Positions 1-64,000 of a stretch of 64,000 nt of DNA are shown piece after piece. The translations under genes were made by a program, and so were the position numbers. The DNA lies in contig JAFAZF010000003.1 of the NCBI GenBank assembly GCA_019239915.1, positions 62,001 through 126,000 on the forward strand, in the 5' to 3' direction. Origin of the DNA: Sphingomonadaceae bacterium (lineage in GTDB: Bacteria > Pseudomonadota > Alphaproteobacteria > Sphingomonadales > Sphingomonadaceae). How positions within the stretch are numbered: position 1 is the first letter of the stretch; each line of letters begins with the position of its first letter. The notes under the pieces are model-generated. The model did not search any database, had not been told where the DNA came from, and saw only the letters and a program-made list of their open reading frames with translations.

Positions 1-2229
1 CTCAGCAACGCGCAATTGCAGCAGCGCGGCATCACTTCGCTCGCCGGGCTTCTCTATAGCGGCGTGCCGGGGCTCACCGTGGTGCCGTTCGCCGGCGCCG
101 AGAACCAGCTCGTGTTCAATATCCGCGGCATCGCGGCGATCGACCCCGGCATCGGCCTCAACGATCAGGGCGTGACGGTCTACACCGACGGCGTGCCGAT
201 CGGCCGCACCAATGGCGGCGGCATCGAGCTCGTCGATCTCGACCGTGTCGAGATCCTGCGTGGCCCCCAGGGCACGCTGTTCGGCCGCAATGCGGAGGGC
301 GGCGCGATCCAGTTCGTGTCCAAGCGGCCGAGCGGCAAGTTCGACGGCTTCGTCGACGGCCAGCTCGGCAACTATAACGAGCAGCGCATCATGGGGCAGG
401 TCGACCTGCCTGAATTCGCCAATATCTCGATCAAGGTCGGCGGCCTCGTCGATCGCCACGACGGCTATGTCGAGAACGCGCCGACCGGCCCGAACGACAG
501 CCTGCCCAAGGGCACGCACCAGGACTTCGACTTCAAGAACCAGAAGGCGTTCCGAGTAGCGGCGCTCTGGAAGCCGGCGCCGAACTTCAACGCCTATTAC
601 GCGTTCGACTATTCGAACCTGCACTTCACCAACATGTACCAGCAGCGCTTCGGCGGCCGCGTCGGCGTGACGCCGGCGTTCGCCGCCGCCTGCACGGGCG
701 CTGCCAGCGATCCGCTCTTCTGCAGCTTCCTCGCGGCCAACACCTATACCGGCACGCAGCAGCCGGAGCCGGGTCGGAGCAGCGTCTCGGCGCTGCCCAG
801 CTATGTGCCGGACAATATCAACAAGAACCAGGGTCATACGCTGATCCTGACCTACGACGCGATGGACAACCTGCAACTCAAGTCGATTACCGGTTATCGC
901 CGCGTCGACGAGGTGAGCCTCAACAATCTCGATACTTCGACGGTCTTCGTTCAGCTGATCCCGAGTTCGCTGTGGACGACGCTGCCGGTCGGGACGCAGG
1001 CTGCTGTCGCGGGTACCGTCGCCAATGCCGAGATCCACCAGCACCAGCTCAGCGAAGAGCTGCAGGCGATCGGCACCTTCGGCAGACTGCAGCTAACGAC
1101 CGGCCTCTTCTATTATCACGAAGTGCTGCGCGACATCCGCTTCAACGGATTCAACTATTCCTACGTGACGGACGGCACCAGCACGTCGCTGACACCCGAA
1201 TCCCTCGCCGAATATTTTCCGTTCGGTACGGGGCGCCAGCAGTACAATGCGCACGCCGACTCGTTCGCTGCCTACGGCCAGGCGACCTATACGCCGGACG
1301 TCCTGGACGATCGGCTCAAGCTGATCGTCGGCTTGCGCTACACGCATGACAAGAAGGTCTTCCATCGCGTCGTCTTCGGCGGTGCGCCTGACGACCTGCT
1401 TGCACCGATCTTCAAGAAAGGGCGGGTCGATCCGGCCTTCACGCTCAGCTTCCAGGCAACGCCGACTCTCAACCTCTATGCGAAATATTCGAGCGCGTAC
1501 CGGGCCGGCGGTGTCGGCGTGCGCAACACGCTGGCGCTCGACGTCTATGGTGAAGAGGTCAACAAGAGCTTCGAGGCCGGCTTCAAGAGCGAGCTGTTCG
1601 ATCATCGCGTCCGGTTCAACGCCGACGGGTTCTACAGCCGGGTGAGCGGCTATCAGACCTCCGAAGGCAATGACCCGATCAACCCGGCCAGCACCGATAC
1701 GGTCAACCTGAACGGCACCGTGAAATTCTATGGCGCCGAGACGGAGCTCACAGTGGTGCCGGTGCGGAATCTCACCCTTACGGGTAGCTACGCCTATCTT
1801 GGCTTCAAGGCACCCAAGACGGTGTCGGATGCGCTCGGCACCTATGCGCTCGAGCTGCCCAATGCGCCGCATCACCAACTGAGCCTGAGCGGCGACTATG
1901 TGATGCCGACCAATAGCGAGGCGACGATCCTGTTCCACGGCGATTACAGCCTGACGAGCAACTATGTCTCGAACCCGGTCGAGTTTCCCGGGGTGCGCTT
2001 CCCGAGGCAGTCGCAGCACACGCTGAACGCCCGTGTCGGCGCGCAGCATATCGGTTCGGGGCCGGAGAAGCTGTCGGTCTATCTGTTCGTGAAGAACATG
2101 CTGAACAGCAAGGACTATGACTACGGCTACAACATCCGCGAGACCGATCCGAACGGCCCGACCTTCGGCGGCATCGCGGTCGCGACCGCGCCGCGCCTGT
2201 TCGGCGCCGAAGCCCGCGTCGACTTCTGA
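1..2229 (+). CDS. TonB-dependent outer-membrane receptor (5' truncated by window edge)
   Basis: The reading frame is open from base 1 (first residues LSNAQ), so the true start, signal peptide and TonB box lie outside the window; the TTG at 16 is not the start. The visible N-terminal part is the plug domain, with the conserved VEILRGPQGTLFGRNAEGG stretch (about residues 80-100) followed by IQFVSKRP. The remainder is an outer-membrane beta-barrel rich in alternating aromatic strands, ending in ARVDF with the terminal aromatic residue usual for barrel proteins. Such receptors take up substrates larger than porins admit, using energy from TonB-ExbBD. The next genes are catabolic, so the ligand may be an organic substrate rather than a siderophore; that is inference from context. 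Confidence 0.93.
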   Translation, partial: LSNAQLQQRGITSLAGLLYSGVPGLTVVPFAGAENQLVFNIRGIAAIDPGIGLNDQGVTVYTDGVPIGRTNGGGIELVDLDRVEILRGPQGTLFGRNAEGGAIQFVSKRPSGKFDGFVDGQLGNYNEQRIMGQVDLPEFANISIKVGGLVDRHDGYVENAPTGPNDSLPKGTHQDFDFKNQKAFRVAALWKPAPNFNAYYAFDYSNLHFTNMYQQRFGGRVGVTPAFAAACTGAASDPLFCSFLAANTYTGTQQPEPGRSSVSALPSYVPDNINKNQGHTLILTYDAMDNLQLKSITGYRRVDEVSLNNLDTSTVFVQLIPSSLWTTLPVGTQAAVAGTVANAEIHQHQLSEELQAIGTFGRLQLTTGLFYYHEVLRDIRFNGFNYSYVTDGTSTSLTPESLAEYFPFGTGRQQYNAHADSFAAYGQATYTPDVLDDRLKLIVGLRYTHDKKVFHRVVFGGAPDDLLAPIFKKGRVDPAFTLSFQATPTLNLYAKYSSAYRAGGVGVRNTLALDVYGEEVNKSFEAGFKSELFDHRVRFNADGFYSRVSGYQTSEGNDPINPASTDTVNLNGTVKFYGAETELTVVPVRNLTLTGSYAYLGFKAPKTVSDALGTYALELPNAPHHQLSLSGDYVMPTNSEATILFHGDYSLTSNYVSNPVEFPGVRFPRQSQHTLNARVGAQHIGSGPEKLSVYLFVKNMLNSKDYDYGYNIRETDPNGPTFGGIAVATAPRLFGAEARVDF

Positions 2230-2236
2230 CGGTCAT

Positions 2237-2278
2237 CGGCGAACGTGAACGGGCGTTCGCGCCCAGCCACGTTCGCCG
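2237..2278. terminator. Nested hairpin, probable bidirectional terminator
   Basis: Two perfect 11-base arms (CGGCGAACGTG at 2237-2247 and its complement at 2268-2278) enclose a second hairpin, GGGCG-TTCG-CGCCC (2251-2264), closed by a stable UUCG tetraloop. It sits between the convergent receptor gene (ends 2229) and the GST-like gene (ends 2291), so it could end transcripts from both sides. No long U tract follows on either strand. Confidence 0.7.
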
Positions 2279-2290
2279 GTCGAAGAGGTG

Positions 2291-3052
2291 TCAGAACGAC
2301 ATCGGCAGGGTGAAATAGCGTTCGAGAATATCGTCGCGATGCACGACGAGGATCGGCGGTAGCGGCCGGTCCAACGCCGCGGCGCAGACCTCCGCCATGG
2401 CGCGATAGGCATCGGGCATCGGGCATATCGATGCCGGCATCGACGCGAAGAAGTTGGAGAAGGTCGTCCAATAGATGTCCGCCGCGCTCAGCCGCGTGCC
2501 GATGAAATAGCGGCGGCCGACGTCGCGCTGGGCGGTGAGCCTACGTGCCAGCATCCCGATCACGGCGTTGACCCGTATCCGCGCGTGATCGACGTCGGCA
2601 CCATCCGCGAACCGCGCACGCAGCGGCCCGGCGGGAGATCGCGCGTCGCCCTCCGCGGCGGCGAAGGCGAGCGCGCGCGCGTTCCAACCGAGCCCGTCTT
2701 CGCCGCAGATCTCGTGGCAAAGGCCGAACATGGCGGCGCGCTCGTCCTGATCGGCTGGCAGCATCGGCGGATCCGGTGCGAGCCGCTCCGCCAGCATGAT
2801 CATCTCGGACCACAAGGCGCGCGGTCGCTCGTCCTCGAACATCGCGACCGGTGCCGAACGTTGTCCGGTCCAGCGATAGAGCGTTTCGTTGGCGCCACCC
2901 GCCTCCTGGACGACCGGCACATAGTCGATCCGCTTGATCTCGAAGATCGCCTTGACCGCCTCCGACCACGGGCCCGGATAGCCGCGCGTGAAGGCGATGC
3001 GCAGACCCGGCAGCGTCAGCGCGTCCTCGGCGCTGACATAGGCGTTCCGCAT
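2291..3052 (-). CDS. Glutathione S-transferase-like protein
   Basis: The 253-residue protein begins MRNAYVSAED. A longer in-frame reading to 3298 would run through the end of the upstream hydrolase and was rejected. Residues about 15-80 fit a thioredoxin-fold GST N-terminal domain (LRIAFTRGYPGPWSEAVK, then a strand and RSAPVAMFED, where the A-P dipeptide occupies the place of the cis-proline loop). An all-helical C-terminal domain follows. The usual catalytic Ser/Cys position could be the Ser of GPWSE, but this is by eye. It is the last gene of the minus-strand catabolic operon, 29 bases after the serine hydrolase. GSTs in sphingomonad catabolic operons often cleave ethers or isomerise intermediates; the reaction here is unknown. 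Confidence 0.75.
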   Translation of the reverse strand: MRNAYVSAEDALTLPGLRIAFTRGYPGPWSEAVKAIFEIKRIDYVPVVQEAGGANETLYRWTGQRSAPVAMFEDERPRALWSEMIMLAERLAPDPPMLPADQDERAAMFGLCHEICGEDGLGWNARALAFAAAEGDARSPAGPLRARFADGADVDHARIRVNAVIGMLARRLTAQRDVGRRYFIGTRLSAADIYWTTFSNFFASMPASICPMPDAYRAMAEVCAAALDRPLPPILVVHRDDILERYFTLPMSF

Positions 3053-3081
3053 CAACGCGCTCCTCTTCGGCGGCGGTGGCT

Positions 3082-4248
3082 TCAGCCTTCGATGTCGAGC
3101 GCGGAGCGGATCGCCTCCGCGACGATCGCGCTGCTGTCTTCGTCGCGCGATTGCGGCATCTGCATCCGGTTGTGGCAGAAGGCGAAGGCGAAGCGCTTCT
3201 GCATGTCGGCGAAGCCTTGGGTGTTGCCGGCGCCGGGATGGCAGATCACGCGGCGATAACGCGCGGCGGCGCAGGGCGGATTTTCCTGGCCGAGCCAATA
3301 GCCCGCCTCGCTGAGCGGCAGCGGCTGGCCGTACATGACGATGTCGGGCTCGTCGGCGTTCGAACGCGGCTGGTTGAACGTGGCGACCCGCTCGGCGGAG
3401 AGCAACCGCACGCCATCGAGCGCGCCGCCCTGCGCGAGCATCGCCCAGAAGCGGGCCGAGCTACGCGCGTTGAAGATGCCGCCGACACCCGCGATCGGCG
3501 CGCGCATCACCTCCGGCCGCTCGAACACCGCGGGAATGAGATCGACCTGCGGCGGCATCGAGGCGGAGTAGAGTTCCGGCCCGTTGGTGATCGGCTCGTA
3601 GGCGAGGCTGAGCTTCGCGACGCGCGGTGCCGCCTCCTCCGGCAGCCCGACCCACAGATCGGTGATACCCAGCGGCTCGGCGATCTCCTCGCGAACGAAG
3701 CGGCCGATGTCGCGATGTTGGGGATCGGTGCGGCGGACGAGCTCCCCGATCAGCCAGCCATGCGTCATCGACTGGTAGAGCGCGCGACTGCCCGGAGGCG
3801 CGATCGGCGTCAGCGCGGCGATCTGCGCAATCATCCAATCCCAGTCGCACATCTGCTCGGGCGTCACGCCGACCGGCATCTGGGGAACGCCGGCACGATG
3901 CGTGATGACATGGCGAACGGTGGTCGCCTCCTTGCCGTGCTGGCCGTATTCGGGCCAATAGGCGACGACCAGATCGTCATAGCCGATGTGGCCGCGCTCG
4001 ATCTGCATGTGCAGCGCCGTCACCACCACCGCCTTCGTTACCGAATAGACGTGGAAGATCGTGTCGGGCGTGACCGGGCGGCCGCTCGCGGGATCGGCGA
4101 TGCCCTCGCTGACGTCCACTACCTGCTCGCCGTCCAGATAGGCGGAGACCTGGACGCCGGTCTCGCGCCCCTCGTCGATCAGGCGCAGGACGGTGTCGCG
4201 CACGGCGGTCTCTGCGCGGCTGCCGCGCGATGCGATCGTGGTGGCCAT
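3082..4248 (-). CDS. Serine hydrolase of the beta-lactamase/EstB (class C-like) family
   Basis: The 388-residue protein carries the family's motifs: S69-V-T-K72 (nucleophile Ser and general-base Lys of the SxxK motif) and Y158-Q-S (the YxS/YxN motif), with ITHRAG (115-120) as the conserved loop between them. A late HPGAGNTQGF segment fits the third (KTG-equivalent) motif. No signal peptide is visible, so it is probably a cytoplasmic esterase or lactone/amide hydrolase and not a resistance enzyme. The start is supported by GGAGAG four bases upstream of the ATG. It lies between an SDR gene (45-base gap) and the GST-like gene in one operon and could open an ester or lactone in the same pathway. 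Confidence 0.88.
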   Translation of the reverse strand: MATTIASRGSRAETAVRDTVLRLIDEGRETGVQVSAYLDGEQVVDVSEGIADPASGRPVTPDTIFHVYSVTKAVVVTALHMQIERGHIGYDDLVVAYWPEYGQHGKEATTVRHVITHRAGVPQMPVGVTPEQMCDWDWMIAQIAALTPIAPPGSRALYQSMTHGWLIGELVRRTDPQHRDIGRFVREEIAEPLGITDLWVGLPEEAAPRVAKLSLAYEPITNGPELYSASMPPQVDLIPAVFERPEVMRAPIAGVGGIFNARSSARFWAMLAQGGALDGVRLLSAERVATFNQPRSNADEPDIVMYGQPLPLSEAGYWLGQENPPCAAARYRRVICHPGAGNTQGFADMQKRFAFAFCHNRMQMPQSRDEDSSAIVAEAIRSALDIEG

Positions 4249-4293
4249 GGTTCTCTCCGTTCGTTCGGTTGCGTTCGAGGCTAGTGGGCGCGG

Positions 4294-5124
4294 CTAAGTC
4301 TGGTCAACGCGGCATTGCGCGGCGTCGCGATCGTCGGCGACGCTCGGGAAATGGCAATGGACGCCGCCGTCCACCGGGATCAGCGTGCCGGTGAGGAACG
4401 GCGCGTCGCCCGAGGCGAGCAGCAGCGCCACGGCGGCGACGTCGGCCGGCGTGCCGGGATCGCGGACCACCTGATGGCGGCCGAGCCGCGCAATGTCCTC
4501 GGCCGTCAGGTTGTTCGCGATGACGTTCTGCGTGAGGATCATGCCCGGAAGGATCGCGTTGCAGCGTATCCCATCGTGGCCGTAGCGGGCGGCGGTGTAC
4601 TTGGTCAGCAGGTTCAGCCCGGCCTTGGACGTCGTGTAGGCGGGGCGCACCCATTCCGGCAGATCCTGCGCGCTGGTCGTCGAAATGTTGATGATGGTGC
4701 CCTGCTTGCGCGGCAGCATCGCGCGGAGCGCATGCTTGCTGCACAGCATCGGACCGCGCAGGTTGACTGCCATCGTCCGCTCCCAGAGCTCAAGATCCAT
4801 GTCGTGGATGTCAAGATCGGCATTCATGATCGGACCGCCGACGATCGCGGCGTTGTTTACCAGCACGTCGATGCCGCCGAACCGCGCGACGAATTCCGCA
4901 AGCAGCGCCTCGACCTGCGCTTCGTCCGAGATGTCGGCGGTGAAGGCCTGCGCATCGCCGCCCGCAGCGCGGATGGCGGTGGCGGCCGCCTCCGCGCCCG
5001 CCGGGTTGCGGCTGCCGACGACACCGACGGACGCGCCATGACCGGCGAACACCGCCGCCATCTCGGCGCCGAGGCCGCTGCTGGCGCCGGTGATGAGGAT
5101 CGTCTTGCCTTGGAGCCGCTTCAT
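4294..5124 (-). CDS. SDR family NAD(P)-dependent oxidoreductase
   Basis: The 276-residue classical short-chain dehydrogenase shows the TGASSGLG cofactor loop near the N-terminus, NNAA in the core, a catalytic Ser in ISTTSAQ and YTTSK as the YxxxK pair. The C-terminal GTLIPVDGG is also typical. The ATG at 5124 (MKRLQGK) is preceded by AGGAGGAG at good spacing; the upstream ATG at 5145 lacks this and is less likely. It probably oxidises an alcohol or reduces a ketone in the pathway encoded by this operon. Substrate and cofactor preference cannot be read. It lies 27 bases downstream of a second SDR gene. Confidence 0.9.
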   Translation of the reverse strand: MKRLQGKTILITGASSGLGAEMAAVFAGHGASVGVVGSRNPAGAEAAATAIRAAGGDAQAFTADISDEAQVEALLAEFVARFGGIDVLVNNAAIVGGPIMNADLDIHDMDLELWERTMAVNLRGPMLCSKHALRAMLPRKQGTIINISTTSAQDLPEWVRPAYTTSKAGLNLLTKYTAARYGHDGIRCNAILPGMILTQNVIANNLTAEDIARLGRHQVVRDPGTPADVAAVALLLASGDAPFLTGTLIPVDGGVHCHFPSVADDRDAAQCRVDQT

Positions 5125-5151
5125 GTCCTCTCCTCCTCTGGCCAATGGCGG

Positions 5152-5901
5152 TCAGGCCAGCGCGCCGCCATCGACCTCGTGGAACGAGCCGGTCACGAAA
5201 CTTGCTTCGTCGCTGAGCAGCCACGCGACCAGCGCGGCGGCCTCGTCGGGGCGACCGGGCCGGCCCAGCGGCGTAGCCTTCGCCTGCTCGATCAGGCGCG
5301 GCGATATGCTGTCGCGGCCGGGGCGGATCAGCGGCGTGTCGATCATGCCCGGCGCGACCGCGTTGACGCGGATGCCGGCCGCCCCGTTCTCCTTGGCCGC
5401 TGCGGCGATCAGCGCGTTCATGCCGCGCTTCGATGCGCTGTAGGCAGACATGCGCGGCGTCGTGCGGTGCGCGGCGATCGAGGTGACGCAGCAGATCGTA
5501 CCCGCCGACTTATGGGCAAGCATGTCGCGGAGCACCGCGCGCAGAACCAGCATGGTGCCGCGCAGGTTGACATGGATCATGCGGTCGAATTCGCCGACGT
5601 CGATCTCGGCGACCGGTTTCGGCGCGCCGATCACGCCGGCGCAGTGCGCAAGCAGGTGGAGCGCGCCGAAGCGCTCGTGCGCGGCAGTGACGAAGGCGTC
5701 GCAACCCTCCTCGCTCGCGATGTCCGCCGTCAGCGTGCGGAAATCATCGCGATCCTGGCCGAAGCCGGCTTGGCGGTCCACGGCGACGACGCAGGCGCCG
5801 CCTTCGAGCAGCCGCGCCGCCACCGCTGCGCCGATCCCGCTCGCCGCGCCGGTAACGACGGCGACCTTGCCGGCGAAGCGCAGCGAGGCCGGCACCGCCA
5901 T
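5152..5901 (-). CDS. SDR family oxidoreductase
   Basis: The 249-residue classical SDR has TGAASGIG at residues 18-25, HCAG in place of the usual NNAG, a Ser in CVTSIAA and the YSASK catalytic pair. It ends with FHEVDGGALA. The NNAG-to-HCAG change is uncommon but leaves the fold motif in place. Its ATG lies one base after the TGA of the upstream dioxygenase gene, so translation is very likely coupled. With the following SDR it gives two oxidoreductases in one operon, perhaps acting on successive or stereochemically different hydroxyl groups. Confidence 0.9.
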   Translation of the reverse strand: MAVPASLRFAGKVAVVTGAASGIGAAVAARLLEGGACVVAVDRQAGFGQDRDDFRTLTADIASEEGCDAFVTAAHERFGALHLLAHCAGVIGAPKPVAEIDVGEFDRMIHVNLRGTMLVLRAVLRDMLAHKSAGTICCVTSIAAHRTTPRMSAYSASKRGMNALIAAAAKENGAAGIRVNAVAPGMIDTPLIRPGRDSISPRLIEQAKATPLGRPGRPDEAAALVAWLLSDEASFVTGSFHEVDGGALA

Positions 5902-5902
5902 C

Positions 5903-6793
5903 TCAGACGAGCCGTGCGGTCACGGCGGAGAAATCGAAATGCGGCGCGATCCGCTCGGGGAACGCTGCCGCGATCGGCAGATTGTCGAGCGCACCGATCC
6001 GCCAAAGCTCGCGCCGATCGTGCGGATCATAATCGTGCGCGCCATAATGGAGCGTGCAGCGATTATCCCAGATCACCACGTCGCCGGGCCGATGCGAGCG
6101 GCGCACCGTGAACTCGGGCTGCGCGGAGATCTCGCGCAGATAGTCGAGAAGCACCATGCTCTCCTTGCGGCGCAGCTGCGGAATGTGCGTCAGATAGCCG
6201 CTCGTCACGTAGAGATGCTCGCGGCCGGAATGCGGGTGCCGGCAGACGATCGGATGCTCGATCGGCTTGGCGCTGGTATCGCCGAGCCCCTTGAACACAT
6301 GGACGCCGGTCAGCGTCCGCGCGAGTTCCTTGATCGGATGCGAAAGCGCTTCGAACGCGGCATATTGGTTGCTCCAAAGCGTGTCGCCACCGCGACGAGG
6401 CGTCTCGACGAGCTGGAACATCGCAATCGCCTCGGGAACGCGCTGATAGGTGAAATCGGCGTGCCACATGTCCGAATAGTTGTGCGTGTTCTTTCCCGGC
6501 ACCGGCGTGATGAAGCGGCCGAGCGAGGGAAATTGCGCGTCGCGTCGCGGATCGCTCGGATCGAGTATGTTGAGCTCGCCGAACCGCGAAGCCAGCGTGC
6601 ACATCGCCTCTGCGGAAAGATGCTGGCCGGGCAGGAACAGCACGAGATGATCCGTCAGCAGCGCTCTCAACTCCGCGAACAGTCCGTCATCGTTCAGCCG
6701 GTCGGCGAGCGTCACGCCCGTAATCTCGGCGGCGAATGTACCGCCGCGCGGCGTGACGGTAAGCGACTGCGCGATCTTCGCTTCGATGTTCAT
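5903..6793 (-). CDS. TauD/TfdA-type Fe(II)/2-oxoglutarate-dependent dioxygenase
   Basis: The 296-residue protein (start MNIEAKIAQS) has the double-stranded beta-helix iron site of this family: H111-A-D113 in the MWHADF motif and the distal H249 in NRCTLHYGAH, with arginines at R261 and R265 placed to bind the 2-oxoglutarate carboxylate. TauD/TfdA enzymes hydroxylate a carbon next to a sulfonate, ether or similar group and release aldehyde plus leaving group. The gene sits with two SDRs, a hydrolase and a GST-like gene, so a hydroxylation step in catabolism is likely, but sulfonate use is not implied because no sulfonate transporter is present. A GGAAG lies about ten bases upstream of the ATG. 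Confidence 0.9.
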   Translation of the reverse strand: MNIEAKIAQSLTVTPRGGTFAAEITGVTLADRLNDDGLFAELRALLTDHLVLFLPGQHLSAEAMCTLASRFGELNILDPSDPRRDAQFPSLGRFITPVPGKNTHNYSDMWHADFTYQRVPEAIAMFQLVETPRRGGDTLWSNQYAAFEALSHPIKELARTLTGVHVFKGLGDTSAKPIEHPIVCRHPHSGREHLYVTSGYLTHIPQLRRKESMVLLDYLREISAQPEFTVRRSHRPGDVVIWDNRCTLHYGAHDYDPHDRRELWRIGALDNLPIAAAFPERIAPHFDFSAVTARLV

Positions 6794-6932
6794 CGCTGGA
6801 GGCTTCCGTTCTCCGCCCCGCGGATGCTCCGCGCGGGCAACCATCGGATAGGGAGCCGCACGCGCGCCGGTCAATGATGTCGCCCATCACAGCGCCGTGG
6901 AGCGCGGATCAAAGCTCGACGCGCTTGGCCGA

Positions 6933-7457
6933 TCAGTTCGCCGCGCGTGTGTCCAGCGCGGCCTCGTAGCTCGCCGATTGCAGAAAGCGTGTCTTGCCGA
7001 AGCCGTCTTCATAGGGCGACAGGAAGGCGGGCAGGAACACCATCTCGCTGAACCTCCAGCCCTGCGCCGTGCGGCGCATCTTGCAATCGTAGCGGCCGCA
7101 AACCCACAGCGCCTCCCCGTCCGGCGTCACCAGCGGGCACAATCCGGACCATGATCCGGTCGCGCCGTCACCGTCGATCTCGATGTCCGGGTTCATCGTG
7201 ATGTGGACGCTCATGCTCGCGGCATGGCCGAGCTCCGCGCACCAGCGCTGGATTGCCTCGCGGCCGTGCCAGCGGCCGGCGGTGCCAGCATCCCACATCG
7301 CGTCCTCGGTGAAGGCCTGGCCAACGGCCTGCGGATCGCGATTCGCGCCGGCCCAGCCGGTATCGTAGTTGCGGCAGTAGCGCGCCATCAGGCGGCGGAT
7401 CGCCTCGATGTCTTCCAGCCGTCGGATGCGGGCTTCCAGCGATGCCGCCTGCTCCAT
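6933..7457 (-). CDS. SnoaL-like (NTF2-fold) protein
   Basis: The 174-residue protein starts MEQAASLEAR, with GGGAG upstream of the ATG. It has the SnoaL_4 layout: an N-terminal helix with IEAIRRLMARYCR, then FTEDAMWDAG, W-H-G-R and a C-terminal antiparallel sheet with GRYDCKMRRT. Family members include polyketide cyclases, ring-hydroxylating dioxygenase small subunits and steroid isomerase-like enzymes; many are of unknown function. It is co-directional with the dioxygenase and oxidoreductase genes around it (25 bases after the MDR gene, 139 bases before the dioxygenase), so a small-molecule isomerase or dehydratase role in the pathway is plausible but not shown. Confidence 0.8.
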   Translation of the reverse strand: MEQAASLEARIRRLEDIEAIRRLMARYCRNYDTGWAGANRDPQAVGQAFTEDAMWDAGTAGRWHGREAIQRWCAELGHAASMSVHITMNPDIEIDGDGATGSWSGLCPLVTPDGEALWVCGRYDCKMRRTAQGWRFSEMVFLPAFLSPYEDGFGKTRFLQSASYEAALDTRAAN

Positions 7458-7482
7458 CTCGCGTCTCCCATGCTGCTTGCCG

Positions 7483-8397
7483 TCAGGGAATGAGGACGAT
7501 CTTGCCGCCCAGGCCACCGGCTTCGACGAGCCGCTGCGCTTCCGCCGCCTGCTCGAGCGGCATGCGCCGGGCGATCGGCACTTCGAGCGTGCCGGACGCG
7601 ACGTCGGCGGCCAGCCTGGCGAGCCGCTCCGCGTCTGGATGAAGGCCGATGAACTGCGGCGTCGCCGGCAGCCCCGCGGGGTCGATCGGCGTCGTCGAGA
7701 CGGTGATGATCCGGCCGCCGGGCCGCATCCGCCTGCACAACGCCGCGACCTCTGGGCCGCCGACCGTATCGGCGACATGATCGAAAGCGAGATCGTCCGG
7801 GATATTGCCGCCCAGTTCGATCACCTGGGTGGCGCCGAGCCGCTCCGCCTCCGCGAACTGCGACCGCCGCACCGCGGCGACTACCTTCACGCCCATCGCG
7901 AGCGCGGCGTGCAGCGCGAAGCGGCCGACCGCGCCGGTGGCGCCGGTGATCAGCACCGTCTGGCCCGGCTCGGGCCGGACATGTTCCTCGATCTGCTGGA
8001 CGCCCGTGAGCCCGCCAGTGGGCAGCGCCGCCGCGATCGCCATGTCGAGCCCGTCCGGCACCTTCGCACAAACCGCGGCATCGCGAACCGCATATTCGGC
8101 ATAGCCGCCTTTTTCGATGGCATCGAGATGCACGATCACGCGATCGCCCGGGGCAAACCGGTCGACGCCGCCGCCCAGCGCCTCGACGGTCCCGGCGGCG
8201 TCGTATCCGACGACATGCGGCAGGGGCAGGGGTATATGCGCGCGGAACATGCCTTCCCGCCATTTATAGTCCGCCGGGTTCACCGCCGCCGCCGCGATCT
8301 TGACGAGGATCTGCCCGGCACCGGGCTGCGGCATCTCGACCTCGGCCGGCTGCAAGACCTCGGGCGGACCATAATCGGCGAACTGCATCACGCGCAT
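7483..8397 (-). CDS. NADPH:quinone oxidoreductase-like MDR (zinc-independent alcohol dehydrogenase) family protein
   Basis: The 304-residue medium-chain oxidoreductase shows an N-terminal GroES-like domain (VVGYDAAGTVEALG, FAPGDRV), then a Rossmann domain with ITGATGAVG. No catalytic or structural zinc cysteine cluster is visible, placing it with quinone oxidoreductase or enoyl reductase members. It would use NADPH to reduce a quinone or an activated double bond. It is the first gene of the minus-strand operon that runs to 2291, divergent from the SDR at 8574. Confidence 0.88.
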   Translation of the reverse strand: MRVMQFADYGPPEVLQPAEVEMPQPGAGQILVKIAAAAVNPADYKWREGMFRAHIPLPLPHVVGYDAAGTVEALGGGVDRFAPGDRVIVHLDAIEKGGYAEYAVRDAAVCAKVPDGLDMAIAAALPTGGLTGVQQIEEHVRPEPGQTVLITGATGAVGRFALHAALAMGVKVVAAVRRSQFAEAERLGATQVIELGGNIPDDLAFDHVADTVGGPEVAALCRRMRPGGRIITVSTTPIDPAGLPATPQFIGLHPDAERLARLAADVASGTLEVPIARRMPLEQAAEAQRLVEAGGLGGKIVLIP

Positions 8398-8497
8398 GGC
8401 AGGGTTCTCCTCGTGGTGTCACCGCGCCTTCGAAACGGCCATCGGAGTTCCGCTCATAGGATCGGCCGCCGCTCCCGCCAAGCATGCGCCGCGTACG

Positions 8498-8535
8498 AGC
8501 GCTTTCGAAATCGCGCACTATTTCCTAGAAGCGCT
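8498..8535. promoter_or_regulatory. Inverted repeat in divergent control region
   Basis: AGCGCTT (8498-8504) and its complement AAGCGCT (8529-8535) lie in the 176-base gap between the divergent MDR (start 8397) and SDR (start 8574) genes. The spacing suits a dimeric regulator site shared by both operons, but no -10/-35 boxes are convincing and no regulator gene is adjacent. Confidence 0.3.
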
Positions 8536-8573
8536 TCGCTGGCACCGGTTGGTCAGCCGGAGGGAGGATTGCG

Positions 8574-9344
8574 ATGGGCGTGCTCGATCAATTCAGGCTG
8601 GATGGCGGGGCGGCGGTGGTGACGGGCGGCAGCCGCGGCATCGGCAAGGGCATCGCGATCGCCCTGGCCGAGGCGGGCGCGGACGTCGTCGTCGCGGCGC
8701 GACGCGCGGACTCGCTGGCGGAGACCGTCGCGGAGATCGGCCGGCTCGGCCGCCGGGTGCATGGCGTCGCCTGCGACGTTTCGCGGCCGGAGGAGGTCAG
8801 GCGGCTCGCCGACGAGGCCGTGGCGAAGCTCGGCAAGGTCACGATCTGGGTGAACAACGCCGGCGGCCAACCCGATATGAAGGTGCGGCCGTTCGTCGAG
8901 GTCAGCCACGAGAACTTCCAGGCGCAGGTCGATCTCAACCTTACATCGGTATGGGCAGGCTCGGTCGAGGCCGCGCGCATCCTTCCCCCCGGCGGATCGC
9001 TCATCAATATCTCGTCGTCCTCGGCGCGCTCCAACCGCAACATGACCTTCGCGCTCTATGGCGCGCTCAAGGCGGCGCTGAACAATCTCACCAAGACGCT
9101 GGCGGTAGAGCTCGGGCCGCAAATCCGCGTCAATGCCGTGGCGCCGGGGCCGGTGCCGACCGAGGCACTGCATAACACGCTCGGCGTCACCGCCGAGACC
9201 GAGGACGAATTTCTGCCGATGATGAACGTGCCCCTCCAGAGCTGGGGCACGCCGGCCGACATCGGCGCGGCGGTCGTCTTCATGGCATCGCCCGCCGCAC
9301 GCTGGATCACCGGCGAGTGCCTCTTCGTGACCGGCGGTCTCTAG
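8574..9344 (+). CDS. SDR family oxidoreductase
   Basis: The 256-residue classical SDR carries TGGSRGIGKG near residues 17-26, NNAGG, a Ser-rich catalytic segment (ISSSSARS) and YGALK as the YxxxK pair, and ends in FVTGGL. A strong GGAGGGAGGA lies just upstream of the ATG. It is the only plus-strand gene of the first catabolic block, divergent from the MDR-led operon and convergent with the MFS gene. This may be a ketone/alcohol step of the same pathway under shared control. Confidence 0.9.
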   Translation: MGVLDQFRLDGGAAVVTGGSRGIGKGIAIALAEAGADVVVAARRADSLAETVAEIGRLGRRVHGVACDVSRPEEVRRLADEAVAKLGKVTIWVNNAGGQPDMKVRPFVEVSHENFQAQVDLNLTSVWAGSVEAARILPPGGSLINISSSSARSNRNMTFALYGALKAALNNLTKTLAVELGPQIRVNAVAPGPVPTEALHNTLGVTAETEDEFLPMMNVPLQSWGTPADIGAAVVFMASPAARWITGECLFVTGGL

Positions 9345-9374
9345 GGAGCGCGATCCTGACCTCAAGCGCCATGA

Positions 9375-10583
9375 TCATGCCGCCACGGCGGCGGGCGTGG
9401 CGGACCGGCGGGCGATTACCATGGTGATCGGCAGCGTCACGACCAGCGTCGCGATGCTGACGAGCAGGAACAGCACGCTGCCGCCGAACCGCGCGCCGAT
9501 CTGCGAAGCGAGGATCGGGAAGAAGATCTGTGAGCCGTAGAGCGCAAGGTTGGCAGCGCCGAGCGCCGGGCCCGAGCGCTCGCCCAGCGTTTCGCTGATC
9601 GAGGTGTAGAGCGCGGCGATATAGCCGACCGTCCCGATGCCGGCGAGGCAGAAGCCGACGGTGATCAACGTCCAGCTTCCCGTCATCGCGATGAGCACGC
9701 CGCCCAGCCCGAAGATGGTGAGGAAGACGACCAGCGAAGACCGTGTCCCGATCGCGCGATGCACCGGGCCGTAGGCGCCCGAAGCGAGCATCGCCATGAG
9801 CGACATGATCGAAAGCGAGAGCCCGCTCTTGGCGGGATCGGGGATGCCCACCTCCGCCATGTAGGTCGGCCCATAGAAGGACCCTGAGCTCATGCTGAGG
9901 CCGAAGATCGCAATCGCGAGGACCAGCGGCGGCTGGAGCCCGCCAAGGATCGAACCGCGCGGCGCGCTCGCTGCGTCCGCGCTCGCCTTCGGCGTCGCTC
10001 CCGGCAGCCCGAGCACGAGCGCGAGCACCGGCAGCAGGGCAAGGTGGATGAGGAAGCTGTAGTGCCAGCCGTGCTTCACGAGCAGACCGACCAGCGGATA
10101 GGCCGCCGCGATGGTGACGGACCCCATCAGGTTCAGCATTCCGAACATGCCTGGCCGCTGTTGCGCCGGCAGCGAGGCGATGCCGGCGAGGCTCGCCGCG
10201 AGCGAGGCCGAGACACCCAGAGCGATCACGACGCGTGAGAGCAGGATCAGCCAAAGATTGTCGAGTACGACCGGTGCGACGCCGCCCAACACGTAGAATA
10301 GTATGCCCGCCAGATAGACGGTGCGGTAACCCAGCCGATCGACGAGTCGTCCGAAGGCAGGCGAGGTCAGCGCGAAGGCGGGCCCGCCGATCCCGGCGAT
10401 CGCGGGGATGAGCATCGCGGCATGCGGTGCAGAGGCGAACTCCGCCCGCATCGCGGGCAGTGGAATCCCGATCGTGAAGATGCCGATGCCATTGAAGCTG
10501 CTCCCCATCATCAGCGCCAGCCGCCCGAGGAAGGGTATCGGCGGCCCCTCGGCCGCGTGGGTTTGCGCGGATCCGGCGCTCAT
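9375..10583 (-). CDS. MFS transporter
   Basis: The 402-residue protein has about twelve hydrophobic segments and the loop-2/3 signature GRLVDRLGYRTVYL of the major facilitator superfamily. The ATG at 10583 (MSAGSAQ) is nine bases from GGAGAG, whereas the ATG at 10592 would abut it, so 10583 is preferred. It lies 70 bases after the last beta-oxidation gene on the same strand and probably belongs to that transcript. Role: proton-coupled uptake of the organic acid substrate, or export of an intermediate; direction cannot be told. Confidence 0.88.
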   Translation of the reverse strand: MSAGSAQTHAAEGPPIPFLGRLALMMGSSFNGIGIFTIGIPLPAMRAEFASAPHAAMLIPAIAGIGGPAFALTSPAFGRLVDRLGYRTVYLAGILFYVLGGVAPVVLDNLWLILLSRVVIALGVSASLAASLAGIASLPAQQRPGMFGMLNLMGSVTIAAAYPLVGLLVKHGWHYSFLIHLALLPVLALVLGLPGATPKASADAASAPRGSILGGLQPPLVLAIAIFGLSMSSGSFYGPTYMAEVGIPDPAKSGLSLSIMSLMAMLASGAYGPVHRAIGTRSSLVVFLTIFGLGGVLIAMTGSWTLITVGFCLAGIGTVGYIAALYTSISETLGERSGPALGAANLALYGSQIFFPILASQIGARFGGSVLFLLVSIATLVVTLPITMVIARRSATPAAVAA

Positions 10584-10653
10584 GTCGGGCATCTCTCCAA
10601 TCTTTTGTGTTGGAGGAGCCTAACGGGTCGCCAGCGAAGGTCCAGCGGCCGGT

Positions 10654-11448
10654 TCAGCCGATCGTCGCGGTCGCTGCCATGATGTTTCCCCCCGCCGCGT
10701 TGCGAACCGCGAGCGCGAGCGTCTCGCCGTCGCGCTCCCCGGACAGCGTGATCGGCTCGTCGGCGAAGGCGGGTTGCTGCGCGCGGAAGGTGAAACGGAT
10801 CAGCCGGTTGGAGCCCAGCGCGCGATCGGCCAGGTCGAGCAGCAGCGTCGCCATCAGCGGTCCGTGGACGACGAGACCGGGATAACCTTCCATTTCATGC
10901 GCATAGGGGAGGTCGTAATGAATGCGATGGCTGTTGAAGGTGAGCGCGGAGTAACGGAACAGGAGCGCGGGCGAGGGGGTAATCGTGCGCGACCAAGGCC
11001 CCTCTGCCGGTGGATTGGCGAAGACTGGGGCAGGCATCGGCGGGGGTGCGCCGCTGGCCGGCTCGCGATAGACGATCGTCTGCGTCTCCTCGATCGCGGT
11101 GGCGCCGGCGGCACGGGTGATATGCTCGGCCGTCACGAACAGGAGCCGCCCGCTGGAGCCCTGCTTGTCGACCCGATCGACGATCCGCGATTGTCGCTCG
11201 ATCGCCGTCCCGATCGGCAGCGGTGCGAGGAAGCGCACGTCGCTCGCCGCCCACATGCGGCGCGGGGGCAGTGTGCCATCGGGCAGCGGATGACCGTCCG
11301 GGCCGAGGCCGGCGGTCGGTGCCTCCGGCGTGGCGAGGCACCAGTGGATGCCTTGCGGCGCGACGTCCGTGCACGGCTCGCGATCGAGCGTCGCGGCAAA
11401 GCGGGCGGCAAGCGCGGGGGTGAGCAGATCGGTCCGGATCTCGTCCAT
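10654..11448 (-). CDS. FAS1-like/MaoC-type dehydratase (mesaconyl-C4-CoA hydratase-like)
   Basis: The 264-residue protein is a double hot-dog hydratase: an N-terminal FAS1-like dehydratase part (about 1-140, with RRMWAASDVRF) and a C-terminal part with the hydratase motif FNSHRIHYDLPYA (Asn and His in place) followed by HGPLMATLLLDL. The layout and length match the mesaconyl-C4-CoA hydratase group of the 3-hydroxypropionate cycle and their many uncharacterised relatives. Its ATG overlaps the TGA of the upstream acyl-CoA dehydrogenase (TGATG). It closes the eight-gene beta-oxidation operon and would hydrate an enoyl-CoA that is branched or carries a second carboxyl group; the substrate is inferred. 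Confidence 0.8.
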   Translation of the reverse strand: MDEIRTDLLTPALAARFAATLDREPCTDVAPQGIHWCLATPEAPTAGLGPDGHPLPDGTLPPRRMWAASDVRFLAPLPIGTAIERQSRIVDRVDKQGSSGRLLFVTAEHITRAAGATAIEETQTIVYREPASGAPPPMPAPVFANPPAEGPWSRTITPSPALLFRYSALTFNSHRIHYDLPYAHEMEGYPGLVVHGPLMATLLLDLADRALGSNRLIRFTFRAQQPAFADEPITLSGERDGETLALAVRNAAGGNIMAATATIG

Positions 11449-13049
11449 CAATTGCGCACCGCCAGCAGCCCGCGTGCGATCACATGCGCCTGGATTTCCG
11501 CCGCGCCCTCGAAGATGTTGAGGATCCTCGCATCGCACAGCACGCGGCTGATCTCGCTTTCCAGCGCATAGCCGTTGCCGCCGTGGATCTGCAGCGCATT
11601 GTCGGCATTGGTCCAGGCGACGCGCGCGGCGAGCAGCTTGGCCATGCCCGCCTCGACGTCGCAGCGCCGGCCCTTGTCCTTCTCGCGCGCGGCGAAATAG
11701 GCGAGCTCGCGCGCAGCGACGATCTCGACCAGCATCATCACCAGCTTGTCGGAGACGCGCGGAAAATCGAACAGCGGCTTGCCGAACTGCCTGCGCTCCA
11801 GTGCATAGGACAGGCCCAACTCATAGGCGCGCCAAGCCACGCCGACGGCGCGCGCGGCGGTCTGGATGCGCGCGCCCTCGAAGGTGCGCATCAGCTGGCG
11901 GAAGCCCTGCCCCTCATCACCGCCCAGAACGCCGTCGGCGGGCACCGCGAAGCCGTCGAACATCAGTTCATATTCGCGCATGCCGCGATAGCCGAGCACG
12001 GCGATCTCGCCGCCCGACATGCCGGCGGCGGGGAAGGGATCGGCCTCCGTCCCGCGCGGCTTCGGCGCGAGGAACATCGAGAGCCCGGCATTGCCCGGTC
12101 CGCCGGTGCGCACGAGCAGCGTCATCAGGTCCGATCGCGCGGCGTGGGTGATCCATGTCTTGGCGCCGGAGATACGCCAGTCGCCGTCCGCATCGCGCAC
12201 GGCGCGGGTCTGCAGGCCGGCGAGGTCCGATCCGTTGGACGGCTCGGTAAAGACCGCGGTGGGCAGCACCTCGCCACTGGCGATGCGGGGCAGCCAGTCG
12301 GCCTTCTGCGCCTCGGTGCCACCCGCGGAGATCAACTCGCCGGCAATCTCCGATCGCGTGCCGAGCGAGCCCGCGCCGATCCAGCCGCGCGACAGCTCCT
12401 CGGTGACGACGCACATCTCGAGCTTGCCGAGACCGAGACCGCCATATTCCGGCGCGATGCAGATGCCGAAGGTGCCGAGCGCCGCCAGCTCCGCGATCAG
12501 CGCGTCCGGGATCAGCGCGTTGGCAAGGTGCCAGCCATGCGCGTGCGGCGTGATCTTCTCGGCGGTGAAGCGGCGATACTGATCGCGGATCGAATCGACA
12601 ATGTCATCGCCGAACTCCTCTGCAATGCCACCGCCGTCGCGGATATGCGCGGCTAGCCGTGCGCGCGCCTCGGGCGATGTGCCTGTCGCGACGATCGTCG
12701 CGGTCTCGCCAAGGAAGCGCGCGGGATCGAGCCCCAACTGCTGGGGGCGGACGAACTCGCTGGCGCTGATCGGCAGGCCGCTACCGATCTGCGCGCAATA
12801 TTCGCCGAACGCGATCGTCAGCAGCGTCCGCTCCGCCTCGCCCAAGCGGCCGCGCGCATCCAGATCGCGGCCCCAGGCGAGCAGCGCCTCCAGCGCCGCG
12901 ACTGTGGTCTCGATCCAGGCGAGGCCGTGGGCGGCACGCTGTTCCGGATCGAGCCCGGCGGCCTCGATCCGCGCGCGAACCGCATTCCGCGCTTCGCCAG
13001 CGAGCCGCCGCGCGGCGTCGGCCGCCTCGGCAAGGCGATCGATCGTCAC
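11448..13049 (-). CDS. Acyl-CoA dehydrogenase with long N-terminal extension (methylsuccinyl-CoA dehydrogenase-like)
   Basis: At 533 residues this flavoprotein is longer than the usual 380-400. Its first 150 or so residues are an extra helical segment before the standard ACAD fold. The ACAD part shows [48 protein letters not shown] and the C-terminal [11 protein letters not shown] and IFEGAAEIQ, where Glu of EGA is the expected catalytic base. (2S)-methylsuccinyl-CoA dehydrogenase of the ethylmalonyl-CoA pathway has the same extra N-terminal domain, so branched-chain acyl-CoA substrates are likely. The start is a GTG overlapping the TGA of the CoA-transferase gene (GTGA). Confidence 0.85.
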
Positions 13050-14257
13050 GCCACGAGCCCCTCGTCGTGCAGCTTGCCGATCGCGCCGGATGTGAGCCCA
13101 AGCACCTCGGCGAGAACCGCATCGCTATGCTCGCCGAGGCGAGGCGCACGCACGGGCGGGAGCCGCTCCTCCTGCGGGATCGTCGCCATCGCGCCGGGCA
13201 CGGGGTAGGAGAGGCCGCTCGCCTGCTCAATCGTCGAGAAGACCGGATTGTCGGCGACCAGCACCGGATCGCGCGCCGCTTCGATCATCGTGCGGTACGG
13301 GCCCCAGCAGCAGCCGAGCGCGTCGAACACCGAGCCGAGGTCGGCGGCGGTGCGTCGCGCGACGGCCGCCTCCACCAGCGGCACCAATACGTCGCGATGC
13401 TCGAAGCGCACGCCTTCGTCCCTCGCGAAGGATACGCCACGCTCCGCTTCGATCGCCGCAACCGCCTCGCCTATTCCGAGCGCCTTCATCAGGCCGGTCC
13501 ACTGTCGCGGCGTGATCGCCATCACCATCAGCCGCTCGCCGTCCGCGGTCACGTAATCGCGGCCGAAAGCGCCATAGACTTCATTGCCGTAGCGGGCACG
13601 GTTCTCGCCGGTGGTGAGAACCTCGGCGAGCTGGCCGAGATTGGCGATCGTGGCGATGCCGACATCCGACAGCGGGATGCGCACCTCCTGCCCGCGGCCG
13701 GTCTCGCGCCGGTGCCGCTCGGCGGCGAGCAGCGCGAAAGCGGCATAGGCGCCGGTGAGGAGGTCCCAGGCGGGCAGCACGTGGTTGACCGGCTGCGCGC
13801 CGAGGCTCGCGGGGCCGGTGATCTGCGGGATGCCGAGCGCGCAATTGACGGTGTAGTCGAGCGCGGGCCCGCCGTTCGCCTGCCCCATGATCCGTACCGT
13901 GACGAGATCGGCCCGGCGCGCGGCAAGCTTGTCGTGCGAGAGGAAGCCCTCGACGGGATAGTTGGTGACGAACAGCCCCGCCTGCTCCCCCGCCGCGGTG
14001 GCGAGCGCGGCGAGCAGTTCGCGCCCCTCGGGCCGGCCGAGATCAAGCGCGACCGACTTCTTTCCTTTGTTGAGCCCTTCCCAGTAGAGGCTTGATCCAG
14101 CGTCGTTCTTCGGCCAGCGATTGAAGTCCGGTCCACCGCCGATCTGATCGACGCGGATCACCTCCGCGCCCATCTGCGCGAGATAGAGACCAGCGCTCGG
14201 CGAGGCGACGAAGGACGAGGCCTCCACCACCCGCAGCGGCTTCAGGAGATCATACAT
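13046..14257 (-). CDS. CaiB/BaiF (family III) CoA-transferase
   Basis: The 403-residue protein begins [16 protein letters not shown], and its ATG overlaps the TGA of the preceding acyl-CoA dehydrogenase gene. It shows the family III pattern: [34 protein letters not shown], then [17 protein letters not shown] and the C-terminal region with [13 protein letters not shown]. The catalytic Asp of family III enzymes would lie in the [15 protein letters not shown] region, where the usual D is not evident by eye. These enzymes move CoA between carboxylic acids, here probably activating the imported acid at the expense of succinyl-CoA or a pathway intermediate. The frame upstream of 14257 is a shadow of the neighbouring gene. 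Confidence 0.87.
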
Positions 14258-15441
14258 CAGCCCTGCGCCGCAAACTCGCGGAGCATGTTCTTGGCGATGA
14301 CGAGCTGCTGGATCTGCGTCGTGCCCTCGTAGATGCGATAGACGCGCACGTCGCGATAGAAGCGCTCGACCTCGTATTCGGCCATGTAGCCGGCGCCGCC
14401 GTAGATCTGCACGGCGCGATCGGCGATGCGTCCGCAGGCCTCGGTCGCGAACAGCTTCACGCAGCTTGCCTCGGTGGAGAAGGGCAGGCCGTCTTCGGCG
14501 CGGCGCAGCGCATCGGCGAGCATGCTCTCGGCGGCGTAGAGCTCGACCTTGGAATCGGCCAGCATCGCCTGGATCAGCTGGAAGTTGGCGATCGTCTCGC
14601 CGAATGCCTTGCGCTCGGTCGCGTAGCGCAGCGCGCTCTCCAGGATGCGCCGCGAATAACCGATCGCGCTCGATCCGACCGAGAAGCGCCCGGTATCGAG
14701 CGCCATCATCGCTGTCTTGAAGCCCCGTCCTTCCTCGCCGCCGAGCAGGGCGGAGGCGGGCACGCGCACATCCTCCAGCACAATGTCGCCTGTCAGCGCG
14801 CCGACCTGGCCCATCTTCTTGTCGGGCTTGGCGCGGGTGAGGCCCGGCGTGTCGGTCGGCACCAGGAAAGCCGAGACGTGCGCGTTCTTGGGCAGGTTCT
14901 CGGCCGATGTGCGCGCCATCACCAGCACCATGTCGGCGATCGGCCCGTTGGTGATGTAGCGCTTGGTGCCGTTGAGGACGTAGTGATCGCCGTCCTTTGC
15001 CGCGCGGGTGCGCAGGCCCGCGGAATCGGAGCCGCTGTCCGGCTCGGTCAGTCCGAAGGCACCGATCGCGCCGGCGGCGAGCTTGGGCAGCCATTCGCGC
15101 TTCTGCTCGTCCGTGCCCGCATTTCTGAGCGCGGTGCAGATCATGCCGGTGTTGATCGAGAGCACGGCGCGGAAGGCCGGCGCGGCCCAGGCGATCTCGG
15201 TGATCGTCTCGATATATTCGGTGAGGCTGAGGCCGAGGCCGCCATATTCGGTGGGGACGGTGAGCCCGAACAGGCCCATCTCGCGCATCTCCGCGAGCAC
15301 CCAGTCGGGCAGTTGCCCCAGCTCCATCACCTCTGGCTCGGCGGGCACGAGCCGCTCGCGTACGAAGCGGCGGATCTGGTCCTTGAACGCGGCGAAGGTC
15401 TCGGCGTCCATGGAGCGGCCGGTGGCGGGCCGATCAAGCAT
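14257..15441 (-). CDS. Acyl-CoA dehydrogenase
   Basis: This is a standard-length (394 residues) FAD-dependent ACAD: EYGGLGLS, GLTEPDSGSDSAGLRT, NGTKRYITNGPIAD, ERKAFGETIANFQ, QIYGGAGYMAEYEVERFYRD and RIYEGTTQIQ, whose Glu is the expected catalytic base. It inserts the alpha-beta double bond in a CoA ester and passes electrons to ETF. Its start overlaps the thiolase stop by eight bases. With the extended ACAD three kilobases downstream it gives the operon two dehydrogenases, consistent with two rounds or two different chain types. Confidence 0.92.
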   Translation of the reverse strand: MLDRPATGRSMDAETFAAFKDQIRRFVRERLVPAEPEVMELGQLPDWVLAEMREMGLFGLTVPTEYGGLGLSLTEYIETITEIAWAAPAFRAVLSINTGMICTALRNAGTDEQKREWLPKLAAGAIGAFGLTEPDSGSDSAGLRTRAAKDGDHYVLNGTKRYITNGPIADMVLVMARTSAENLPKNAHVSAFLVPTDTPGLTRAKPDKKMGQVGALTGDIVLEDVRVPASALLGGEEGRGFKTAMMALDTGRFSVGSSAIGYSRRILESALRYATERKAFGETIANFQLIQAMLADSKVELYAAESMLADALRRAEDGLPFSTEASCVKLFATEACGRIADRAVQIYGGAGYMAEYEVERFYRDVRVYRIYEGTTQIQQLVIAKNMLREFAAQG

Positions 15442-16642
15442 CGGCCAGGCCCACGATCGCGACCGCCGAGACGTTTTGGCTCGGCATGCCGCCGAGATTG
15501 TGGCTGAGCGCGAGGCTCGGCGGGGTCTTGCGCTGCCGCTCGCCGGCGCGGCCGAGCAGCTGGAGGTAGTTCTCGTAGATCATCCGCAGGCCCGAAGCGC
15601 CGATCGGGTGGCCGAAGCATTTGAGGCCGCCGTCGATCTGGCAGGGCACCTGGCCGTCGGCGTCGAACACGCCGTCGAGCACATCGCGCCAGCCCTCGCC
15701 TTCCTTGGAAAGATAGAGGTCTTCCATCGTCACCAGCTCCGTGATCGAGAAGCAGTCGTGCACTTCGGTGAGGCTGATCTGCTCGCGCGGATTGGTCACG
15801 CCGGCCTCCTCATAGGCCTTGGTCGCGGCAATGCGGGTGGTGTGGAAATAGCTGCCGTTCCAGCCACCTCCTTGCTGGAGCTCCCAACCGTTCGAGGTCG
15901 AGATCTGTAGCGCCTTGACGGTGACGAGGTCTTTCTTGCCGAGGCTGCGCGCGATTTCCGGCGTGGTCACGATCGCGCACGCGGCGCCGTCCGACACGCC
16001 GCAGCAGTCGAACAGGCCGAGCGGCTCGGCGATCATCGGCGCGCCGAGCACGGTCTCCATGTCGACCGCCTTGCGCAGGTGCGCCTTCGGGTTCTTGGCG
16101 CCGTTGGCGTGGCTCTTGACCGAAACGTGCGCCATGGCGCGCTTGAGGTCGTCCTTGCCGACGCCGTGCGCGGCCCGATAGGCGGAAGCGAGCTGGGCGA
16201 AGTTGCCCGGCGCCGAGCCGGTCACGCCGACCATGTCGAAGGTCGTGCCGCGGGTGCGCACCGGCAGGCCGCCATAGCCCGTGTCCTTCAGCTTCTCGAC
16301 GCCGAGCGCGAGCGCGATGTCGGCCGCGCCGGACGCTACCGCATAGACCGCGCCGCGGAAGCTCTCGGTGCCGCTCGCGCAATAATTCTCGACCTTGGTG
16401 ACGCCGATGTTCGGCAGCCGCAGCGCCATCGAGAGCGGAATGCCGGAAGGGCCGATGTTGACCGCATCGAACGCGACGCCCAGCCACGCGGCGTCGATCT
16501 GCGAGCTGTCGATACCGGCATCGCCGATGGCTTCCTCGAACGCCTCGACCATCAGCTGGTCGGCATCCTTGTCCCAGCGCTCGCCGAACTTGGCGCATCC
16601 CATGCCGAGGATCGCCACCTTGTCCTTGATGCCGCGTGCCAT
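15434..16642 (-). CDS. Thiolase (SCP-x / acetyl-CoA acetyltransferase type)
   Basis: The 402-residue protein has the thiolase fold with the acyl-accepting Cys88 in ENYCASGTES, His in TEVHDCFS and the C-terminal CFGHPIGASG. It lacks the extra loop of classical biosynthetic thiolases and most resembles lipid-transfer-protein/SCP-x thiolases. In bacteria and archaea such thiolases act with DUF35 OB-fold partners. Here the next gene upstream, three bases away, encodes exactly such a DUF35 domain fused to an HMG-CoA-synthase-like domain. It should carry out thiolytic, or retro-aldol, chain cleavage after the SDR step. Confidence 0.9.
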   Translation of the reverse strand: MARGIKDKVAILGMGCAKFGERWDKDADQLMVEAFEEAIGDAGIDSSQIDAAWLGVAFDAVNIGPSGIPLSMALRLPNIGVTKVENYCASGTESFRGAVYAVASGAADIALALGVEKLKDTGYGGLPVRTRGTTFDMVGVTGSAPGNFAQLASAYRAAHGVGKDDLKRAMAHVSVKSHANGAKNPKAHLRKAVDMETVLGAPMIAEPLGLFDCCGVSDGAACAIVTTPEIARSLGKKDLVTVKALQISTSNGWELQQGGGWNGSYFHTTRIAATKAYEEAGVTNPREQISLTEVHDCFSITELVTMEDLYLSKEGEGWRDVLDGVFDADGQVPCQIDGGLKCFGHPIGASGLRMIYENYLQLLGRAGERQRKTPPSLALSHNLGGMPSQNVSAVAIVGLADA

Positions 16643-16645
16643 AGC

Positions 16646-18124
16646 TCAGGCCTCCTTGGCGACGGGTGCCGCCTTCCAGAAATACTTCGTGAAATCACGC
16701 ATCTCGTCGGTGCCCTTGATGCGGAACACCATCTCCATCTCGCGCCCCACCTCGACATCGTCGGCGCTGACGTCGGCGAATTCGATCATCATCCGGCCGC
16801 CGCCGTCGAAGTCGATCATGCCGTAATAACTGGGGGGCGCGGGCGAGTAGGTCAACGCGTCCGCCGTGTAGGTGACGATCTTCGCGCGCTTGTCGGCGAG
16901 GGGGTAATCCTCCTGCGTGTGCGCGGCGTGATCGTTGGGATTCACGCTGATGTCGCTCCTGGGGAACTGCACCGTGCCGGTCTTGGTGCAGCGGCCGCCG
17001 ACGAGGCCGAGCACCGCCTTGCGGTTGCGCCAGAGCGTCGTGCCGGGCTGCTTCTGGTCGGCCTCGGCGCGCATGCCGCGTTCGAGATCGAGCAGGCCGC
17101 GATGGAACAGCCAGCGCAGGTAGTTCTCGTCCTTCTGGCCGCGTGCCAGGCTGCCCTTCACACCCTTGCGAGGGCTGAGCTTGGCCAGCGCCTCGGTGGT
17201 CTCGAGCAGGATCAGGTCGACGCCCTGGCCGAAGCCGACCAGCAGGATTTTCTCGCCTGGCTTGGCGGCTTCCAGAGCTGCCACAAGCAGCAGCAACGGA
17301 TGCGCCGCACCGCTGTCGCCGACGCTGGCGGACAGCACGTCCGCGACCGCCTCAGGCTTGATCCCCGCCTTCTTGGCCAGGCCGTCCGGCACGCCGCGCA
17401 CCGAAATCGGCACGATGAACTTGTCGATCGTGCCCGCCTCGACGCCGAGCGCCTTGAGCCCGTCTTTGAGCGCGCCGCCGATCAGGCCGGTGAAGCCCTC
17501 GTCGCGGATCCAGCGGCTCTCCCAGCCATAGTCGAAATCCATGCCGGTCGAGCGGTAATGATCGACGAAGTCGATCGTCGTGCTGTAGCTGCCCTTGAAC
17601 AGAGCGACCGCATCGCCGGAGCCGACCAGCACGCCGGCCGCCGCATCGCCGTTGACGAGCTCGCCTTCGGACGCCGGCCGCGCCTTGCGCATCTCCGAGG
17701 CGAGGACGAGTTGCACCCGTCCATCTCCGCTGCCGCCGCCCGCGCCCTTCAGCGCCTGGATCAGCAGCGAAGTGGCGGCGCGCATGCTGCCGGTCACGTC
17801 CATCGCGCCGGTCTCGTCGGCGAGGTTCAGCGCTTCCTTGATCACGCCGCTGTTCTGCCGGTCGACGAAGGGCAGGGTGGTCGAGGCGAGCGCCACCGAT
17901 CCCACCGTCGTGCGATCGACGCCCTCCAGTGTATCGCGCGCGGCCTCGACCGCCATCGTGATCGCGTCCTCATCCCAGTCGCCGATCGCGCGCTCGCCCT
18001 TGGCGAGACCCTTCAGGCCGCCCGCGAACCAGGCGTTGGCGGCGTAGATCGAGGCGCGCTGGAGGCGCTTCTTGGGGATATAGGCGCCAAAGGAGAGAAT
18101 GCCGCCAAGGGGACCATTCGTCAT
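16646..18124 (-). CDS. Degenerate HMG-CoA-synthase-like domain fused to DUF35 OB-fold domain
   Basis: The 492-residue fusion starts MTNGPLGGIL; its ATG overlaps the MaoC stop (ATGA). Residues 1-320 have the HMG-CoA synthase/KAS III thiolase fold (SFGAYIPKKRLQ, GSVALASTTLPFVDR, GDAAAGVLVG). Residues about 360-492 are a DUF35 domain with YTYSPAPPSYYGMI-type OB-fold strands. By eye, all three catalytic positions of HMG-CoA synthases differ: M114 (TGSMRAAT) for the Cys, I237/V238 (FIVP) for the His and D270 (VGDSGAA) for the Asn. The DUF35 zinc ribbon keeps only C379. It is therefore probably non-catalytic and a scaffold or substrate channel for the adjacent thiolase, as DUF35 is in the archaeal thiolase-HMGCS complex. 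A true activity with other residues is not excluded. Confidence 0.85.
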   Translation of the reverse strand: MTNGPLGGILSFGAYIPKKRLQRASIYAANAWFAGGLKGLAKGERAIGDWDEDAITMAVEAARDTLEGVDRTTVGSVALASTTLPFVDRQNSGVIKEALNLADETGAMDVTGSMRAATSLLIQALKGAGGGSGDGRVQLVLASEMRKARPASEGELVNGDAAAGVLVGSGDAVALFKGSYSTTIDFVDHYRSTGMDFDYGWESRWIRDEGFTGLIGGALKDGLKALGVEAGTIDKFIVPISVRGVPDGLAKKAGIKPEAVADVLSASVGDSGAAHPLLLLVAALEAAKPGEKILLVGFGQGVDLILLETTEALAKLSPRKGVKGSLARGQKDENYLRWLFHRGLLDLERGMRAEADQKQPGTTLWRNRKAVLGLVGGRCTKTGTVQFPRSDISVNPNDHAAHTQEDYPLADKRAKIVTYTADALTYSPAPPSYYGMIDFDGGGRMMIEFADVSADDVEVGREMEMVFRIKGTDEMRDFTKYFWKAAPVAKEA

Positions 18125-18963
18125 GCGAACTCCGCATAGCCGTTGTTGAGGACGACGAGGTCGCGTTCCGCGACCCTCGCGCGGAAGGCGGCATGGCCGC
18201 TGCTGGTCCGCCAGATCTCGGTCACGATCGTTTCGCCGGGATAGACCGGCGCAGAGAAGCGTGCGCCGATCGCCTTGAGCTTCGCCGGATCGTTGCCGCA
18301 CAACGCGCGGACGATCGCGCGTCCGACGATGCCGAAGGTGCACAGGCCGTGCAGGATCGGGCGATCGAACCCCGCCTTCTTCGCGACCTCGGGATCGATG
18401 TGCAAAGCATTGTAATCGCCCGAGAGGCGATAGAGCAAAGACTGTGCAGGGAGCGTGGCGATCGCCACGCTTTCGTCGAACGCGCGCTCGGGCGGGGCGG
18501 GGCGGGGCGCCGGCTGGCCCTCGGACGAACCGCCGAAGCCGCCGTTGCCGCGCAGGAAGCTGGTATTGTTGACCGTGGCGAGCAAGGTGCCCGCGCCATC
18601 GCTCAGCGTCCGCGTCTGGCGCACGACACAGCCCTTGTCCGCGCCCTTGTCGTAGATGCCGAGCACGCTGTTCGTGCCGACGAAGCGGCCCTCGGGCGGC
18701 AGCGGGCGATGCAGGATCACCTCGGTCTCGCCGTGGAGGATCTTCGTCGTGTCGACGCCGAGCGCCGGATCGGCCCAGAAGCCGAAGCCCGGATAGCCGA
18801 GCACCACCGCCATCGTCGGAAGTGCCGTGAGCCCGCGCTCGTAGACGAAGGGCAGCTCCTCGGCGCCGACGCCGAGCGCATAGAGCTGCGTGTCCTTTGC
18901 GGTCCAATCGACCGCGACGTCGATATGACGCGCGCGCAGGAGCTCGGGATCGAAACCGGCCAC
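18121..18963 (-). CDS. MaoC-family enoyl-CoA hydratase (hydratase 2 type)
   Basis: The 280-residue double hot-dog protein resembles the hydratase half of peroxisomal multifunctional enzyme 2. The hydratase-2 motif is intact: YRLSGDYNALHIDPEVAKKA (Asp, Asn, His), followed by HGLCTFGIVGRAIV. The likely start is the GTG at 18963 (VAGFDPELL), two bases after the TGA of the SDR gene; no ATG is available nearby and the ribosome site is weak, so coupling to the SDR is likely. It hydrates a trans-2-enoyl-CoA to the (R)-3-hydroxyacyl-CoA, which the SDR next to it would oxidise. Confidence 0.88.
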   Translation of the reverse strand: MAGFDPELLRARHIDVAVDWTAKDTQLYALGVGAEELPFVYERGLTALPTMAVVLGYPGFGFWADPALGVDTTKILHGETEVILHRPLPPEGRFVGTNSVLGIYDKGADKGCVVRQTRTLSDGAGTLLATVNNTSFLRGNGGFGGSSEGQPAPRPAPPERAFDESVAIATLPAQSLLYRLSGDYNALHIDPEVAKKAGFDRPILHGLCTFGIVGRAIVRALCGNDPAKLKAIGARFSAPVYPGETIVTEIWRTSSGHAAFRARVAERDLVVLNNGYAEFA

Positions 18964-18965
18964 GG

Positions 18966-19886
18966 TCAGACCGGATCGTAGGGCCAGATGTCGGCCGAGC
19001 GCTCGAGCGGGCCGAACACCGGCTTCATCGCCGGGATCAGCTCCTCGGCGATGCTCTCGACCGTCCAGCCCTCCGAACGGTGCATCGTCTTGATTGGCCG
19101 CGGGCGCGAGAAGACGAAGATCTCGTTCTTGCGCACGCCGAAGATCTGGCCGGTCACGTCGCTCGCCGCGTCGGACAGGAGGGCGGCGACCATCGGTGCG
19201 ATCTTGTCCGCGGACATCGTCTTCATCCGTTCGACGCGCAGCTTCTCGGCCTCGGTCTCCGCGGGGATGGTGGCGATCAGCCGGCTCCACGCGAACGGCG
19301 CGATGCAGTTCGAGCGGACGCCGAACTTCTGCATGTCCAGTGCGATCGAGTTGGACAGGCCGACGATGCCCATCTTCGCGGCCGAGTAATTGGCCTGGCC
19401 GAAATTGCCGATCAGCCCGGACGTCGAGGTGAAGTGGACGAAGCTGCCCGAGCCCTGGTCCTTGAAATAGGGCGCCGCCGCCTTCGAGACGAGAAACGCG
19501 CCGTTGAGGTGGACGTCGATCACCTGCCGCCAGTCGACTTCGGAGAGACGGTGGAAGATGCGGTCGCGCAGGATGCCGGCATTGTTGACGACGCCGTCGA
19601 CCCGCCCGAACGCCTTGACCGCATCCTCGATGATCGAGGTCGCACCCTGCGGATCGGCGACGCTGGCGCCGTTGACGATCGCCTTGCCGCCGGCGTTCCG
19701 AATGATCGAGACGACCTCTTCGGCGGGTCCGGCGTCGTTGCCCTCACCTTCGGCGGAGGCGCCGAGATCGTTGACGACGACGGCTGCGCCTTCCTTCGCG
19801 CAGAGCAACGCGATCTCGCGCCCGATCCCACGCCCGGCGCCGGTCACGGCGACCACCTTGCCCTCCAGCATCTGCGACTCGGCCAT
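18966..19886 (-). CDS. SDR 3-hydroxyacyl-CoA dehydrogenase (MFE-2 N-terminal-like)
   Basis: The 306-residue SDR shows TGAGRGIGREIALL, VNDLGAS (an Asp-containing second strand favouring NAD+), NNAGILRDRIF, TSTSGLIGNFGQANYSAAK and a C-terminal tail beyond the usual SDR length. The VNDLG and GNFGQANYSAAK signatures are those of the dehydrogenase half of peroxisomal multifunctional enzyme 2. It therefore oxidises (R)-3-hydroxyacyl-CoA. Two ATGs are adjacent (19889, 19886); AGAGG is three and six bases away respectively, so 19886 is preferred. It is the first gene of the eight-gene operon and faces the IclR gene across the control region. Confidence 0.9.
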   Translation of the reverse strand: MAESQMLEGKVVAVTGAGRGIGREIALLCAKEGAAVVVNDLGASAEGEGNDAGPAEEVVSIIRNAGGKAIVNGASVADPQGATSIIEDAVKAFGRVDGVVNNAGILRDRIFHRLSEVDWRQVIDVHLNGAFLVSKAAAPYFKDQGSGSFVHFTSTSGLIGNFGQANYSAAKMGIVGLSNSIALDMQKFGVRSNCIAPFAWSRLIATIPAETEAEKLRVERMKTMSADKIAPMVAALLSDAASDVTGQIFGVRKNEIFVFSRPRPIKTMHRSEGWTVESIAEELIPAMKPVFGPLERSADIWPYDPV

Positions 19887-19934
19887 CATTTTCCTCTCGC
19901 GATCGACTGCGGCTTCATAGCGGGCACGGCGCTG

Positions 19935-19972
19935 CATTCAACACTGCGAATGGACATTCATCATCATGAATG
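19935..19972. promoter_or_regulatory. Paired inverted repeats, candidate IclR operator
   Basis: CATTCAT (19955-19961) and ATGAATG (19966-19972) form a perfect 7-base inverted repeat with a 4-base centre. Just upstream, CATTC (19935-19939) and GAATG (19948-19952) form a second with the same core. The four CATTC/GAATG half-sites lie between the divergent SDR operon and the IclR gene. If IclR starts at ATG 19970 the repeat overlaps its start; with ATG 19988 it lies fully in the leader. This suits a repressor that controls itself and the divergent operon. Confidence 0.5.
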
Positions 19973-20791
19973 CCAGAATCGGCGTGCATGGATCAGCCGA
20001 CCCGCTCTACCGCCAGTCCGCCGCGCCCGCTCGTCGGTTCCGTGGTACAGGCGATCGCCGTGCTTCGCCATCTCGGTCGGCTCGATCGCCCCGAAGGCGT
20101 CACGGCGATCGCGGCGCGCCTGAGGCTCAGCCCGAGCAGCTGCTTCAATATCCTGAAGACGCTCGCGGCCGAGGAGCTCGCGACTTTCGACCCGCAGACG
20201 CGCGCCTACAGCCTCGGCCCGGGCGCGATCGATCTCGCCCGTGCCGCGCTCGGGCGCGACGAGGTCGTCCGCGCCGCGCGGCCGGCGATGGACGGCATCG
20301 CCGAGAAGTATGACGTCGCGGTCGGCCTGTGGCGGCTCGGCAGTGGCGAGCGGCTGACGCTGACCGCGCTGTCCGAGAGCGAATCGGCGACGCGTATCCA
20401 TCTGGTGATCGGGCAGCGCCAGCCGGCCGAAGCCGGCGCGACCGGTCGTGCGGTGCTCGCCGCCCGCGGCGCATCCGACGCTGCCATCCGGAACGCCTGC
20501 GCTGCGGTGCGCTGGCGGCAGCCGCCGTCGCCTGCCGACTATGTCGCTCAGGTTCGCGCCGCGCGGGCGAAAGGTTGGGCGCTCGATGCCGATCAGATCA
20601 TCATCGGCGTGACCACCGTCGCCGCGGTGATCGCCGATCGGGAGGGCCAAGTGCGCTTCAGCCTGTCCGCCTCGACCTTCACCGGGCGCGAGCCGCCGCG
20701 CCGCATCGAGCAGATTGGCGAAGCGATATGCGATGCCGCGCAGGCGATCGCGCGAAGCATCTATGGCATCGCCGCGGCGCCGGCGGCATAA
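19970..20791 (+). CDS. IclR-family transcriptional regulator
   Basis: The protein has 273 residues (267 from the alternative ATG at 19988). An N-terminal winged helix-turn-helix (about 22-85: VVQAIAVLRHLGR, VTAIAARLRLSPSSCFNILKTL, LGPGAIDLARAAL) is followed by the IclR effector domain, with ATGRAVLAARG and a C-terminal DREGQVRFSLSAS. IclR proteins sense aromatic or small organic acids and usually act next to the operon they control. Here the gene lies between a divergent beta-oxidation operon and the co-directional P450-amidase-peptidase genes (41-base gap to the P450), so it is the likely regulator of both arms. Confidence 0.92.
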   Translation: MPESACMDQPTRSTASPPRPLVGSVVQAIAVLRHLGRLDRPEGVTAIAARLRLSPSSCFNILKTLAAEELATFDPQTRAYSLGPGAIDLARAALGRDEVVRAARPAMDGIAEKYDVAVGLWRLGSGERLTLTALSESESATRIHLVIGQRQPAEAGATGRAVLAARGASDAAIRNACAAVRWRQPPSPADYVAQVRAARAKGWALDADQIIIGVTTVAAVIADREGQVRFSLSASTFTGREPPRRIEQIGEAICDAAQAIARSIYGIAAAPAA

Positions 20792-20832
20792 GGCCCGAGC
20801 CCGAGAAGGTCCCACCGATAATGAGAGATGCC

Positions 20833-22038
20833 ATGATCGATACCCTCGTTGAGCGACCCGAAAATGTTCCGCCGGAACTGGTCGTCGACTTCGACTTCTT
20901 CGCGTTGGGCGACAAGGACGAGGATATCCAGCTCGCCTTCGCCGCCTTGCATGACGGCCCTGACATCGTCTGGACACCGCGCAACGGCGGCCACTGGATC
21001 GCCACCCGCGCGGCCGATTTCGACGTGATCCAGATCGATCACGAGCATTTCAGCCATCACAATTTCAACCTGCCGAAGAACGGCATCGACGCGACCTCAC
21101 TGCCGCTCGGGCTCGATCCGCCCGAGCACACACCGTTTCGCCGCCTCATGATGCCGGCGTTCATGCCGAAGGCGGTGAAGGCGCTCGAAGGCGTGGCGCG
21201 GGAGACGGCGCGGGCGCTGGTCGCGAAGATCGCGCCGCAGGGAAGGTGCGAGTTCATCGAGGAATTCGCCAAGATCCTGCCGATCAACGTGTTCCTCGGC
21301 ATGGTCGATCTGCCGCTCGCGGATCGCGACATGCTGTTGCCTTGGGCCGAGATCGCGGTGCGCTCGCCCGACATCGCGCAGCGCGCCGACGTCCATCACA
21401 AGATGCAGGGCTATCTCGGCCGCTATGTCGATGCGCGCATGGCCGAGCCCGGCGATGACATCATCAGCATGATTGCGAAGGGCGAGATCGATGGCCGGCC
21501 GATCACGCGCGAGGAGGTGCTGCGCATGTCCACGCTGCTGCTGTTCGGCGGCCTCGACACCGTCGCTTCGCAGCTCGGCTTCATCGCGCACTACCTCGCG
21601 CGGCATCCGAAGCAGCGCGCCGAGCTCGTCGGCAATCCGAGCCTCAACCAGGTCGCGTGCGAGGAATTGATCCGCCGCTTCGGCCTTCCCAACACCGCCC
21701 GCGTGCTGACGACGGATTACGACTATAAGGGCATTCGCTTCCGCAAGGGCGACATGATCCAGATGCCCAAATGCCTCTACGGGCTCGACGATCGCGTGAA
21801 CACCGATCCCAGGACCGTCGACTTCCACCGCAAGCCTTCGACGATCAAGCACGCCGCGTTCGGCGCCGGCCCGCACACCTGCCCGGGCGCGGTGCTGGCG
21901 CGGCGCGAGATCATGGTGTTCTTCGACGAGTGGCTGCCGGCGATCCCCGATTTCGAGCTCGATCCCGACGACGAGGTCGTCATGGCCTCCGGCCCGGTGA
22001 ACGGCGTGCTGCGGCTGCCGCTGCGCTGGAAGGTGTGA
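20833..22038 (+). CDS. Cytochrome P450, CYP101 (P450cam)-like
   Basis: The 401-residue soluble class I P450 has heme-ligand Cys350 in FGAGPHTCPG, the I-helix GGLDTV with D242-T243 (the acid-alcohol pair of P450cam) and E278-x-x-R281 of the K helix. NGGHWIATR, PQGRCEF, IDGRPIT and FGGLDTV follow P450cam closely (from memory), pointing to the CYP101 group, which hydroxylates camphor, ionones and related terpenoids. The start is either ATG 20833 (GAGAG five bases upstream) or ATG 20821, adding four residues. No ferredoxin or ferredoxin reductase lies adjacent, so electrons must come from partners elsewhere. It probably introduces the first hydroxyl group of the catabolic substrate. Confidence 0.93.
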   Translation: MIDTLVERPENVPPELVVDFDFFALGDKDEDIQLAFAALHDGPDIVWTPRNGGHWIATRAADFDVIQIDHEHFSHHNFNLPKNGIDATSLPLGLDPPEHTPFRRLMMPAFMPKAVKALEGVARETARALVAKIAPQGRCEFIEEFAKILPINVFLGMVDLPLADRDMLLPWAEIAVRSPDIAQRADVHHKMQGYLGRYVDARMAEPGDDIISMIAKGEIDGRPITREEVLRMSTLLLFGGLDTVASQLGFIAHYLARHPKQRAELVGNPSLNQVACEELIRRFGLPNTARVLTTDYDYKGIRFRKGDMIQMPKCLYGLDDRVNTDPRTVDFHRKPSTIKHAAFGAGPHTCPGAVLARREIMVFFDEWLPAIPDFELDPDDEVVMASGPVNGVLRLPLRWKV

Positions 22039-22074
22039 GCCGCAAGGCCTGATCGAGGCGACGGAGGCGACGCG

Positions 22075-23487
22075 ATGAAAGACATCTGCGCGCTCTCCGC
22101 GGCCGAACTCAGCACCGCCTATGCCGGCCGCGCCCTCTCGCCGGTGGAGGTCGTGGAGGCCGTGCTGGCGCGCGTCGAGCAGGCCGATGCGCTGCTCGCC
22201 GCGACCTGGGCGCTCGATCCGGTTCGCGCGTTGCGGGACGCCCGCGCTTCCGAGGCGCGGTGGTTCGCGGGCACGCAGAACGGCCCGCTCGACGGTGTTC
22301 CGGTCACCGTCAAGGAGATGATCGCGACCGAGGGCGTCGCGCGCCCGCTCGGCACCGCGGCCGGCGACATGACCCCGCAGCCGCGCGACGCGCCGCCCGC
22401 CGCGCGGTTGCGCGAGGCCGGCGCGATCGTCTTCGCCAAGACGACCAATCCCGATTACGGGATGCTCTCGTCGGGCCTCTCGAGCTTCCATCGGCTGGCG
22501 CGCAATCCCTGGGATCCGCACTGCACGCCGGGCGGATCGAGCGCGGGCGCCGCCGCTGCGGCGGCGGCCGGCTACGGCCCCATCCACATCGGCACCGACA
22601 TCGGCGGCTCGATCCGGCTGCCGGCCGGGTGGTGCGGCATCTTCGGGCTGAAACCCAGCTTCGGGCGCGTGCCCATCGATCCGCCCTATATCGGTCGCGT
22701 CGCCGGGCCGATGACGCGCACCGTCCGCGATGCCGCACTCGCGATGGCGGCGCTCTCCGGCGTCGACGAACGCGACTATATGAGCCTGCCGCCCAAGCGG
22801 ATCGCCTGGACCGACCTCAACCACAAGGTCGCCGGGCTCCGGGTCGGTTTGTTGACGGAGGCTGGTTGCGGCCTGCCGGTCGATCCCGAGATTGCTGAAG
22901 CGGTGATGCGCGCCGCCGGCCTGCTCGAAGCCGCCGGTGCGATCGTCGAACCGGTTCAGCCGTTCCTGACGCGCGCGATGCTCGACGGGCTCGATCGCTT
23001 CTGGCGCATCCGCTTCCTCGACCAGACGCGCGATCTGCCGCCCGAGCGCTATGCGCGCATCCTGCCTTACATCCGGGCATGGCTCGAGCCGGCGCGGGAT
23101 TATGATGGGCTCGCTGCCTATACCGGTTTCGATCAGATCATCCGCATGCAGGAAGCGGGCGCGGCCGCTTTCGCGCGCTTCGACTTCTGGATCTCGCCGA
23201 CGGCGCCCGTGGTTGCGTTCGCCGCCGAGAAGGCAAGCCCGCTCGACGATCCGGCGCGGCCGTTCGAGCATATCGGCTTCACGGTGTGGAGCAACATGAC
23301 CGGCCAGCCGTCCGCCTCGATCAACTGCGGCTTCACGGCGGCCGGGCTGCCGATCGGGCTGCAGATCGTCGGACGGCGCTTCGACGATCTCGGCGTGCTC
23401 CGCTTCGCCCACGGCTTCGAGCAGCTCTGCCCGATAGACCGGCCCTGGCCACGACCATGGCCGGATCGCGAGGAGAAGGTGGCGTGA
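22075..23487 (+). CDS. Amidase-signature hydrolase
   Basis: The 470-residue enzyme has the complete Ser-cisSer-Lys triad: K80 (VTVKEM), S155 (PGGSSAG) and nucleophile S179 (TDIGGSIRLPAG). The glycine/alanine-rich signature GGSSAGAAAAAAAGYGPIHI is intact. It hydrolyses a carboxamide or possibly an ester. Residues about 190-470 carry the usual C-terminal covering. It follows the P450 gene by 36 bases and overlaps the peptidase gene, so the three act under one promoter, probably releasing the acid from an amide-linked substrate. It is not GatA, since no gatB/gatC lies nearby. Confidence 0.92.
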   Translation: MKDICALSAAELSTAYAGRALSPVEVVEAVLARVEQADALLAATWALDPVRALRDARASEARWFAGTQNGPLDGVPVTVKEMIATEGVARPLGTAAGDMTPQPRDAPPAARLREAGAIVFAKTTNPDYGMLSSGLSSFHRLARNPWDPHCTPGGSSAGAAAAAAAGYGPIHIGTDIGGSIRLPAGWCGIFGLKPSFGRVPIDPPYIGRVAGPMTRTVRDAALAMAALSGVDERDYMSLPPKRIAWTDLNHKVAGLRVGLLTEAGCGLPVDPEIAEAVMRAAGLLEAAGAIVEPVQPFLTRAMLDGLDRFWRIRFLDQTRDLPPERYARILPYIRAWLEPARDYDGLAAYTGFDQIIRMQEAGAAAFARFDFWISPTAPVVAFAAEKASPLDDPARPFEHIGFTVWSNMTGQPSASINCGFTAAGLPIGLQIVGRRFDDLGVLRFAHGFEQLCPIDRPWPRPWPDREEKVA

Positions 23488-24497
23488 TGATCGGACCCGG
23501 CCCGCGCAACGCGATCACCGATGTCGCCGGCCTGCGTGTCGGCCACGCCACCGACGCACGCGCTGGCACCGGCGTCACCACGCTGTTTCCCGACGGGCCG
23601 TGGACGGCGGCGGTCGACATCGGCGGCGGCGGCCCCGGCATCCGCGAGACGGAAACGCTCGCGCCGGAGAATCTCGTCTCTGGCGTCCATGCCGTCGTGC
23701 TCACCGGTGGATCGGTGTTTGGCCTGGCAGCGGCGGACGGCGTGACGGCACGGCTCGCGGCGCGCGGCATCGGCCTGCGCCTACGGCCGGAGGGGCACGC
23801 CATTCCGATCGTGCCCGCGGCGGTGCTGCACGATCTCTCGGCGCCGGGCGACAAGGGGTGGGGTGAGGAGCCGCCCTATCGCGCGCTGGGGCTCGCGTCG
23901 GTCGACGCCGCGAACGCCGCGTTCGCGCTGGGATCGGTGGGTGCGGGGCGCGGCGCCCGCGTCGGGAACGGCGCCGGCGGGATCGGCACCGCATCGCTCG
24001 CGCTCGGAGACGGGCTGATCGTCGGCGCGCTCGCGGCGGCCAACGCCGTCGGCACCGCATTCATGCCGGGTAGCGACGTTTTCTGGGCGTGGCCGTTCGA
24101 GATCGACTGCGAATATGGCGGACGCCGGCCGCGGGACCTCGCCCCGGCGATCGAGCCGATGCCCGAGGCGAGCAAGCTTGCCGGGCTTGGTCGGCTGTCG
24201 CCCGGCGCCAACACCACGCTCGGCGTCGTCGCGACCAACGCGGCGCTGACCAAGGCGGAGGCCAAGCGTGTCGCGATGATGGCGCAGGACGGCATCGCGC
24301 GGGCCGTCAGGCCCGCACACACACCGTTCGACGGCGACCTCGTTTTCGCGCTCGCCAGTGGCGAGATCGCGCTGCCGGAGGATGGCGCGCGCTGGCAGCG
24401 CATAGCGCGGATCGGTTCGGCGGCGGCGGACACGCTCGCGCGCGCCATCGCGCGCGGCGTCTACGAGGCGATGCGCCAGGAAGGCGAGGATTGTTAG
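23487..24497 (+). CDS. P1-family peptidase (DmpA / L-aminopeptidase D-esterase family)
   Basis: The 336-residue protein begins at the ATG overlapping the amidase stop (TGATG); GTG 23484 is an alternative. It has the DmpA/NylC fold signatures: NAITDVAGLRVGHAT at the N-terminus, TGGSVFGLAAADGV, GNGAGGIGTAS and GANTTLGVVATNA. Family members cut themselves to expose an N-terminal nucleophile; the cut here would be N242/T243, giving a Thr nucleophile as in 6-aminohexanoate-oligomer hydrolase NylC and not Ser as in DmpA. It would cleave an amide or peptide bond at a free amino end. Paired with the amidase, it suggests an amide-linked or beta-amino-acid substrate. Confidence 0.9.
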   Translation: MIGPGPRNAITDVAGLRVGHATDARAGTGVTTLFPDGPWTAAVDIGGGGPGIRETETLAPENLVSGVHAVVLTGGSVFGLAAADGVTARLAARGIGLRLRPEGHAIPIVPAAVLHDLSAPGDKGWGEEPPYRALGLASVDAANAAFALGSVGAGRGARVGNGAGGIGTASLALGDGLIVGALAAANAVGTAFMPGSDVFWAWPFEIDCEYGGRRPRDLAPAIEPMPEASKLAGLGRLSPGANTTLGVVATNAALTKAEAKRVAMMAQDGIARAVRPAHTPFDGDLVFALASGEIALPEDGARWQRIARIGSAAADTLARAIARGVYEAMRQEGEDC

Positions 24498-24500
24498 AGG

Positions 24501-24532
24501 GAGGCGCCGACGCCGCGCTTCAGAAGCGCCTC
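24501..24532. terminator. Hairpin at convergent gene ends
   Basis: GCGCTT-CAG-AAGCGC (24515-24529) is a perfect 6-base stem, and outer arms GAGGCGC/GCGCCTC (24501-24507, 24526-24532) offer an alternative stem. The element overlaps the last codons of coaA and follows the peptidase stop at 24497, so it may end both transcripts. Confidence 0.45.
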
Positions 24533-25452
24533 AGCGACAGCCGATCGGCGGAATGGTCCGCCTGCTTGTGGATCACGACGTCGGCGCGCTGGCGGGATGG
24601 CAGGATGTTCTCGATCAGGTTCCGCAGGTTGATCGTCGCCCAAAGCTCCTCGGCATAGGCGCGCGCCTCCGCCTCGCTCGCGCTGGCGAGATGGTGGAAA
24701 TAGCTCTCCGAGCGTTGGAAGGCGGTGCGCTGGAGCAGCAGGAAGCGTTCAAGATACCAGCTGCGCACGTCTTCCACTTCGGCATCGACATAGATCGAGA
24801 GATCGAAGAAGTCCGATGCGGTGTAGGCCGGCGCGGGCCGCGCGCCGCTGCCGATCTGAAGGACGTTGAGCCCCTCGAAGATCAAGATGTCGGGCTGATC
24901 GACGACGAGCTCGCCGCCGGGTACGATGTCATAGGCTTCGTGCGAATAGACCGGCGAGGTCGCGCGGCCGGTTTCGCGAATATCCGCGAGGAAGCGGATC
25001 ATGCTGCGGATATCGTAGCTTTCGGGAAAGCCCTTGCGCTTCATCAGGTCGCCCGCGAGCAGCTGCGCCTTCGGGTAGAGAAAGCCGTCCGAGGTGATGA
25101 GATCGACCCTCGGATGGTCCGGCCAGCGCGAGAGTAGCGCCTGGAGCACGCGCGCGATCGTGCTCTTGCCGACGGCGACGCTGCCGGCGATCGCCAGCAC
25201 ATAGGGACGTCGTTCCGCCGGACGCCCGAGAAAGTCGTCGGCGACCCGCGCGGTTCGCTTGGCGGCATCGAAGTGGAGGTTGATGAGGCGGGTCAGCGGC
25301 AGGAAGATATCCGCCACCTCGCCGAGCGGCATCGGCTCGTTGGCGCCGCGCAGCCGGCGCAGCTCGGCCTCGTCGAGCAGCAGCGGCACGCTCGAGCGCA
25401 GCCGCGTCCACTCGTCGCGCGTGAAGATCGAATGGCTCGTCGCGCCCGTCAT
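24520..25452 (-). CDS. coaA: Pantothenate kinase, type I
   Basis: The 310-residue protein is a full-length bacterial type I pantothenate kinase with the Walker A loop GSVAVGKST (90-98), the ITSDGFLYP substrate/Mg segment, KRKGFPESYD and FEGLNVLQ, all hallmarks of CoaA. It phosphorylates pantothenate with ATP, the first and usually rate-setting step of coenzyme A synthesis. It is monocistronic here. The nearby island uses many CoA esters, but coaA is a normal housekeeping gene and no link is implied. Confidence 0.97.
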   Translation of the reverse strand: MTGATSHSIFTRDEWTRLRSSVPLLLDEAELRRLRGANEPMPLGEVADIFLPLTRLINLHFDAAKRTARVADDFLGRPAERRPYVLAIAGSVAVGKSTIARVLQALLSRWPDHPRVDLITSDGFLYPKAQLLAGDLMKRKGFPESYDIRSMIRFLADIRETGRATSPVYSHEAYDIVPGGELVVDQPDILIFEGLNVLQIGSGARPAPAYTASDFFDLSIYVDAEVEDVRSWYLERFLLLQRTAFQRSESYFHHLASASEAEARAYAEELWATINLRNLIENILPSRQRADVVIHKQADHSADRLSLRRF

Positions 25453-25566
25453 GTCGTCGCCACGGCTATCGCGGTCGCACGCGATACGCCAGACGGCCGA
25501 CGCGCTTTTGCGCCGCAGTGCGACATGTGCGTCCCTATCCGGAACCAGCGGAGCGTTTCCCCAAAA

Positions 25567-25890
25567 TCAGTCGTCGCGTCGGCGCGCCTTGGCGCGGGCC
25601 GCCTTGGCGAGCCCGAGCCGCACGCCGATGCCGGCGAAGGTGAAGATTGGCGGCTTCCAGATTACGAGCGCCTGCCGCCGCGCGCGCTCCGCTTCCTCGC
25701 GGCGCAGCCGGCGCAGCTCGATGAGCGTCTGGCGATAGCGATACCGATCCTCGCGGCTGATCCGCCGGCGCTCCAGCTTCTCGAGCAGCACCGCCTCGGC
25801 GTCCTGGCCATGGTCGCGGATCAGCCAGCGCGCCTGATCGCGCGCGCGGCTCCGCAACTCGATGCCCAACCGGCCGAACCTCTCACGCAC
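25567..25890 (-). CDS. Small basic hypothetical protein
   Basis: The 107-residue protein is rich in Arg and Glu over residues about 5-75 (LEKLERRRISREDRYRYRQT), predicting a long charged helix or coiled coil, followed by one moderately hydrophobic stretch (IFTFAGIGVRLGLA) and a basic tail ending KARRRDD. No signal peptide and no family recognised. It lies 82 bases downstream of the GNAT gene on the same strand and could be the last gene of that unit. Codon use matches its neighbours, so it is probably a real gene. Confidence 0.6.
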   Translation of the reverse strand: MRERFGRLGIELRSRARDQARWLIRDHGQDAEAVLLEKLERRRISREDRYRYRQTLIELRRLRREEAERARRQALVIWKPPIFTFAGIGVRLGLAKAARAKARRRDD

Positions 25891-25972
25891 GGTAATGTCC
25901 CTTCGCAGCCGGGCCTACCGAATCCGTCGTTAATATTACGTAGGCTTAGCATTGCGCGTCGAGCCCAGCCTG

Positions 25973-26500
25973 TCATGCGCCAACGCGCGACGGCCGCATC
26001 AGCGCCATCAGCTGCACGTCGATCCATTCGCCGGCGACGAACTGCGCCTTGCGCAGCACGCCCTCGGGCTCGAAGCCGCAAGCGCGATAGAGCCGGATCG
26101 CCGCCGCGTTGTTGGCGAACACCTGCAGCGCGATGCGGCTGAGGTTGAGCTGATCCCAGCAATAGCCGACGGCGAGCGCGAGTGCCTCGCGACCGAAGCC
26201 GCGGCCGCGGTTCCGCACATCGCCGATGCGGATGCCGATCGTGCATGATCGGTGGATCGGATCGACGTCGCGGATCTGGACGAAGCCGACGATCTCCGGC
26301 GCCGTCAGCGTGCGGATCGCGAAGAACACGCGCGTGCGATCGTCGGCGGCGTCGAGCCAGAACGCTTCCTCGCGCTGCCAGCTTGGCGGGCGGTAGGGGG
26401 CGTTGAGCCGCGCCGTCGCGACATCGTCTGACCAGCGGAACAGCGCCTCGACGTCGATCGGCAGGATCGGGCCGAGGCAGATCGCCTCGCCGAGGATCAT
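25973..26500 (-). CDS. GNAT family acetyltransferase (RimJ/RimL-like)
   Basis: The 175-residue protein follows the RimJ/RimL pattern: LFRWSDDVATARLNAPYRPP near the N-terminus, IRTLTAPEIVGFVQIRDVD, the acetyl-CoA loop RNRGRGFGREAL (R/Q-x-x-G-x-G/A form) and NNAAAIRLYRACGFEPEGVLR. It transfers an acetyl group from acetyl-CoA to an amine, either a protein N-terminus or a small molecule; target unknown. Two tiny membrane protein genes lie directly upstream (7-base gap), forming one probable operon. Confidence 0.88.
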   Translation of the reverse strand: MILGEAICLGPILPIDVEALFRWSDDVATARLNAPYRPPSWQREEAFWLDAADDRTRVFFAIRTLTAPEIVGFVQIRDVDPIHRSCTIGIRIGDVRNRGRGFGREALALAVGYCWDQLNLSRIALQVFANNAAAIRLYRACGFEPEGVLRKAQFVAGEWIDVQLMALMRPSRVGA

Positions 26501-26507
26501 GCCGCGC

Positions 26508-26636
26508 TCACAGCAGCGCCTGCGTCATCTCGCACAGCCGGATGAGTCCGAGCATCGCGACCGCGATCAGCGCGGCGGCGACGAGCGACCACAGGCCGCC
26601 GATGACCCTCGTCGCGACGATCCGCGCTTGCTCCAC
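26508..26636 (-). CDS. Small single-pass membrane protein (42 aa)
   Basis: A GTG-initiated frame of 42 residues runs MEQARIVATRVIGGLW and then a clean hydrophobic helix (SLVAAALIAVAMLGLI) before a short RLCEMTQALL tail. Its GTG lies two bases after the TAA of the 50-residue gene upstream, and its stop is seven bases before the GNAT start, which suggests coupled translation. Family unknown; holin-like or transporter-accessory roles are possible but unsupported. Confidence 0.4.
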   Translation of the reverse strand: MEQARIVATRVIGGLWSLVAAALIAVAMLGLIRLCEMTQALL

Positions 26637-26638
26637 GA

Positions 26639-26791
26639 TTATCCGAACAGGCGCGCGAGGTGCGCCACGACATGCTCGTGGCCGAGCAGGTGCGGCGCGG
26701 CGATGGCGAGCCCGAGTGCGACGCCGGCGAGCCAGCTGCGCAGCTCGATCGAGGTGCGCGCGAAGAGGGTGCGGACTCGGGCGGCGTTCAT
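26639..26791 (-). CDS. Small membrane-associated protein (50 aa)
   Basis: A 50-residue frame starts ATG at 26791 (MNAARVRTLFARTSIELRS) with GGGACGG upstream. After a basic amphipathic start it has one hydrophobic helix (WLAGVALGLAIAAPHLLG) and a short His-containing tail (HEHVVAHLARLFG). It is followed immediately by the 42-residue membrane protein frame. The pair looks translated as a unit. No family recognised; the call rests on start/stop spacing and hydrophobicity. Confidence 0.42.
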   Translation of the reverse strand: MNAARVRTLFARTSIELRSWLAGVALGLAIAAPHLLGHEHVVAHLARLFG

Positions 26792-26958
26792 TCCGTCCCG
26801 GTTCCGAGGCTCGCGTGTCGGGCGGATTGCAGCGCGTCTCAGCGGTGAAATTCATGCTGCGGACGCTCCGCTGTCACCTTCGCCGCGCGTTGCTCAATAC
26901 CCCGGCGTTCCGGTAGCGGGTCCGATATCGCTGGTCTTCATGCATAGGAGGTGCCGGG

Positions 26959-27432
26959 GTGTCCGACCTGATCGCATTGCATTCCATCGGCCATGTCGTA
27001 GGCGGTCGCGTCGCAGCCGCTGACGACGATTGGGACGCCGTGCAGGCACGGATAGTGCTCGCGTCCGAGTTCACGGCGGAGGCGCTCGCCGGCCTGGAGG
27101 ACTTCAGCCATGTCGAGATCGTCTTTCAATTCCATCGCCAGGACGTCGCCGGGATCGTCGCCGATGCGCGGCATCCGCGCGGGCGCAGCGACTGGCCGCG
27201 CGTCGGCATCTTCGCGCAGCGCGGCAAGGCGCGGCCGAACCGGATCGGCGTCTCGGTCTGCCGGCTGATCGCGGTCGAGGGCACCACGCTCACGGTCGCC
27301 GGGCTCGATGCGATCGACGGTACGCCGGTCGTCGACATCAAGCCGGTCATGACCGGTTTCCTCCCGCGCGGCGCGATCCGCGAGCCCGACTGGGCACGCG
27401 CGATCATGACGCGCTATTGGGAAGTGCCTTGA
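26959..27432 (+). CDS. trmO: TrmO/TsaA-family tRNA N6-methyltransferase
   Basis: The 157-residue protein belongs to the UPF0066 beta-barrel family: SIGHVVGGR at the N-terminus, FSHVEIVFQFHR, then the SAM-binding FAQRGKARPNRIGVSVCRL and the GLDAIDGTPVVDIKP signature. E. coli TrmO methylates N6 of t6A37 in tRNA-Thr(GGU). The protein is shorter than E. coli TrmO and lacks its C-terminal domain, as many alphaproteobacterial members do. It is divergent from the small membrane gene cluster. Confidence 0.85.
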   Translation: MSDLIALHSIGHVVGGRVAAADDDWDAVQARIVLASEFTAEALAGLEDFSHVEIVFQFHRQDVAGIVADARHPRGRSDWPRVGIFAQRGKARPNRIGVSVCRLIAVEGTTLTVAGLDAIDGTPVVDIKPVMTGFLPRGAIREPDWARAIMTRYWEVP

Positions 27433-27487
27433 TCGCTGCCGCCGCCAACCCAGATTGTTCTCCGGAGCGACGAGGAGATCGAGGCGC

Positions 27488-28657
27488 GTGGTGAAGGCTT
27501 TGCTGATCGGCTTGGCTATCGTCGCCGGGCTGGCCTTCGGGTTGCGCTATCTCGCGCCCGTTCTCCTCGACCGGACCTATTATCACGGACCCGAGAGCGG
27601 CCATTATCGCGAGGGTCGCTTCTTCAATCCCGATGCCGCGCGCGATCTCGAAGCGAACGGGCCACGGCGTTTCCCACTCCGGCTGATGATCCGCTTCATG
27701 CTCGGCCGCGACCGCGCGCCGTGGCCGCGATCCGTCGCGGTCACGCCCGCCACGCCGCCGCAGCGCGTCGACGGCGAGACGATGCGGGTCACCTGGATCG
27801 GCCACTCCACCGTGCTCGTCCAGACGCAGGGGCTGAACATCCTCACCGATCCGGTCTGGTCGGCGCGCGCCTCGCCGTTCGGCTTCATGGGTCCGAAGCG
27901 CGTGCGCGAACCCGGCGTGCGCTTCGATGATCTGCCGAAGATCGACCTCGTGCTCGTCAGCCACAATCATTACGACCATCTCGACGTCGCGACACTGAAG
28001 CGGCTGTGGCAGCGTGATCGGCCGCTGATCGTCACGCCGCTCGGCAATGATGCGCTGCTGGCGAAGCAAGGCGTGACCGCCATCGCCAAGGATTGGGGCG
28101 AGCGCGTTCCCGTCCGCCCCGGCGTGGAGGTGGTGATCGATCGCGTTCACCACTGGACCTCGCGCTGGATGTTCGATCGCAATCGCGCGCTGTGGTGCGG
28201 CTTCACCGTGGTGCTGCCCGGCGGCAACCTGTTCTTTGCGGGCGACACCGGCGCCGGCGACATGCGCTGGCCCGAGGAGGCGGCGCGGGCGGGGCCGGTG
28301 CGGCTCGCGCTCATCCCGATCGGTGCGTATCTGCCGCGTGAGGTGATGCGGGCGAGCCACATCGGACCGGGCGATGCCGTCGCGATCTTCCAGAAGCCTG
28401 GCGCCGCCTATGCGCTCGGCGTCCACTGGGGCACGTTCCAGCTTTCGAGCGAGCCGATCGACGCGCCGCCCGAGCTCCTCGCCCACACGCTCGCGATCGA
28501 CCACATCGCGCCGGACCGCTTCCGCACCATCGAGGCAGGCGCCGCATGGCTCGTGCCGTCGCTCGAAACATACCGAAATCTTGCCGAAACATTACAGGAC
28601 GACACCGCGCGCATGCGGGCGGGATCGCCCGCCCCGGCCTCGGGTCGCAACGGTTAG
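27488..28657 (+). CDS. MBL-fold metallo-hydrolase (NAPE-PLD-like), membrane-anchored
   Basis: The 389-residue protein starts with GTG at 27488 or 27491, behind GAGGAG. The N-terminus VKALLIGLAIVAGLAFGLRYL is an uncleaved signal anchor or signal peptide. The metallo-beta-lactamase core shows TWIGHSTVLVQ, the zinc motif SHNHYDHLD, the second-shell HHWTSRW, GDTGAGD (bridging Asp) and HWGTFQLSSEP. This matches the NAPE-hydrolysing phospholipase D-like/L-ascorbate lactonase-like branch. It probably acts on a phospholipid or ester at the inner membrane's periplasmic face; substrate uncertain. A strong hairpin follows its stop. Confidence 0.87.
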   Translation: MVKALLIGLAIVAGLAFGLRYLAPVLLDRTYYHGPESGHYREGRFFNPDAARDLEANGPRRFPLRLMIRFMLGRDRAPWPRSVAVTPATPPQRVDGETMRVTWIGHSTVLVQTQGLNILTDPVWSARASPFGFMGPKRVREPGVRFDDLPKIDLVLVSHNHYDHLDVATLKRLWQRDRPLIVTPLGNDALLAKQGVTAIAKDWGERVPVRPGVEVVIDRVHHWTSRWMFDRNRALWCGFTVVLPGGNLFFAGDTGAGDMRWPEEAARAGPVRLALIPIGAYLPREVMRASHIGPGDAVAIFQKPGAAYALGVHWGTFQLSSEPIDAPPELLAHTLAIDHIAPDRFRTIEAGAAWLVPSLETYRNLAETLQDDTARMRAGSPAPASGRNG

Positions 28658-28666
28658 GCCGGGCGC

Positions 28667-28696
28667 GGGGAACGCCGGCCGCAACCGGCGTTCCCC
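28667..28696 (+). terminator. Strong hairpin terminator after the MBL-fold gene
   Basis: GGGGAACGCCGG (28667-28678) and its perfect complement (28685-28696) form a 12-base, GC-rich stem with a 6-base loop, starting ten bases after the stop codon. No U run follows, as is common in high-GC genomes. Confidence 0.75.
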
Positions 28697-28807
28697 AAGT
28701 CGTGCGATCGTCCGGGCTTATTCGGACCCGATAACGGCATGGCAAACGCGATCTTTACCTTCGCGGTCTAGAGGATCCGCCAGGCGTCGCTGCCGTGGGG
28801 ACCAGAT

Positions 28808-29482
28808 ATGTCGGCGATTTCGAGTGCGTTGAGCAGCATCGGCAGCGCGCTGATGCACCCGCAGGCCGGCCGGCTCGATGGCCGCATGCAGGGGTTGCTG
28901 CAGTCGGCGGTTTCTTCGGGCAGCGTATCGGCGAGCGACCAGACGGCGCTTTCCACCGCGATCGACGATATCGGCAGCCAGCTCGCCTCGGGCATGGGTG
29001 CGAGCGCTGCGGCGTCTTCGTCGTCGCCGGCGACCGCGACCCCTTCGGGCACCGCGCTCGACAGCAGCGATCCCAATGCCATGTCGAGCAAGGTCGACGG
29101 CCTCATCGACAATGAGGTCACCGACGGCAAGCTCACCTCCGATCAGGCCGGCGAGCTCAAGTCGTTGTTCGCCAAGGCCGCGAACCATATGGCGGCGCAC
29201 GGCCATCACCATGGCGGCGGCGGCATGTCCGCGCTCGCCAGCCTTTTCGGGGACAGCAGCGGCACCACCTCGACCGATGACACCAGCGCCAGCACGTCGA
29301 GCAGCGCATCGGCGGACGGCAGCGCGATCGACTCGCTCGCCGGCACCGCGAACAGCGCGCTCAACGGCCTCGCCGGCTTCGTGACGCAGCTCCGCAACGC
29401 GGTCAGCTCGAACGCGGTCTACGGTGTGACCGGTGCCTCCGGTATCGGCCTCGCCTCGCTGCTCGTCAACGCCGCGGCATGA
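28808..29482 (+). CDS. Ser/Gly-rich protein with internal helix-loop-helix repeat
   Basis: The 224-residue protein has no signal peptide and is low in aromatic residues. Two regions resemble each other: residues about 27-62 (MQGLLQSAVSSGSVSASDQT, then ALSTAIDDIGS) and 93-130 (VDGLIDNEVTDGKLTSDQAG, then ELKSLFAKAAN), each a helix, an acidic/glycine turn and a helix, like a degenerate EF-hand or dockerin-type unit. Between and after them lie Ser/Ala/Thr linkers, and HGHHHGGGG (about 135-143) is a possible metal-binding patch. The C-terminal 50 residues are more hydrophobic. Family not recognised; secretion without a classical signal is possible. Confidence 0.7.
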   Translation: MSAISSALSSIGSALMHPQAGRLDGRMQGLLQSAVSSGSVSASDQTALSTAIDDIGSQLASGMGASAAASSSSPATATPSGTALDSSDPNAMSSKVDGLIDNEVTDGKLTSDQAGELKSLFAKAANHMAAHGHHHGGGGMSALASLFGDSSGTTSTDDTSASTSSSASADGSAIDSLAGTANSALNGLAGFVTQLRNAVSSNAVYGVTGASGIGLASLLVNAAA

Positions 29483-29540
29483 GGCGCCCCGACCGCTTCG
29501 AAAATCTAGAGCATTTCTTATCAGCCTGAATCGGTAGCAT

Positions 29541-29610
29541 CCGTTCGGGCTGAGCGCAGTCGAAGCCCGGCCGCAGCGCGTGCCCTTCGACTTCGCTCAG
29601 GGCGAACGGG
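29541..29610. repeat. Family A palindromic repeat (copy A1)
   Basis: This imperfect palindrome has CCGTTCG at one end and CGAACGG at the other, enclosing the core GCTGAGCGCAGTCGAAGC and its counterpart CTTCGACTTCGCTCAGG. The same outer arms and core recur at six other places in the window. Confidence 0.8.
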
Positions 29611-29656
29611 CGTTGGTGGCCAGAGTGACGGAACGTGCTCTAGCGAATAGCTCCGA

Positions 29657-29740
29657 CCCGTTCGTACCGAGCGAAGCCGAAGTGCGTGTTTTCGCGATGC
29701 CGCTCGCGGCACGTCCTTCGACTTCGCTTGCGATGACCGG
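29657..29740. repeat. Family A palindromic repeat, degenerate (copy A2)
   Basis: CCCGTTCGTACCGAGCGAAG is followed 30 bases later by CCTTCGACTTCGC. Both arms resemble A1, only 47 bases away, but several core positions have drifted. Together A1 and A2 fill most of the 273-base gap between the Ser-rich gene and the N-acetyltransferase gene; nothing else is visible there. Confidence 0.6.
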
Positions 29741-29755
29741 ACAGAGAGAGTCTGT

Positions 29756-30547
29756 CTAAAACAGCTTGAGCTTCCGCACCTCGTCGTCGGTGAGTTGGAT
29801 GCCGAAGGTTTCGGCCAGCGCCGCGCGCAGCTCGTCCACGCTGGCGAGTTCGGCGGGGCCGCCGTCGCGGCTCAGCTTGCGGTCGACGAGGCTGGCAAAC
29901 CCCTCCTCCGTCGCGATCGAGGCGACGACGAACGTCGTGAAGCGCGTCTGATAGGCGGTGGCGGTGTAGTGGTTCGCCATCACCAGATCCATCGCCCAGA
30001 CCGGATCGGTCGAGAAGCTGTATTGCGGCGACCACTCGCTTTCGCCCTTGCCCTTGCGCGCGAGCAGCCAACCATGATCGTCGTCGCGGGCGAGGCGATG
30101 GCGCGCGCCGTCGGCGGTTTCGACCTCGTGCCCGTCGATGAGTGGCATCGGCGGCGTGTAGCTGCCGCCGAAGCCGGCGTCCGCGATCCACTCCTGGCCA
30201 TCGAGCGTGACGAGGTTGAGCGTGTGCGTGCGCGGCGGCGTCGTGGCCGGCGGCGTGCCGAGCCAGACGCGCGCAAGCAGCGGCCGCGCTTCGAATCCCA
30301 GCGCCTGCAGCGCGCGCAGGAAGAGCTGGTTCTGCTCGAAGCAATAGCCGCCCCGCCGCCGCGTCACGAGCTTGTCGAACACGCGGTCGGGATCGAGATC
30401 GATGCCGCGGCCGAGCGGGATGTCGAGATTCTCGAAGGCGATCGCGAGGCGATGCGCGCGCTGGAGCCGGGCAAGCCCCTCGGCGTCGGCGGCGGGGCGC
30501 TCGGTCAGCCCGATGCGCGCGAGATAGGCGTCGATATCTATTTGCAG
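29756..30547 (-). CDS. Arylamine N-acetyltransferase
   Basis: The protein has the NAT triad: C69 in RRGGYCFEQN, H108 in RTHTLNLV and D123 in IADAGFGG (numbered from the proposed start), with a typical length of about 263 residues. It acetylates arylamines or hydrazines with acetyl-CoA by a ping-pong mechanism. The start is unclear. The frame is open far upstream but runs there inside the DUF3617 gene, and no ATG, GTG or TTG lies in frame near the expected N-terminus (QIDIDAYLARIGL). CTG at 30547 or ATA at 30541 behind GGAG are the only options, overlapping the DUF3617 stop at 30538. Confidence 0.85.
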   Translation of the reverse strand: MQIDIDAYLARIGLTERPAADAEGLARLQRAHRLAIAFENLDIPLGRGIDLDPDRVFDKLVTRRRGGYCFEQNQLFLRALQALGFEARPLLARVWLGTPPATTPPRTHTLNLVTLDGQEWIADAGFGGSYTPPMPLIDGHEVETADGARHRLARDDDHGWLLARKGKGESEWSPQYSFSTDPVWAMDLVMANHYTATAYQTRFTTFVVASIATEEGFASLVDRKLSRDGGPAELASVDELRAALAETFGIQLTDDEVRKLKLF

Positions 30548-30987
30548 GCTCCGACCAATGTGCTCGAGACGCTCGCGGTCATGTTCATGCCGCCGCGGCT
30601 GCTGTCGACGACATGTGAGACGGCGGTGTAGCTCGTCGGCGTGTAGTTGCCGCTGGTGCTGATTGTCGTCGCGCCGCCGCCGTGATTGCAGATCATCGTC
30701 GCGTCGAGCTTGCCGCCCGCCATCGAGTAGTTCTTGAACTGGCAGCTCTTGTCGTTCGAGATCAGCGCGCGTGGATCCTTGGCAGCTTCGTCCGGCGTCA
30801 CGCAGTGCGTGAACGTGTTCGGATGCCCCTTCATCATCTGCGCGATCCCCGACGGCGCGCCCGGCATGTCGACGGCGGTGACGGTGGTGGTCGTCCGCCA
30901 CATTCCCGGCTGGACGATACCCGCGCCGGCGGTCGTCGACAGCGCCGCCGTCGCAAAGGCTCCCAGCAAGATCCGCCAACGCATCAT
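30538..30987 (-). CDS. DUF3617 family periplasmic protein
   Basis: The 149-residue protein has a clear signal peptide (MMRWRILLGAFATAALSTTA, cleavage near AGA/GIV) and the DUF3617 pattern: QPGMWRTTTTV near the mature N-terminus, two to three cysteines (HCVTP, SCQFKNY, ICNHGG) and a C-terminal ACK. Members are common in sphingomonads and of unknown function, probably periplasmic with disulfides. The gene overlaps the start region of the N-acetyltransferase gene, so the two are co-transcribed. Confidence 0.8.
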   Translation of the reverse strand: MMRWRILLGAFATAALSTTAGAGIVQPGMWRTTTTVTAVDMPGAPSGIAQMMKGHPNTFTHCVTPDEAAKDPRALISNDKSCQFKNYSMAGGKLDATMICNHGGGATTISTSGNYTPTSYTAVSHVVDSSRGGMNMTASVSSTLVGACK

Positions 30988-31198
30988 CGTCTCCCCATGC
31001 CCTCGACGATGCTAGCCGATTCCGGGGGCATGGGAAGGGGCGAAGCGCCGAAGCCCGGCCGGCGATCCCAGAAAGGACCAGCGTCCGCGCCGAGGATGTC
31101 GACGCGCTGCTCTTCCGTGCTTTCGAACAAGCAGGCAGGGCTCCGATACGGCCGTCGCGGACGGGCGAGACAGCGCTCGTTCCGTCCGCGCCGCCGGC

Positions 31199-31441
31199 TC
31201 AGCGCGCGTAGCTGATGCCGGCCCGCACCTCGTCGATCGCCATGTCGATGTCGCGGATCGCGGCGACGCGGTGGCCACCCTTGTCGGCCTCGGCATGCTG
31301 CAGCGCGTCGCGCGCACCGCGGAGCTGATCGAGCGCCTGATGCATCAGCGGCTGGTCGGCGATCGCCTTGGCGGCGAAGCCCGCGCCGCACGCCGTCGCG
31401 ACGGCGGTGACGAGCGCGATCCTGCGCAGTGACGTGGCCAT
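31199..31441 (-). CDS. Small exported helical protein
   Basis: The 80-residue protein has a signal peptide ([20 protein letters not shown], cleavage near AKA/IAD) and a mature part of about 53 residues: [20 protein letters not shown], then [20 protein letters not shown], predicted as a two-helix hairpin. The [12 protein letters not shown]...DKGGHR...AIDEVRAGI pattern is shared by small proteobacterial periplasmic proteins of unknown function. It is divergent from uvrB (121-base gap). The 211 bases between it and the DUF3617 gene hold no feature I can support. Confidence 0.7.
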
Positions 31442-31562
31442 CCTTCTCTCCTGTCGTTTGTCCGGTTTGTTCCGGTTCCGTGATGATGCGGCGTGGCGCA
31501 GGCGGACTCAAGTGAACTCCGCGCCGATTGCGTGTGCCGGTGGGCGGTCCCATCTTGTTCTC

Positions 31563-33758
<2,196 letters not shown>

Positions 33759-33891
33759 TATATTGCGCCGACGATTAGTGCGCCTATACTTGGACCTGCG
33801 TCATCAGGGCCACTTCCCGCGAATGGTGAGTAGACGCCGAGCGCCGTGGATCGGCAGACATCGGCAACTTCTCGCTTAGGATGGTCTTGCT

Positions 33892-34149
33892 ATGACCCGC
33901 ATCGCTAAACTCTACGCCGCCGTTCTCGCCAACCCGCGTGCCTCCCTCGCCTTTCGTGAATTCCAGGCGCTGGTGAAGGCGTTCGGCCTCACGCTCGAGC
34001 GACAGCGCGGCAGCCACCGCGCCTGGACGCATCCACGCTGCGCCCGGCCGTTGATCCTTCAACCGCGCAAGGACGGCAACGCCAAGCCCTATCAAGTTCA
34101 GGAGTTTCTCGATATGATCGAAGAGGCTGGATTGAGCATCGGCGAATGA
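33892..34149 (+). CDS. hicA: HicA-type mRNA interferase toxin
   Basis: The 85-residue protein has the HicA double-stranded-RNA-binding-like layout: FREFQALVKAFGLTLERQRG, then the catalytic H42 in GSHRAWTHP, RPLILQPRKDG and the C-terminal helix QVQEFLDMIEEAGLSIGE. HicA cleaves mRNA and is neutralised by HicB. It is somewhat longer than typical HicA (about 60 residues) owing to an N-terminal helix (TRIAKLYAAVLANP). Its stop overlaps the hicB start by four bases (ATGA). Confidence 0.85.
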   Translation: MTRIAKLYAAVLANPRASLAFREFQALVKAFGLTLERQRGSHRAWTHPRCARPLILQPRKDGNAKPYQVQEFLDMIEEAGLSIGE

Positions 34150-34367
34150 CTTCACCGCATTATCACATCAACGTGTTCTGGTCCGCGGACGATGAATGCT
34201 GGATTGCGGACGTGCCGGATCTCCGGCCCTGCTCGGCGCATGGAGACACGCCTGCCGAAGCAGTCGCCGAGGCCCAAATCGCGATCGAGCTTTGGCTCGA
34301 AGTGGCGTATGACAAGGGGTTCCCAATTCCTGAGCCGCGCTATCGCCCGGCGATCTACGCCGCCTGA
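34146..34367 (+). CDS. hicB: HicB-type antitoxin
   Basis: The 73-residue protein matches the HicB partial RNase H-like fold: YHINVFWSADDECWIADVPDL, then CSAHGDTPAEAVAEAQIAIE and a short C-terminus ending in RYRPAIYAA. No DNA-binding HTH or ribbon-helix-helix tail is visible, so this short HicB may neutralise the toxin without repressing the operon itself. It is translationally coupled to hicA. Confidence 0.87.
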   Translation: MTSPHYHINVFWSADDECWIADVPDLRPCSAHGDTPAEAVAEAQIAIELWLEVAYDKGFPIPEPRYRPAIYAA

Positions 34368-34378
34368 GCGACGCGCCT

Positions 34379-34528
34379 TCAGCTCTCGTCCGTCCGCGTC
34401 TTGATCTTGTTGGGCAGGTCCTTGCCCTTGGTTCGGCGCGAGGCGAGCTGGACCGGGTTCTTCTTCTTCCATTCCTTCCAGGTCATCGGGCCTTCGGGCG
34501 TGTCGATGATGGTGTCGTCGAGGGACAT
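34379..34528 (-). CDS. Small basic protein (49 aa)
   Basis: The 49-residue frame begins MSLDDTIIDTPEGPMTWKEW and continues with Lys-rich segments (KKKNPVQLASRR, TKGKDLPNKIKTR), ending TDES. GGGAGC lies ten bases upstream of the ATG. Codon use is like the neighbours (GC at third positions). It precedes nothing on its strand before hicB's convergent end and lies 15 bases after the UVR-motif gene, so the two are probably one transcript. No family recognised; DNA or RNA binding is conceivable from charge alone. Confidence 0.55.
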   Translation of the reverse strand: MSLDDTIIDTPEGPMTWKEWKKKNPVQLASRRTKGKDLPNKIKTRTDES

Positions 34529-34543
34529 GGGGTGCGCTCCCGA

Positions 34544-34828
34544 TCAGGGCTTCGTCTTCCGGCGGTTGCGGCCGCGGGTCATCGGATCGGGCTTCGGCGG
34601 CGGGCGCCAGCCAGGCGGCGGCGTCACCCGCTGGCGGCTCGTGCCGATCCCCATGCTGCCCGGCTGCTGCCGCGTTATCCCGCTCGTGTCGAGATCCGTG
34701 ACCGCTTCCGGCGCCGCGCCGCCGCGCAACAGGTTGAGAATGTCGCGGAGACGCTTGGCCTCCTCGAAATCGAGACCTGCGGCAGCGGCCTCCATGCGAC
34801 GGCGCACATCCTCGATGCTGTCGGTCAT
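34544..34828 (-). CDS. Stand-alone UVR-motif (UvrB/UvrC-interaction) protein
   Basis: The 94-residue protein carries a UVR motif at residues about 5-35 (EDVRRRMEAAAAGLDFEEAK, then RLRDILNLL), closely like the C-terminal motif of the UvrB encoded 800 bases away. The rest is a Pro/Arg-rich, probably disordered tail ending MTRGRNRRKTKP. It lacks the nuclease domains of UvrC. Such a protein could compete with or bridge UvrB-UvrC contacts, or belong to the McsA-like group, though no McsA zinc cysteines are present. Function is inferred from the motif only. Confidence 0.72.
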   Translation of the reverse strand: MTDSIEDVRRRMEAAAAGLDFEEAKRLRDILNLLRGGAAPEAVTDLDTSGITRQQPGSMGIGTSRQRVTPPPGWRPPPKPDPMTRGRNRRKTKP

Positions 34829-34881
34829 GCCGGCACGATAACGCGCGGCGGCAGGATCGGAAGCATCGCGGGAGTCCTCGC

Positions 34882-34953
34882 GATGCTCCGGCGAAGAGCG
34901 CTGGCGGCAAGCGATATGCTCTCGGCTTCAAGGCTCCGGCCTTCGCCGGAGCA
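34882..34953. repeat. Family D palindromic repeat (copy D2), also a hairpin after the sugar-dehydrogenase gene
   Basis: GATGCTCCGGCGAAGAGC at 34882-34899 and GCTCCGGC-CTTC-GCCGGAGC at 34933-34952. The latter is a perfect 8-base stem with a CUUC loop, 16 bases downstream of the nucleotide-sugar dehydrogenase stop on the minus strand, and would serve as its terminator. Related copies occur near 36343 and 43874. Confidence 0.6.
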
Positions 34954-34968
34954 CCGCTGCTCAGAAAA

Positions 34969-36249
34969 TCACAGCGACCAGCGCTCCACCCGCTTAGGGA
35001 AAGCCTGGTGCCGCCAGATGCCCTTGAGATCGGCGACCAGGCCGCCGTCGACGGCCAGCGCGGCGACCTGTTTCGGCGTCATCGCCTTGTAGCGGGCGTG
35101 GGGCACGGCGACGAGGACGAGATCGTAGCGCCTGTCGAGCGCGTCCGGCTCCATCGTCAGGCCATATTCCTCCATCGCCGCGTACGGGTCGGCAAGCGGA
35201 TCGTGGACGGTGATGCGGTGGCCGAGCGCGTCCAGGCGGCGGATCACGTCGATCACCTTCGAGTTGCGTAGATCGGGCACGTCCTCCTTAAAGGTGAGGC
35301 CCATCACCAGCACCTCGCCGCAGCGGCCGTCGCAGCGCGCGTGCAGCTTGTCGGCGACCCATTCGCCCATCGCGTCGTTGGTCATGCGCCCCGACAGGAT
35401 GACGTCGGGGAGGTGGCCGAGCTGCTGCGCGCGGTAGGACAGATAATAGGGATCGACGCCGATGCAGTGGCCGCCGACGAGACCCGGCTGGAACTTGAGG
35501 AAGTTCCATTTGGTGCCGGCGGCGTCGAGCACGTCCCAGATCGAGATGTCGAGCTTCGAGAAGATCTGGGTGATCTCGTTCATGAAGGCGATGTTGATGT
35601 CGCGCTGCGCGTTCTCGATCACCTTGCCGGCCTCGGCGACCTTGATCGAGGCGGCGCGGAAGGTGCCGCCGATGGTGATGCGGCCATAGATGTCGGCGAG
35701 CCGCGCGGTGACCTGCGGGTTCTCGCCGGCAACGACCTTCATGATCCGCTCGACGGTATGCTCCTTGTCGCCCGGATTGATGCGCTCGGGTGAGTAGCCG
35801 AGAAAAAAGTCCTTGCCGCGCTTGAGACCCGACAAGCGCTCGAGCTCGGGCCCGCACAGATCCTCGGTGACGCCGGGATAGACGGTGCTCTCGTAGACGA
35901 TGATGGTCTCGCGACCGGGTTCGATCAGCCCGGCGACGGTGCGCGTCGCGCCTATCACCGGACGGAGATCGGGCAGGCGGTTGGCGTCGACCGGCGTCGG
36001 CACGGTGACGATGAAGACGTCGCAGCCGCGCGCCTTGTCGGGATCGCTGGTGAAGCGCAAGGGCGAGGCCTCGAGCCGCGGTCCGTCGACTTCGCGGGTG
36101 CGATCGCGGCCGGCGCGGAGTTCGGCGATGCGGCCGGGATCGATATCGAAGCCGATCGTCTCGAACTGGTCGGCAAGCGCGACGGCGAGCGGCAGCCCGA
36201 CATAGCCCAGCCCGACGACGGCGATGCGCGGATCCGCGCCAGCGATCAT
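34969..36249 (-). CDS. Nucleotide-sugar dehydrogenase (UDP-GalNAc/UDP-GlcNAc 6-dehydrogenase, TviB/WbpO-like)
   Basis: The 426-residue enzyme has the UDP-sugar dehydrogenase layout: N-terminal Rossmann domain (AVVGLGYVGLPLAVALA), VPTPVDANRLPDL, VYESTVYPGVTED, the FFLGYSPERINPGD segment, central dimer helix, catalytic Cys in GGHCIGVDPYYL and a C-terminal Rossmann domain (LGLTFKEDVPD-like). The YSPERINPGD and CIGVDPYYL signatures are those of the TviB/WbpO group, which oxidises UDP-N-acetylhexosamines to uronic acids for capsule or O-antigen. No other polysaccharide genes are next to it, so its pathway partners are elsewhere. Confidence 0.92.
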   Translation of the reverse strand: MIAGADPRIAVVGLGYVGLPLAVALADQFETIGFDIDPGRIAELRAGRDRTREVDGPRLEASPLRFTSDPDKARGCDVFIVTVPTPVDANRLPDLRPVIGATRTVAGLIEPGRETIIVYESTVYPGVTEDLCGPELERLSGLKRGKDFFLGYSPERINPGDKEHTVERIMKVVAGENPQVTARLADIYGRITIGGTFRAASIKVAEAGKVIENAQRDINIAFMNEITQIFSKLDISIWDVLDAAGTKWNFLKFQPGLVGGHCIGVDPYYLSYRAQQLGHLPDVILSGRMTNDAMGEWVADKLHARCDGRCGEVLVMGLTFKEDVPDLRNSKVIDVIRRLDALGHRITVHDPLADPYAAMEEYGLTMEPDALDRRYDLVLVAVPHARYKAMTPKQVAALAVDGGLVADLKGIWRHQAFPKRVERWSL

Positions 36250-36342
36250 GCCAACACTCCATCGGCGGGCAGGAGGCCCGCTCGCCGCCCCTGATGGCAG
36301 GATCGGCCTAGATTTCGGTTAACACGGTGGTGGCGATCCGCC

Positions 36343-36404
36343 GTGCTCCTGCGAAAGCAGGAGCCGTCGCTTGCTGCCTTGGGCTCCCGCTTTCGCAGGA
36401 GCAC
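36343..36404. repeat. Family D palindromic repeat (copy D1)
   Basis: GTGCTCCTGCGAAAGCAGGAGCC at one end is mirrored by GGCTCCCGCTTTCGCAGGAGCAC at the other. Each arm itself folds (CTCCTGC-GAAA-GCAGGAG). It sits between the dehydrogenase gene start and the CHASE2-EAL gene stop, where it may end the upstream transcript. Confidence 0.7.
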
Positions 36405-36413
36405 GCAGTTCTG

Positions 36414-38735
36414 TTAAGCCGCGAGCCGCTGCTGGCCGAGCAACAGTCGCGAGAGCGCGAGGAAGCGCATCGGCCGGCCGATAAAATAGCCTTGCCCGAT
36501 GTCGCAGCCCATGCCGGCGAGCGCGTCGAGCGCGCTGTCGGTCTCGATGCCTTCGGCGACGACGCGCTTACCAAGCGAGTGGGCGAGCTCGATCGTCGAG
36601 GCGACCATCATGCGGTCACCGGCGCTGCGGTCCATCGCCTGCACGAAGCTCTTGTCCACCTTGATTTCGTTGGCCGGGATCTTGCGCAGATATTCGAGTG
36701 TCGAAAGGCCGGTGCCATAATCGTCGATCGAGACGTTGACGCCGAGATCGCGCAGCCCGCCGAGCACGCCGAGCACGTTGGCGTCGTCGCCGAGCGCCGC
36801 GGTTTCGGTCACTTCCAGCGTGAGATGGTGCGGGCTGAGGCGGTGTGCGGCGAGCACCTCGGCAATGCGGGCGGCGAGGCCGGGGCTGTCGAGCAGCCGC
36901 GTCGAGAGGTTGACCGCGATGCCGAAGTCGATGCCGTGCCCGTTGATCAGCGCCGCGGCGCGCACCGACTGGGTGAGCACGTGAAGCGTCAGCTCCTCGA
37001 TGCGGTTGCTCTGCTCGGCCGCGGGGATGAACGCGTCGGGCGGGATGAATCCCTTGACCGGGTGCGTCCACCGCACCAGCGCCTCGGCACCGATGATCCG
37101 CCGCGAGACAAGATCGAGCTTCGGCTGGAAGGCGGTCCACACGTCGCCCGCCGCGATCGCGGCGTCGAGTTCGCCGAGCAGCGACAGCTTCCAGTCGGCG
37201 TCCTTGAGTTTGCCGGGATCGTAGAGCTTCCACTTGAGCCCGTCGGCGAACGCTTCGTCGGCGGCGACCAGCGCGCTGCCGATGCGGTTGCCGATCGCGC
37301 GGCCCTGCTCGGCATCCACGCCGAACGCGACGACGAGATCGAGGCGGCGGCCATCGACTGCGATCGGGCTGCGGAACAGCGCGTGAAGCGCGTCGAGATG
37401 GTCGCCCATCGCGCCCTCGGCGATGTCGCCGAGGAACCAGGCGAAGAGGCCCTCGTCGCCCTGGTGGATCGACTGTCGGCCATGGCCGAGCGCGAGCCGG
37501 TCGGCGATCTGCTCGACCAGCGCCTTCTCCATATCCTGCGGCAGCGCGGCGGCGATCTCCGAGAAATTGGTGACGCGGGCGACGACGAGCGCGCCGCCCT
37601 GGCTGCCGGGGGCTTCGCGCAGCGCATTGAGGTTGGGCAGGCCCGAGATCGCGTTGGTCGTGCCGCGCAGGCGATAGCGGTGCTGATAGATGAGCCAGAG
37701 CCGGTTGCCGAGCACGATCAGCAGCATCACCAGCGCCGCGTTCGTCTCGACGACGAGCGACATGCGATCGAGCAGGATCGGGAGCAGCAGCGTTGCCGCG
37801 AGCGCGGCCGAGAGCGCAACCACCGCAGGCGTGTGCCGGCGCAGCGTCAGCGTCGCGCCGACGACGACAAGCGCGAGCCCGAACGGAATTTCCCAGGGCA
37901 CGTCCAGCGGCAAACCGCGACGCAGCGTCTCGGCGCCGAGGACATGGAAATAGGCGCCGGGAATCATGCTGTAGCCGGGTGCCAGCCACATGTCGCCGAT
38001 CTGCAGCGAGGCGGCGGCGACGATCACCTGCTTGCCGGCCAGGCGCGATGCCGGAACCTTGCCGTTGATGAGGTCGAGCGCGGAGATGGTCGGCACCTTG
38101 CGGGGATTGATCGCGAAATTGATCGGGAAGGTCGCGCCTTCCGGACCGTTCGTGCCGCCGAGCACGGCGGCGAAGCTTGGGATCGGCCGTCCCGCGAAAT
38201 CGACCGCGAAAGGCAGCCGCAGGAACGAGGCGTTGCGGTTGTAGTCGGCATCGATCGAGGCGAGGCCCGCATAGCGGCGGAATGCCGGGATCGGGAAGAA
38301 GTCGGTGCGCGCGCCGGTCAAGGGATCGATCGTGTAGCGCACCGCCAATATGGCGCGGCCGCCGGCATGCTGGAGCGCGGCCGCGAACGCGCGGTCGTCG
38401 GTTCGGTTCGAAGGCGCGTAGAAGCTCATGTCGAACAGCACGCGGCGTGCGCCGAGATCGACGATGCGATCGAGCAGCTGCCCGTAGAGCCGGCGCGGCC
38501 ATGGCCATTTGGAGAGGTTGGCGAGGCTGCGATCGTCGATCGCCACGATCACCGTATCACCGCTCGGCCGGCGTTCGTTGATGGTGTTGCGGATCGTCCG
38601 GAACAGCGTGTCGATCGGTTCGCCGAGATCGAAGGTGCCGAACAGCACGCCGATCAGCGCCACCCATAGGAACAGCCTTCCCCGCTTGTTGCGGAGCGCG
38701 GCCTTGAAGCGGCCTGCAGGAGGATGCGTCGCCAT
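36414..38735 (-). CDS. CHASE2-GGDEF(degenerate)-EAL cyclic-di-GMP phosphodiesterase
   Basis: The 773-residue membrane protein (start MATHPPAGRF) has an N-terminal membrane helix (about 22-38), a periplasmic CHASE2 sensor domain (about 40-300), three membrane helices (about 300-365), a GGDEF-like domain whose active-site loop reads HQGDEG instead of GGDEF, and a C-terminal EAL domain with intact residues: GAEALVRW, NLST, EVTETAA, DDYGTG, KVDKSF, EGIET and QGYFIGRP. It should therefore degrade c-di-GMP in response to a periplasmic signal, and the GGDEF part is at most regulatory. ATG 38735 has a weak ribosome site; ATG 38825 is possible. Confidence 0.9.
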   Translation of the reverse strand: MATHPPAGRFKAALRNKRGRLFLWVALIGVLFGTFDLGEPIDTLFRTIRNTINERRPSGDTVIVAIDDRSLANLSKWPWPRRLYGQLLDRIVDLGARRVLFDMSFYAPSNRTDDRAFAAALQHAGGRAILAVRYTIDPLTGARTDFFPIPAFRRYAGLASIDADYNRNASFLRLPFAVDFAGRPIPSFAAVLGGTNGPEGATFPINFAINPRKVPTISALDLINGKVPASRLAGKQVIVAAASLQIGDMWLAPGYSMIPGAYFHVLGAETLRRGLPLDVPWEIPFGLALVVVGATLTLRRHTPAVVALSAALAATLLLPILLDRMSLVVETNAALVMLLIVLGNRLWLIYQHRYRLRGTTNAISGLPNLNALREAPGSQGGALVVARVTNFSEIAAALPQDMEKALVEQIADRLALGHGRQSIHQGDEGLFAWFLGDIAEGAMGDHLDALHALFRSPIAVDGRRLDLVVAFGVDAEQGRAIGNRIGSALVAADEAFADGLKWKLYDPGKLKDADWKLSLLGELDAAIAAGDVWTAFQPKLDLVSRRIIGAEALVRWTHPVKGFIPPDAFIPAAEQSNRIEELTLHVLTQSVRAAALINGHGIDFGIAVNLSTRLLDSPGLAARIAEVLAAHRLSPHHLTLEVTETAALGDDANVLGVLGGLRDLGVNVSIDDYGTGLSTLEYLRKIPANEIKVDKSFVQAMDRSAGDRMMVASTIELAHSLGKRVVAEGIETDSALDALAGMGCDIGQGYFIGRPMRFLALSRLLLGQQRLAA

Positions 38736-38876
38736 GGTTAACCGTCCGTTTTGGACGGATGCCAGCGAATGGTTAGCAAATCGCAAACGGCGTGCGCCGC
38801 CCGCGTCGCGGCGGCGCCCCCGCATTCACGCCCGCCACCGGTTTCGCGCCGCACGTCGACGCGCTAGGGCGCCGGC

Positions 38877-39614
38877 ATGAAGGCGATCATCATCAGCGCG
38901 GGGCAGGGTTCTCGGCTGCTGCCGCTCACGCTCGATATGCCCAAGTGCCTCGTCCACGTGAACGGCCGTGCGATCCTAGATCATCAGATCGTCGCGCTTC
39001 GCGCCGCGGGGATCGCCGAGATCGTGGTCGTAGGTGGCTATCGCTACGAGCAGCTCGCCGCGCATGTCGCCGCCGCCTCGCCGCGCGGACGGGTGAGCAT
39101 CGTCCGCAACCCGTTCTGGGCGGCGGGAAGCAGCATCGGCAGCGTCTGGGCGGCGCGTGCCCACCTCGACGGACCTTTCTGCCTGCTCAACGGCGACACG
39201 ATCTTCGACGAAGGTGTGTTCGACGATGCGCTGGCGGCGATGCGGCCGGGCGTGAACCTCGTCGTCGAGCGGCTCGGCGATGCCGAGCCGGACGACATGC
39301 TGGTCGCGGTGGAAGGTGGCCGCGTCGCCGCGGTCGCCAAAACGCTCGATCGGGCGGCCGCGACGCACCGTTCACTGGGAATCGTGCTGTCGCCGGATAC
39401 CGCGGGCGGCGGCTATGCCGCGATGCTCGAGGCGGTGATCGGCGCGCCGGGCGGCACCGACGCCTATCACCACGCCATCGTCGATCGGCTCGCGCGGTCC
39501 GGGCAGGTCATCGCGCTCGAGAACAGCGGGCCGCATTGGCAGGAGATCGACACCCCCCAGGACATCGATCGCTGGACGCGCGATCATGTCGAGTCCCCGC
39601 GCGCGACGGACTAA
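38877..39614 (+). CDS. NTP-transferase domain protein (sugar-1-phosphate or phosphocholine nucleotidyltransferase-like)
   Basis: The 245-residue protein has the nucleotidyltransferase signature MKAIIISAGQGSRLLPLT and MPKCLVHVNG at the N-terminus, then NPFWAAGSSIGSVWAA and the metal-binding LLNGDTIFDE, ending with WQEIDTPQDI (second metal Asp). The NPF/NSIGS-type segment resembles LicC phosphocholine cytidylyltransferases more than GlmU/RfbA. It activates a phosphorylated small molecule with NTP, probably for envelope decoration. It is divergent from the phosphodiesterase gene. Confidence 0.85.
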   Translation: MKAIIISAGQGSRLLPLTLDMPKCLVHVNGRAILDHQIVALRAAGIAEIVVVGGYRYEQLAAHVAAASPRGRVSIVRNPFWAAGSSIGSVWAARAHLDGPFCLLNGDTIFDEGVFDDALAAMRPGVNLVVERLGDAEPDDMLVAVEGGRVAAVAKTLDRAAATHRSLGIVLSPDTAGGGYAAMLEAVIGAPGGTDAYHHAIVDRLARSGQVIALENSGPHWQEIDTPQDIDRWTRDHVESPRATD

Positions 39615-39731
39615 CGCACGTTGGCAATCACTCTGCGACGAAAGGAGTGTCGGTTTCGACGAGACGAACGGCACCGCAGCGAAGTCCTTGCGTTATCGTA
39701 AAAAATCCGATCCGCAATGGAGGAAGCGCCG

Positions 39732-40316
39732 ATGCGCTGCCGCTCAATCCTGCTGGCCTGCGCGATGATGATCGCGCCGCTGGCGACCGACCCGGGCCTC
39801 GCCCAGAACCTCGATAGCGAAGCCGCCACGCTCGCTCCCGGCAAATATGCCTGGAACCAGGATGCCGGCGCCGAGGGGCCGATCAGCATCGTCGTCAGCC
39901 TGCCGCGCCAGCTCGCCTACGTCTATCGTGGCGGCACGCTGATCGGCGTTTCAACGGTATCGACCGGCCGCGACGGCTATCCGACGCCGACGGGAACCTT
40001 CACGATCCTGCAGAAGGCGGCGATGCACAAGTCGAACCGCTATAACGATGCGCCGATGCCGTGGATGCAGCGGCTGACGTGGGACGGCGTCGCGCTCCAC
40101 TCCGGCAGCGTGCCCGGCTATCACAGCTCGCATGGCTGCGTGCACCTGCCCGATGCTTTCGCGCGCGAACTCTATGGCATCACCCGGGTCGGCGCGACGG
40201 TGACGATCACCGACGATGACGGCAGCGGCGCGGTCGACGACATCTCCGCGCCTCCGGTCGACGATAGTGCCGAGGCGACGCCCGATGCGGGGCTGCGGGT
40301 GGCATCGGCGCGGTGA
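39732..40316 (+). CDS. L,D-transpeptidase (YkuD domain)
   Basis: The 194-residue protein starts at ATG 39732 (MRCRSILLACAMMIAPLA), eight bases behind GGAGG; the ATG at 39717 overlaps that ribosome site. A signal peptide (cleavage near GLA/QNL) is followed by a YkuD domain: ISIVVSLPRQLAYVYRGG, TGTFTILQK and the catalytic HSGSVPGYHSSHGCVHLP, with Cys in SHGCVHL. L,D-transpeptidases form 3-3 peptidoglycan cross-links or attach proteins in the periplasm. The C-terminal 30 residues are acidic and probably disordered. Confidence 0.92.
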   Translation: MRCRSILLACAMMIAPLATDPGLAQNLDSEAATLAPGKYAWNQDAGAEGPISIVVSLPRQLAYVYRGGTLIGVSTVSTGRDGYPTPTGTFTILQKAAMHKSNRYNDAPMPWMQRLTWDGVALHSGSVPGYHSSHGCVHLPDAFARELYGITRVGATVTITDDDGSGAVDDISAPPVDDSAEATPDAGLRVASAR

Positions 40317-40321
40317 TCGTT

Positions 40322-40430
40322 AAGCCTCTCCCCCGGAAGGGAGGATTTCGGGGGGGCAGTCTCTAGCCGGAGCGCTCCGATCGATCGTAACCCATCCCCC
40401 AGCCCTGCCTTTCAGGGAGGGGAGAGATAA
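40322..40430. repeat. Family B CT-rich inverted repeat (copy B1)
   Basis: CCTCTCCCCCGGAAGGGAGG at one end and CCCTGCCTTTCAGGGAGGGG at the other enclose a 60-base centre. It shares the short CCCTC/GAGGG hairpin ends with five other places in the window and separates the transpeptidase from the convergent DUF4169 gene. Confidence 0.5.
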
Positions 40431-40436
40431 CCCGCC

Positions 40437-40613
40437 TCAATCCTCGCGCTTCGCCTGATCGAGCAGCTTCTCGCGGCGCGCCGCGTCGGCTTCTTCGCGG
40501 GCGCGTTCGGCCTTAGTCCGACCGTGCTTGGCGCGATTGGCCGCCGCTGCGTCGCCGGCTCGCGCGCGCGTTTTGGCCTTCCGCGCCTGCCGCAGGTTGA
40601 TGATCTCGGCCAT
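40437..40613 (-). CDS. DUF4169 family small protein (58 aa)
   Basis: The 58-residue basic helical protein reads MAEIINLRQARKAKTRARAG, then ANRAKHGRTKAERAREEADA and a tail ending KREDs before the stop. The MAEIxNLRxARK start and NRAxxGRTKAE motif are the DUF4169 signature, found in alphaproteobacteria. Function unknown; the sequence predicts one long charged helix. It lies between repeats B1 and A3. Confidence 0.82.
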   Translation of the reverse strand: MAEIINLRQARKAKTRARAGDAAAANRAKHGRTKAERAREEADAARREKLLDQAKRED

Positions 40614-40627
40614 GACCTAGCAAAACC

Positions 40628-40709
40628 CCGTTCGTGCTGAGCCAGTCGAAGCACTGTTATTCTTGATGTGAAGAAAGAACAGCCCTTCGACAGGCTCAGG
40701 GCGAAGGGC
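40628..40709. repeat. Family A palindromic repeat (copy A3), overlapping the end of the ABC permease gene
   Basis: CCGTTCGTGCTGAGCCAGTC to GACAGGCTCAGGGCGAAGGG, with inner CTGTT...AACAG arms. On the minus strand the last codons (RPSP) and the TGA at 40696-40698 of the permease/binding-protein fusion lie inside the GGCTCAGGG part of this repeat. Confidence 0.8.
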
Positions 40710-42237
40710 GTGGTCGTTCGTCGAGCCAGCGCGCCGCTGCGTCCGGGCTCGCCTTGCCAGTATCGCGATCGACCATGTAGTTCGCCTCGCGCATCCGTTC
40801 CACCGAGATCGCGCCGACCAGCGGCTGCAGCGCGGCGATGAAGTGCGCGTCATGCGCATGCGCCGGCGAGACCAGAAGCAACGCGTCATAGGCGGGCAGC
40901 GCGCGCGCCGGATCGTCGAGCAGCACGAGATGCTGCGCCGCGATCCGCCCGTCGCTCGAAAAGGCGGAGATCACGTCGGCCTGACCCGCTGAGAGCGCGC
41001 GGTACATGAAGCTCGGTGCGTAGGCGCGCGTCTCGCGGAAACGGAGATGATAGGCGCGCTCGAGCGAAGTCCATTCGGGGCGGCTCAGAAATTCGAGATC
41101 GGCGCCGAGCGCGCGCTGCGGCGCGTGCGCGGCAAGATCGGCGATGGTGCGGATGCCGAGCGCCTTCGCCGCGTCGGCGCGCATCGCCAGCGCATAGGCG
41201 TTCTCGAAGCCGATCGCGCCGACGAGCCGCGCCCCCGAACGCTTCGCCAGCCATGTGCCGATCGCGGCGTTCATCGCCGCGCGCGGCGGATGATCGGTGC
41301 GGCCCATCGTGTCCGACCAGATCGTGCCCGAATAATCGACATAGACATCGACATCGCCCGCCTGCAGCGCGCGCAGGATAACCGCCGATCCCAGCCCCTC
41401 GCGATAGGAGACGCGGTAGCCCGCGCGCTCCAGCCGTGCGCCGATGATGCGGGCGAGAATATATTGCTCGGAGAAGTTCTTGGCGCCGACGACGACGGCG
41501 CGCGGCTCCGGCATCAGCAGCGGCAGCGCGGCGGCGGCGATCCCCGCCGTGACACCGGCCGCGCCGAGCAGGATCCACAGTCGCCGCCGCTTGGCGATAC
41601 CGTGCTCGATCAGCGCGAGCAGCCAGTCGGCGGCGAGCGCGAGCGCGGCGGCCGCGATGCAGCCGGCGAGCACCAGCACCCAATTCTCGGTCTGCAGCCC
41701 GGCGAAGATCAGGTTGCCGAGGCTCGCCGCGCCGACGGTGGTGGCGAGTGTCGCGGCGCCGATCGTCCAGACCGTCGCGGTGCGGATGCCGGCCATGACG
41801 ACCGGCGCGGCGAGCGGCGCCTCGACCAGCCGCAGCCGCTGAACCGGCGTCATGCCGACACCATCGGCAGCGTCCAGCACGGCGCGGTCGATCCCGCGCA
41901 GTCCGGCCACCATGTTTCTGAGGATCGGCAGCAGCGCGTAGAGCGCGAGCGCGAGCAGCGAGGGCAGGAAGCCGAGCGCGGGTACGCCGCCGCCGAGCAG
42001 CGCCGAGAGCCCGAGCAGCAGCGGGTAGAAGAGTGCGAGCAGCGCGAGGCCGGGGATCGTCTGGATGAGCCCGGCGACGCCGAGGCTGACCGCCGCCAGC
42101 CGCGGCCGTCTTGCCGCCGCCAGCCCGAGTGGTAGCGCGATTGCGAGCGCCAGCCCCAGCGCGGCGGCGGAGAGCAGCACATGCGCGGCGGCAAGGCCAG
42201 GCAGCGGCGCCAGCGCGTCGAGAAGCGAGGGGGTCAC
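40696..42237 (-). CDS. Osmolyte-type ABC transporter, permease fused to substrate-binding domain (OpuCB/OpuCC-like)
   Basis: The 513-residue protein starts with GTG 42237 (VTPSLLDALAPL) behind a strong GGGGAGGAG. Residues about 15-225 form a BPD_transp_1 permease (TIPGLALLALFYPLL, then EAPLAAPVVMAGIRTATVWT, the EAA-loop). Residues about 255-513 form an OpuAC/YehZ-like binding domain (VVGAKNFSEQYILARIIGARLE, VDVYVDYSGTIW). Such fusions place the binding protein on the periplasmic side tethered to the permease. Likely substrates are glycine betaine, choline or related compounds. It lies downstream of the ATP-binding gene; the ribosome site and the stop codon both fall in dispersed repeats. Confidence 0.9.
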   Translation of the reverse strand: MTPSLLDALAPLPGLAAAHVLLSAAALGLALAIALPLGLAAARRPRLAAVSLGVAGLIQTIPGLALLALFYPLLLGLSALLGGGVPALGFLPSLLALALYALLPILRNMVAGLRGIDRAVLDAADGVGMTPVQRLRLVEAPLAAPVVMAGIRTATVWTIGAATLATTVGAASLGNLIFAGLQTENWVLVLAGCIAAAALALAADWLLALIEHGIAKRRRLWILLGAAGVTAGIAAAALPLLMPEPRAVVVGAKNFSEQYILARIIGARLERAGYRVSYREGLGSAVILRALQAGDVDVYVDYSGTIWSDTMGRTDHPPRAAMNAAIGTWLAKRSGARLVGAIGFENAYALAMRADAAKALGIRTIADLAAHAPQRALGADLEFLSRPEWTSLERAYHLRFRETRAYAPSFMYRALSAGQADVISAFSSDGRIAAQHLVLLDDPARALPAYDALLLVSPAHAHDAHFIAALQPLVGAISVERMREANYMVDRDTGKASPDAAARWLDERPRPSP

Positions 42238-42376
42238 AAGCTCCTCCCCAGAATGGGGAGGGGGACCGCCGCAGGCGGTGGAGGGGGAGTCGATCCAGAC
42301 GACGCGCTTGCGGCATGCCCTCTCCACCACGCCGCTGCGCGGCGCGGTCCCCCACCCCGTGCCGGGGAGGATCTAC
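42238..42376. repeat. Family B repeat (copy B2) between ABC genes
   Basis: CTCCTCCCCAGAATGGGGAG and GGGACCGCCGCAGGCGGTGG at one end face CCGCTGCGCGGCGCGGTCCC and CCCGTGCCGGGGAGGATCTA at the other, giving a large stem-loop. On the minus strand its end provides GGGGAGGAG, the ribosome binding site of the downstream permease fusion. Confidence 0.7.
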
Positions 42377-43131
42377 CCACCCCGCAACGCCTCCAGCGCC
42401 TCGGCCTGCCGCGCGGGGACGGCGACCAGCGCCGCCGCCTCCTCGCCCGCTTCGCCGGCGAGCATCGTCTTCGGCGTCGCATCGGCGACGACGACACCCT
42501 TCGCCATCACCACGATGCGATCGGCCATCAGCAGCGCCTCGGCCATGTCGTGCGTCACCATGATCGTGGTGAGCTCGAGCCGATCGTGGAGATCGCGATA
42601 GCCGCGCGCGAGCGCGTCGCGCGTCACCGGATCGAGCGCGCCGAACGGCTCGTCGAGCAGCATCAGCGAGGCACCGCCCGCCAGCGCGCGCGCGACGCCC
42701 ACGCGCTGCCGCTGCCCGCCGGAGAGCTGCGCAGGCATCCGCGCCGCATAGTCGCGCGGCAGCCCGACGCGCTCGAGTTCCGCACCGACATCGGGCGCGG
42801 CACCGCCGCCGATCCGCGCGGCGATGGCGATATTCTCCGCGACGCTCATGTGCGGAAACAGCCCGACATCCTGGAAGACATAGCCGATGCCGCGCCGAAC
42901 CGCCGGTGCGGAGATTCCCGCGACGTCGCGCCCGTCGATCGATATGCGGCCTTCGTCGGGGATCACGAGCCGGTTGACCATGCGCAGCAGCGTCGACTTG
43001 CCCGCGCCCGATCCGCCGACCAGCGCGACGAAGCTGCCGCCGGCGATCTCAAGCGTCACGCCCGCGACCGCGGTGCCGCCGCCGTAGCGCTTGACGACGT
43101 CCTCAAAGGTGACCGACCGGCTCACGCTCAT
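42373..43131 (-). CDS. ABC transporter ATP-binding protein (ProV/OpuCA-like)
   Basis: The 252-residue ATPase has Walker A GGSGAGKST, Q-loop FQDVGLFPHMSV, signature LSGGQRQRVGVARAL, Walker B SLMLLDEP, D-loop FGALDPVTR and switch His in VTHDMAEAL. The FPHMSVAENIAI segment is typical of osmoprotectant importers. It lacks the C-terminal CBS pair of ProV/OpuCA that senses ionic strength, so regulation by osmolarity is not indicated. It is the first gene of the two-gene unit with the permease/binding-protein fusion 135 bases downstream. Confidence 0.92.
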   Translation of the reverse strand: MSVSRSVTFEDVVKRYGGGTAVAGVTLEIAGGSFVALVGGSGAGKSTLLRMVNRLVIPDEGRISIDGRDVAGISAPAVRRGIGYVFQDVGLFPHMSVAENIAIAARIGGGAAPDVGAELERVGLPRDYAARMPAQLSGGQRQRVGVARALAGGASLMLLDEPFGALDPVTRDALARGYRDLHDRLELTTIMVTHDMAEALLMADRIVVMAKGVVVADATPKTMLAGEAGEEAAALVAVPARQAEALEALRGG

Positions 43132-43170
43132 ACTGTCGCGGGCGCGGAGGGCGAGGTCAAATCATCCCAA

Positions 43171-43255
43171 CCCGTTCGCGCTGAGCCTGTCGAAGCCTTG
43201 TCCTTTTTGGCTGCTGCGAGAAAAGAACGGCCCCTGGACAAGCTCAGGGCGAACG
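43171..43255. repeat. Family A palindromic repeat (copy A4)
   Basis: CCGTTCGCGCTGAGCCTGTC to GACAAGCTCAGGGCGAACGG, with inner arms CTTGTCCTTTTT and AAAAGAACGG. It separates the ABC ATPase gene from the J-domain gene, both on the minus strand. Confidence 0.82.
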
Positions 43256-43266
43256 GTCGAGGCTGG

Positions 43267-43797
43267 TTAGCCCGCCGCCCGCCGCTCGTCCGCCGTCCGC
43301 AGCACCTCATAGGCGGCCTGCACTTCGCGGAAGCGCTGTGCCGCCTCCGGATCGCCGGGGCGGAGATCGGGATGGTTGGCCTTGGCGAGGATGCGCCAGG
43401 CGTCGCGGATTTGCTCCGTCGTCGCGTCCGCCTCGAGGCCGAGCGCATCGAGCGCGCGCATCTCGTCGCGCGAGCGGCTACCGTCGCCGGGCCCCGCCCA
43501 CTTATAGTGGGAGGACTGGCGGAAGCCGCCCGCGTCGCGGCGCTCGTTCGCCTCGCGCTCGGCCGCTTCCTCGGCGGAGAGGCCTTCGAAATAATTCCAG
43601 TTGCGGTTGTATTCGGCGGCGTGCGCCTCGCAGAAATACCAGCGTTCGCGGCTGTTGGGCGATTTGGGGGCGGGGCGATCGCCCGGCTCCTCGCAGCCGT
43701 GACGGTCGCACAGGCGCACGCGTGTCGCGCCGCGCTCGCTGCCGTAGCCGCGCCAGCGGGGGAAGCCCCAGTCGTTCGAACGGGATTGCTTGGCCAT
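43267..43797 (-). CDS. J-domain (DnaJ-like) protein
   Basis: The 176-residue protein starts MAKQSRSNDWGFPRWRGYGS. Residues about 28-75 include CDRHGCEEPGDR and FCEAHAAEYN, a possible metal-binding Cys/His cluster. The C-terminal J domain (about 113-172) has LDALGLEADATTEQIRDAWR and the catalytic HPD in AKANHPDLRPGD, so it can stimulate DnaK. Type C (J domain only at one end) and cytoplasmic. It is widespread in alphaproteobacteria with unknown client. Confidence 0.87.
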   Translation of the reverse strand: MAKQSRSNDWGFPRWRGYGSERGATRVRLCDRHGCEEPGDRPAPKSPNSRERWYFCEAHAAEYNRNWNYFEGLSAEEAAEREANERRDAGGFRQSSHYKWAGPGDGSRSRDEMRALDALGLEADATTEQIRDAWRILAKANHPDLRPGDPEAAQRFREVQAAYEVLRTADERRAAG

Positions 43798-43873
43798 GAG
43801 AGAGCGGATGTAGCGTGCCGTGCGCGGCTTTGCGATGACGGATGCGACAGGATTCGCGTGCGAAAGCCGAGCC

Positions 43874-43953
43874 GTGCTCCGGCGAAAGCAGGAGCTCAGG
43901 ATTATCGGCGGCGACGCGTGCGGTGCTCGGCTCGTGCGTTCGCGGGAGCCCAT
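43874..43953. repeat. Family D palindromic repeat (copy D3, degenerate)
   Basis: GTGCTCCGGCGAAAGCAGGAGC and, 45 bases on, GTGCGTTCGCGGGAGCCC match the D1 arms with several changes. It lies in the 172-base gap between the J-domain gene and the DUF1275 gene. Confidence 0.5.
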
Positions 43954-43969
43954 GATCTTCCGGCTTTCG

Positions 43970-44587
43970 CTAGCGCCACCACCGCCACAGCGCGAGCAGC
44001 AACGCGGCGATAGCCGGCGCCTCGAGCGCGGTGCCGCCATAGCCGCTGTCCGCCGCCGCGCCCGCCGTCGCCCCGGCGACGAAGGCGAGCCACAGCGCGA
44101 TGTCGAGCCAGGGCAGCGGATCGCCGCGGCGCGCGAAGCCGGTGCCGATGCGCACCAGCGTGCCGGTCATGTAGGTGATGCCGACGCCCGATCCGTCGGG
44201 GCGCATGAACACCGTATTCGCGATCCCCATCGCCAGCGCCATCAGCGGCGGCGCGTAGCCGTAGCGACCGTGGCCGTAGAGCGCCGCCGCGATCGCGAGC
44301 AGCACCGCCTGGATCGAGAGCAGCACCGGCGCGCGCCGCGTGCCGAACCTCTCGCCGATCAGGTTGCCCGCCGCGACGCCGCCGACAAACAGGATGACGA
44401 GCCCGAAGGCGAAGCGGGCGAGTGGCCATTGCGATTGCCCGAGCGCGACGCCGAGCCGCGTCGAGTTGCCGCTCATGAACGAGACGAAGAAGCCGCCGAG
44501 CTCGAGCCAGGCGATCGCGTCGACGCAGCCGGCGATCGCGGCGAGCACCAGCGCGGCAACACGGTCGTCGGGGCGCTGCGAGAGCAT
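43970..44587 (-). CDS. DUF1275 (YoaK) family membrane protein
   Basis: The 205-residue protein starts MLSQRPDDRVAALVLAAIAG and has about six membrane helices. DUF1275 signatures include CVDAIAWLELGGFFVSFMSGNSTRLG (quoted in part) and TYMTGTLVRIGTGF. Members are inner-membrane proteins of unknown transport or sensory role. The longer open frame to 45016 would run through the RNase P RNA gene and was rejected. Confidence 0.85.
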   Translation of the reverse strand: MLSQRPDDRVAALVLAAIAGCVDAIAWLELGGFFVSFMSGNSTRLGVALGQSQWPLARFAFGLVILFVGGVAAGNLIGERFGTRRAPVLLSIQAVLLAIAAALYGHGRYGYAPPLMALAMGIANTVFMRPDGSGVGITYMTGTLVRIGTGFARRGDPLPWLDIALWLAFVAGATAGAAADSGYGGTALEAPAIAALLLALWRWWR

Positions 44588-44645
44588 GGGAGGCTCGCTA
44601 AAGGGTTTCGGCGGCGCTGAAAAGGCGGCCGGTCGGGTGCCGCAG

Positions 44646-44743
44646 CATGTTCCCCTCCCTGGAAGAGAGGGGTTAGGGTGGGTAGGCTGGCGAGGTGGGC
44701 CGGCGAACGCGACCCACCTCCGACCCCTCCCTTCCAGGGAGCG
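44646..44743. repeat. Family B CT-rich inverted repeat (copy B3)
   Basis: TTCCCCTCCCTGGAAGAGAG at one end and CCCCTCCCTTCCAGGGAGCG at the other, with GGTGGGTAGG and ACCCACCTCC inside. It lies just past the 3' end of rnpB (minus strand), where its CTCCCT-GGAA-GGGAG hairpin could end the transcript. Confidence 0.6.
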
Positions 44744-44755
44744 GAGAAACAATTG

Positions 44756-45122
44756 CCAGAGGGTCTGTAAGCCGGGTTCTGTCCGTTCCCGCCTGCGCGG
44801 GAACTGGGCGACCATTCCTCTAGGCGGCGGATCGCTCCGCCGCTCCAGCAACCAACCCGGACCGCCGACCGGAGACAGGCCATGCGCGGTCCCTGTTCGG
44901 TCTTGCTCCCGGTGGGGTTTGCCGTGCCGCCCCCGTTGCCGGGCGCGCGGTGCGCTCTTGCCGCACCGGTTCGACCTGACCGTGCCGAAGCGACGGCGGT
45001 GTGTTTTCTGTGGCACTGTCCCTGGGGTCGCCCCCGCCGGCCGTTAACCGGCACCGTGTCTCTCCGGAGCCCGGACTTTCCTCGCCTCCCGCAAAGGAGC
45101 CGCGGCCGCCCGACCCTCTGGC
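44756..45122 (-). ncRNA. rnpB: RNase P RNA, bacterial type A
   Basis: The minus strand begins CCAGAGGGTCGGGCGGCCGC, continues with GAGGAAAGTCCGGGCTCC (the universal P4-proximal GAGGAAAGUCC) and ends with ACAGAACCCGGCTTACAGAC and CCTCTGG, which pairs with the 5' end to form P1. ACAGAA and the GGGTCTGT complement are also diagnostic. At about 367 nt the length fits alphaproteobacterial type A RNA. It is the ribozyme that removes tRNA 5' leaders. A matching promoter lies directly upstream, and several apparent ORFs over this stretch are artefacts. Confidence 0.96.
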
Positions 45123-45129
45123 GGGGCGA

Positions 45130-45157
45130 GGGATACGCCAGTTGAGATATTTCTCAA
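45130..45157 (-). promoter_or_regulatory. rnpB promoter (sigma-70 type)
   Basis: On the minus strand TTGAGA (45157-45152) is followed after 16 bases by TATCCC (45135-45130), placing the start seven to eight bases downstream at the P1 end of rnpB. The -35 box is half of a perfect palindrome, TTGAGAAATATCTCAA (45142-45157). Confidence 0.6.
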
Positions 45158-45160
45158 ACT

Positions 45161-45277
45161 CCGTTCGCCCTGGCAGCCGCTGAGCGCAGTCGAAGCGGCG
45201 ACCGTCGCAGGGCAAGCGCTTGCGGCCGCACTTCGACTGCGGCTTCGACAAGCTCAGCCTCCGCTCAGCACGAACGG
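45161..45277. repeat. Family A palindromic repeat, enlarged (copy A5)
   Basis: CCGTTCGCCC and CGCTGAGCGCAGTCGAAGCG at one end, CTTCGACAAGCTCAGC and CGAACGG at the other, with an extra 30-base GC-rich insert (GCGCTTGCGGCCGC). It fills the gap between the rnpB promoter and the amidase gene stop. Confidence 0.72.
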
Positions 45278-45299
45278 CACGGTATCTGGGAGGGGGCGG

Positions 45300-46013
45300 T
45301 CACTTCTCCCCCGTCGCCCTTGCCGCGGCGGCCTTGTCGCCACCGGTCAGCAGCGAGAGCAGGATGGCGCGGGTTTGGCCGCAGATCACGCCATCGATCT
45401 TCTCCGGACGGAAGCGGCGCTGGAAGGCGCGCACCGCCGCCTCTGTGTCGGTCACTTCATAGCCGAAGCGCTCGAGCGCGAGCAGGAAGCCGGCGTCGTC
45501 CCACAGCGGATCGACGAGATATTTGTGCGGCCGCGGCAGCGCGAGGCGAACGGCGGCGAGCCGTTCCCAGTCGAACAGCTCGCCCGGGTCCATCTTGCGC
45601 GCCGGCGCGACGTCGGAGTGGCCGACGATGTTGCCGCGCGTGATGCCGTGGCGCCCGACGATCTCGTTCATCAGCGGCATCAGCGCCGACATCTGCGCCT
45701 CGGGAAAGGCGCGGTAGCCCCATTCGTGGCCGGGGTTGACCAGCTCGATGCCGATGCTGGCGGAGTTGACGTCGTCGATGCCGCGCCAGTGCGAGCGGCC
45801 GGCATGCCAGGCGCGGTGCGCCTCGTCGACGAGGCCGAAGACGCGTCCATCCTCCTCGATCAGATAATGGGCCGAGACCTTGGCCTCCGGATCGCGCAGC
45901 CGCGCGAGCGCGGAGGGCCCGTCCTGCATGCCGGTATAGTGCAGCACGATGATCGTGATCGGCAGCGTGCGCGCGTCGAAGTTCGGCGAGGGCGCCGCGA
46001 TCGGATCGGTCAT
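45300..46013 (-). CDS. N-acetylmuramoyl-L-alanine amidase (Amidase_2, AmiD-like)
   Basis: The 237-residue protein has the zinc amidase fold of the N-acetylmuramoyl-L-alanine amidase/PGRP family: first zinc His in IIVLHYTGM, SAHYLIEEDG, AWHAGRSHW, SIGIELVNPGHE and the GHSDVAPARKMDPG segment (second His and Asp). A PG_binding_1-like region (about 175-230: TEAAVRAFQRRFRPEKIDG) follows, as in AmiD. It cleaves the lactyl-L-Ala bond of peptidoglycan or its fragments. No signal peptide is visible, so it may recycle anhydro-muropeptides in the cytoplasm like AmpD. Confidence 0.92.
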   Translation of the reverse strand: MTDPIAAPSPNFDARTLPITIIVLHYTGMQDGPSALARLRDPEAKVSAHYLIEEDGRVFGLVDEAHRAWHAGRSHWRGIDDVNSASIGIELVNPGHEWGYRAFPEAQMSALMPLMNEIVGRHGITRGNIVGHSDVAPARKMDPGELFDWERLAAVRLALPRPHKYLVDPLWDDAGFLLALERFGYEVTDTEAAVRAFQRRFRPEKIDGVICGQTRAILLSLLTGGDKAAAARATGEK

Positions 46014-46055
46014 GTGCGCGCTATAGGCCGATCGCCGCTGCGGGCACAGCCTAGG

Positions 46056-46910
46056 TTAGGCCGCGCGCCCGGCAGCGCCGGATCGGGAGAGATCGAGACG
46101 CGGCCGGTAGAGCCCGCGCGCCTCGTAGTCGGAGACGAAGGCGTCGCTGTTGCCGATCACGGTTTCGCCGGCGCCGAGCATCAGCACGCCATCGGGCGCG
46201 ATCGCGCCGGCCAGCCGCCCGAGCACGAGCCGGCGGACGTCGCCCGAGAAATAGAGCAGCACGTTGCGGCAGAGGATCAGATCGAACAGGCCGAGCGGCG
46301 GCTGCTCGACGAGGTTGTGCGCCTGGAAGCGGACCATGCGCCGGATCGCGGGATCGATACGCCACTGCTCGCCTTCCTTGCGGAAATAGCGAAGCATCCG
46401 CCGCACCGGCAGTCCGCGCTGGATCTCGAGCTGCGAGTATAGGCCCTCGCGCGCGCGGTCGATCGCGCTGTGCGAGACGTCGCTCGCGAGGATGTCGACC
46501 GTCCAGCCGTCCCACAGCCGCGGCATGTCGGCGATCAGCATCGCGAGGCTGTAGGCTTCCTGGCCGGTCGAGCAGGCGGCGCACCAGATCCGCAGCCGCC
46601 GGGTCGTCTCACCGCGCGCGTGGCGGAGGCGGCCGAGGCCTTTCTGCTCGAGCAGATCGAACGCGGCGACGTCGCGGAAGAAGAAGGTTTCGTTGTTGAG
46701 CAGCGCGTCGACGACGATGTCGGCGAGATGCGGCTCGCCGCCGCGCACGAGATGGTCGACGAAGCCGTCGAGCGTTTCGATGCCGCGCGCCTTCATCAGC
46801 GGCCGCAGCTCGGTTTCGATCCGCCAGCGGCGGCCCTGGCCGAGCTGCTGGCCCGAGCGCGTCTCGAGCATGCCGGCAAGGATACGGACGGCGCCGTCGC
46901 TTATCTCCAC
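46056..46910 (-). CDS. cheR: Chemotaxis protein methyltransferase CheR
   Basis: The 284-residue protein has an N-terminal CheR helical domain (GQQLGQGRRWRIETELRPLM) and a SAM-binding C-terminal domain (LRIWCAACSTGQEAYSLAML, ILASDVSHSAIDRAREGLYS, FDLILCRNVLLYF). NNETFFFRD matches the NET-F-RD substrate motif. It methylates glutamates on chemoreceptors. Its start overlaps the CheB stop by ten bases. Confidence 0.95.
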   Translation of the reverse strand: MEISDGAVRILAGMLETRSGQQLGQGRRWRIETELRPLMKARGIETLDGFVDHLVRGGEPHLADIVVDALLNNETFFFRDVAAFDLLEQKGLGRLRHARGETTRRLRIWCAACSTGQEAYSLAMLIADMPRLWDGWTVDILASDVSHSAIDRAREGLYSQLEIQRGLPVRRMLRYFRKEGEQWRIDPAIRRMVRFQAHNLVEQPPLGLFDLILCRNVLLYFSGDVRRLVLGRLAGAIAPDGVLMLGAGETVIGNSDAFVSDYEARGLYRPRLDLSRSGAAGRAA

Positions 46911-48028
46911 GGGCCGGCTCCCGAGGCGATGTCGGCGCGCAGCCGGACATGCCCCGCTAGCGCGCCCGGCGCGGCGACGAGGCTCGCCAGTCCGGCCGTC
47001 GCGACCGCGCCGGGCATGCCCCAGATCACTGCGCTCTCGGCATCCTGCGCGAGCACCTCGCCGCCCGCGGCGATCACGACGGCGGCGCCGATCGCGCCGT
47101 CGCGTCCCATGCCGCTCAGGATGACCGCAATGCCATGCGCGCCGAAGCAGCGTGCCACCGCCTCGAGCATCGGATCGACCGACGGCAGGCAGGCGGACGG
47201 CGCCGGCGCCTGATCGAGCCGGACGCGGACCTCACCGCCGCTGCGGGCGAGCCCGAGATGCGCATCGCCCGGCGCCACCAGTATCTCGCCGGCGCGCAGC
47301 TGCATGCCTTCGCGAGCGACCGCGGCGGGTCGGCCGGAAAGATCCCGCAGCTGCGCCGCGAAGAAACGCATGAACGGTGCCGGCAGGTGCTGCGTCACCA
47401 GGATGGGTGCCGTGAAGCTTGGCGGGAGCGCCTTGAGGAAGGCGGTGAGTGCGGGCAGGCCGCCGGTCGAGGCGCCGATCGCGAGGCACTCGATCGGCCC
47501 GGCGACGCTCGGGCGCAGCTTGAATGACGCTTCGGCCTGGCGGCGGCGCGCGATGCGCTTGGCGCCGCGCTCGGCATGGCCGATGCGGAGGAGCTTGTCG
47601 GCGAGCAGGTCGGCGAAGCGGCCGCCGAAGCCGCCGCCGAGCGAGGTCGGCTTGGGCAGCGTGTCGGAGGCGCCGAGTTCGAGCGCGCGCAGGCAGGCCT
47701 CGGCGCCCTCCTCGGCGATCGCCGATACGATGAGGACATGCGCGCCGTCGCCGCGGGCGATGATCTCGGGAAGCGCGGTCAGGCCATCGGTGCCCGGCAT
47801 GGCGACGTCGAGCAGCACGATGTCGACGCTGGTCTTGTCGAGCAGCGCGAGCGCCTGCGCCACGCCGGAGGCGGTGCCCACCACCTCGAACTCGTTCCGC
47901 CCGGCGATCGCGCGCGCCAGGATCGACCGTGCGACGATCGAATCGTCGACGATCAGCAGTCGGAGCGGGCGGAGCGTGACGGGTCGCGCCCCGTCGCGGG
48001 CATCGCGTCGCGGTGCCGTTCCCGGCAT
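46901..48028 (-). CDS. cheB: Chemotaxis protein-glutamate methylesterase/deamidase CheB
   Basis: The 375-residue protein has an N-terminal receiver domain (LLIVDDSIVARS, phospho-acceptor D74 in VLLDVAMPG, K126 in LPKP) and the methylesterase domain with S187 (IGASTGG), H214 (VTQHLP) and D310 (GMGRDG) as the catalytic triad. The linker of residues 145-175 is Arg-rich. It removes methyl groups from receptors when phosphorylated by CheA. It follows cheY by ten bases. Confidence 0.96.
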   Translation of the reverse strand: MPGTAPRRDARDGARPVTLRPLRLLIVDDSIVARSILARAIAGRNEFEVVGTASGVAQALALLDKTSVDIVLLDVAMPGTDGLTALPEIIARGDGAHVLIVSAIAEEGAEACLRALELGASDTLPKPTSLGGGFGGRFADLLADKLLRIGHAERGAKRIARRRQAEASFKLRPSVAGPIECLAIGASTGGLPALTAFLKALPPSFTAPILVTQHLPAPFMRFFAAQLRDLSGRPAAVAREGMQLRAGEILVAPGDAHLGLARSGGEVRVRLDQAPAPSACLPSVDPMLEAVARCFGAHGIAVILSGMGRDGAIGAAVVIAAGGEVLAQDAESAVIWGMPGAVATAGLASLVAAPGALAGHVRLRADIASGAGPWR

Positions 48029-48038
48029 GGCATGCGCC

Positions 48039-48407
48039 TCAGGCGACGCCGACCAGCTGGAGCTTGTTCTCGAGCGTCTCGCGGTCGAACGGCTTCATCA
48101 CATATTCGTCGGCGCCGGCGTCGATCGCCGCGCGGATGTGCGCCATACCGTTCTCGGTGGTGCAGAAGACGACCTTGGGCCGCGACGGCAGCTCGGTCTG
48201 ACCCAGCGCGCGCAGGAACTCCATCCCGCTCATCACCGGCATGTTCCAGTCGAGCAGTACGACGTCGGGCGGGGTCGCCTGACAATGTTCGAGCGCCTCC
48301 TGGCCGTCGCCGGCCTCGGCGACCTCGAAGTCGAGCGTCTCCAGAATGTGGCGCGCGACCTTGCGGATCACCTTGCTATCGTCGACTACCAGGCAGGTCT
48401 TCATCAT
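48039..48407 (-). CDS. cheY: Chemotaxis response regulator CheY
   Basis: The 122-residue single receiver domain has D9/D10 (acidic pocket), phospho-acceptor D53 in LLDWNMPVMSG, T83/T84 in FCTTENG and K105 in VMKPFD. It carries the phosphate from CheA to the flagellar motor or to another target. It lies between cheW (64-base gap) and cheB. Confidence 0.95.
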   Translation of the reverse strand: MMKTCLVVDDSKVIRKVARHILETLDFEVAEAGDGQEALEHCQATPPDVVLLDWNMPVMSGMEFLRALGQTELPSRPKVVFCTTENGMAHIRAAIDAGADEYVMKPFDRETLENKLQLVGVA

Positions 48408-48471
48408 GTCCTCGCGGATCGCGTTTGAGCGTTGGATAGCGGTTCGGCGTAACGGCTCGGTTAACGGCGCC

Positions 48472-48906
48472 TCAGGCAGCGCGCGCGGCGGGGCCGGCGA
48501 CGAGGGCGGCGGGATCGATCAGCAGCAGCAGCGCGCCGTCATGCTCGAGCGCACCGACGGCGATCTCTCTCCAGCCCGCTGCCAGCCGCCCGCGCACCGG
48601 CGCCGGCTGCGCGCCGATCGCGGCGACGTCGTCGATCGCATCGACGAGGAGGCCGTAGAGGTGGCCCTCCACCGTCGCGATGATCGCCGGCATCAGGGCG
48701 CCGCGCTCGATTCGGCCGACGCCGAGCGCGGCGTGCGTGTCGATCACGGTGAGCACGCGCGAGCGCAGCGCGGCGAGCCCGGCGACATGCGCCGGCGCGC
48801 GCGGCACCGGTGCCAGCGCCTCGAGCTCGACGACCGATTCGACCGCCGTCGCGTCGAAGGCGACGCGCTGGCCGGCGATGCGGGCGAGAAGATGCAGCCT
48901 TTCCAT
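48472..48906 (-). CDS. cheW: Chemotaxis coupling protein CheW
   Basis: The 144-residue protein fits the CheW SH3-like double barrel: LLARIAGQRVAFDATAVESV, VAGLAALRSRVLTVIDTHAA, GLLVDAIDDVAAIG and LLLLIDPAALV. It is Ala-rich and diverged, and the receptor-binding region is hard to align by eye. It follows cheA by three bases, and position and length support the call. It links chemoreceptors to CheA. Confidence 0.85.
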   Translation of the reverse strand: MERLHLLARIAGQRVAFDATAVESVVELEALAPVPRAPAHVAGLAALRSRVLTVIDTHAALGVGRIERGALMPAIIATVEGHLYGLLVDAIDDVAAIGAQPAPVRGRLAAGWREIAVGALEHDGALLLLIDPAALVAGPAARAA

Positions 48907-48909
48907 CGC

Positions 48910-51264
48910 TCAACCCTTTCGCACGACGCGGCCGAGCGCGTCGATGAGCGCGGCGCGATCGTAGCGGTAGATGCTCTCGTCGGCCGGGCCGGCGCCGGCC
49001 GGCGCGCTGCGGAGACGGATTACCGGCGCGAGTAGGTCGGCGGGCGCGGGCGCCTGTTCGCTGGCGATGACGATGTCGGCACGCGCCGGATCGACCGCGC
49101 CGTTGAACGCGGTGCGATAGCCCGCCGCCTCGACGAGCGGGCGCAGCACTTCGCGCGTCCAGGGATCGGTGGCATCGCCGAGCAGGCAGAGCGGGCGGGC
49201 GTCCTCGTCCGGCATGCTCGCCTGCGCGCCTTCGGCGAGCAGCCAGTGGGCGTCGAGCAGCTCGATCGGTCGGCCCGCGATCAGCAGCACGCCGGCGATG
49301 CGCCCGGGCGTCGCCGCGGGCATTGCGGGCTCGGAGACGTCGACGACGTCGATCACGTCGCTGACCGCGATGCCGAGCGTGGTCGCGCCGTCGCTGATCA
49401 GCAGCACGCGCAGCCGCGCCTCCGGCTCGATCGCGATCGTGGCGCTGGCGATGATCGGCACCAGCCCGTCCTCGTAGATCAGGTAGAGGCGGCCGCCGAT
49501 GAAACGGACATCCTCGCCGATCACGTCGATGATCCGCTCCACGAGCGACAGCCGGATGGCATATTCGGCGCCGTTGCGGCCGCGGAAGAGCAGCATCGCG
49601 ACCGCTTCGATCGGCGTCTCGTCCTGATCCTCGTCCTGTTGGGCTGCTTCGCCGTCCAGCAGGCCGGCGACGGCGGCGATACCCGCGGGATCGATGAGCA
49701 GCATCGGCTGGCCATTGTCGGGCAGCGTCGTGCCGGCATAGAGCCCGGTCGCCATCACCGCCGGTGCGGCGGGTTTCACGACGAGCTCCTCATGGTCGAG
49801 CACCTGATCGACCGCGAGCGCGCAGCGGTCGCCGCCGGCGAGCCGAAGCACGATCAGCGTACGGTCCTCGCCGGGCGACGGTTCCGGCAGATCGAGCAGC
49901 GTACCCAGCTCGGCGAGCGGCATGCGGCGGCCGCGGATCGTCGCGAACGTGGCGCCGGCGGCGGTCTCCAGCGCGACCTGACCGCGTCGGGTCGTGACGA
50001 TCTCGTCGATCGCGGAGCGCGGCACCGCGAAGCGCAGCCCCCCGGTGATGATCGTCAGCGCCGGGATGATCGTGAGCGTGAGCGGCACGCTGAGCGCGAG
50101 CCGCAGGCCATGACCGGGCTGGCTCTCGATGTCGACGGTGCCGCCGATCCGCTCGATATTGGCGCGCACCACGTCCATGCCGACGCCGCGCCCGGAGATC
50201 GCGGTGATCTTGTCGGCGGTCGAGAGGCCGGCCTCGAAGATCAGCGCCAGCTTGCGCGTGCGGCTCATCAAGTCGGCCTGCGTGCGGGTCACGATGCCGG
50301 CGGCGATCGCCTTGTCGACGAGCCGTTCGGCGTCGATGCCGCGGCCGTCGTCGGCGATCTCGATGAGGATGCGGTTGCCGCCCTGCCGCGCGCCGATGCG
50401 CAGACGTCCCGTCGGTGCCTTGCCGGCCTTGAGCCGCTCGGTGGGAGGCTCGATGCCGTGATCGAGCGCGTTGCGGACGATGTGCGTCAGCGGATCGCGC
50501 AGCATTTCGATCATCTCGCGATCGAGTTCGACGTCGCCGCCCTCGATGTCGAGCGTGACCTGGCGGCCGAGTTCGACGGAGAGATCGCGCACGAGCCGCG
50601 GCAGCGCCGCGAACAGGCTGTCGATCCGCTGCATGCGCGTGCGGGTGATCGCATCGCGCATCGCCGCGACGCAGACGGAGAGCCGCTCGAAGGCGGCGTC
50701 GAGCTGCGGATCCTGCTCGCGCTCGCGCAGCCGGCGGGCGAGCTCGTTGCGCGCGAGCACGATGTCCGAAACGCCGCTCATCATGCGATCGAGCAGCTCG
50801 ACCGGCAGGCGGATGCTGCGCGCCGGCGCGCGGGAGGCGGATAAAGTGGCGGCCGGCGGCTGCGCGGCTGCATCGGGCATCGCGAGTGCCGGCGCCGCCC
50901 GCGCTTCGAGCGCGCGGACCAGCGCGCCGTCATCGTCATCGGGGAAGTCCTCGCCGGCTGCGAGTGCCTCGACCATGCGGCCGATCCGGTCGATGATCGC
51001 GAGCACGGCGGAAACCAGCGCGGCATCGGGCGTGCGCTCGCCCGCGCGCACCGCCGCGAGCACGCTCTCCGCGCCATGCGCGAGCGCTTCGAGGCGCGGC
51101 AGGTCGAGGAAGCCGCAGCTGCCCTTCACGGTGTGGACGAAGCGGAAGATCGAATCGAGCCGCTCGCGATCGTCCGGCGCGGCCTCCCACGCGACGATCT
51201 CGCCGGCCAGCGGCTCGAGCGTCTCGCGCGTCTCCGCGATGAATTCGGCGAGCAGTTCGTCCAT
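48910..51264 (-). CDS. cheA: Chemotaxis histidine kinase CheA with extra C-terminal CheW/receiver-like region
   Basis: At 784 residues (start MDELLAEFIA behind GGGAAGGG) the kinase has an N-terminal Hpt domain with phospho-acceptor H44 (FVHTVKGSCG), no recognisable P2 CheY-docking domain, P3 dimerisation helices (RSIRLPVELLDRMMSGVSDI), the ATP domain with N box (HIVRNALDHGIE), G1 (DDGRGID) and G2 (GRGVGMDVV), and a P5 CheW-like domain (about 395-530). A second CheW-like domain (about 545-670) and a C-terminal receiver-like module (about 690-784, lacking the phospho-Asp signature) follow. This layout is seen in alphaproteobacterial CheA variants. First gene of the che operon. Confidence 0.95.
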   Translation of the reverse strand: MDELLAEFIAETRETLEPLAGEIVAWEAAPDDRERLDSIFRFVHTVKGSCGFLDLPRLEALAHGAESVLAAVRAGERTPDAALVSAVLAIIDRIGRMVEALAAGEDFPDDDDGALVRALEARAAPALAMPDAAAQPPAATLSASRAPARSIRLPVELLDRMMSGVSDIVLARNELARRLREREQDPQLDAAFERLSVCVAAMRDAITRTRMQRIDSLFAALPRLVRDLSVELGRQVTLDIEGGDVELDREMIEMLRDPLTHIVRNALDHGIEPPTERLKAGKAPTGRLRIGARQGGNRILIEIADDGRGIDAERLVDKAIAAGIVTRTQADLMSRTRKLALIFEAGLSTADKITAISGRGVGMDVVRANIERIGGTVDIESQPGHGLRLALSVPLTLTIIPALTIITGGLRFAVPRSAIDEIVTTRRGQVALETAAGATFATIRGRRMPLAELGTLLDLPEPSPGEDRTLIVLRLAGGDRCALAVDQVLDHEELVVKPAAPAVMATGLYAGTTLPDNGQPMLLIDPAGIAAVAGLLDGEAAQQDEDQDETPIEAVAMLLFRGRNGAEYAIRLSLVERIIDVIGEDVRFIGGRLYLIYEDGLVPIIASATIAIEPEARLRVLLISDGATTLGIAVSDVIDVVDVSEPAMPAATPGRIAGVLLIAGRPIELLDAHWLLAEGAQASMPDEDARPLCLLGDATDPWTREVLRPLVEAAGYRTAFNGAVDPARADIVIASEQAPAPADLLAPVIRLRSAPAGAGPADESIYRYDRAALIDALGRVVRKG

Positions 51265-51335
51265 GGCCCTTCCCGGCAAGGTCGGGCCCGCTATCCGCCA
51301 GCGATGGTAAAGATCGCGTTAGTGGTGCCGCGCGA

Positions 51336-51656
51336 TCAGAACGGCAGCTTGAAGCCGGGCGGCAGCGGCAGGCCGGCGGTCATCTTGCTCATCTGCTCGG
51401 CGCTCTCGGCATCCGCCTTGGCGCGGGCGTCGTTGAACGCGGCGGCGACGAGGTCCTCCAGCATCTGCTTCTCGGAGGGCTGCATCAGCGAATCGTCGAT
51501 GGCGACGCCGAGGATGCGGCCCTTGGCGGTGGCGCGAACCTTCACCAGCCCGCCGCCGGCGGCGCCCTCCACCTCGATCGTATCGAGGTTCGCCTGCGCC
51601 TTGGTGAGCTCGGCCTGCACGTTCTGCGCGGCCTGCATGATCTTCTCGAGGTCCAT
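51336..51656 (-). CDS. ybaB: YbaB/EbfC family nucleoid-associated protein
   Basis: The 106-residue protein (start MDLEKIMQAAQNVQAEL) has the YbaB signature: N-terminal helix with QAELTKAQANLDTIEVEG, the strand VRATAKGRILGVAIDD and the helix MLEDLVAAAFNDARAKAD. YbaB dimers bind DNA as small nucleoid proteins. The ATG at 51656 is six bases after GGAG; an upstream TTG at 51671 is less likely. The gene follows dnaX, the conserved dnaX-ybaB pair of bacteria. Confidence 0.93.
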   Translation of the reverse strand: MDLEKIMQAAQNVQAELTKAQANLDTIEVEGAAGGGLVKVRATAKGRILGVAIDDSLMQPSEKQMLEDLVAAAFNDARAKADAESAEQMSKMTAGLPLPPGFKLPF

Positions 51657-51667
51657 ATCTGCTCCAG

Positions 51668-53320
51668 TCAAATAAGCTTCGCGTCCGGAAACGCTTCGAA
51701 GGCGGCGGCGACGACGGGCGCGCGCAGGATATCCTCGCGCGCGGCGGCTTCGGCGGCGTCGGCCTGCTCGTCGAGCGTCGGCTGCGCCTCGCCTTGCTCG
51801 TCGAAGCGGACCGTCCAGGCCATGCCGGTGGCGCGCTTGAGCGTGCCGGCGAGATCGGCGGGCAGCGGCCGGTCGCTGCGTAGCGACAGCGCGGGCGGCG
51901 CGTAGCGGACGAGCCGCGCCCGGTTGCGCAGCAATGCGGCGAGCCCGGGCTCGCGCTGATGTTCGAGCAGCGCGATCAGAGCGGCGAAGTCTTCCGGAAT
52001 GTCCTCAACCCCACCGCCGTTCGTGCCGAGCGCAGCCGAGGCACGCTCTTGCGGCGCGTCCCTCGACTGCGCTCGGGACGAACGGTCATCTGGTTGAGAG
52101 GGAGGGGCAGGCAGCGCCTCGCCGCTCTGCAGCCGCCGCAGCAGCTCGCCCGGATCGGGCAGTTGGCTGGCATGGATAATGCGGAGCAGCCCCATCTCCG
52201 CCGCCTCGATCGCGAGCGGGCTGCTCTGCACCTCGTCGAGGCCCTTGAGCAGCAGCTGCCACAGCCGATGCAGCGTCGCGTAGCCGAGGCGGCTCGCCCA
52301 TTCGGCATAGGCCTCGCGTTCCTCCGCCGATTGGGCGGGATCGGACGCGGCGCCGACCTTGACGCGGGTGATGCCGTGCGTCGCCTCCAAGAGCCCGCGG
52401 AACACCGCCGCCGGCTCGACGCCGAGATCATATTGATCGTGGAGCGCGGCGAGCGCCGCACCCGCCTCGCCCGCGAGCAGCAGCCCAAGCAGGTGGCGGA
52501 GCGCACCGCGATCGGACAGGCCGAGCATGTCGCGGACCTGCGCGGCGCTGACGCCGCTGCCGGCCTCGGCATGGGCGATCGCCTGATCGAGGATCGAAAG
52601 CCCGTCACGCGCGCTGCCCTCCGCGGCGCGCGCGATCAACGCCAGCGCTTCCGGCTCGGCCTCCACCTTCTCCAGCTCGGCGACATGCGCGAAGTGCGCC
52701 GCGAGCTTGTCCGCCGGGATGCGCCGCAGATCGAAGCGCTGGCAGCGCGACAGCACCGTCACCGGCACCTTGGCGACTTCGGTGGTCGCGAGGATGAACT
52801 TCACGTGCGGCGGCGGCTCCTCCAGCGTCTTCAGGACCGCGTTGAACGCGGGCTTGGAGAGCATGTGGACCTCGTCGATGATGTAGACCTTGTAGCGCGC
52901 CGAAACGGAGGCGTAGCGCACCGCGTCCGAGATCTCGCGAATGTCGTCGACGCCGTTGTGGCTGGCGGCGTCGATCTCGATCACGTCGATATGACGCCCC
53001 TCCGCGATCGCCCGGCAGGGCTCGCATTGGCCGCATGGATCGATCGTCGGCCCGCCGCTGCCGTCCGGCCCGATGCAGTTGAGCGCCTTGGCGATCAGCC
53101 GCGCGGTCGAGGTCTTGCCGACGCCGCGCACGCCGGTCATCAGGAAGGCATGGGCGATGCGATCGCGCTTGATCGCGTTGGCCAGCGTCTGGACCATCGC
53201 ATCCTGCCCGATCAGCTGCGCGAAGGTCTGCGGCCGATATTTGCGCGCGAGCACGCGATAGGCGCCGGACTTGGCCGGCTGCGGCGGCTCGCCGAGATCG
53301 AATGCGGGGGAGTCGGGCAT
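51668..53320 (-). CDS. dnaX: DNA polymerase III subunit gamma/tau
   Basis: The 550-residue AAA+ clamp loader (start MPDSPAFDLG) has Walker A GVRGVGKTS (63-71), zinc cysteines C82, C96, C99, C102, Walker B IIDEVHMLS, sensor 1 ATTEVAKVP and the SRC arginine finger (LSRCQRFDLRR). A C-terminal domain (about 440-550) suggests the full tau form. Residues about 413-435, between the clamp-loader core and that domain, are encoded by an in-frame 69-base copy of dispersed repeat family A, giving an Arg/Ser/Ala-rich linker (RSSRAQSRDAPQERASAA). Upstream in-frame starts add up to 17 residues. Confidence 0.97.
   Translation of the reverse strand: MPDSPAFDLGEPPQPAKSGAYRVLARKYRPQTFAQLIGQDAMVQTLANAIKRDRIAHAFLMTGVRGVGKTSTARLIAKALNCIGPDGSGGPTIDPCGQCEPCRAIAEGRHIDVIEIDAASHNGVDDIREISDAVRYASVSARYKVYIIDEVHMLSKPAFNAVLKTLEEPPPHVKFILATTEVAKVPVTVLSRCQRFDLRRIPADKLAAHFAHVAELEKVEAEPEALALIARAAEGSARDGLSILDQAIAHAEAGSGVSAAQVRDMLGLSDRGALRHLLGLLLAGEAGAALAALHDQYDLGVEPAAVFRGLLEATHGITRVKVGAASDPAQSAEEREAYAEWASRLGYATLHRLWQLLLKGLDEVQSSPLAIEAAEMGLLRIIHASQLPDPGELLRRLQSGEALPAPPSQPDDRSSRAQSRDAPQERASAALGTNGGGVEDIPEDFAALIALLEHQREPGLAALLRNRARLVRYAPPALSLRSDRPLPADLAGTLKRATGMAWTVRFDEQGEAQPTLDEQADAAEAAAREDILRAPVVAAAFEAFPDAKLI
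52017..52085. repeat. Family A palindromic repeat inside dnaX (copy A6)
   Basis: CCGTTCGTGCCGAGCGCAGC at one end and CTCGACTGCGCTCGGGACG with AACGG at the other, 69 bases or exactly 23 codons, in phase with dnaX. The arms match the intergenic copies A3, A4 and A7 in order and orientation of the core. Confidence 0.85.
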
Positions 53321-53361
53321 CGCAGTCGGTTCTAGCGGCTCGGCGAGGCTAAGGAAAATTC

Positions 53362-53449
53362 CCTCTCCCATGGGGAGAGGGTCGGGGTGAGGGGCTCTTC
53401 CTCATCGAGGCTGGACACCCTCACCCCCCTCTTCCTGAGGGAGCGGGTT
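53362..53449. repeat. Family B CT-rich inverted repeat (copy B4)
   Basis: CCCTCTCCCATGGGGAGAGG then GTCGGGGTGAGGG, and after a 30-base centre CACCCTCACCCCCCTC and CCTGAGGGAGCGGG. It shares GGGAGAGGGTCGGGGTGAGG with copy B6 (60937-60956). It sits between dnaX and the SRP RNA gene, whose transcript it would terminate. Confidence 0.75.
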
Positions 53450-53474
53450 TGAAGTCCATCTCTTCGCGGAATCG

Positions 53475-53566
53475 GTGGGAGCCGGAACGACCCGGTACGG
53501 AATCGTTGTGGCTGCTTCCTTCCGGACCTGACCAGGTTGGCGACGGCACCGCCCGCCCGACTCCCG
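53475..53566 (-). ncRNA. ffs: Signal recognition particle RNA (4.5S type)
   Basis: On the minus strand GGTCAGGTCCGGAAGGAAGC and AGCC are the domain IV loop bound by Ffh. The ends pair: GGGAGTCGG (53565-53557) with CCGGCTCCC (53485-53477). The length of about 92 nt is the small bacterial form. It guides ribosome-bound membrane proteins to FtsY at the membrane. Confidence 0.95.
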
Positions 53567-53571
53567 CCGCG

Positions 53572-53600
53572 CATATGGGCGAAGGGGCGGCGGAGAGCAA
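53572..53600 (-). promoter_or_regulatory. SRP RNA promoter (sigma-70 type)
   Basis: On the minus strand TTGCTC (53600-53595), a 17-base spacer and CATATG (53577-53572) lie seven bases before the predicted 5' end of the RNA at about 53565. Spacing and position both fit. Confidence 0.6.
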
Positions 53601-53669
53601 GGCGCCGGGCGGCGGCGGCTTGCCCGCGCAGCCGATGCTCCCGATAAGGCGAGGCGAGGAGAACAGAGG

Positions 53670-54113
53670 ATGCCGCTGCCCGGAGAACGCGCCGATCTGC
53701 GCAAGGCGCTGGAAACCCACATCGAGGCCGAGCGCAGCCGCGACATCGAGGCGATCGTCGCCTCGCTGTCCGACGATCCCTATTATATCGTTCCCGGCTT
53801 CGAGCTGCGCGGGCGCGCGGCGCTGCGGGCGATGTACCAGCGCGCGATGCCCGCGCTCACGCCGGAGAATTCCGACGAGACGCTGCGCGCGCTCGACGAT
53901 CCGGCGGTGACGACCTGGGGTCCGGATCACATCATCCTCGAATATACCCGCGACTATCCGATCCATTACGGCATGGTCGTGATCGTGCGTTTCGCCGATG
54001 GCAGGGTGCGCAGCGAGCACACCTTCTACAGTTCGGCCGAGGGTCCGCCCGCGCTCGCCGGCTCACTGGAAGGGACGCCCGGCGCGACGCCGGTGCGGCG
54101 TATGACGGGCTGA
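53670..54113 (+). CDS. SnoaL-like (NTF2-fold) protein
   Basis: The 147-residue protein has the cone-shaped NTF2-like pattern: LRKALETHIEAERSRDIEAI, then VASLSDDPYYIVPGFELRGR, YQRAMPALTP and VIVRFADGRVRSEHTFYS. GGCGAGGAG lies upstream of the ATG. Members range from isomerases to stress-related proteins; no catalytic residues can be assigned. It stands alone between the SRP RNA and the ferredoxin gene. Confidence 0.8.
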   Translation: MPLPGERADLRKALETHIEAERSRDIEAIVASLSDDPYYIVPGFELRGRAALRAMYQRAMPALTPENSDETLRALDDPAVTTWGPDHIILEYTRDYPIHYGMVVIVRFADGRVRSEHTFYSSAEGPPALAGSLEGTPGATPVRRMTG

Positions 54114-54133
54114 CGGGGTTCGAGCCGCCTACC

Positions 54134-54466
54134 TCAACGCCCCTGCATGTTCCGCGCCGCGCCGGGCAGCCGCACCGTCAGGCTGTCGAACCCTTCGAGC
54201 GTGATCTGGCAGGAGAGGCGGCTGGTGCGGGTGACGTGCGCGGCGAGGTCGAGCAGGTCTTCCTCGTTGTCGCTGGCCGGCGGCAGCTTGGCGAAGTCGG
54301 CGGCGTCGACGATGACATGGCAGGTCGAGCAGGCCATCTGCCCTTCGCAGGTCCCCTCGAGCGGCATGCCGGCGGCCTGGCCCACTTCCAGCAGGCGGCT
54401 GCCGGGCCCCGCCTCGACCTGCGTCGCGAGGCTGCCGTCGGGATTGAGGAAGCGGACGGTGACCAT
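54134..54466 (-). CDS. [2Fe-2S] ferredoxin, Isc-Fdx/adrenodoxin type
   Basis: The 110-residue plant/vertebrate-type ferredoxin has cluster ligands C40, C46, C49 (GTCEGQMACSTCHV) and C86 (RLSCQITL), and an acidic DNEEDLLDL partner-binding loop. The spacing C-x5-C-x2-C-x36-C is that of adrenodoxin and bacterial Isc ferredoxin. It lies directly behind a Nudix remnant and two cysteine desulfurases (its ATG overlaps the remnant's final TGA), which favours a role in iron-sulfur assembly. It could also supply electrons to P450s, since adrenodoxin-type ferredoxins are the partners of CYP101-like enzymes. Confidence 0.92.
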   Translation of the reverse strand: MVTVRFLNPDGSLATQVEAGPGSRLLEVGQAAGMPLEGTCEGQMACSTCHVIVDAADFAKLPPASDNEEDLLDLAAHVTRTSRLSCQITLEGFDSLTVRLPGAARNMQGR

Positions 54467-54897
54467 CACGCCGCCTGCTCGGCTTCCGCGAGATAGTCTC
54501 CCAGCCGCGTCCGCAGATGGGGCACCACGTCGCCGCGCACCAGGAAGGCCGCGATTGCAAGCATCTCTCAACATTGGCCTTCCTCGCCGAAGCGGATCGC
54601 GGCGATCTCGGCGGGCGTGATCGTGCCGACGAGGAACCAGCCCATATGGCCCGGCCAGTCGACGCTCGCATAGCGGCGCTGCCAGACCACGCGACCTGGC
54701 GGCAGCGGGAGGCCGAATTCCTCTTGCGTCTCGCGCAGCGCGGTTGCGATCGGCGTCTCGTCGCCCTCGCGGCCGCCGCCGGGCAGGTCCCACAGCCCGG
54801 GATTGGGAATGCCGGGCTTGTCGTCGCGCTGGTAGGCGAGGATGCGCCCGCCGCAGAGCAGCGCGATCTTGGCGCCGTGGAACGGTGCGCTGGTCAT
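54466..54897 (-). pseudogene. Nudix hydrolase gene interrupted by an in-frame TGA
   Basis: From ATG 54897 ([10 protein letters not shown]) the frame gives 109 residues with a complete Nudix box ([23 protein letters not shown], quoted in part: G-x5-E-x7-REtxEE-x-G) and then stops at TGA 54570-54568 (after FGEEGQC). The same frame continues without any other stop for 33 more codons (EMLAIAAFLVRGDVVPHLRT, then RLGDYLAEAEQAA) to a TGA that overlaps the ferredoxin start, which is the normal coupled layout. The continuation looks like the missing C-terminal helices, and Trp (TGG) would fit the stop position. So a single TGG-to-TGA change, or a sequencing error, explains it. The truncated product may still fold. 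Confidence 0.8.
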
Positions 54898-56009
54898 GCC
54901 GCCGCCCACTGTTGTTGCCGATCGGCGGCCGCGACGATGCGCGTGATCGCCGCTTCGACCTCGGCCGTCGTCGTGTAGCGGCCGAAGCCGAGGCGGATGC
55001 TGCTTCGCGCCTGCGCGTCGGAGAGGCCGATCGCGGTGAGGACGTGGCTTGGCCGCCCCGATCCGCTCGCGCACGCCGATCCCGCCGAGAAGGCGACGTC
55101 GCGCAGCTCCGACATCAGGCGCGAGACATCGAGGCCGTCGCGGCGGATGTTGAGGTTGCCGCGCCAGCGTTGCGCGATCGCGCCGTTGACGATCCAGTCC
55201 GGCAGCAGCGCGCGGGCGCGCTCCCACAGCGCCGCGACATGGTCGCGGTCCGGGTCGAACCGCTCGAACGCCAGCTTCGCCGCCGCGCCGAAGCCCGCGC
55301 AGAGGAAAGGCGCGAGCGTGCCCGAGCGCAAGCCTCCCTCCTGCGCGCCGCCGTGGAGCAGCGGGCCAGGGGAGACGCCATCACGCAGCCACAGCGCGCC
55401 GATGCCCTTGGGGCCGTGGATCTTGTGTGCGGAGATCGCGATCATGTCGGCGTCGCGCGGCAGCGGCACGCGGCCATAGCCCTGGACGGCATCGCAGAAG
55501 AAGCGCGCCCCCGCGGCATGCGCCATCTCCGCGAGCGCGTCGGCCGGCTGGATCACGCCGATCTCATTGTTGACGAGCATCGCGGCGACGAGCGCCGTCC
55601 GATCGTCGATCGCGGCGCGCGCGGCATCGAGATCGACGATGCCGTCGCGCCCGACCGGCAGCACGACGACCTCGATCCCCTGCGTGCCCAGCCACAGCGC
55701 GGTGTCGAGCACGCAGGCATGTTCGGTCGCGATCGTGACGAGCTTGCGTCGCCCGGCCGGCGCCGCCGCCATCGTGCCCTTGATCGCCCAGTTCGCCGCT
55801 TCGGTCGCGCCGCTGGTGAAGAGCAGGCGCCCGCCAAACCCGAACGGCGCCGCGATCAACTCGCGCGCGACCTCCACCACCGCCTTGGCCGCGCGGCCCA
55901 TGCGGTGCGGCGAATGGGGATTGCCATACTCTTTCTCGAGCAGCGGCAGCATCGCGGCGCGTGCTTCCGGTGCGAGCGGCGTCGTCGCCTGATAATCGAG
56001 GTAGATCAT
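54894..56009 (-). CDS. Cysteine desulfurase, second of tandem pair (NifS/IscS class V aminotransferase)
   Basis: The 371-residue PLP enzyme has [43 protein letters not shown], the PLP Lys in [18 protein letters not shown] and the catalytic Cys loop [17 protein letters not shown]. It takes sulfur from cysteine as a persulfide for Fe-S clusters or tRNA thiolation. Start ATG 56009 overlaps the stop of the first desulfurase gene, and its own stop overlaps the Nudix start (ATGA). The two paralogues differ in about half their residues by eye. Confidence 0.92.
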
Positions 56010-57091
56010 GCCGCGGCTTGCGCGCCCGCGTCGCCACGCGCCGCGTCGGAAATTTCTTTCCACGCCTCGACGAAGCGCCACAGGTCGGCGCGCGACGTGC
56101 CGCGTCCGAAGCTCATGCGGATCACCTCGCCGGCCGGCGCCTCGGCCATGCCCATCGCCTGGAGGACGTGGCTCGGCCGCAGCGTGCCCGATGCGCACGC
56201 GCTCCCCGCCGAGATCGCGATCCCGGCAAGGTCGAAGCGGATCAGCTGCGTCGCCGCGCTGACGCCCGGCATACGGTAGCTCGCGATCGTCGCGAGCCGC
56301 GCCGCGCCGCGCGCGATCACCTCGCCGCCCGCCGCCTCGATCTGCGCATCGACATAGCGGCGCAGCTCCTCGGCGCGCGCCATCCACGCCGCGCCGCCTT
56401 CGAGCGCGGCGGCGAGCGCGAGCGCGCCCGGCATATGCTCGGTGCCGCGGCGATAGCCGAGCTCCTGTCCGCCGGAGGGCGCGAGCGTGCCGAGATCGCG
56501 CACCAGCAGCGCGCCGATGCCCGGACCCGCGCCGAGCTTGTGCCCCGAGACGATGACGAAATCGGCATCCGGCAGCGGCAGCTTGCCCGCGGTTTGCGCG
56601 CAATCGGCGAGCAGCAGCCCGCCCGCCGAGCGCACCAGCGCGATCACCGCGTCGAGCGGCTGCAGCACGCCGGTCTCGCTGTTCGCCGCCTGCACCGCGA
56701 CGAGCGGGCGCGGCCCCGCCTCCTCGATCAGCCGATCGAGCGCGACCATGTCGATCCGCCCGCTTTCGTCGACCGGCACGTCGAGCGCGTCGCGTGCCTG
56801 GCGGCGCACCGCGTCATGCTCCACCGCCGCGATCAGCTGGCGGCGGGCCTGTGCGCGCGCGAGCACGATGCCGATCGCCTCGCTCGCGCCGCTGGTGAAG
56901 ATCAGCGAATGCTTCCAGTCGAGCGCGGTGGCGACCTGCGCGCGGGCGCTCTCGAGCGCGGCGCGGGCGCGGCGGCCCTCGGCGTGCGGCGAGGAGGGGT
57001 TCGCCCAATGATCGAGCGCCTGCGCCATCGCCTCGCGTGCCGCCTTGGTCATCGGCGTTGTCGCGGCATGATCGAGATAGAGGCGCTCCAT
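56006..57091 (-). CDS. Cysteine desulfurase, first of tandem pair
   Basis: The 361-residue enzyme (MERLYLDHAATTPMTKAARE) has NPSSPHAEGRRARAAL, TSGASEAIGIVLARA, the PLP Lys in SGHKLGAGPGIGALL, YRRGTEHMPG and the persulfide loop [17 protein letters not shown]. The HAATTP start is the more usual form; the second copy reads YQATTP. It heads the four-gene unit (two desulfurases, Nudix remnant, ferredoxin) and is divergent from the alpha/beta hydrolase gene (109-base gap). The longer start at 57151 is not supported by a ribosome site. Confidence 0.92.
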   Translation of the reverse strand: MERLYLDHAATTPMTKAAREAMAQALDHWANPSSPHAEGRRARAALESARAQVATALDWKHSLIFTSGASEAIGIVLARAQARRQLIAAVEHDAVRRQARDALDVPVDESGRIDMVALDRLIEEAGPRPLVAVQAANSETGVLQPLDAVIALVRSAGGLLLADCAQTAGKLPLPDADFVIVSGHKLGAGPGIGALLVRDLGTLAPSGGQELGYRRGTEHMPGALALAAALEGGAAWMARAEELRRYVDAQIEAAGGEVIARGAARLATIASYRMPGVSAATQLIRFDLAGIAISAGSACASGTLRPSHVLQAMGMAEAPAGEVIRMSFGRGTSRADLWRFVEAWKEISDAARGDAGAQAAA

Positions 57092-57200
57092 GGCCTGTCC
57101 CTGACTGCTCCCCTCGGCGGCTCGGCGAAGTTGCGCGAGCCCCGCGCGCATCTATATAGCGCGCTCGCTCCAAATCTCAGCTTCCTGAAAAGCAGGTGCA

Positions 57201-57848
57201 ATGCCCGATGTGATCTTCCCCGGCCCCGAAGGCAGGCTCGAAGGCCGGTTCCAGCCGGGTCCGCGGCCGCGCGCGCCGGTGGCGATGATCCTTCACCCGC
57301 ATCCGCAGGGCGGCGGCACGATGAACAACCGCATCGTCCAGGCGCTCTACCAGGATTTCGTGCGCCGCGGCTTCGCGACGCTGCGCTTCAACTTCCGGGG
57401 CGTTGGCAAGTCGCAGGGCGTGTTCGACAACGGCATCGGCGAGCTTTCGGACGCGGCGAGCGCGCTCGATTGGGTGCAGTCGATCCATCCCGAGGCGCAG
57501 ACGACGTGGATCGCGGGCGTCTCGTTCGGCGCCTGGATCTCGATGCAGCTCTTGATGCGGCGGCCCGAGATCAAGGGCTTCATCTCGATCGCGCCCCCCG
57601 CCAACATGTATGATTTCACCTTCCTCGCGCCGTGCCCGTCATCGGGGCTGATCGTGCAGGGAGAGGCCGACGAGGTGGTGACGCCGAGCGCGGTGCAGAA
57701 GCTCGTCGACAAGCTGCGCACGCAGAAGCACATCACCATCCACCACGATACCATCCCGAGCGCGAACCACTTCTTCGAGCACGAGATGGACGACCTCATG
57801 AAGAGCGTCGACCGCTACCTCGACATGCGCCTGAACGGCGCGGGGTGA
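57201..57848 (+). CDS. Alpha/beta hydrolase (COG2945-like)
   Basis: The 215-residue protein has the fold's signatures: AMILHPHPQGGGTMNN (oxyanion region), LRFNFRGVGKSQG, the nucleophile elbow GVSFGAWIS (Ser), VQGEADEVVTP (Asp) and IPSANHFF (His). The small lid-less form is common next to Fe-S assembly genes in alphaproteobacteria. Substrate unknown. B5 repeat sequence follows its stop. Confidence 0.88.
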   Translation: MPDVIFPGPEGRLEGRFQPGPRPRAPVAMILHPHPQGGGTMNNRIVQALYQDFVRRGFATLRFNFRGVGKSQGVFDNGIGELSDAASALDWVQSIHPEAQTTWIAGVSFGAWISMQLLMRRPEIKGFISIAPPANMYDFTFLAPCPSSGLIVQGEADEVVTPSAVQKLVDKLRTQKHITIHHDTIPSANHFFEHEMDDLMKSVDRYLDMRLNGAG

Positions 57849-57850
57849 GC

Positions 57851-57957
57851 TTCCTTCCCCTCCTCTTCAGGGGACGGGATCGAGGGGTGGGGTAGAGGCA
57901 CGCGATGTGCCCGCTATGTGGCCACCCCACCCCAATCCCTCCCCTCGAGGGGAGGGG
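57851..57957. repeat. Family B CT-rich inverted repeat (copy B5)
   Basis: CTTCCCCTCCTCTTCAGGGG and GGGGTGGGGTAG at one end, CCACCCCACCCC and CCCTCCCCTCGAGGGGAGGG at the other. It separates the hydrolase gene from the convergent small membrane gene and gives a hairpin to both transcripts. Confidence 0.7.
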
Positions 57958-57958
57958 C

Positions 57959-58138
57959 TCAGTGTCGCATCGGCCACGTCCAGATCAGCACGTTGGCGAG
58001 GAGCACCAGCCCCGCCACGATCATCAGCGTGCCGCGCAGCCGATCGCGGCGCTTGAGGATCAGCCAGACGCCGCCCCAGCCGAGCGCGATCACCGCCAGC
58101 ACCGCGACGCTCGCGAACAGCGCGTCAGCGCCGCTCAC
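57959..58138 (-). CDS. Small two-helix membrane protein (59 aa)
   Basis: The GTG-initiated frame of 59 residues reads SGADALFASVAVLAVIALGW, then GGVWLILKRRDRLRGTLMIV and AGLVLLANVLIWTWPMRH. Two membrane helices flank a strongly basic KRRDRLRG turn, so a helical hairpin with a cytoplasmic loop is predicted. No ATG is available in frame between the upstream TGA and the GTG. The stop codon abuts repeat B5. No family recognised. Confidence 0.55.
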   Translation of the reverse strand: MSGADALFASVAVLAVIALGWGGVWLILKRRDRLRGTLMIVAGLVLLANVLIWTWPMRH

Positions 58139-58380
58139 CGTGCCGACCCGTGCGACTCGTCCATATCAGGCAACGGCTTGGCGGATGCCGTTGCGGCGAA
58201 GCGCGATGCATTCGGGACGGCGCGAGCCTTCGTTAACGAAACCTGTGGAAAGCGGCCGCGCTGCCCCCGTGCAAGCGATTGGTCCGGAAGCATAATTTCC
58301 AATTTTTCATTCCTCTCTCGGCGGCACTTTACAGGGGGGGCAGGCGTTTCTATATCGCGCCCCCGCTGCCCCATGGGACT

Positions 58381-58440
58381 TCCTCCGCAAGGCAGTGTTG
58401 CTTCAACTGAAGACCGTGGGTTCGCCTGCGGCATAGGAGG
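58381..58440 (+). promoter_or_regulatory. Structured leader of the ornithine decarboxylase gene, ribosome site in a stem
   Basis: TCCT-CCGCA-(A)-GGC (58381-58393) can pair with GCC-TGCGG-(CAT)-AGGA (58424-58438), which takes in four bases of the AGGAGG ribosome site (58435-58440). The 30-base loop contains a small CTTC-AACT-GAAG hairpin. Polyamine genes of alphaproteobacteria are known to carry conserved speF-type leader RNAs; whether this belongs to that class cannot be told without a covariance search. In the rest of the 311-base gap (58139-58449) I see no other gene or convincing promoter. Confidence 0.45.
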
Positions 58441-58449
58441 TCCCTTGAA

Positions 58450-59673
58450 TTGCACAGCGATCATAGCGCGCTGGGGCTAGCGAAGCTCCCCGTCCAGGCC
58501 GTGACTGACGGCCTCGACATCGCCAAGAGCCGCCCGGTGCAGCCGGTCACGCTCCTTCGTCCGCACGCCGCCGCGCGGGCCGCCCGGTTCTTCGTCGAGA
58601 AGTTCCCGGGCACGCCGCTCTATGCGGTGAAGGCGAACCCGTCGCCCGAGCTCCTTCGCGTGCTCTGGGAGAGCGGGGTGACGCATTACGACGTCGCCAG
58701 CCTCGCCGAGGTGCGGCTGGTCGCGCGGACGCTTCCGAATGCGACGCTCTGCTTCATGCATCCGGTCAAGGCCGAGGAGGCGATCTCCGAGGCCTATTAC
58801 AAGCATGGCGTGCGCACCTTCTCGCTCGATTCGATCGAGGAGCTGGAGAAGATCGAGCGCGCCACCAACGGCGCCTCGGATCTCGCGCTCTGCGTGCGGC
58901 TGCGCGTCTCGTCGGACCATTCGAAGCTCAGCCTCGCCGCCAAGTTCGGCTGCGATGTCGCCGATGCCGCGCCGCTGCTGTTCGCGGCGCGCCAGCTCGC
59001 CGACGTGCTCGGCGTCTGCTTCCATGTCGGCAGCCAGGCGATGAGCCCGCGCGCCTATGTCGATGCGATGGCGCGCGTGAAGGCGGCGATCCTGTCGGCC
59101 GCGGTGACGGTCGACCTCGTCGATGTCGGCGGGGGCTTCCCATCCGTCTATCCGGGCATGGAGCCGCCGCCGCTCGAGGCCTATTTCGGCGCGATCAAGC
59201 AGGCGTTCGAGGATCTGCCGATCAGCTATTCGGCGGAGCTGTGGTGCGAGCCGGGCCGCGCGCTGTGCGCGGAATACGCCTCGCTGCTCGTCCGCGTCGA
59301 GAAGCGTCGCGGCGACGAGCTCTATATCAACGACGGTGCCTATGGCGCGCTGTTCGATGCCGCGCATATCGGCTGGCGCTTCCCGGTCTCGCTGCTCCGC
59401 GAGGAGGAGTCGCGCGCGCCGCTCCATGGCTTCAGCTTCTACGGACCGACCTGCGACGACATGGATCACATGGCCGGGCCGTTCCTGCTGCCGAACGACG
59501 TTCAGGCCGGCGACTATATCGAGATCGGTATGCTCGGCGCCTATGGCTGCGCGATGCGCACCAAGTTCAACGGCTTCGAGGCCGAGGGGCAGGCGATCGT
59601 CGCCGACGAGCCGATGGCGAGCCTCTATGTCGAGGCGGAACCCGCCATCTCCGCGCGCGTCGTGAAGCTGTAA
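58450..59673 (+). CDS. Ornithine/lysine-type decarboxylase (alanine racemase fold, PLP group IV)
   Basis: The 407-residue enzyme begins at TTG 58450, nine bases after AGGAGG. The barrel has the PLP Lys in YAVKANPSPE, HVGSQ, the phosphate-binding GGGFPS, the PLP-anchoring EPGRALC and the active-site Cys in GPTCDDMD of eukaryotic-type ODC. It decarboxylates ornithine to putrescine (lysine to cadaverine is possible). A homospermidine synthase-like gene follows, making a polyamine pathway from ornithine. A structured leader precedes it. Confidence 0.93.
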   Translation: MHSDHSALGLAKLPVQAVTDGLDIAKSRPVQPVTLLRPHAAARAARFFVEKFPGTPLYAVKANPSPELLRVLWESGVTHYDVASLAEVRLVARTLPNATLCFMHPVKAEEAISEAYYKHGVRTFSLDSIEELEKIERATNGASDLALCVRLRVSSDHSKLSLAAKFGCDVADAAPLLFAARQLADVLGVCFHVGSQAMSPRAYVDAMARVKAAILSAAVTVDLVDVGGGFPSVYPGMEPPPLEAYFGAIKQAFEDLPISYSAELWCEPGRALCAEYASLLVRVEKRRGDELYINDGAYGALFDAAHIGWRFPVSLLREEESRAPLHGFSFYGPTCDDMDHMAGPFLLPNDVQAGDYIEIGMLGAYGCAMRTKFNGFEAEGQAIVADEPMASLYVEAEPAISARVVKL

Positions 59674-59744
59674 CGCGAAGCGCGGACTAACAATTTCAAT
59701 CCGGCGAGAGCCGGAGGATGTAGCCGAACCAACCTCGCCTTCAC

Positions 59745-59827
59745 CCGTTCGTGCTGAGCCTGTCGAAGCACTGTCCTTCTTCGTCGCTGAAGAAAGAACA
59801 GCCCTTCGACAGGCTCAGGGCGAACGG
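59745..59827. repeat. Family A palindromic repeat (copy A7)
   Basis: CCGTTCGTGCTGAGCCTGTC and GACAGGCTCAGGGCGAACGG, with inner arms CTGTCCTTCTTC and GAAGAAAGAACAG, the best-preserved copy. It lies between the decarboxylase and homospermidine synthase genes, ending 31 bases before the latter's start. Confidence 0.88.
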
Positions 59828-59858
59828 TTGCAGGTGATCGAGCTTCCGAGGAGTCTCC

Positions 59859-60914
59859 ATGAACAATCCGCAGATCAACGAAGCCCGCAAGGCCGAGCTG
59901 CTCGGCACCACCGTCGAGCATGTCGACATCCGCACCTTCGACGCGCGACCGATCGTAGACGCGATGAAGAAGATGAGCTTCACCTCGCGCGACCTCGGCC
60001 GCGCGACCGAGATCTACAACCAGATGCTCGCCGATCCCGATTGCGCGATCGCGCTCGTCATCGCGGGCTCGACCTCGGCCGGCGGCTGCATGGACCTCTA
60101 TGCCGAGCTCGTCCGCTCGAACATGGTCGACATGGTCGTCGCCACCGGCGCCTCGATCGTCGACATGGATTTCTTCGAGGGCCTTGGCCACAAGCATTTC
60201 CAGGCCAAGGAAATCCCCGACGACGACACGCTGCGCTCGCTCTACATTGATCGCATCTACGACACCTATATCGACGAAGTCGCGCTCCAGAACGTCGACC
60301 ACACCATCTTCGAGATCGCCGAGAGCCTGCCGCCCAAGCCCTATTCCTCGCGCGCGTTCATTCGCGCGATGGGCAAATATCTCGTCGAGAACGGCAAGAA
60401 GGAGAACAGTCTCGTCAAGCTCGCCTACGAGCATGACGTGCCGATCTTCTGCCCGGCCTTCTCGGACAGCTCGGCGGGCTTCGGGCTCGTCAAGCACCAG
60501 GTCGACAGCATGAAGGCGGGCAAGCCCTACCTGACGCTCGATTCGATCGCCGACTTCCGCGAGCTCACCGAGATCAAGATCGCGGCGGGCACCACCGGTC
60601 TGCTGATGATCGGCGGTGGCGTGCCCAAGAACTTCATCCAGGATACCGTCGTCTGCGCCGAGATTCTCGGCCATGACGACGTCCAGGTGCACAAATACGC
60701 CGTGCAGATCACCGTCGCCGACGTCCGCGACGGCGCCTGTTCTTCCTCGACGCTGCAGGAGGCGGCGAGCTGGGGCAAGGTCAACACCGGCATCGAGCAG
60801 ATGGTGTTTGCCGAAGCCGGCTCGGTGATGCCGCTGCTCGCGAGTGACGCCTGGCACCGCGGCCTCTGGAAGAACCGCAAGAAGCACGCCTTCGCCAAGA
60901 TGTTCGCGGATTAG
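59859..60914 (+). CDS. Deoxyhypusine synthase-like homospermidine synthase
   Basis: The 351-residue protein matches the deoxyhypusine synthase fold: GSTSAGGCMDLYAELVRSNMV (quoted in part, NAD-binding loop), VVATGASIVDMDF, FCPAFSDSSAGFG, GTTGLLMIGGGVPKNF and the catalytic Lys K307 in EAASWGKVNTG, equal to K329 of human DHS. Bacteria lack eIF5A, and these DHS homologues make homospermidine from putrescine (or carboxyspermidine-related products), using NAD. CGAGGAG precedes the ATG. With the decarboxylase upstream it completes an ornithine-putrescine-homospermidine route. Confidence 0.92.
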   Translation: MNNPQINEARKAELLGTTVEHVDIRTFDARPIVDAMKKMSFTSRDLGRATEIYNQMLADPDCAIALVIAGSTSAGGCMDLYAELVRSNMVDMVVATGASIVDMDFFEGLGHKHFQAKEIPDDDTLRSLYIDRIYDTYIDEVALQNVDHTIFEIAESLPPKPYSSRAFIRAMGKYLVENGKKENSLVKLAYEHDVPIFCPAFSDSSAGFGLVKHQVDSMKAGKPYLTLDSIADFRELTEIKIAAGTTGLLMIGGGVPKNFIQDTVVCAEILGHDDVQVHKYAVQITVADVRDGACSSSTLQEAASWGKVNTGIEQMVFAEAGSVMPLLASDAWHRGLWKNRKKHAFAKMFAD

Positions 60915-60924
60915 GCAATCCTCC

Positions 60925-61031
60925 CTCTCCCCGCGGGGAGAGGGTCGGGGTGAGGGGGAGCCCGGCGCAGCCGGGTGTTTCCGCCTCCGAGGTTCCGACA
61001 CCCTCACCCAACTCTCTCCCTGAGGGAGAGG
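60925..61031. repeat. Family B CT-rich inverted repeat (copy B6)
   Basis: CCCTCTCCCCGCGGGGAGAG then GGTCGGGGTGAGGG, CCCGGCGCAGCCGGG in the middle, CACCCTCACCC and CTCCCTGAGGGAGAGGG at the other end. It fills the gap between the convergent homospermidine synthase and RNA methyltransferase genes and can end both transcripts. Confidence 0.78.
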
Positions 61032-61032
61032 G

Positions 61033-62238
61033 CTATCGAACGAAGCTCGCCACCAGCTCCACATGCGTCGACCAGCGGAACTGGCCGACCGGCTGGACCC
61101 AGTCGAGCCGATAGCCGCCGTCGATCAGCACCCTGGCATCGCGCGCGAAGGTCGCCGGGTTGCAGCTGACATAGGCGATGCGCGCGATGCCTGACGCGGC
61201 CAGCGCCGGCGCCTGCTCCTTCGCGCCCGCGCGGGGCGGATCCAGCACGATGGCCGCGAAGCCTTCCAGCTCCTTGGCGGTGAGTGGGCGGCGGAACAGG
61301 TCGCGATGCTCGACCGCGACGCGCCGCTGTGCGCGCTTGGCGGCGCCAGAAAGCGCCAGCGCGGCGTCACGCGCGCCCTCGACCGCGTGAAGCTGCGTGC
61401 TGCCCGAGAGCGCCAGCGCGAAGGTGCCGAGCCCGGCGAACAGGTCGGCGATCCGGGCCGCGTCGCCGATCGCCTCGCGCACCGCAGCGATCAGCGCCGC
61501 CTCACCGTCCGCAGTCGCCTGCAGGAACCCCCCGGGCGGAAACGGCACTGCGACGCCTCCGAGATGGATCGTCACCGGCTCGGGCTCCCAGCGCGTCTCT
61601 GCGCCATAGCCCTCGTCGATCGTGAAGCGTGCGACATGGTGTGCCTTGCCGAAATCCGCGATCGCGTCCGCCGCCGCCAGTCCTTGTGCATCGACCCCTT
61701 CGAGCGCGACGTCGACGCCCTGATCCGTCAGCGTCATCATCGCGCTGACGCGGCTCTTGCCCGTCATCAGGCTCAACAGCATCGCGCGCAGCGGCGCCAC
61801 CAGTGCGAACAGCTCGGGCGTCATGATCTCGCACTGCGCCATGTCGACGATGCGGTGGCTGGCTTCCTCGTTGAAGCCGAGGATGACGCGCTTGCCGATC
61901 CGTTCGGCGCGCAGTGAAACCCGCCGCCGCGTCCGCGGTGGCGAGAGGTGCGGCGATCGGATCGCTGGGGCCGAAATGCCCTGCGCCGCCAGCGCGCCGG
62001 CGATCCGATCGCGCAAAAAACCGGCGTAGCTCGCGTCGTCGACATGCTGGAGCTGGCAGCCGCCGCAGCGCGGGAAATGGCGACACGGCGGCGTGACGTG
62101 ATGCGGACCGGGCGTGACCGCGCCCGCCTCGCCGACGCTGTCGCCGGGCGCGGCGAGCGGCACCATGCGGCCAGAGGCGGTGGCGCCGTCGCCGCGCGCC
62201 GCGAGGCGGACGATCTCTTCCATTGCCGGCTCGCTCAT
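61033..62238 (-). CDS. RumA/RlmD-type RNA (uracil-5-)-methyltransferase
   Basis: The 401-residue protein (MSEPAMEEIV) has 4Fe-4S ligands C52, C58, C61 (PPCRHFPRCGGCQLQH) and C136 (DMAQCEIM), a Rossmann SAM domain (ADLFAGLGTFALAL), the DPPRAG motif and the catalytic Cys in YVSCNPATFARD. It methylates uridine C5 in 23S rRNA or tRNA. The N-terminal TRAM domain of E. coli RlmD is reduced to a short strand region (residues 8-40). ATG overlaps the nnrD stop (ATGA). Confidence 0.92.
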   Translation of the reverse strand: MSEPAMEEIVRLAARGDGATASGRMVPLAAPGDSVGEAGAVTPGPHHVTPPCRHFPRCGGCQLQHVDDASYAGFLRDRIAGALAAQGISAPAIRSPHLSPPRTRRRVSLRAERIGKRVILGFNEEASHRIVDMAQCEIMTPELFALVAPLRAMLLSLMTGKSRVSAMMTLTDQGVDVALEGVDAQGLAAADAIADFGKAHHVARFTIDEGYGAETRWEPEPVTIHLGGVAVPFPPGGFLQATADGEAALIAAVREAIGDAARIADLFAGLGTFALALSGSTQLHAVEGARDAALALSGAAKRAQRRVAVEHRDLFRRPLTAKELEGFAAIVLDPPRAGAKEQAPALAASGIARIAYVSCNPATFARDARVLIDGGYRLDWVQPVGQFRWSTHVELVASFVR

Positions 62239-63635
62239 CGCGAAACGGCGGCGAGCGCGGCCGAGAGATGGTCGATGAGGTCGTCGGCGATCAGCGCGGC
62301 CCCCGCGCGGCGCCCGGCCTCGCTGTGCAGCCACAGCGCCTCCTGCGCCGCCTGGAACGGATCGCCGGTCACCGCCAGCCGGGCGACGGCAAGCCCGGCG
62401 AGCACGTCGCCCGTCCCCGCGCTCGCGAGCCACGCCGGTGCGCCGGCGCCGATGGCGGCGCGGCCGTCCGGTGCCGCGATCACGGTATCCGATCCCTTGA
62501 GCAGCACTACCGCGGCGCAGGCCTTCGCGCCCGCCCGCGCGCGCTCGACCTTGCTGCCGGCAAGAGCGCCGAACAGCCGCGCGAACTCGCCCTCGTGTGG
62601 GGTGATCAGCATCGGCTGCGCGCGCGCCGCGAGCCGCTCGGGCCCCTGACGGCCGAGGAGCGTCAGCGCGTCGGCGTCCAGCACCAGCGGCCGCGGGCTT
62701 GCGAGCGCCGCATCGAGCAGATCGCGCGCCTGTGCATCGCGGCCGAGGCCGGGGCCGACCGCCGCTGCGCCGATGTGTTTGTCCTCGAGCAGCCGCGCGA
62801 GGCCGGCGCCGTCGCCCTCGACATGGCGGACGAGCGCATGCGGTCCGCGCCGTCCGGCGCCCTTGCCGGCGATCGCGACATAGCCGGCGCCGGCGCGCAT
62901 CGCCGCCTCGGCGGTGAGCATCGAGGCGCCGGGCATCGCACCGCCGACGACGAGCGCATAGCCGCGCGAATATTTGTTCGAATTGGGCGGCGGCGGCGCG
63001 ATCCGCGGCCGCGCGACGCGATGTAGCCGGCTCTCGGGCGCGCTCATGCCGATATCGGCGACGATCACGCGGCCGCAGAGCGCGGCGGCGGGCTCCAGCA
63101 GATGCGCGGGCTTAAGCGCGCCGAGCGCGATCGTCAGGTCGAACGGCGCCGGACAGCCGAGCGCGGCGCCGTCGTCGGTGCCGACGCCGCTCGGCACGTC
63201 GATCGCGATGCGATACCGCGCCGCGCGCATCAGCCGCGCCAGCGGCCCGTCGATGTCGTCGCCAAGCGGTCGCGTCAGCCCGACGCCGAACAGCGCGTCG
63301 ACCAGCAACGGCGCGGGCGCCGCGTCGGCGAGCGGCTCGACCGAGCCGGCCCAGCGGGCACGCGCCGCCCGCGCGAGATCGGTCTTGGGCTCGCCGCTCG
63401 CCGCAACACGAACCGCCAAGCCGCGCTCAGCAAGCAGGCGTGCCGCGACATAGCCGTCGCCGCCATTGTTGCCGGGCCCGCACAGAACCAGCGCGGGCTG
63501 GCCGCCGCCGAACCGCCACGCCGCTTCCGCCACTGCCGCACCGGCATTGTCCATCAGCGTCGCGAGACCGGTGCCGGCGTCCACCGCCGCCTGCTCGGCG
63601 GCGCGCATCTCGGCGACGGTGAGGATCGCGCTCAT
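62235..63635 (-). CDS. nnrD: Bifunctional NAD(P)HX epimerase / ADP-dependent NAD(P)HX dehydratase
   Basis: The 466-residue fusion repairs hydrated NAD(P)H. The YjeF_N epimerase domain (about 1-205) has TLMDNAGAAVAEAAW, LCGPGNNGGDGYVAARLLAE and DALFGVGLTRPL. The ribokinase-like dehydratase domain (about 215-466) has NKYSRGYALVVGGAMPGASM, VGPGLGRD, LDADAL, ITPHEGEFARLFG and ASAGTGDVLAGL. The start ATG 63635 overlaps the lipoprotein gene stop. Longer in-frame reads upstream are shadows. Confidence 0.95.
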   Translation of the reverse strand: MSAILTVAEMRAAEQAAVDAGTGLATLMDNAGAAVAEAAWRFGGGQPALVLCGPGNNGGDGYVAARLLAERGLAVRVAASGEPKTDLARAARARWAGSVEPLADAAPAPLLVDALFGVGLTRPLGDDIDGPLARLMRAARYRIAIDVPSGVGTDDGAALGCPAPFDLTIALGALKPAHLLEPAAALCGRVIVADIGMSAPESRLHRVARPRIAPPPPNSNKYSRGYALVVGGAMPGASMLTAEAAMRAGAGYVAIAGKGAGRRGPHALVRHVEGDGAGLARLLEDKHIGAAAVGPGLGRDAQARDLLDAALASPRPLVLDADALTLLGRQGPERLAARAQPMLITPHEGEFARLFGALAGSKVERARAGAKACAAVVLLKGSDTVIAAPDGRAAIGAGAPAWLASAGTGDVLAGLAVARLAVTGDPFQAAQEALWLHSEAGRRAGAALIADDLIDHLSAALAAVSR

Positions 63636-63952
63636 CGCGGCGCCACCAACGCGGCCGGCAGACGATAGCGTTCGCCGGCGATCGCGACGTCGACGGAGTC
63701 GCCGGAGCGGGCGACGGCGATCGGCTCCGCGCCGTCCGCCGCGTTGATCCCGCCCGCGGTATCGATCCGCCGAAAGCCGCCGTCGGGGCGGACGAGCAGC
63801 AGCTGCGTGCCGAGCTTCTGGACGCGGCAGCGCTTTGCGAACAGCGCGCCTTGGCCGATCGCGCAAGGAATCGGCGTGCCGGCGACCGGATCGCGATGGC
63901 GCGCGTGGCACCCGGCGAGCAACAACGGCAGGAGCGGGGCGACGCGTCGCAT
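63632..63952 (-). CDS. Small lipoprotein of unknown function
   Basis: The 106-residue protein (MRRVAPLLPLLLAGCHARHR) has a clear lipobox, LLAGC, with Cys15 as the lipid-bearing residue. The mature part has two further cysteines (PCAIGQG, KRCRVQ) 13 residues apart, possibly a disulfide, and short strands (TQLLLVRPDGG, EPIAVARSGDS) suggesting a small beta-sandwich. An upstream ATG at 63994 would add 14 residues before the signal and is less likely. Its TGA overlaps the nnrD ATG. No family recognised. Confidence 0.72.
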   Translation of the reverse strand: MRRVAPLLPLLLAGCHARHRDPVAGTPIPCAIGQGALFAKRCRVQKLGTQLLLVRPDGGFRRIDTAGGINAADGAEPIAVARSGDSVDVAIAGERYRLPAALVAPR

Positions 63953-64000
63953 CCTCCTGCTGATAGGCGATGTCGGCACACGCGTCATGGTCACAGCAGC

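Follow-up and report, generated by a model that had tools for sequence, protein, structure and literature searches.

A catalytically dead HMG-CoA-synthase-like/DUF35 fusion as the probable non-catalytic partner of an SCP-2-type thiolase in bacteria

In a 64,000-nt stretch of a Sphingomonadaceae genome (contig JAFAZF010000003.1), hereafter the window, an HMG-CoA-synthase-like protein fused to a DUF35 domain is encoded next to a thiolase (Table 1). What does a synthase fold do beside a thiolase once its own catalytic residues are gone? We conclude that the fusion is most likely a pseudo-synthase scaffold, a non-catalytic partner that would assemble with the adjacent catabolic SCP-2-type thiolase. 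This conclusion builds on the loss of catalytic residues, the intact thiolase motifs, the co-occurrence and pairing of both genes, their operon context, and the predicted fold.

The preliminary description of the locus had joined both folds in one protein of 492 residues and placed the thiolase gene three bases behind it, and both statements agree with the reading frames. Pfam detects ACP_syn_III_C at residues 223-302 and OB_ChsH2_C at 411-468, with a zf-ChsH2 match at 373-390 below the cut-off. An AF2 model of the fusion was built from 64 sequences (pLDDT 90.8, pTM 0.93). Its best structural match for the synthase half is the archaeal HMG-CoA synthase 6esq_I (TMt 0.89); PhlA (5m3k/5mg5) reaches a TMt of 0.82, and chains of MucABC match as well. 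The NCBIfam HMGCS models all stay below their cut-offs (148/244, 99/353, and 34/360 bits). The annotated records consulted call the family “OB-fold domain-containing protein”, “3-oxoacyl-ACP synthase III C-terminal domain-containing protein”, “hypothetical protein”, and once “hydroxymethylglutaryl-CoA synthase”, names which hide its likely role.

Table 1. Features of the fusion-thiolase locus, in window positions.
Feature	Position	Strand	Basis or remark
HMG-CoA-synthase-like (about 8-340) / DUF35 (about 360-490) fusion, 492 aa	16646..18124	-	ORF, alignments, Pfam, AF2
Thr82 codon, HMGCS catalytic Glu column	17879..17881	-	alignment to 6esq_I
Met114 codon, catalytic Cys column	17783..17785	-	alignments to 6esq_I, FabH 2aj9
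Pro239 codon, catalytic His column	17408..17410	-	alignment
Asp270 codon, KAS III Asn column	17315..17317	-	alignments to 6esq_I, FabH 2aj9
Cys379 codon, remnant of DUF35 Cys4 zinc ribbon	16988..16990	-	sole Cys of the protein
SCP-2-type thiolase, 402 aa	15434..16642	-	NCBIfam NF004810/PRK06157, 688.5 bits, cut-off 403
Thiolase nucleophile Cys88 codon	16379..16381	-	sequence
Thiolase HDCF motif (295-298)	15749..15760	-	sequence
Thiolase GHP motif (344-346)	15605..15613	-	sequence
MaoC / hydratase-2 type enoyl-CoA hydratase	18121..18963	-	GTG start; stop overlaps fusion start
SDR, 3-hydroxyacyl-CoA dehydrogenase of MFE-2 type	18966..19889	-	homology to SDR of L050 hydratase-2/SDR/SCP2 protein; start 19889 or upstream
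Acyl-CoA dehydrogenase	14257..15441	-	overlaps thiolase end by 8 nt
Family III CoA transferase	13046..14257	-	nearest NCBIfam 2-methylfumaryl-CoA isomerase (413 bits, cut-off 725)
Second acyl-CoA dehydrogenase	11448..13049	-	N-terminal extension
Second MaoC-like protein	10654..11448	-	Pfam matches below curated cut-offs
Divergent IclR-type regulator	19970..20791	+

All four catalytic columns of the synthase fold are altered: Cys to Met114, Glu to Thr82, His to Pro239, and Asn to Asp270. Met114 and Asp270 had been proposed by eye and stand in the alignments, while the His column, previously put at Ile/Val237-238, lies one residue further on. The protein lacks the catalytic Cys and Glu, with His, of HMG-CoA synthase and the Cys-His-Asn triad of β-ketoacyl-ACP synthase III. 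The synthase half of the window protein contains no Cys at all. Among 115 distinct members, none of the 113 readable at column 114 (L076 is masked and L118 gapped there) carries Cys. Catalytic loss is a family trait and, together with the alignment to archaeal HMGCS, supports the earlier view that the synthase half is dead.

It is highly improbable that this half still catalyzes condensation, as an HMG-CoA synthase or KAS III, by means of another nucleophile. The overall fold is retained, some relatives carry Cys at column 48, 65, 240, 268, or 302, and seven of the 115 members keep one other catalytic residue (Glu82 in one, His239 in one, Asn270 in five), but no Cys column is universal among the aligned relatives and no member combines two of the four residues. 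In KSQ domains, Gln replaces the catalytic Cys and the His is kept. With Gln at position 114 in 73 of 115 rows, and a FabH C112Q structure in the PDB (known from its entry title), the family could be taken for a KSQ-like decarboxylase. Such an activity is nonetheless very unlikely, given Met114 and Pro239 in the window, the catalytic His in a single one of 115 members, and near-syntenic relatives which alternate at position 114 (L002 Q, L003 L, L004 Q); Leu, Met, Arg, Lys, Thr, and Pro also occur. At least 13 changes at residue 114 occur on a 79-row tree, so that this residue does not represent one conserved new catalyst. Both halves of the fusion are under purifying selection: in five near pairs, dN/dS amounts to 0.19-0.39 for the synthase half, 0.10-0.17 for DUF35, and 0.06-0.11 for the thiolase. 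A sixth pair (L020) yields 0.44-0.59 and is perhaps saturated.

The DUF35 half has also changed. As anticipated, a single cysteine of its zinc ribbon remains, Cys379, which is the only one in the whole protein. Across 115 rows, four or more ribbon cysteines are present in 72, one in 35, and none in eight. The zinc site changes three times on a 113-row tree, which holds 34 rows more than the 79-row tree, including the cysteine-free group L099-L103, and twice on the latter; both are rapid, unrooted trees in which long branches were flagged and from which the partial L006 and the masked L076 were excluded.

In contrast to its partner, the thiolase retains a complete set of catalytic motifs. It contains the nucleophilic Cys88, HDCF, and GHP, all three of which mark SCP-2-type thiolases. 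Among 77 aligned thiolases, Cys88 is found in 76 of 76 lettered rows, HDCF in 75 of 75, and His345 in 76 of 76. These counts bear on a possible retro-aldolase activity of the thiolase, as in Ltp2 and Sal, which likewise have DUF35 partners. In the available part of PMC12329534, Sal is described as having Gly where the nucleophilic Cys would stand, together with YDCY, and Ltp2 as having YDHF. Since Cys88 and HDCF are present in every lettered row read, we consider an aldolase hardly credible. A DUF35 partner is not a self-evident need of such thiolases, as the trypanosomal SLP, a thiolase-like SCP-2 relative, exists without DUF35 (PMC12329534, in excerpt).

Fusion and thiolase are tightly linked across genomes. 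They occur in identical genome sets in two samples, namely in 25 of 199 and 64 of 385 genomes, at E-value limits of 1e-40 and 1e-70 applied to both samples; as this perfect co-occurrence hinges on these limits and on shared ancestry, we attach no probability to it. The window's genome belongs to both samples, as do at least four other genomes. The thiolase gene lies downstream on the same strand in 28 of 29 and 68 of 69 fusions (95 of 97 when the window's genome is counted once), within 300 nt in 28 and 58 cases, respectively. A gap of 300-6000 nt separates the genes in ten of the 69 class-level cases, and in one genome per sample (G081, G550) they are located on different contigs. In the two samples, two and five thiolases, respectively, are unpaired by position. 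Four distant fusion-thiolase pairs have genes in between. Further, 76 of the best 80 loci out of 138 confirmed relatives carry the thiolase; of the other four, three break off within the fusion or shortly behind it, and one has masked stretches.

Beyond the thiolase, neighbor clustering in the relatives' loci reveals no constant partner. Only 34 of the same 80 loci encode an SDR or MaoC homologue with at least 40% identity, so the wider context varies. A scan for promoters and terminators was uninformative (one promoter-like hit versus 1.0 expected, one terminator-like hit versus 5.3 expected).

The operon and the thiolase also weigh on a biosynthetic alternative to catabolic thiolysis, in which the pair would act as a C-acyltransferase in the manner of PhlABC or MucABC. 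The synthase half is indeed closest in sequence to PhlA (1e-28 to 5m3k_A), followed by a chain of the PhlABC homologue CsATase (9skh, 5.5e-28). The thiolase, however, is much nearer to 7yvy (9e-54), archaeal 6esq_A (2e-48, second best), and BbsB (3.9e-44) than to 9skh_I (1e-16) and PhlC (4e-14). Moreover, the window neighbors are acyl-CoA dehydrogenases, MaoC, SDR, and CoA transferase, and one relative resides within an estrogen-type catabolic cluster. A C-acyltransferase is thus quite unlikely, although less so than the alternatives above.

The architecture itself has precedents. PhlABC (PpATase of Pseudomonas protegens) likewise comprises a dead HMGS-like, a DUF35, and a thiolase-like catalytic part; PhlA, with Gly in the Cys column, also lacks Cys and Glu. 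Yet PhlA, PhlB, and PhlC are three separate chains, whereas the A- and B-like parts share one ORF here; PhlB retains its Cys4 zinc site, of which the window DUF35 keeps one Cys; and PhlABC acylates phenols independently of CoA. The available part of PMC6392133 presents PhlABC as a bacterial complex of thiolase, DUF35, and dead HMGS-like protein whose function requires expression of the entire operon. The three folds are also common to the archaeal thiolase/HMGCS complex (6esq), whose HMGCS, unlike the fusion, is a separate chain and keeps Cys114 and Glu82. The archaeal complex is biosynthetic and channels acetoacetyl-CoA (PMC6392133, PMC12329534, both in excerpt); instead of two active sites with one shared CoA site, the window system has catalytic residues in the thiolase only. 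MucABC of Streptococcus macacae (9vbo/9vbt), considered here from PDB titles and sequence alone, resembles it in the HMGS/KAS III-like and thiolase-like chains of a multi-component acyltransferase, again as separate chains. Benzoylsuccinyl-CoA thiolase BbsAB (7pxp) is a catabolic thiolase with a DUF35 partner, but the synthase half matches none of its chains. As early as 2010, an active-plus-inactive pair from the thiolase superfamily occurring with DUF35 had been pointed out, as had fusions of DUF35 to domains of this superfamily (PMC2954200, available part).

The proposal of a bacterial non-catalytic holder for a catabolic thiolase stands in its dead half, its DUF35 fusion, and its tie to the thiolase through co-occurrence, gene order, and β-oxidation-type neighbors, but a bacterial complex of this kind is not new. 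Known as separate chains is the same architecture, including PhlA as a dead synthase. New are the union of both parts in a single chain that partners a thiolase, the broad occurrence of this fusion, its catabolic setting, and the three zinc-site changes on the 113-row tree; searches of the open-licence PMC literature yielded no description of the fusion as a thiolase partner.

For the scaffold, we infer a physical complex, thiolysis as its direction, a substrate class, and a role for each half. By analogy to PhlA, PhlB, and PhlC, the PhlA-like dead fold and the PhlB-like zinc-ribbon/OB domain would form one stable enzyme with the thiolase. All chemistry would reside in the thiolase (Cys88, HDCF, GHP), which may thiolyze a bulky or branched 3-ketoacyl-CoA; its operon also encodes the acyl-CoA dehydrogenase, hydratase, and SDR that would make this substrate. 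The role of the dead half would be to steady the thiolase and to form part of the wall of its acyl cavity, while DUF35 would close the CoA/acyl site.

With no active site left in the synthase half to receive a substrate, any channeling would have the hydroxyacyl-CoA dehydrogenase as its source and the thiolase as its target. Among the fusions, it is those of Desulfobacterales-type bacteria that suggest this route, as they carry an additional dehydrogenase and SCP2. In all 13 deltaproteobacterial relatives, the fusion chain runs on into an SDR, and in locus L050 a hydratase-2/SDR/SCP2 protein is followed by the fusion and then the thiolase. Relatives occur in Pseudomonadota, Desulfobacterales-type bacteria, and Actinomycetota, the latter represented by two proteins (L116, L118) of ten listed. 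Tentatively, the fusion might be the core of a bacterial peroxisome-like β-oxidation assembly. Here, the dead fold would have been kept across these groups to pass 3-ketoacyl-CoA from an MFE-2-type dehydrogenase to the SCP-2-type thiolase, with the dehydrogenase and SCP2 lipid-binding domain welded on in Desulfobacterales-type bacteria and the zinc ribbon dispensed with more than once; it might also explain what the estrogen-cluster “HMG-CoA synthase” does. The family offers a natural series for studying the path from enzyme fold to scaffold: devoid of the catalytic Cys in all readable members, DUF35-fused, changing in its zinc site, and extended by extra domains in one group.

The estrogen cluster in question is edc of Novosphingobium tardaugens, where a gene named HMG-CoA synthase (EGO55_13555), left unassigned by its describers, adjoins a thiolase gene (EGO55_13550). 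The partner reading offers a role for this unexplained gene of bacterial estrogen degradation; if it is true, deletion of the “synthase” in edc should phenocopy deletion of the thiolase. A relative from strain ES2-1, 32% identical to the window protein and tied to EGO55_13555 by synteny, is a dead fusion with Leu at position 114 and an adjoining intact thiolase.

By sequence, the HMG-CoA-synthase-like half of the 492-residue fusion protein is catalytically dead. Alignments with archaeal HMG-CoA synthase (6esq_I) and with FabH place Met114 at the catalytic Cys and Asp270 at the Asn, confirming both assignments of the preliminary description, and the 6esq_I alignment puts Thr82 at the synthase Glu. 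The His, previously assigned to Ile/Val237-238, had been read one residue early, as its column holds Pro239. Across 115 distinct members (the window protein, 80 loci representing the best 80 of 138 confirmed relatives, 27 from genomes of the window's family, and 7 from plasmids), column 114 holds Q in 73, L in 25, M in 6, R in 5, K in 2, and T and P in one each, with one masked and one gapped. Column 82 holds T in 110, V in 2, E and A in one each, and one gap; column 239 P in 82, A in 15, S in 9, G in 6, and V, H, and C once each; column 270 D in 58, E in 31, Y in 6, N in 5, F in 5, H in 4, and other residues in six. The catalytic Cys is absent from all readable members, and none of the 115 carries two catalytic residues. 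A lone one is kept in seven: Glu82 in L069, His239 in L101, and Asn270 in L073, L078, L105, L116, and L119. Thus, the earlier view of this half as non-catalytic stands. A new conserved catalytic Gln is disfavoured, because the 79-row tree requires at least 13 changes at position 114, and near-syntenic relatives do not agree there.

Constraint acts on the dead half too, though less tightly than on the other parts, as would be expected of a scaffold. Five near pairs give dN/dS values of 0.19-0.39 (synthase half, only part of it in L006), 0.10-0.17 (DUF35), and 0.06-0.11 (thiolase); the sixth pair, L020, is distant, and its 0.44-0.59 is perhaps saturated. Eleven residues of the synthase half are invariant in 64 aligned sequences (W50, D51, E52, D53, T56, M57, D198, W201, E202, R204, and R207) and stand away from the lost triad; some vary in more distant relatives. 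Many invariant positions thus fall within residues 50-57 and 198-207 (window 17504-17977), possibly a new binding or interface site.

The AF2 model of the fusion (pLDDT 90.8, pTM 0.93) best matches 6esq_I (TMt 0.89), followed by PhlA-like chains of CsATase/PhlABC and MucABC chains. A dead synthase fold is common to PhlA and the fusion. According to PMC6392133, PhlA itself is dead (Cys to Gly115, Glu to Cys83), the complex is Phl(A2C2)2B4, acyl transfer involves only PhlC residues, and active enzyme forms only upon whole-operon expression. The 2010 DUF35 paper (PMC2954200) describes one active and one inactive thiolase-superfamily member together with DUF35, as well as thiolase-superfamily domains with fused DUF35. 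Hence, the principle is already known; joining A and B in a single chain that accompanies a catabolic thiolase is one variant of this principle.

As described earlier, one ribbon cysteine is left in DUF35: Cys379, the only cysteine of the whole protein. Among 115 rows, at least four ribbon cysteines occur in 72, one in 35, and none in 8, requiring two zinc-site changes on the 79-row tree and three on the 113-row tree; both trees are unrooted and do not distinguish loss from gain. Repeated loss is the likelier course, because the site is retained in PhlB and in other DUF35 proteins, as described in PMC6392133, PMC12329534, and PMC2954200.

The partner passes NCBIfam NF004810 (688.5 bits; cut-off 403) and is nearest by sequence to 7yvy, archaeal 6esq_A, and BbsB, not PhlC. 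In 77 aligned thiolases, Cys88 and His345 are each invariant (76 lettered rows, one gap), as is HDCF (75 rows, two gaps); six further plasmid thiolases also keep Cys88 and HDCF. PMC12329534 assigns HDCF and a second, nucleophilic Cys to SCP-2 thiolases, Gly in place of that Cys together with YDCY to Sal, and YDHF to Ltp2. By these distinctions, Cys88 and HDCF identify a thiolase, not a Sal/Ltp2-type aldolase.

Fusion and thiolase occur together. With limits of 1e-40 and 1e-70 in both samples, both are found in the same 25 of 199 genomes of the window's family and the same 64 of 385 of its class; the window's genome is in both samples, as are at least four others that lack a match. A thiolase lies downstream on the same strand of 28/29 fusions in the family sample and 68/69 in the class sample (within 300 nt for 28 and 58), or 95 of 97 (85 within 300 nt) with the window's genome counted once. 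Two thiolases in the family sample and five in the class sample are unpaired by position. A thiolase of at least 60% identity is present in 76 of the best 80 of 138 loci; of the other four, L051 and L075 break off within the fusion, L044 stops about 770 bases past it, and L053 has masked stretches. The thiolases of L112 and L113 (85% and 91% identical) have no adjacent fusion; they belong to genomes G031 and G081, in which a fusion lies elsewhere.

In the window, the closely spaced minus-strand genes run from an SDR to a second MaoC-like protein, and the three-base spacing noted before is correct. A Sphingomonas paeninsulae plasmid has the identical annotated order, its fusion named 'OB-fold domain-containing protein'.

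Features of the window around the fusion gene
Feature	Position	Strand	Remark
SDR	18966 to about 19889	-	First gene of row
Hydratase-2-type MaoC	18121-18963	-	Stop overlaps fusion start
Fusion, 492 aa	16646-18124	-	After MaoC
Thiolase	15434-16642	-	3 bases past fusion
Acyl-CoA dehydrogenase	14257-15441	-	8-nt overlap with thiolase
Family III CoA transferase	13046-14257	-	After first acyl-CoA dehydrogenase
Second acyl-CoA dehydrogenase	11448-13049	-	After CoA transferase
Second MaoC-like protein	10654-11448	-	After second acyl-CoA dehydrogenase
IclR-type regulator	from 19970		Divergent from minus-strand row
P450, amidase, peptidase S58 genes	20800-24497		Downstream of IclR regulator
TauD-type dioxygenase, SDRs, beta-lactamase-fold hydrolase, SnoaL-like protein, MFS transporter	3082-10592		Catabolic-looking
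686-aa open frame	16079-18139	+	Antisense to fusion and thiolase

Most likely, the fusion serves as thiolase partner and cavity wall in a predicted complex. DUF35 would close the CoA/acyl site, and the thiolase would cleave bulky or branched 3-ketoacyl-CoA by thiolysis, direction and substrate being presumed. The scheme resembles peroxisomal MFE-2/SCP-x oxidation. Any channelling would run solely from dehydrogenase to thiolase. Each of the 13 deltaproteobacterial relatives (11 whose titles name Desulfobacterales or one of its families, and 2 titled Deltaproteobacteria) has a chain that extends into an SDR. In ten of them, including L050, where Pfam confirms both domains, the match takes in most of the SCP2 region as well; of the other three, L051 and L075 are truncated by the end of the contig, and L077 is shorter. 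In L050, a 719-aa hydratase-2/SDR/SCP2 protein comes immediately before the fusion and the thiolase immediately after it. This arrangement ties the scaffold to the dehydrogenase expected to produce the thiolase substrate. Among the best 80 of 138 loci, homologues of at least 40% identity occur in only 31 for the SDR and 18 for MaoC.

On plasmid p3 of Novosphingobium sp. ES2-1, a 32% identical fusion with Leu at 114 is directly followed by an intact thiolase. SDR and enoyl-CoA hydratases flank this pair, with a P450, a lipid-transfer/OB-fold pair, and indolepyruvate ferredoxin oxidoreductase nearby. The arrangement follows that given in PMC7793797 for the edc cluster of N. tardaugens, whose 'HMG-CoA synthase' EGO55_13555 the authors could not place in the pathway; the correspondence is one of gene order. 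Five loci from genomes of the window's family (L094-L098) have a comparable arrangement of homologues.

Within 10654-14257, the CoA transferase, two genes away from the MaoC-like protein, is nearest to 2-methylfumaryl-CoA isomerase (413 bits, below the 725 cut-off), which hints at intramolecular CoA transfer on a branched dicarboxylate; homologues of at least 40% identity occur in 11 of the best 80 of 138 loci, including three gammaproteobacterial ones. The P450, amidase, and peptidase genes possibly form a separate catabolic unit. The fusions of metagenome bins L014, L021, and L080 group with environmental proteobacteria; the titles of these bins (Bordetella parapertussis, Kuenenia, and Klebsiella pneumoniae) look unreliable. 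The 686-aa antisense frame looks like a high-GC artefact.
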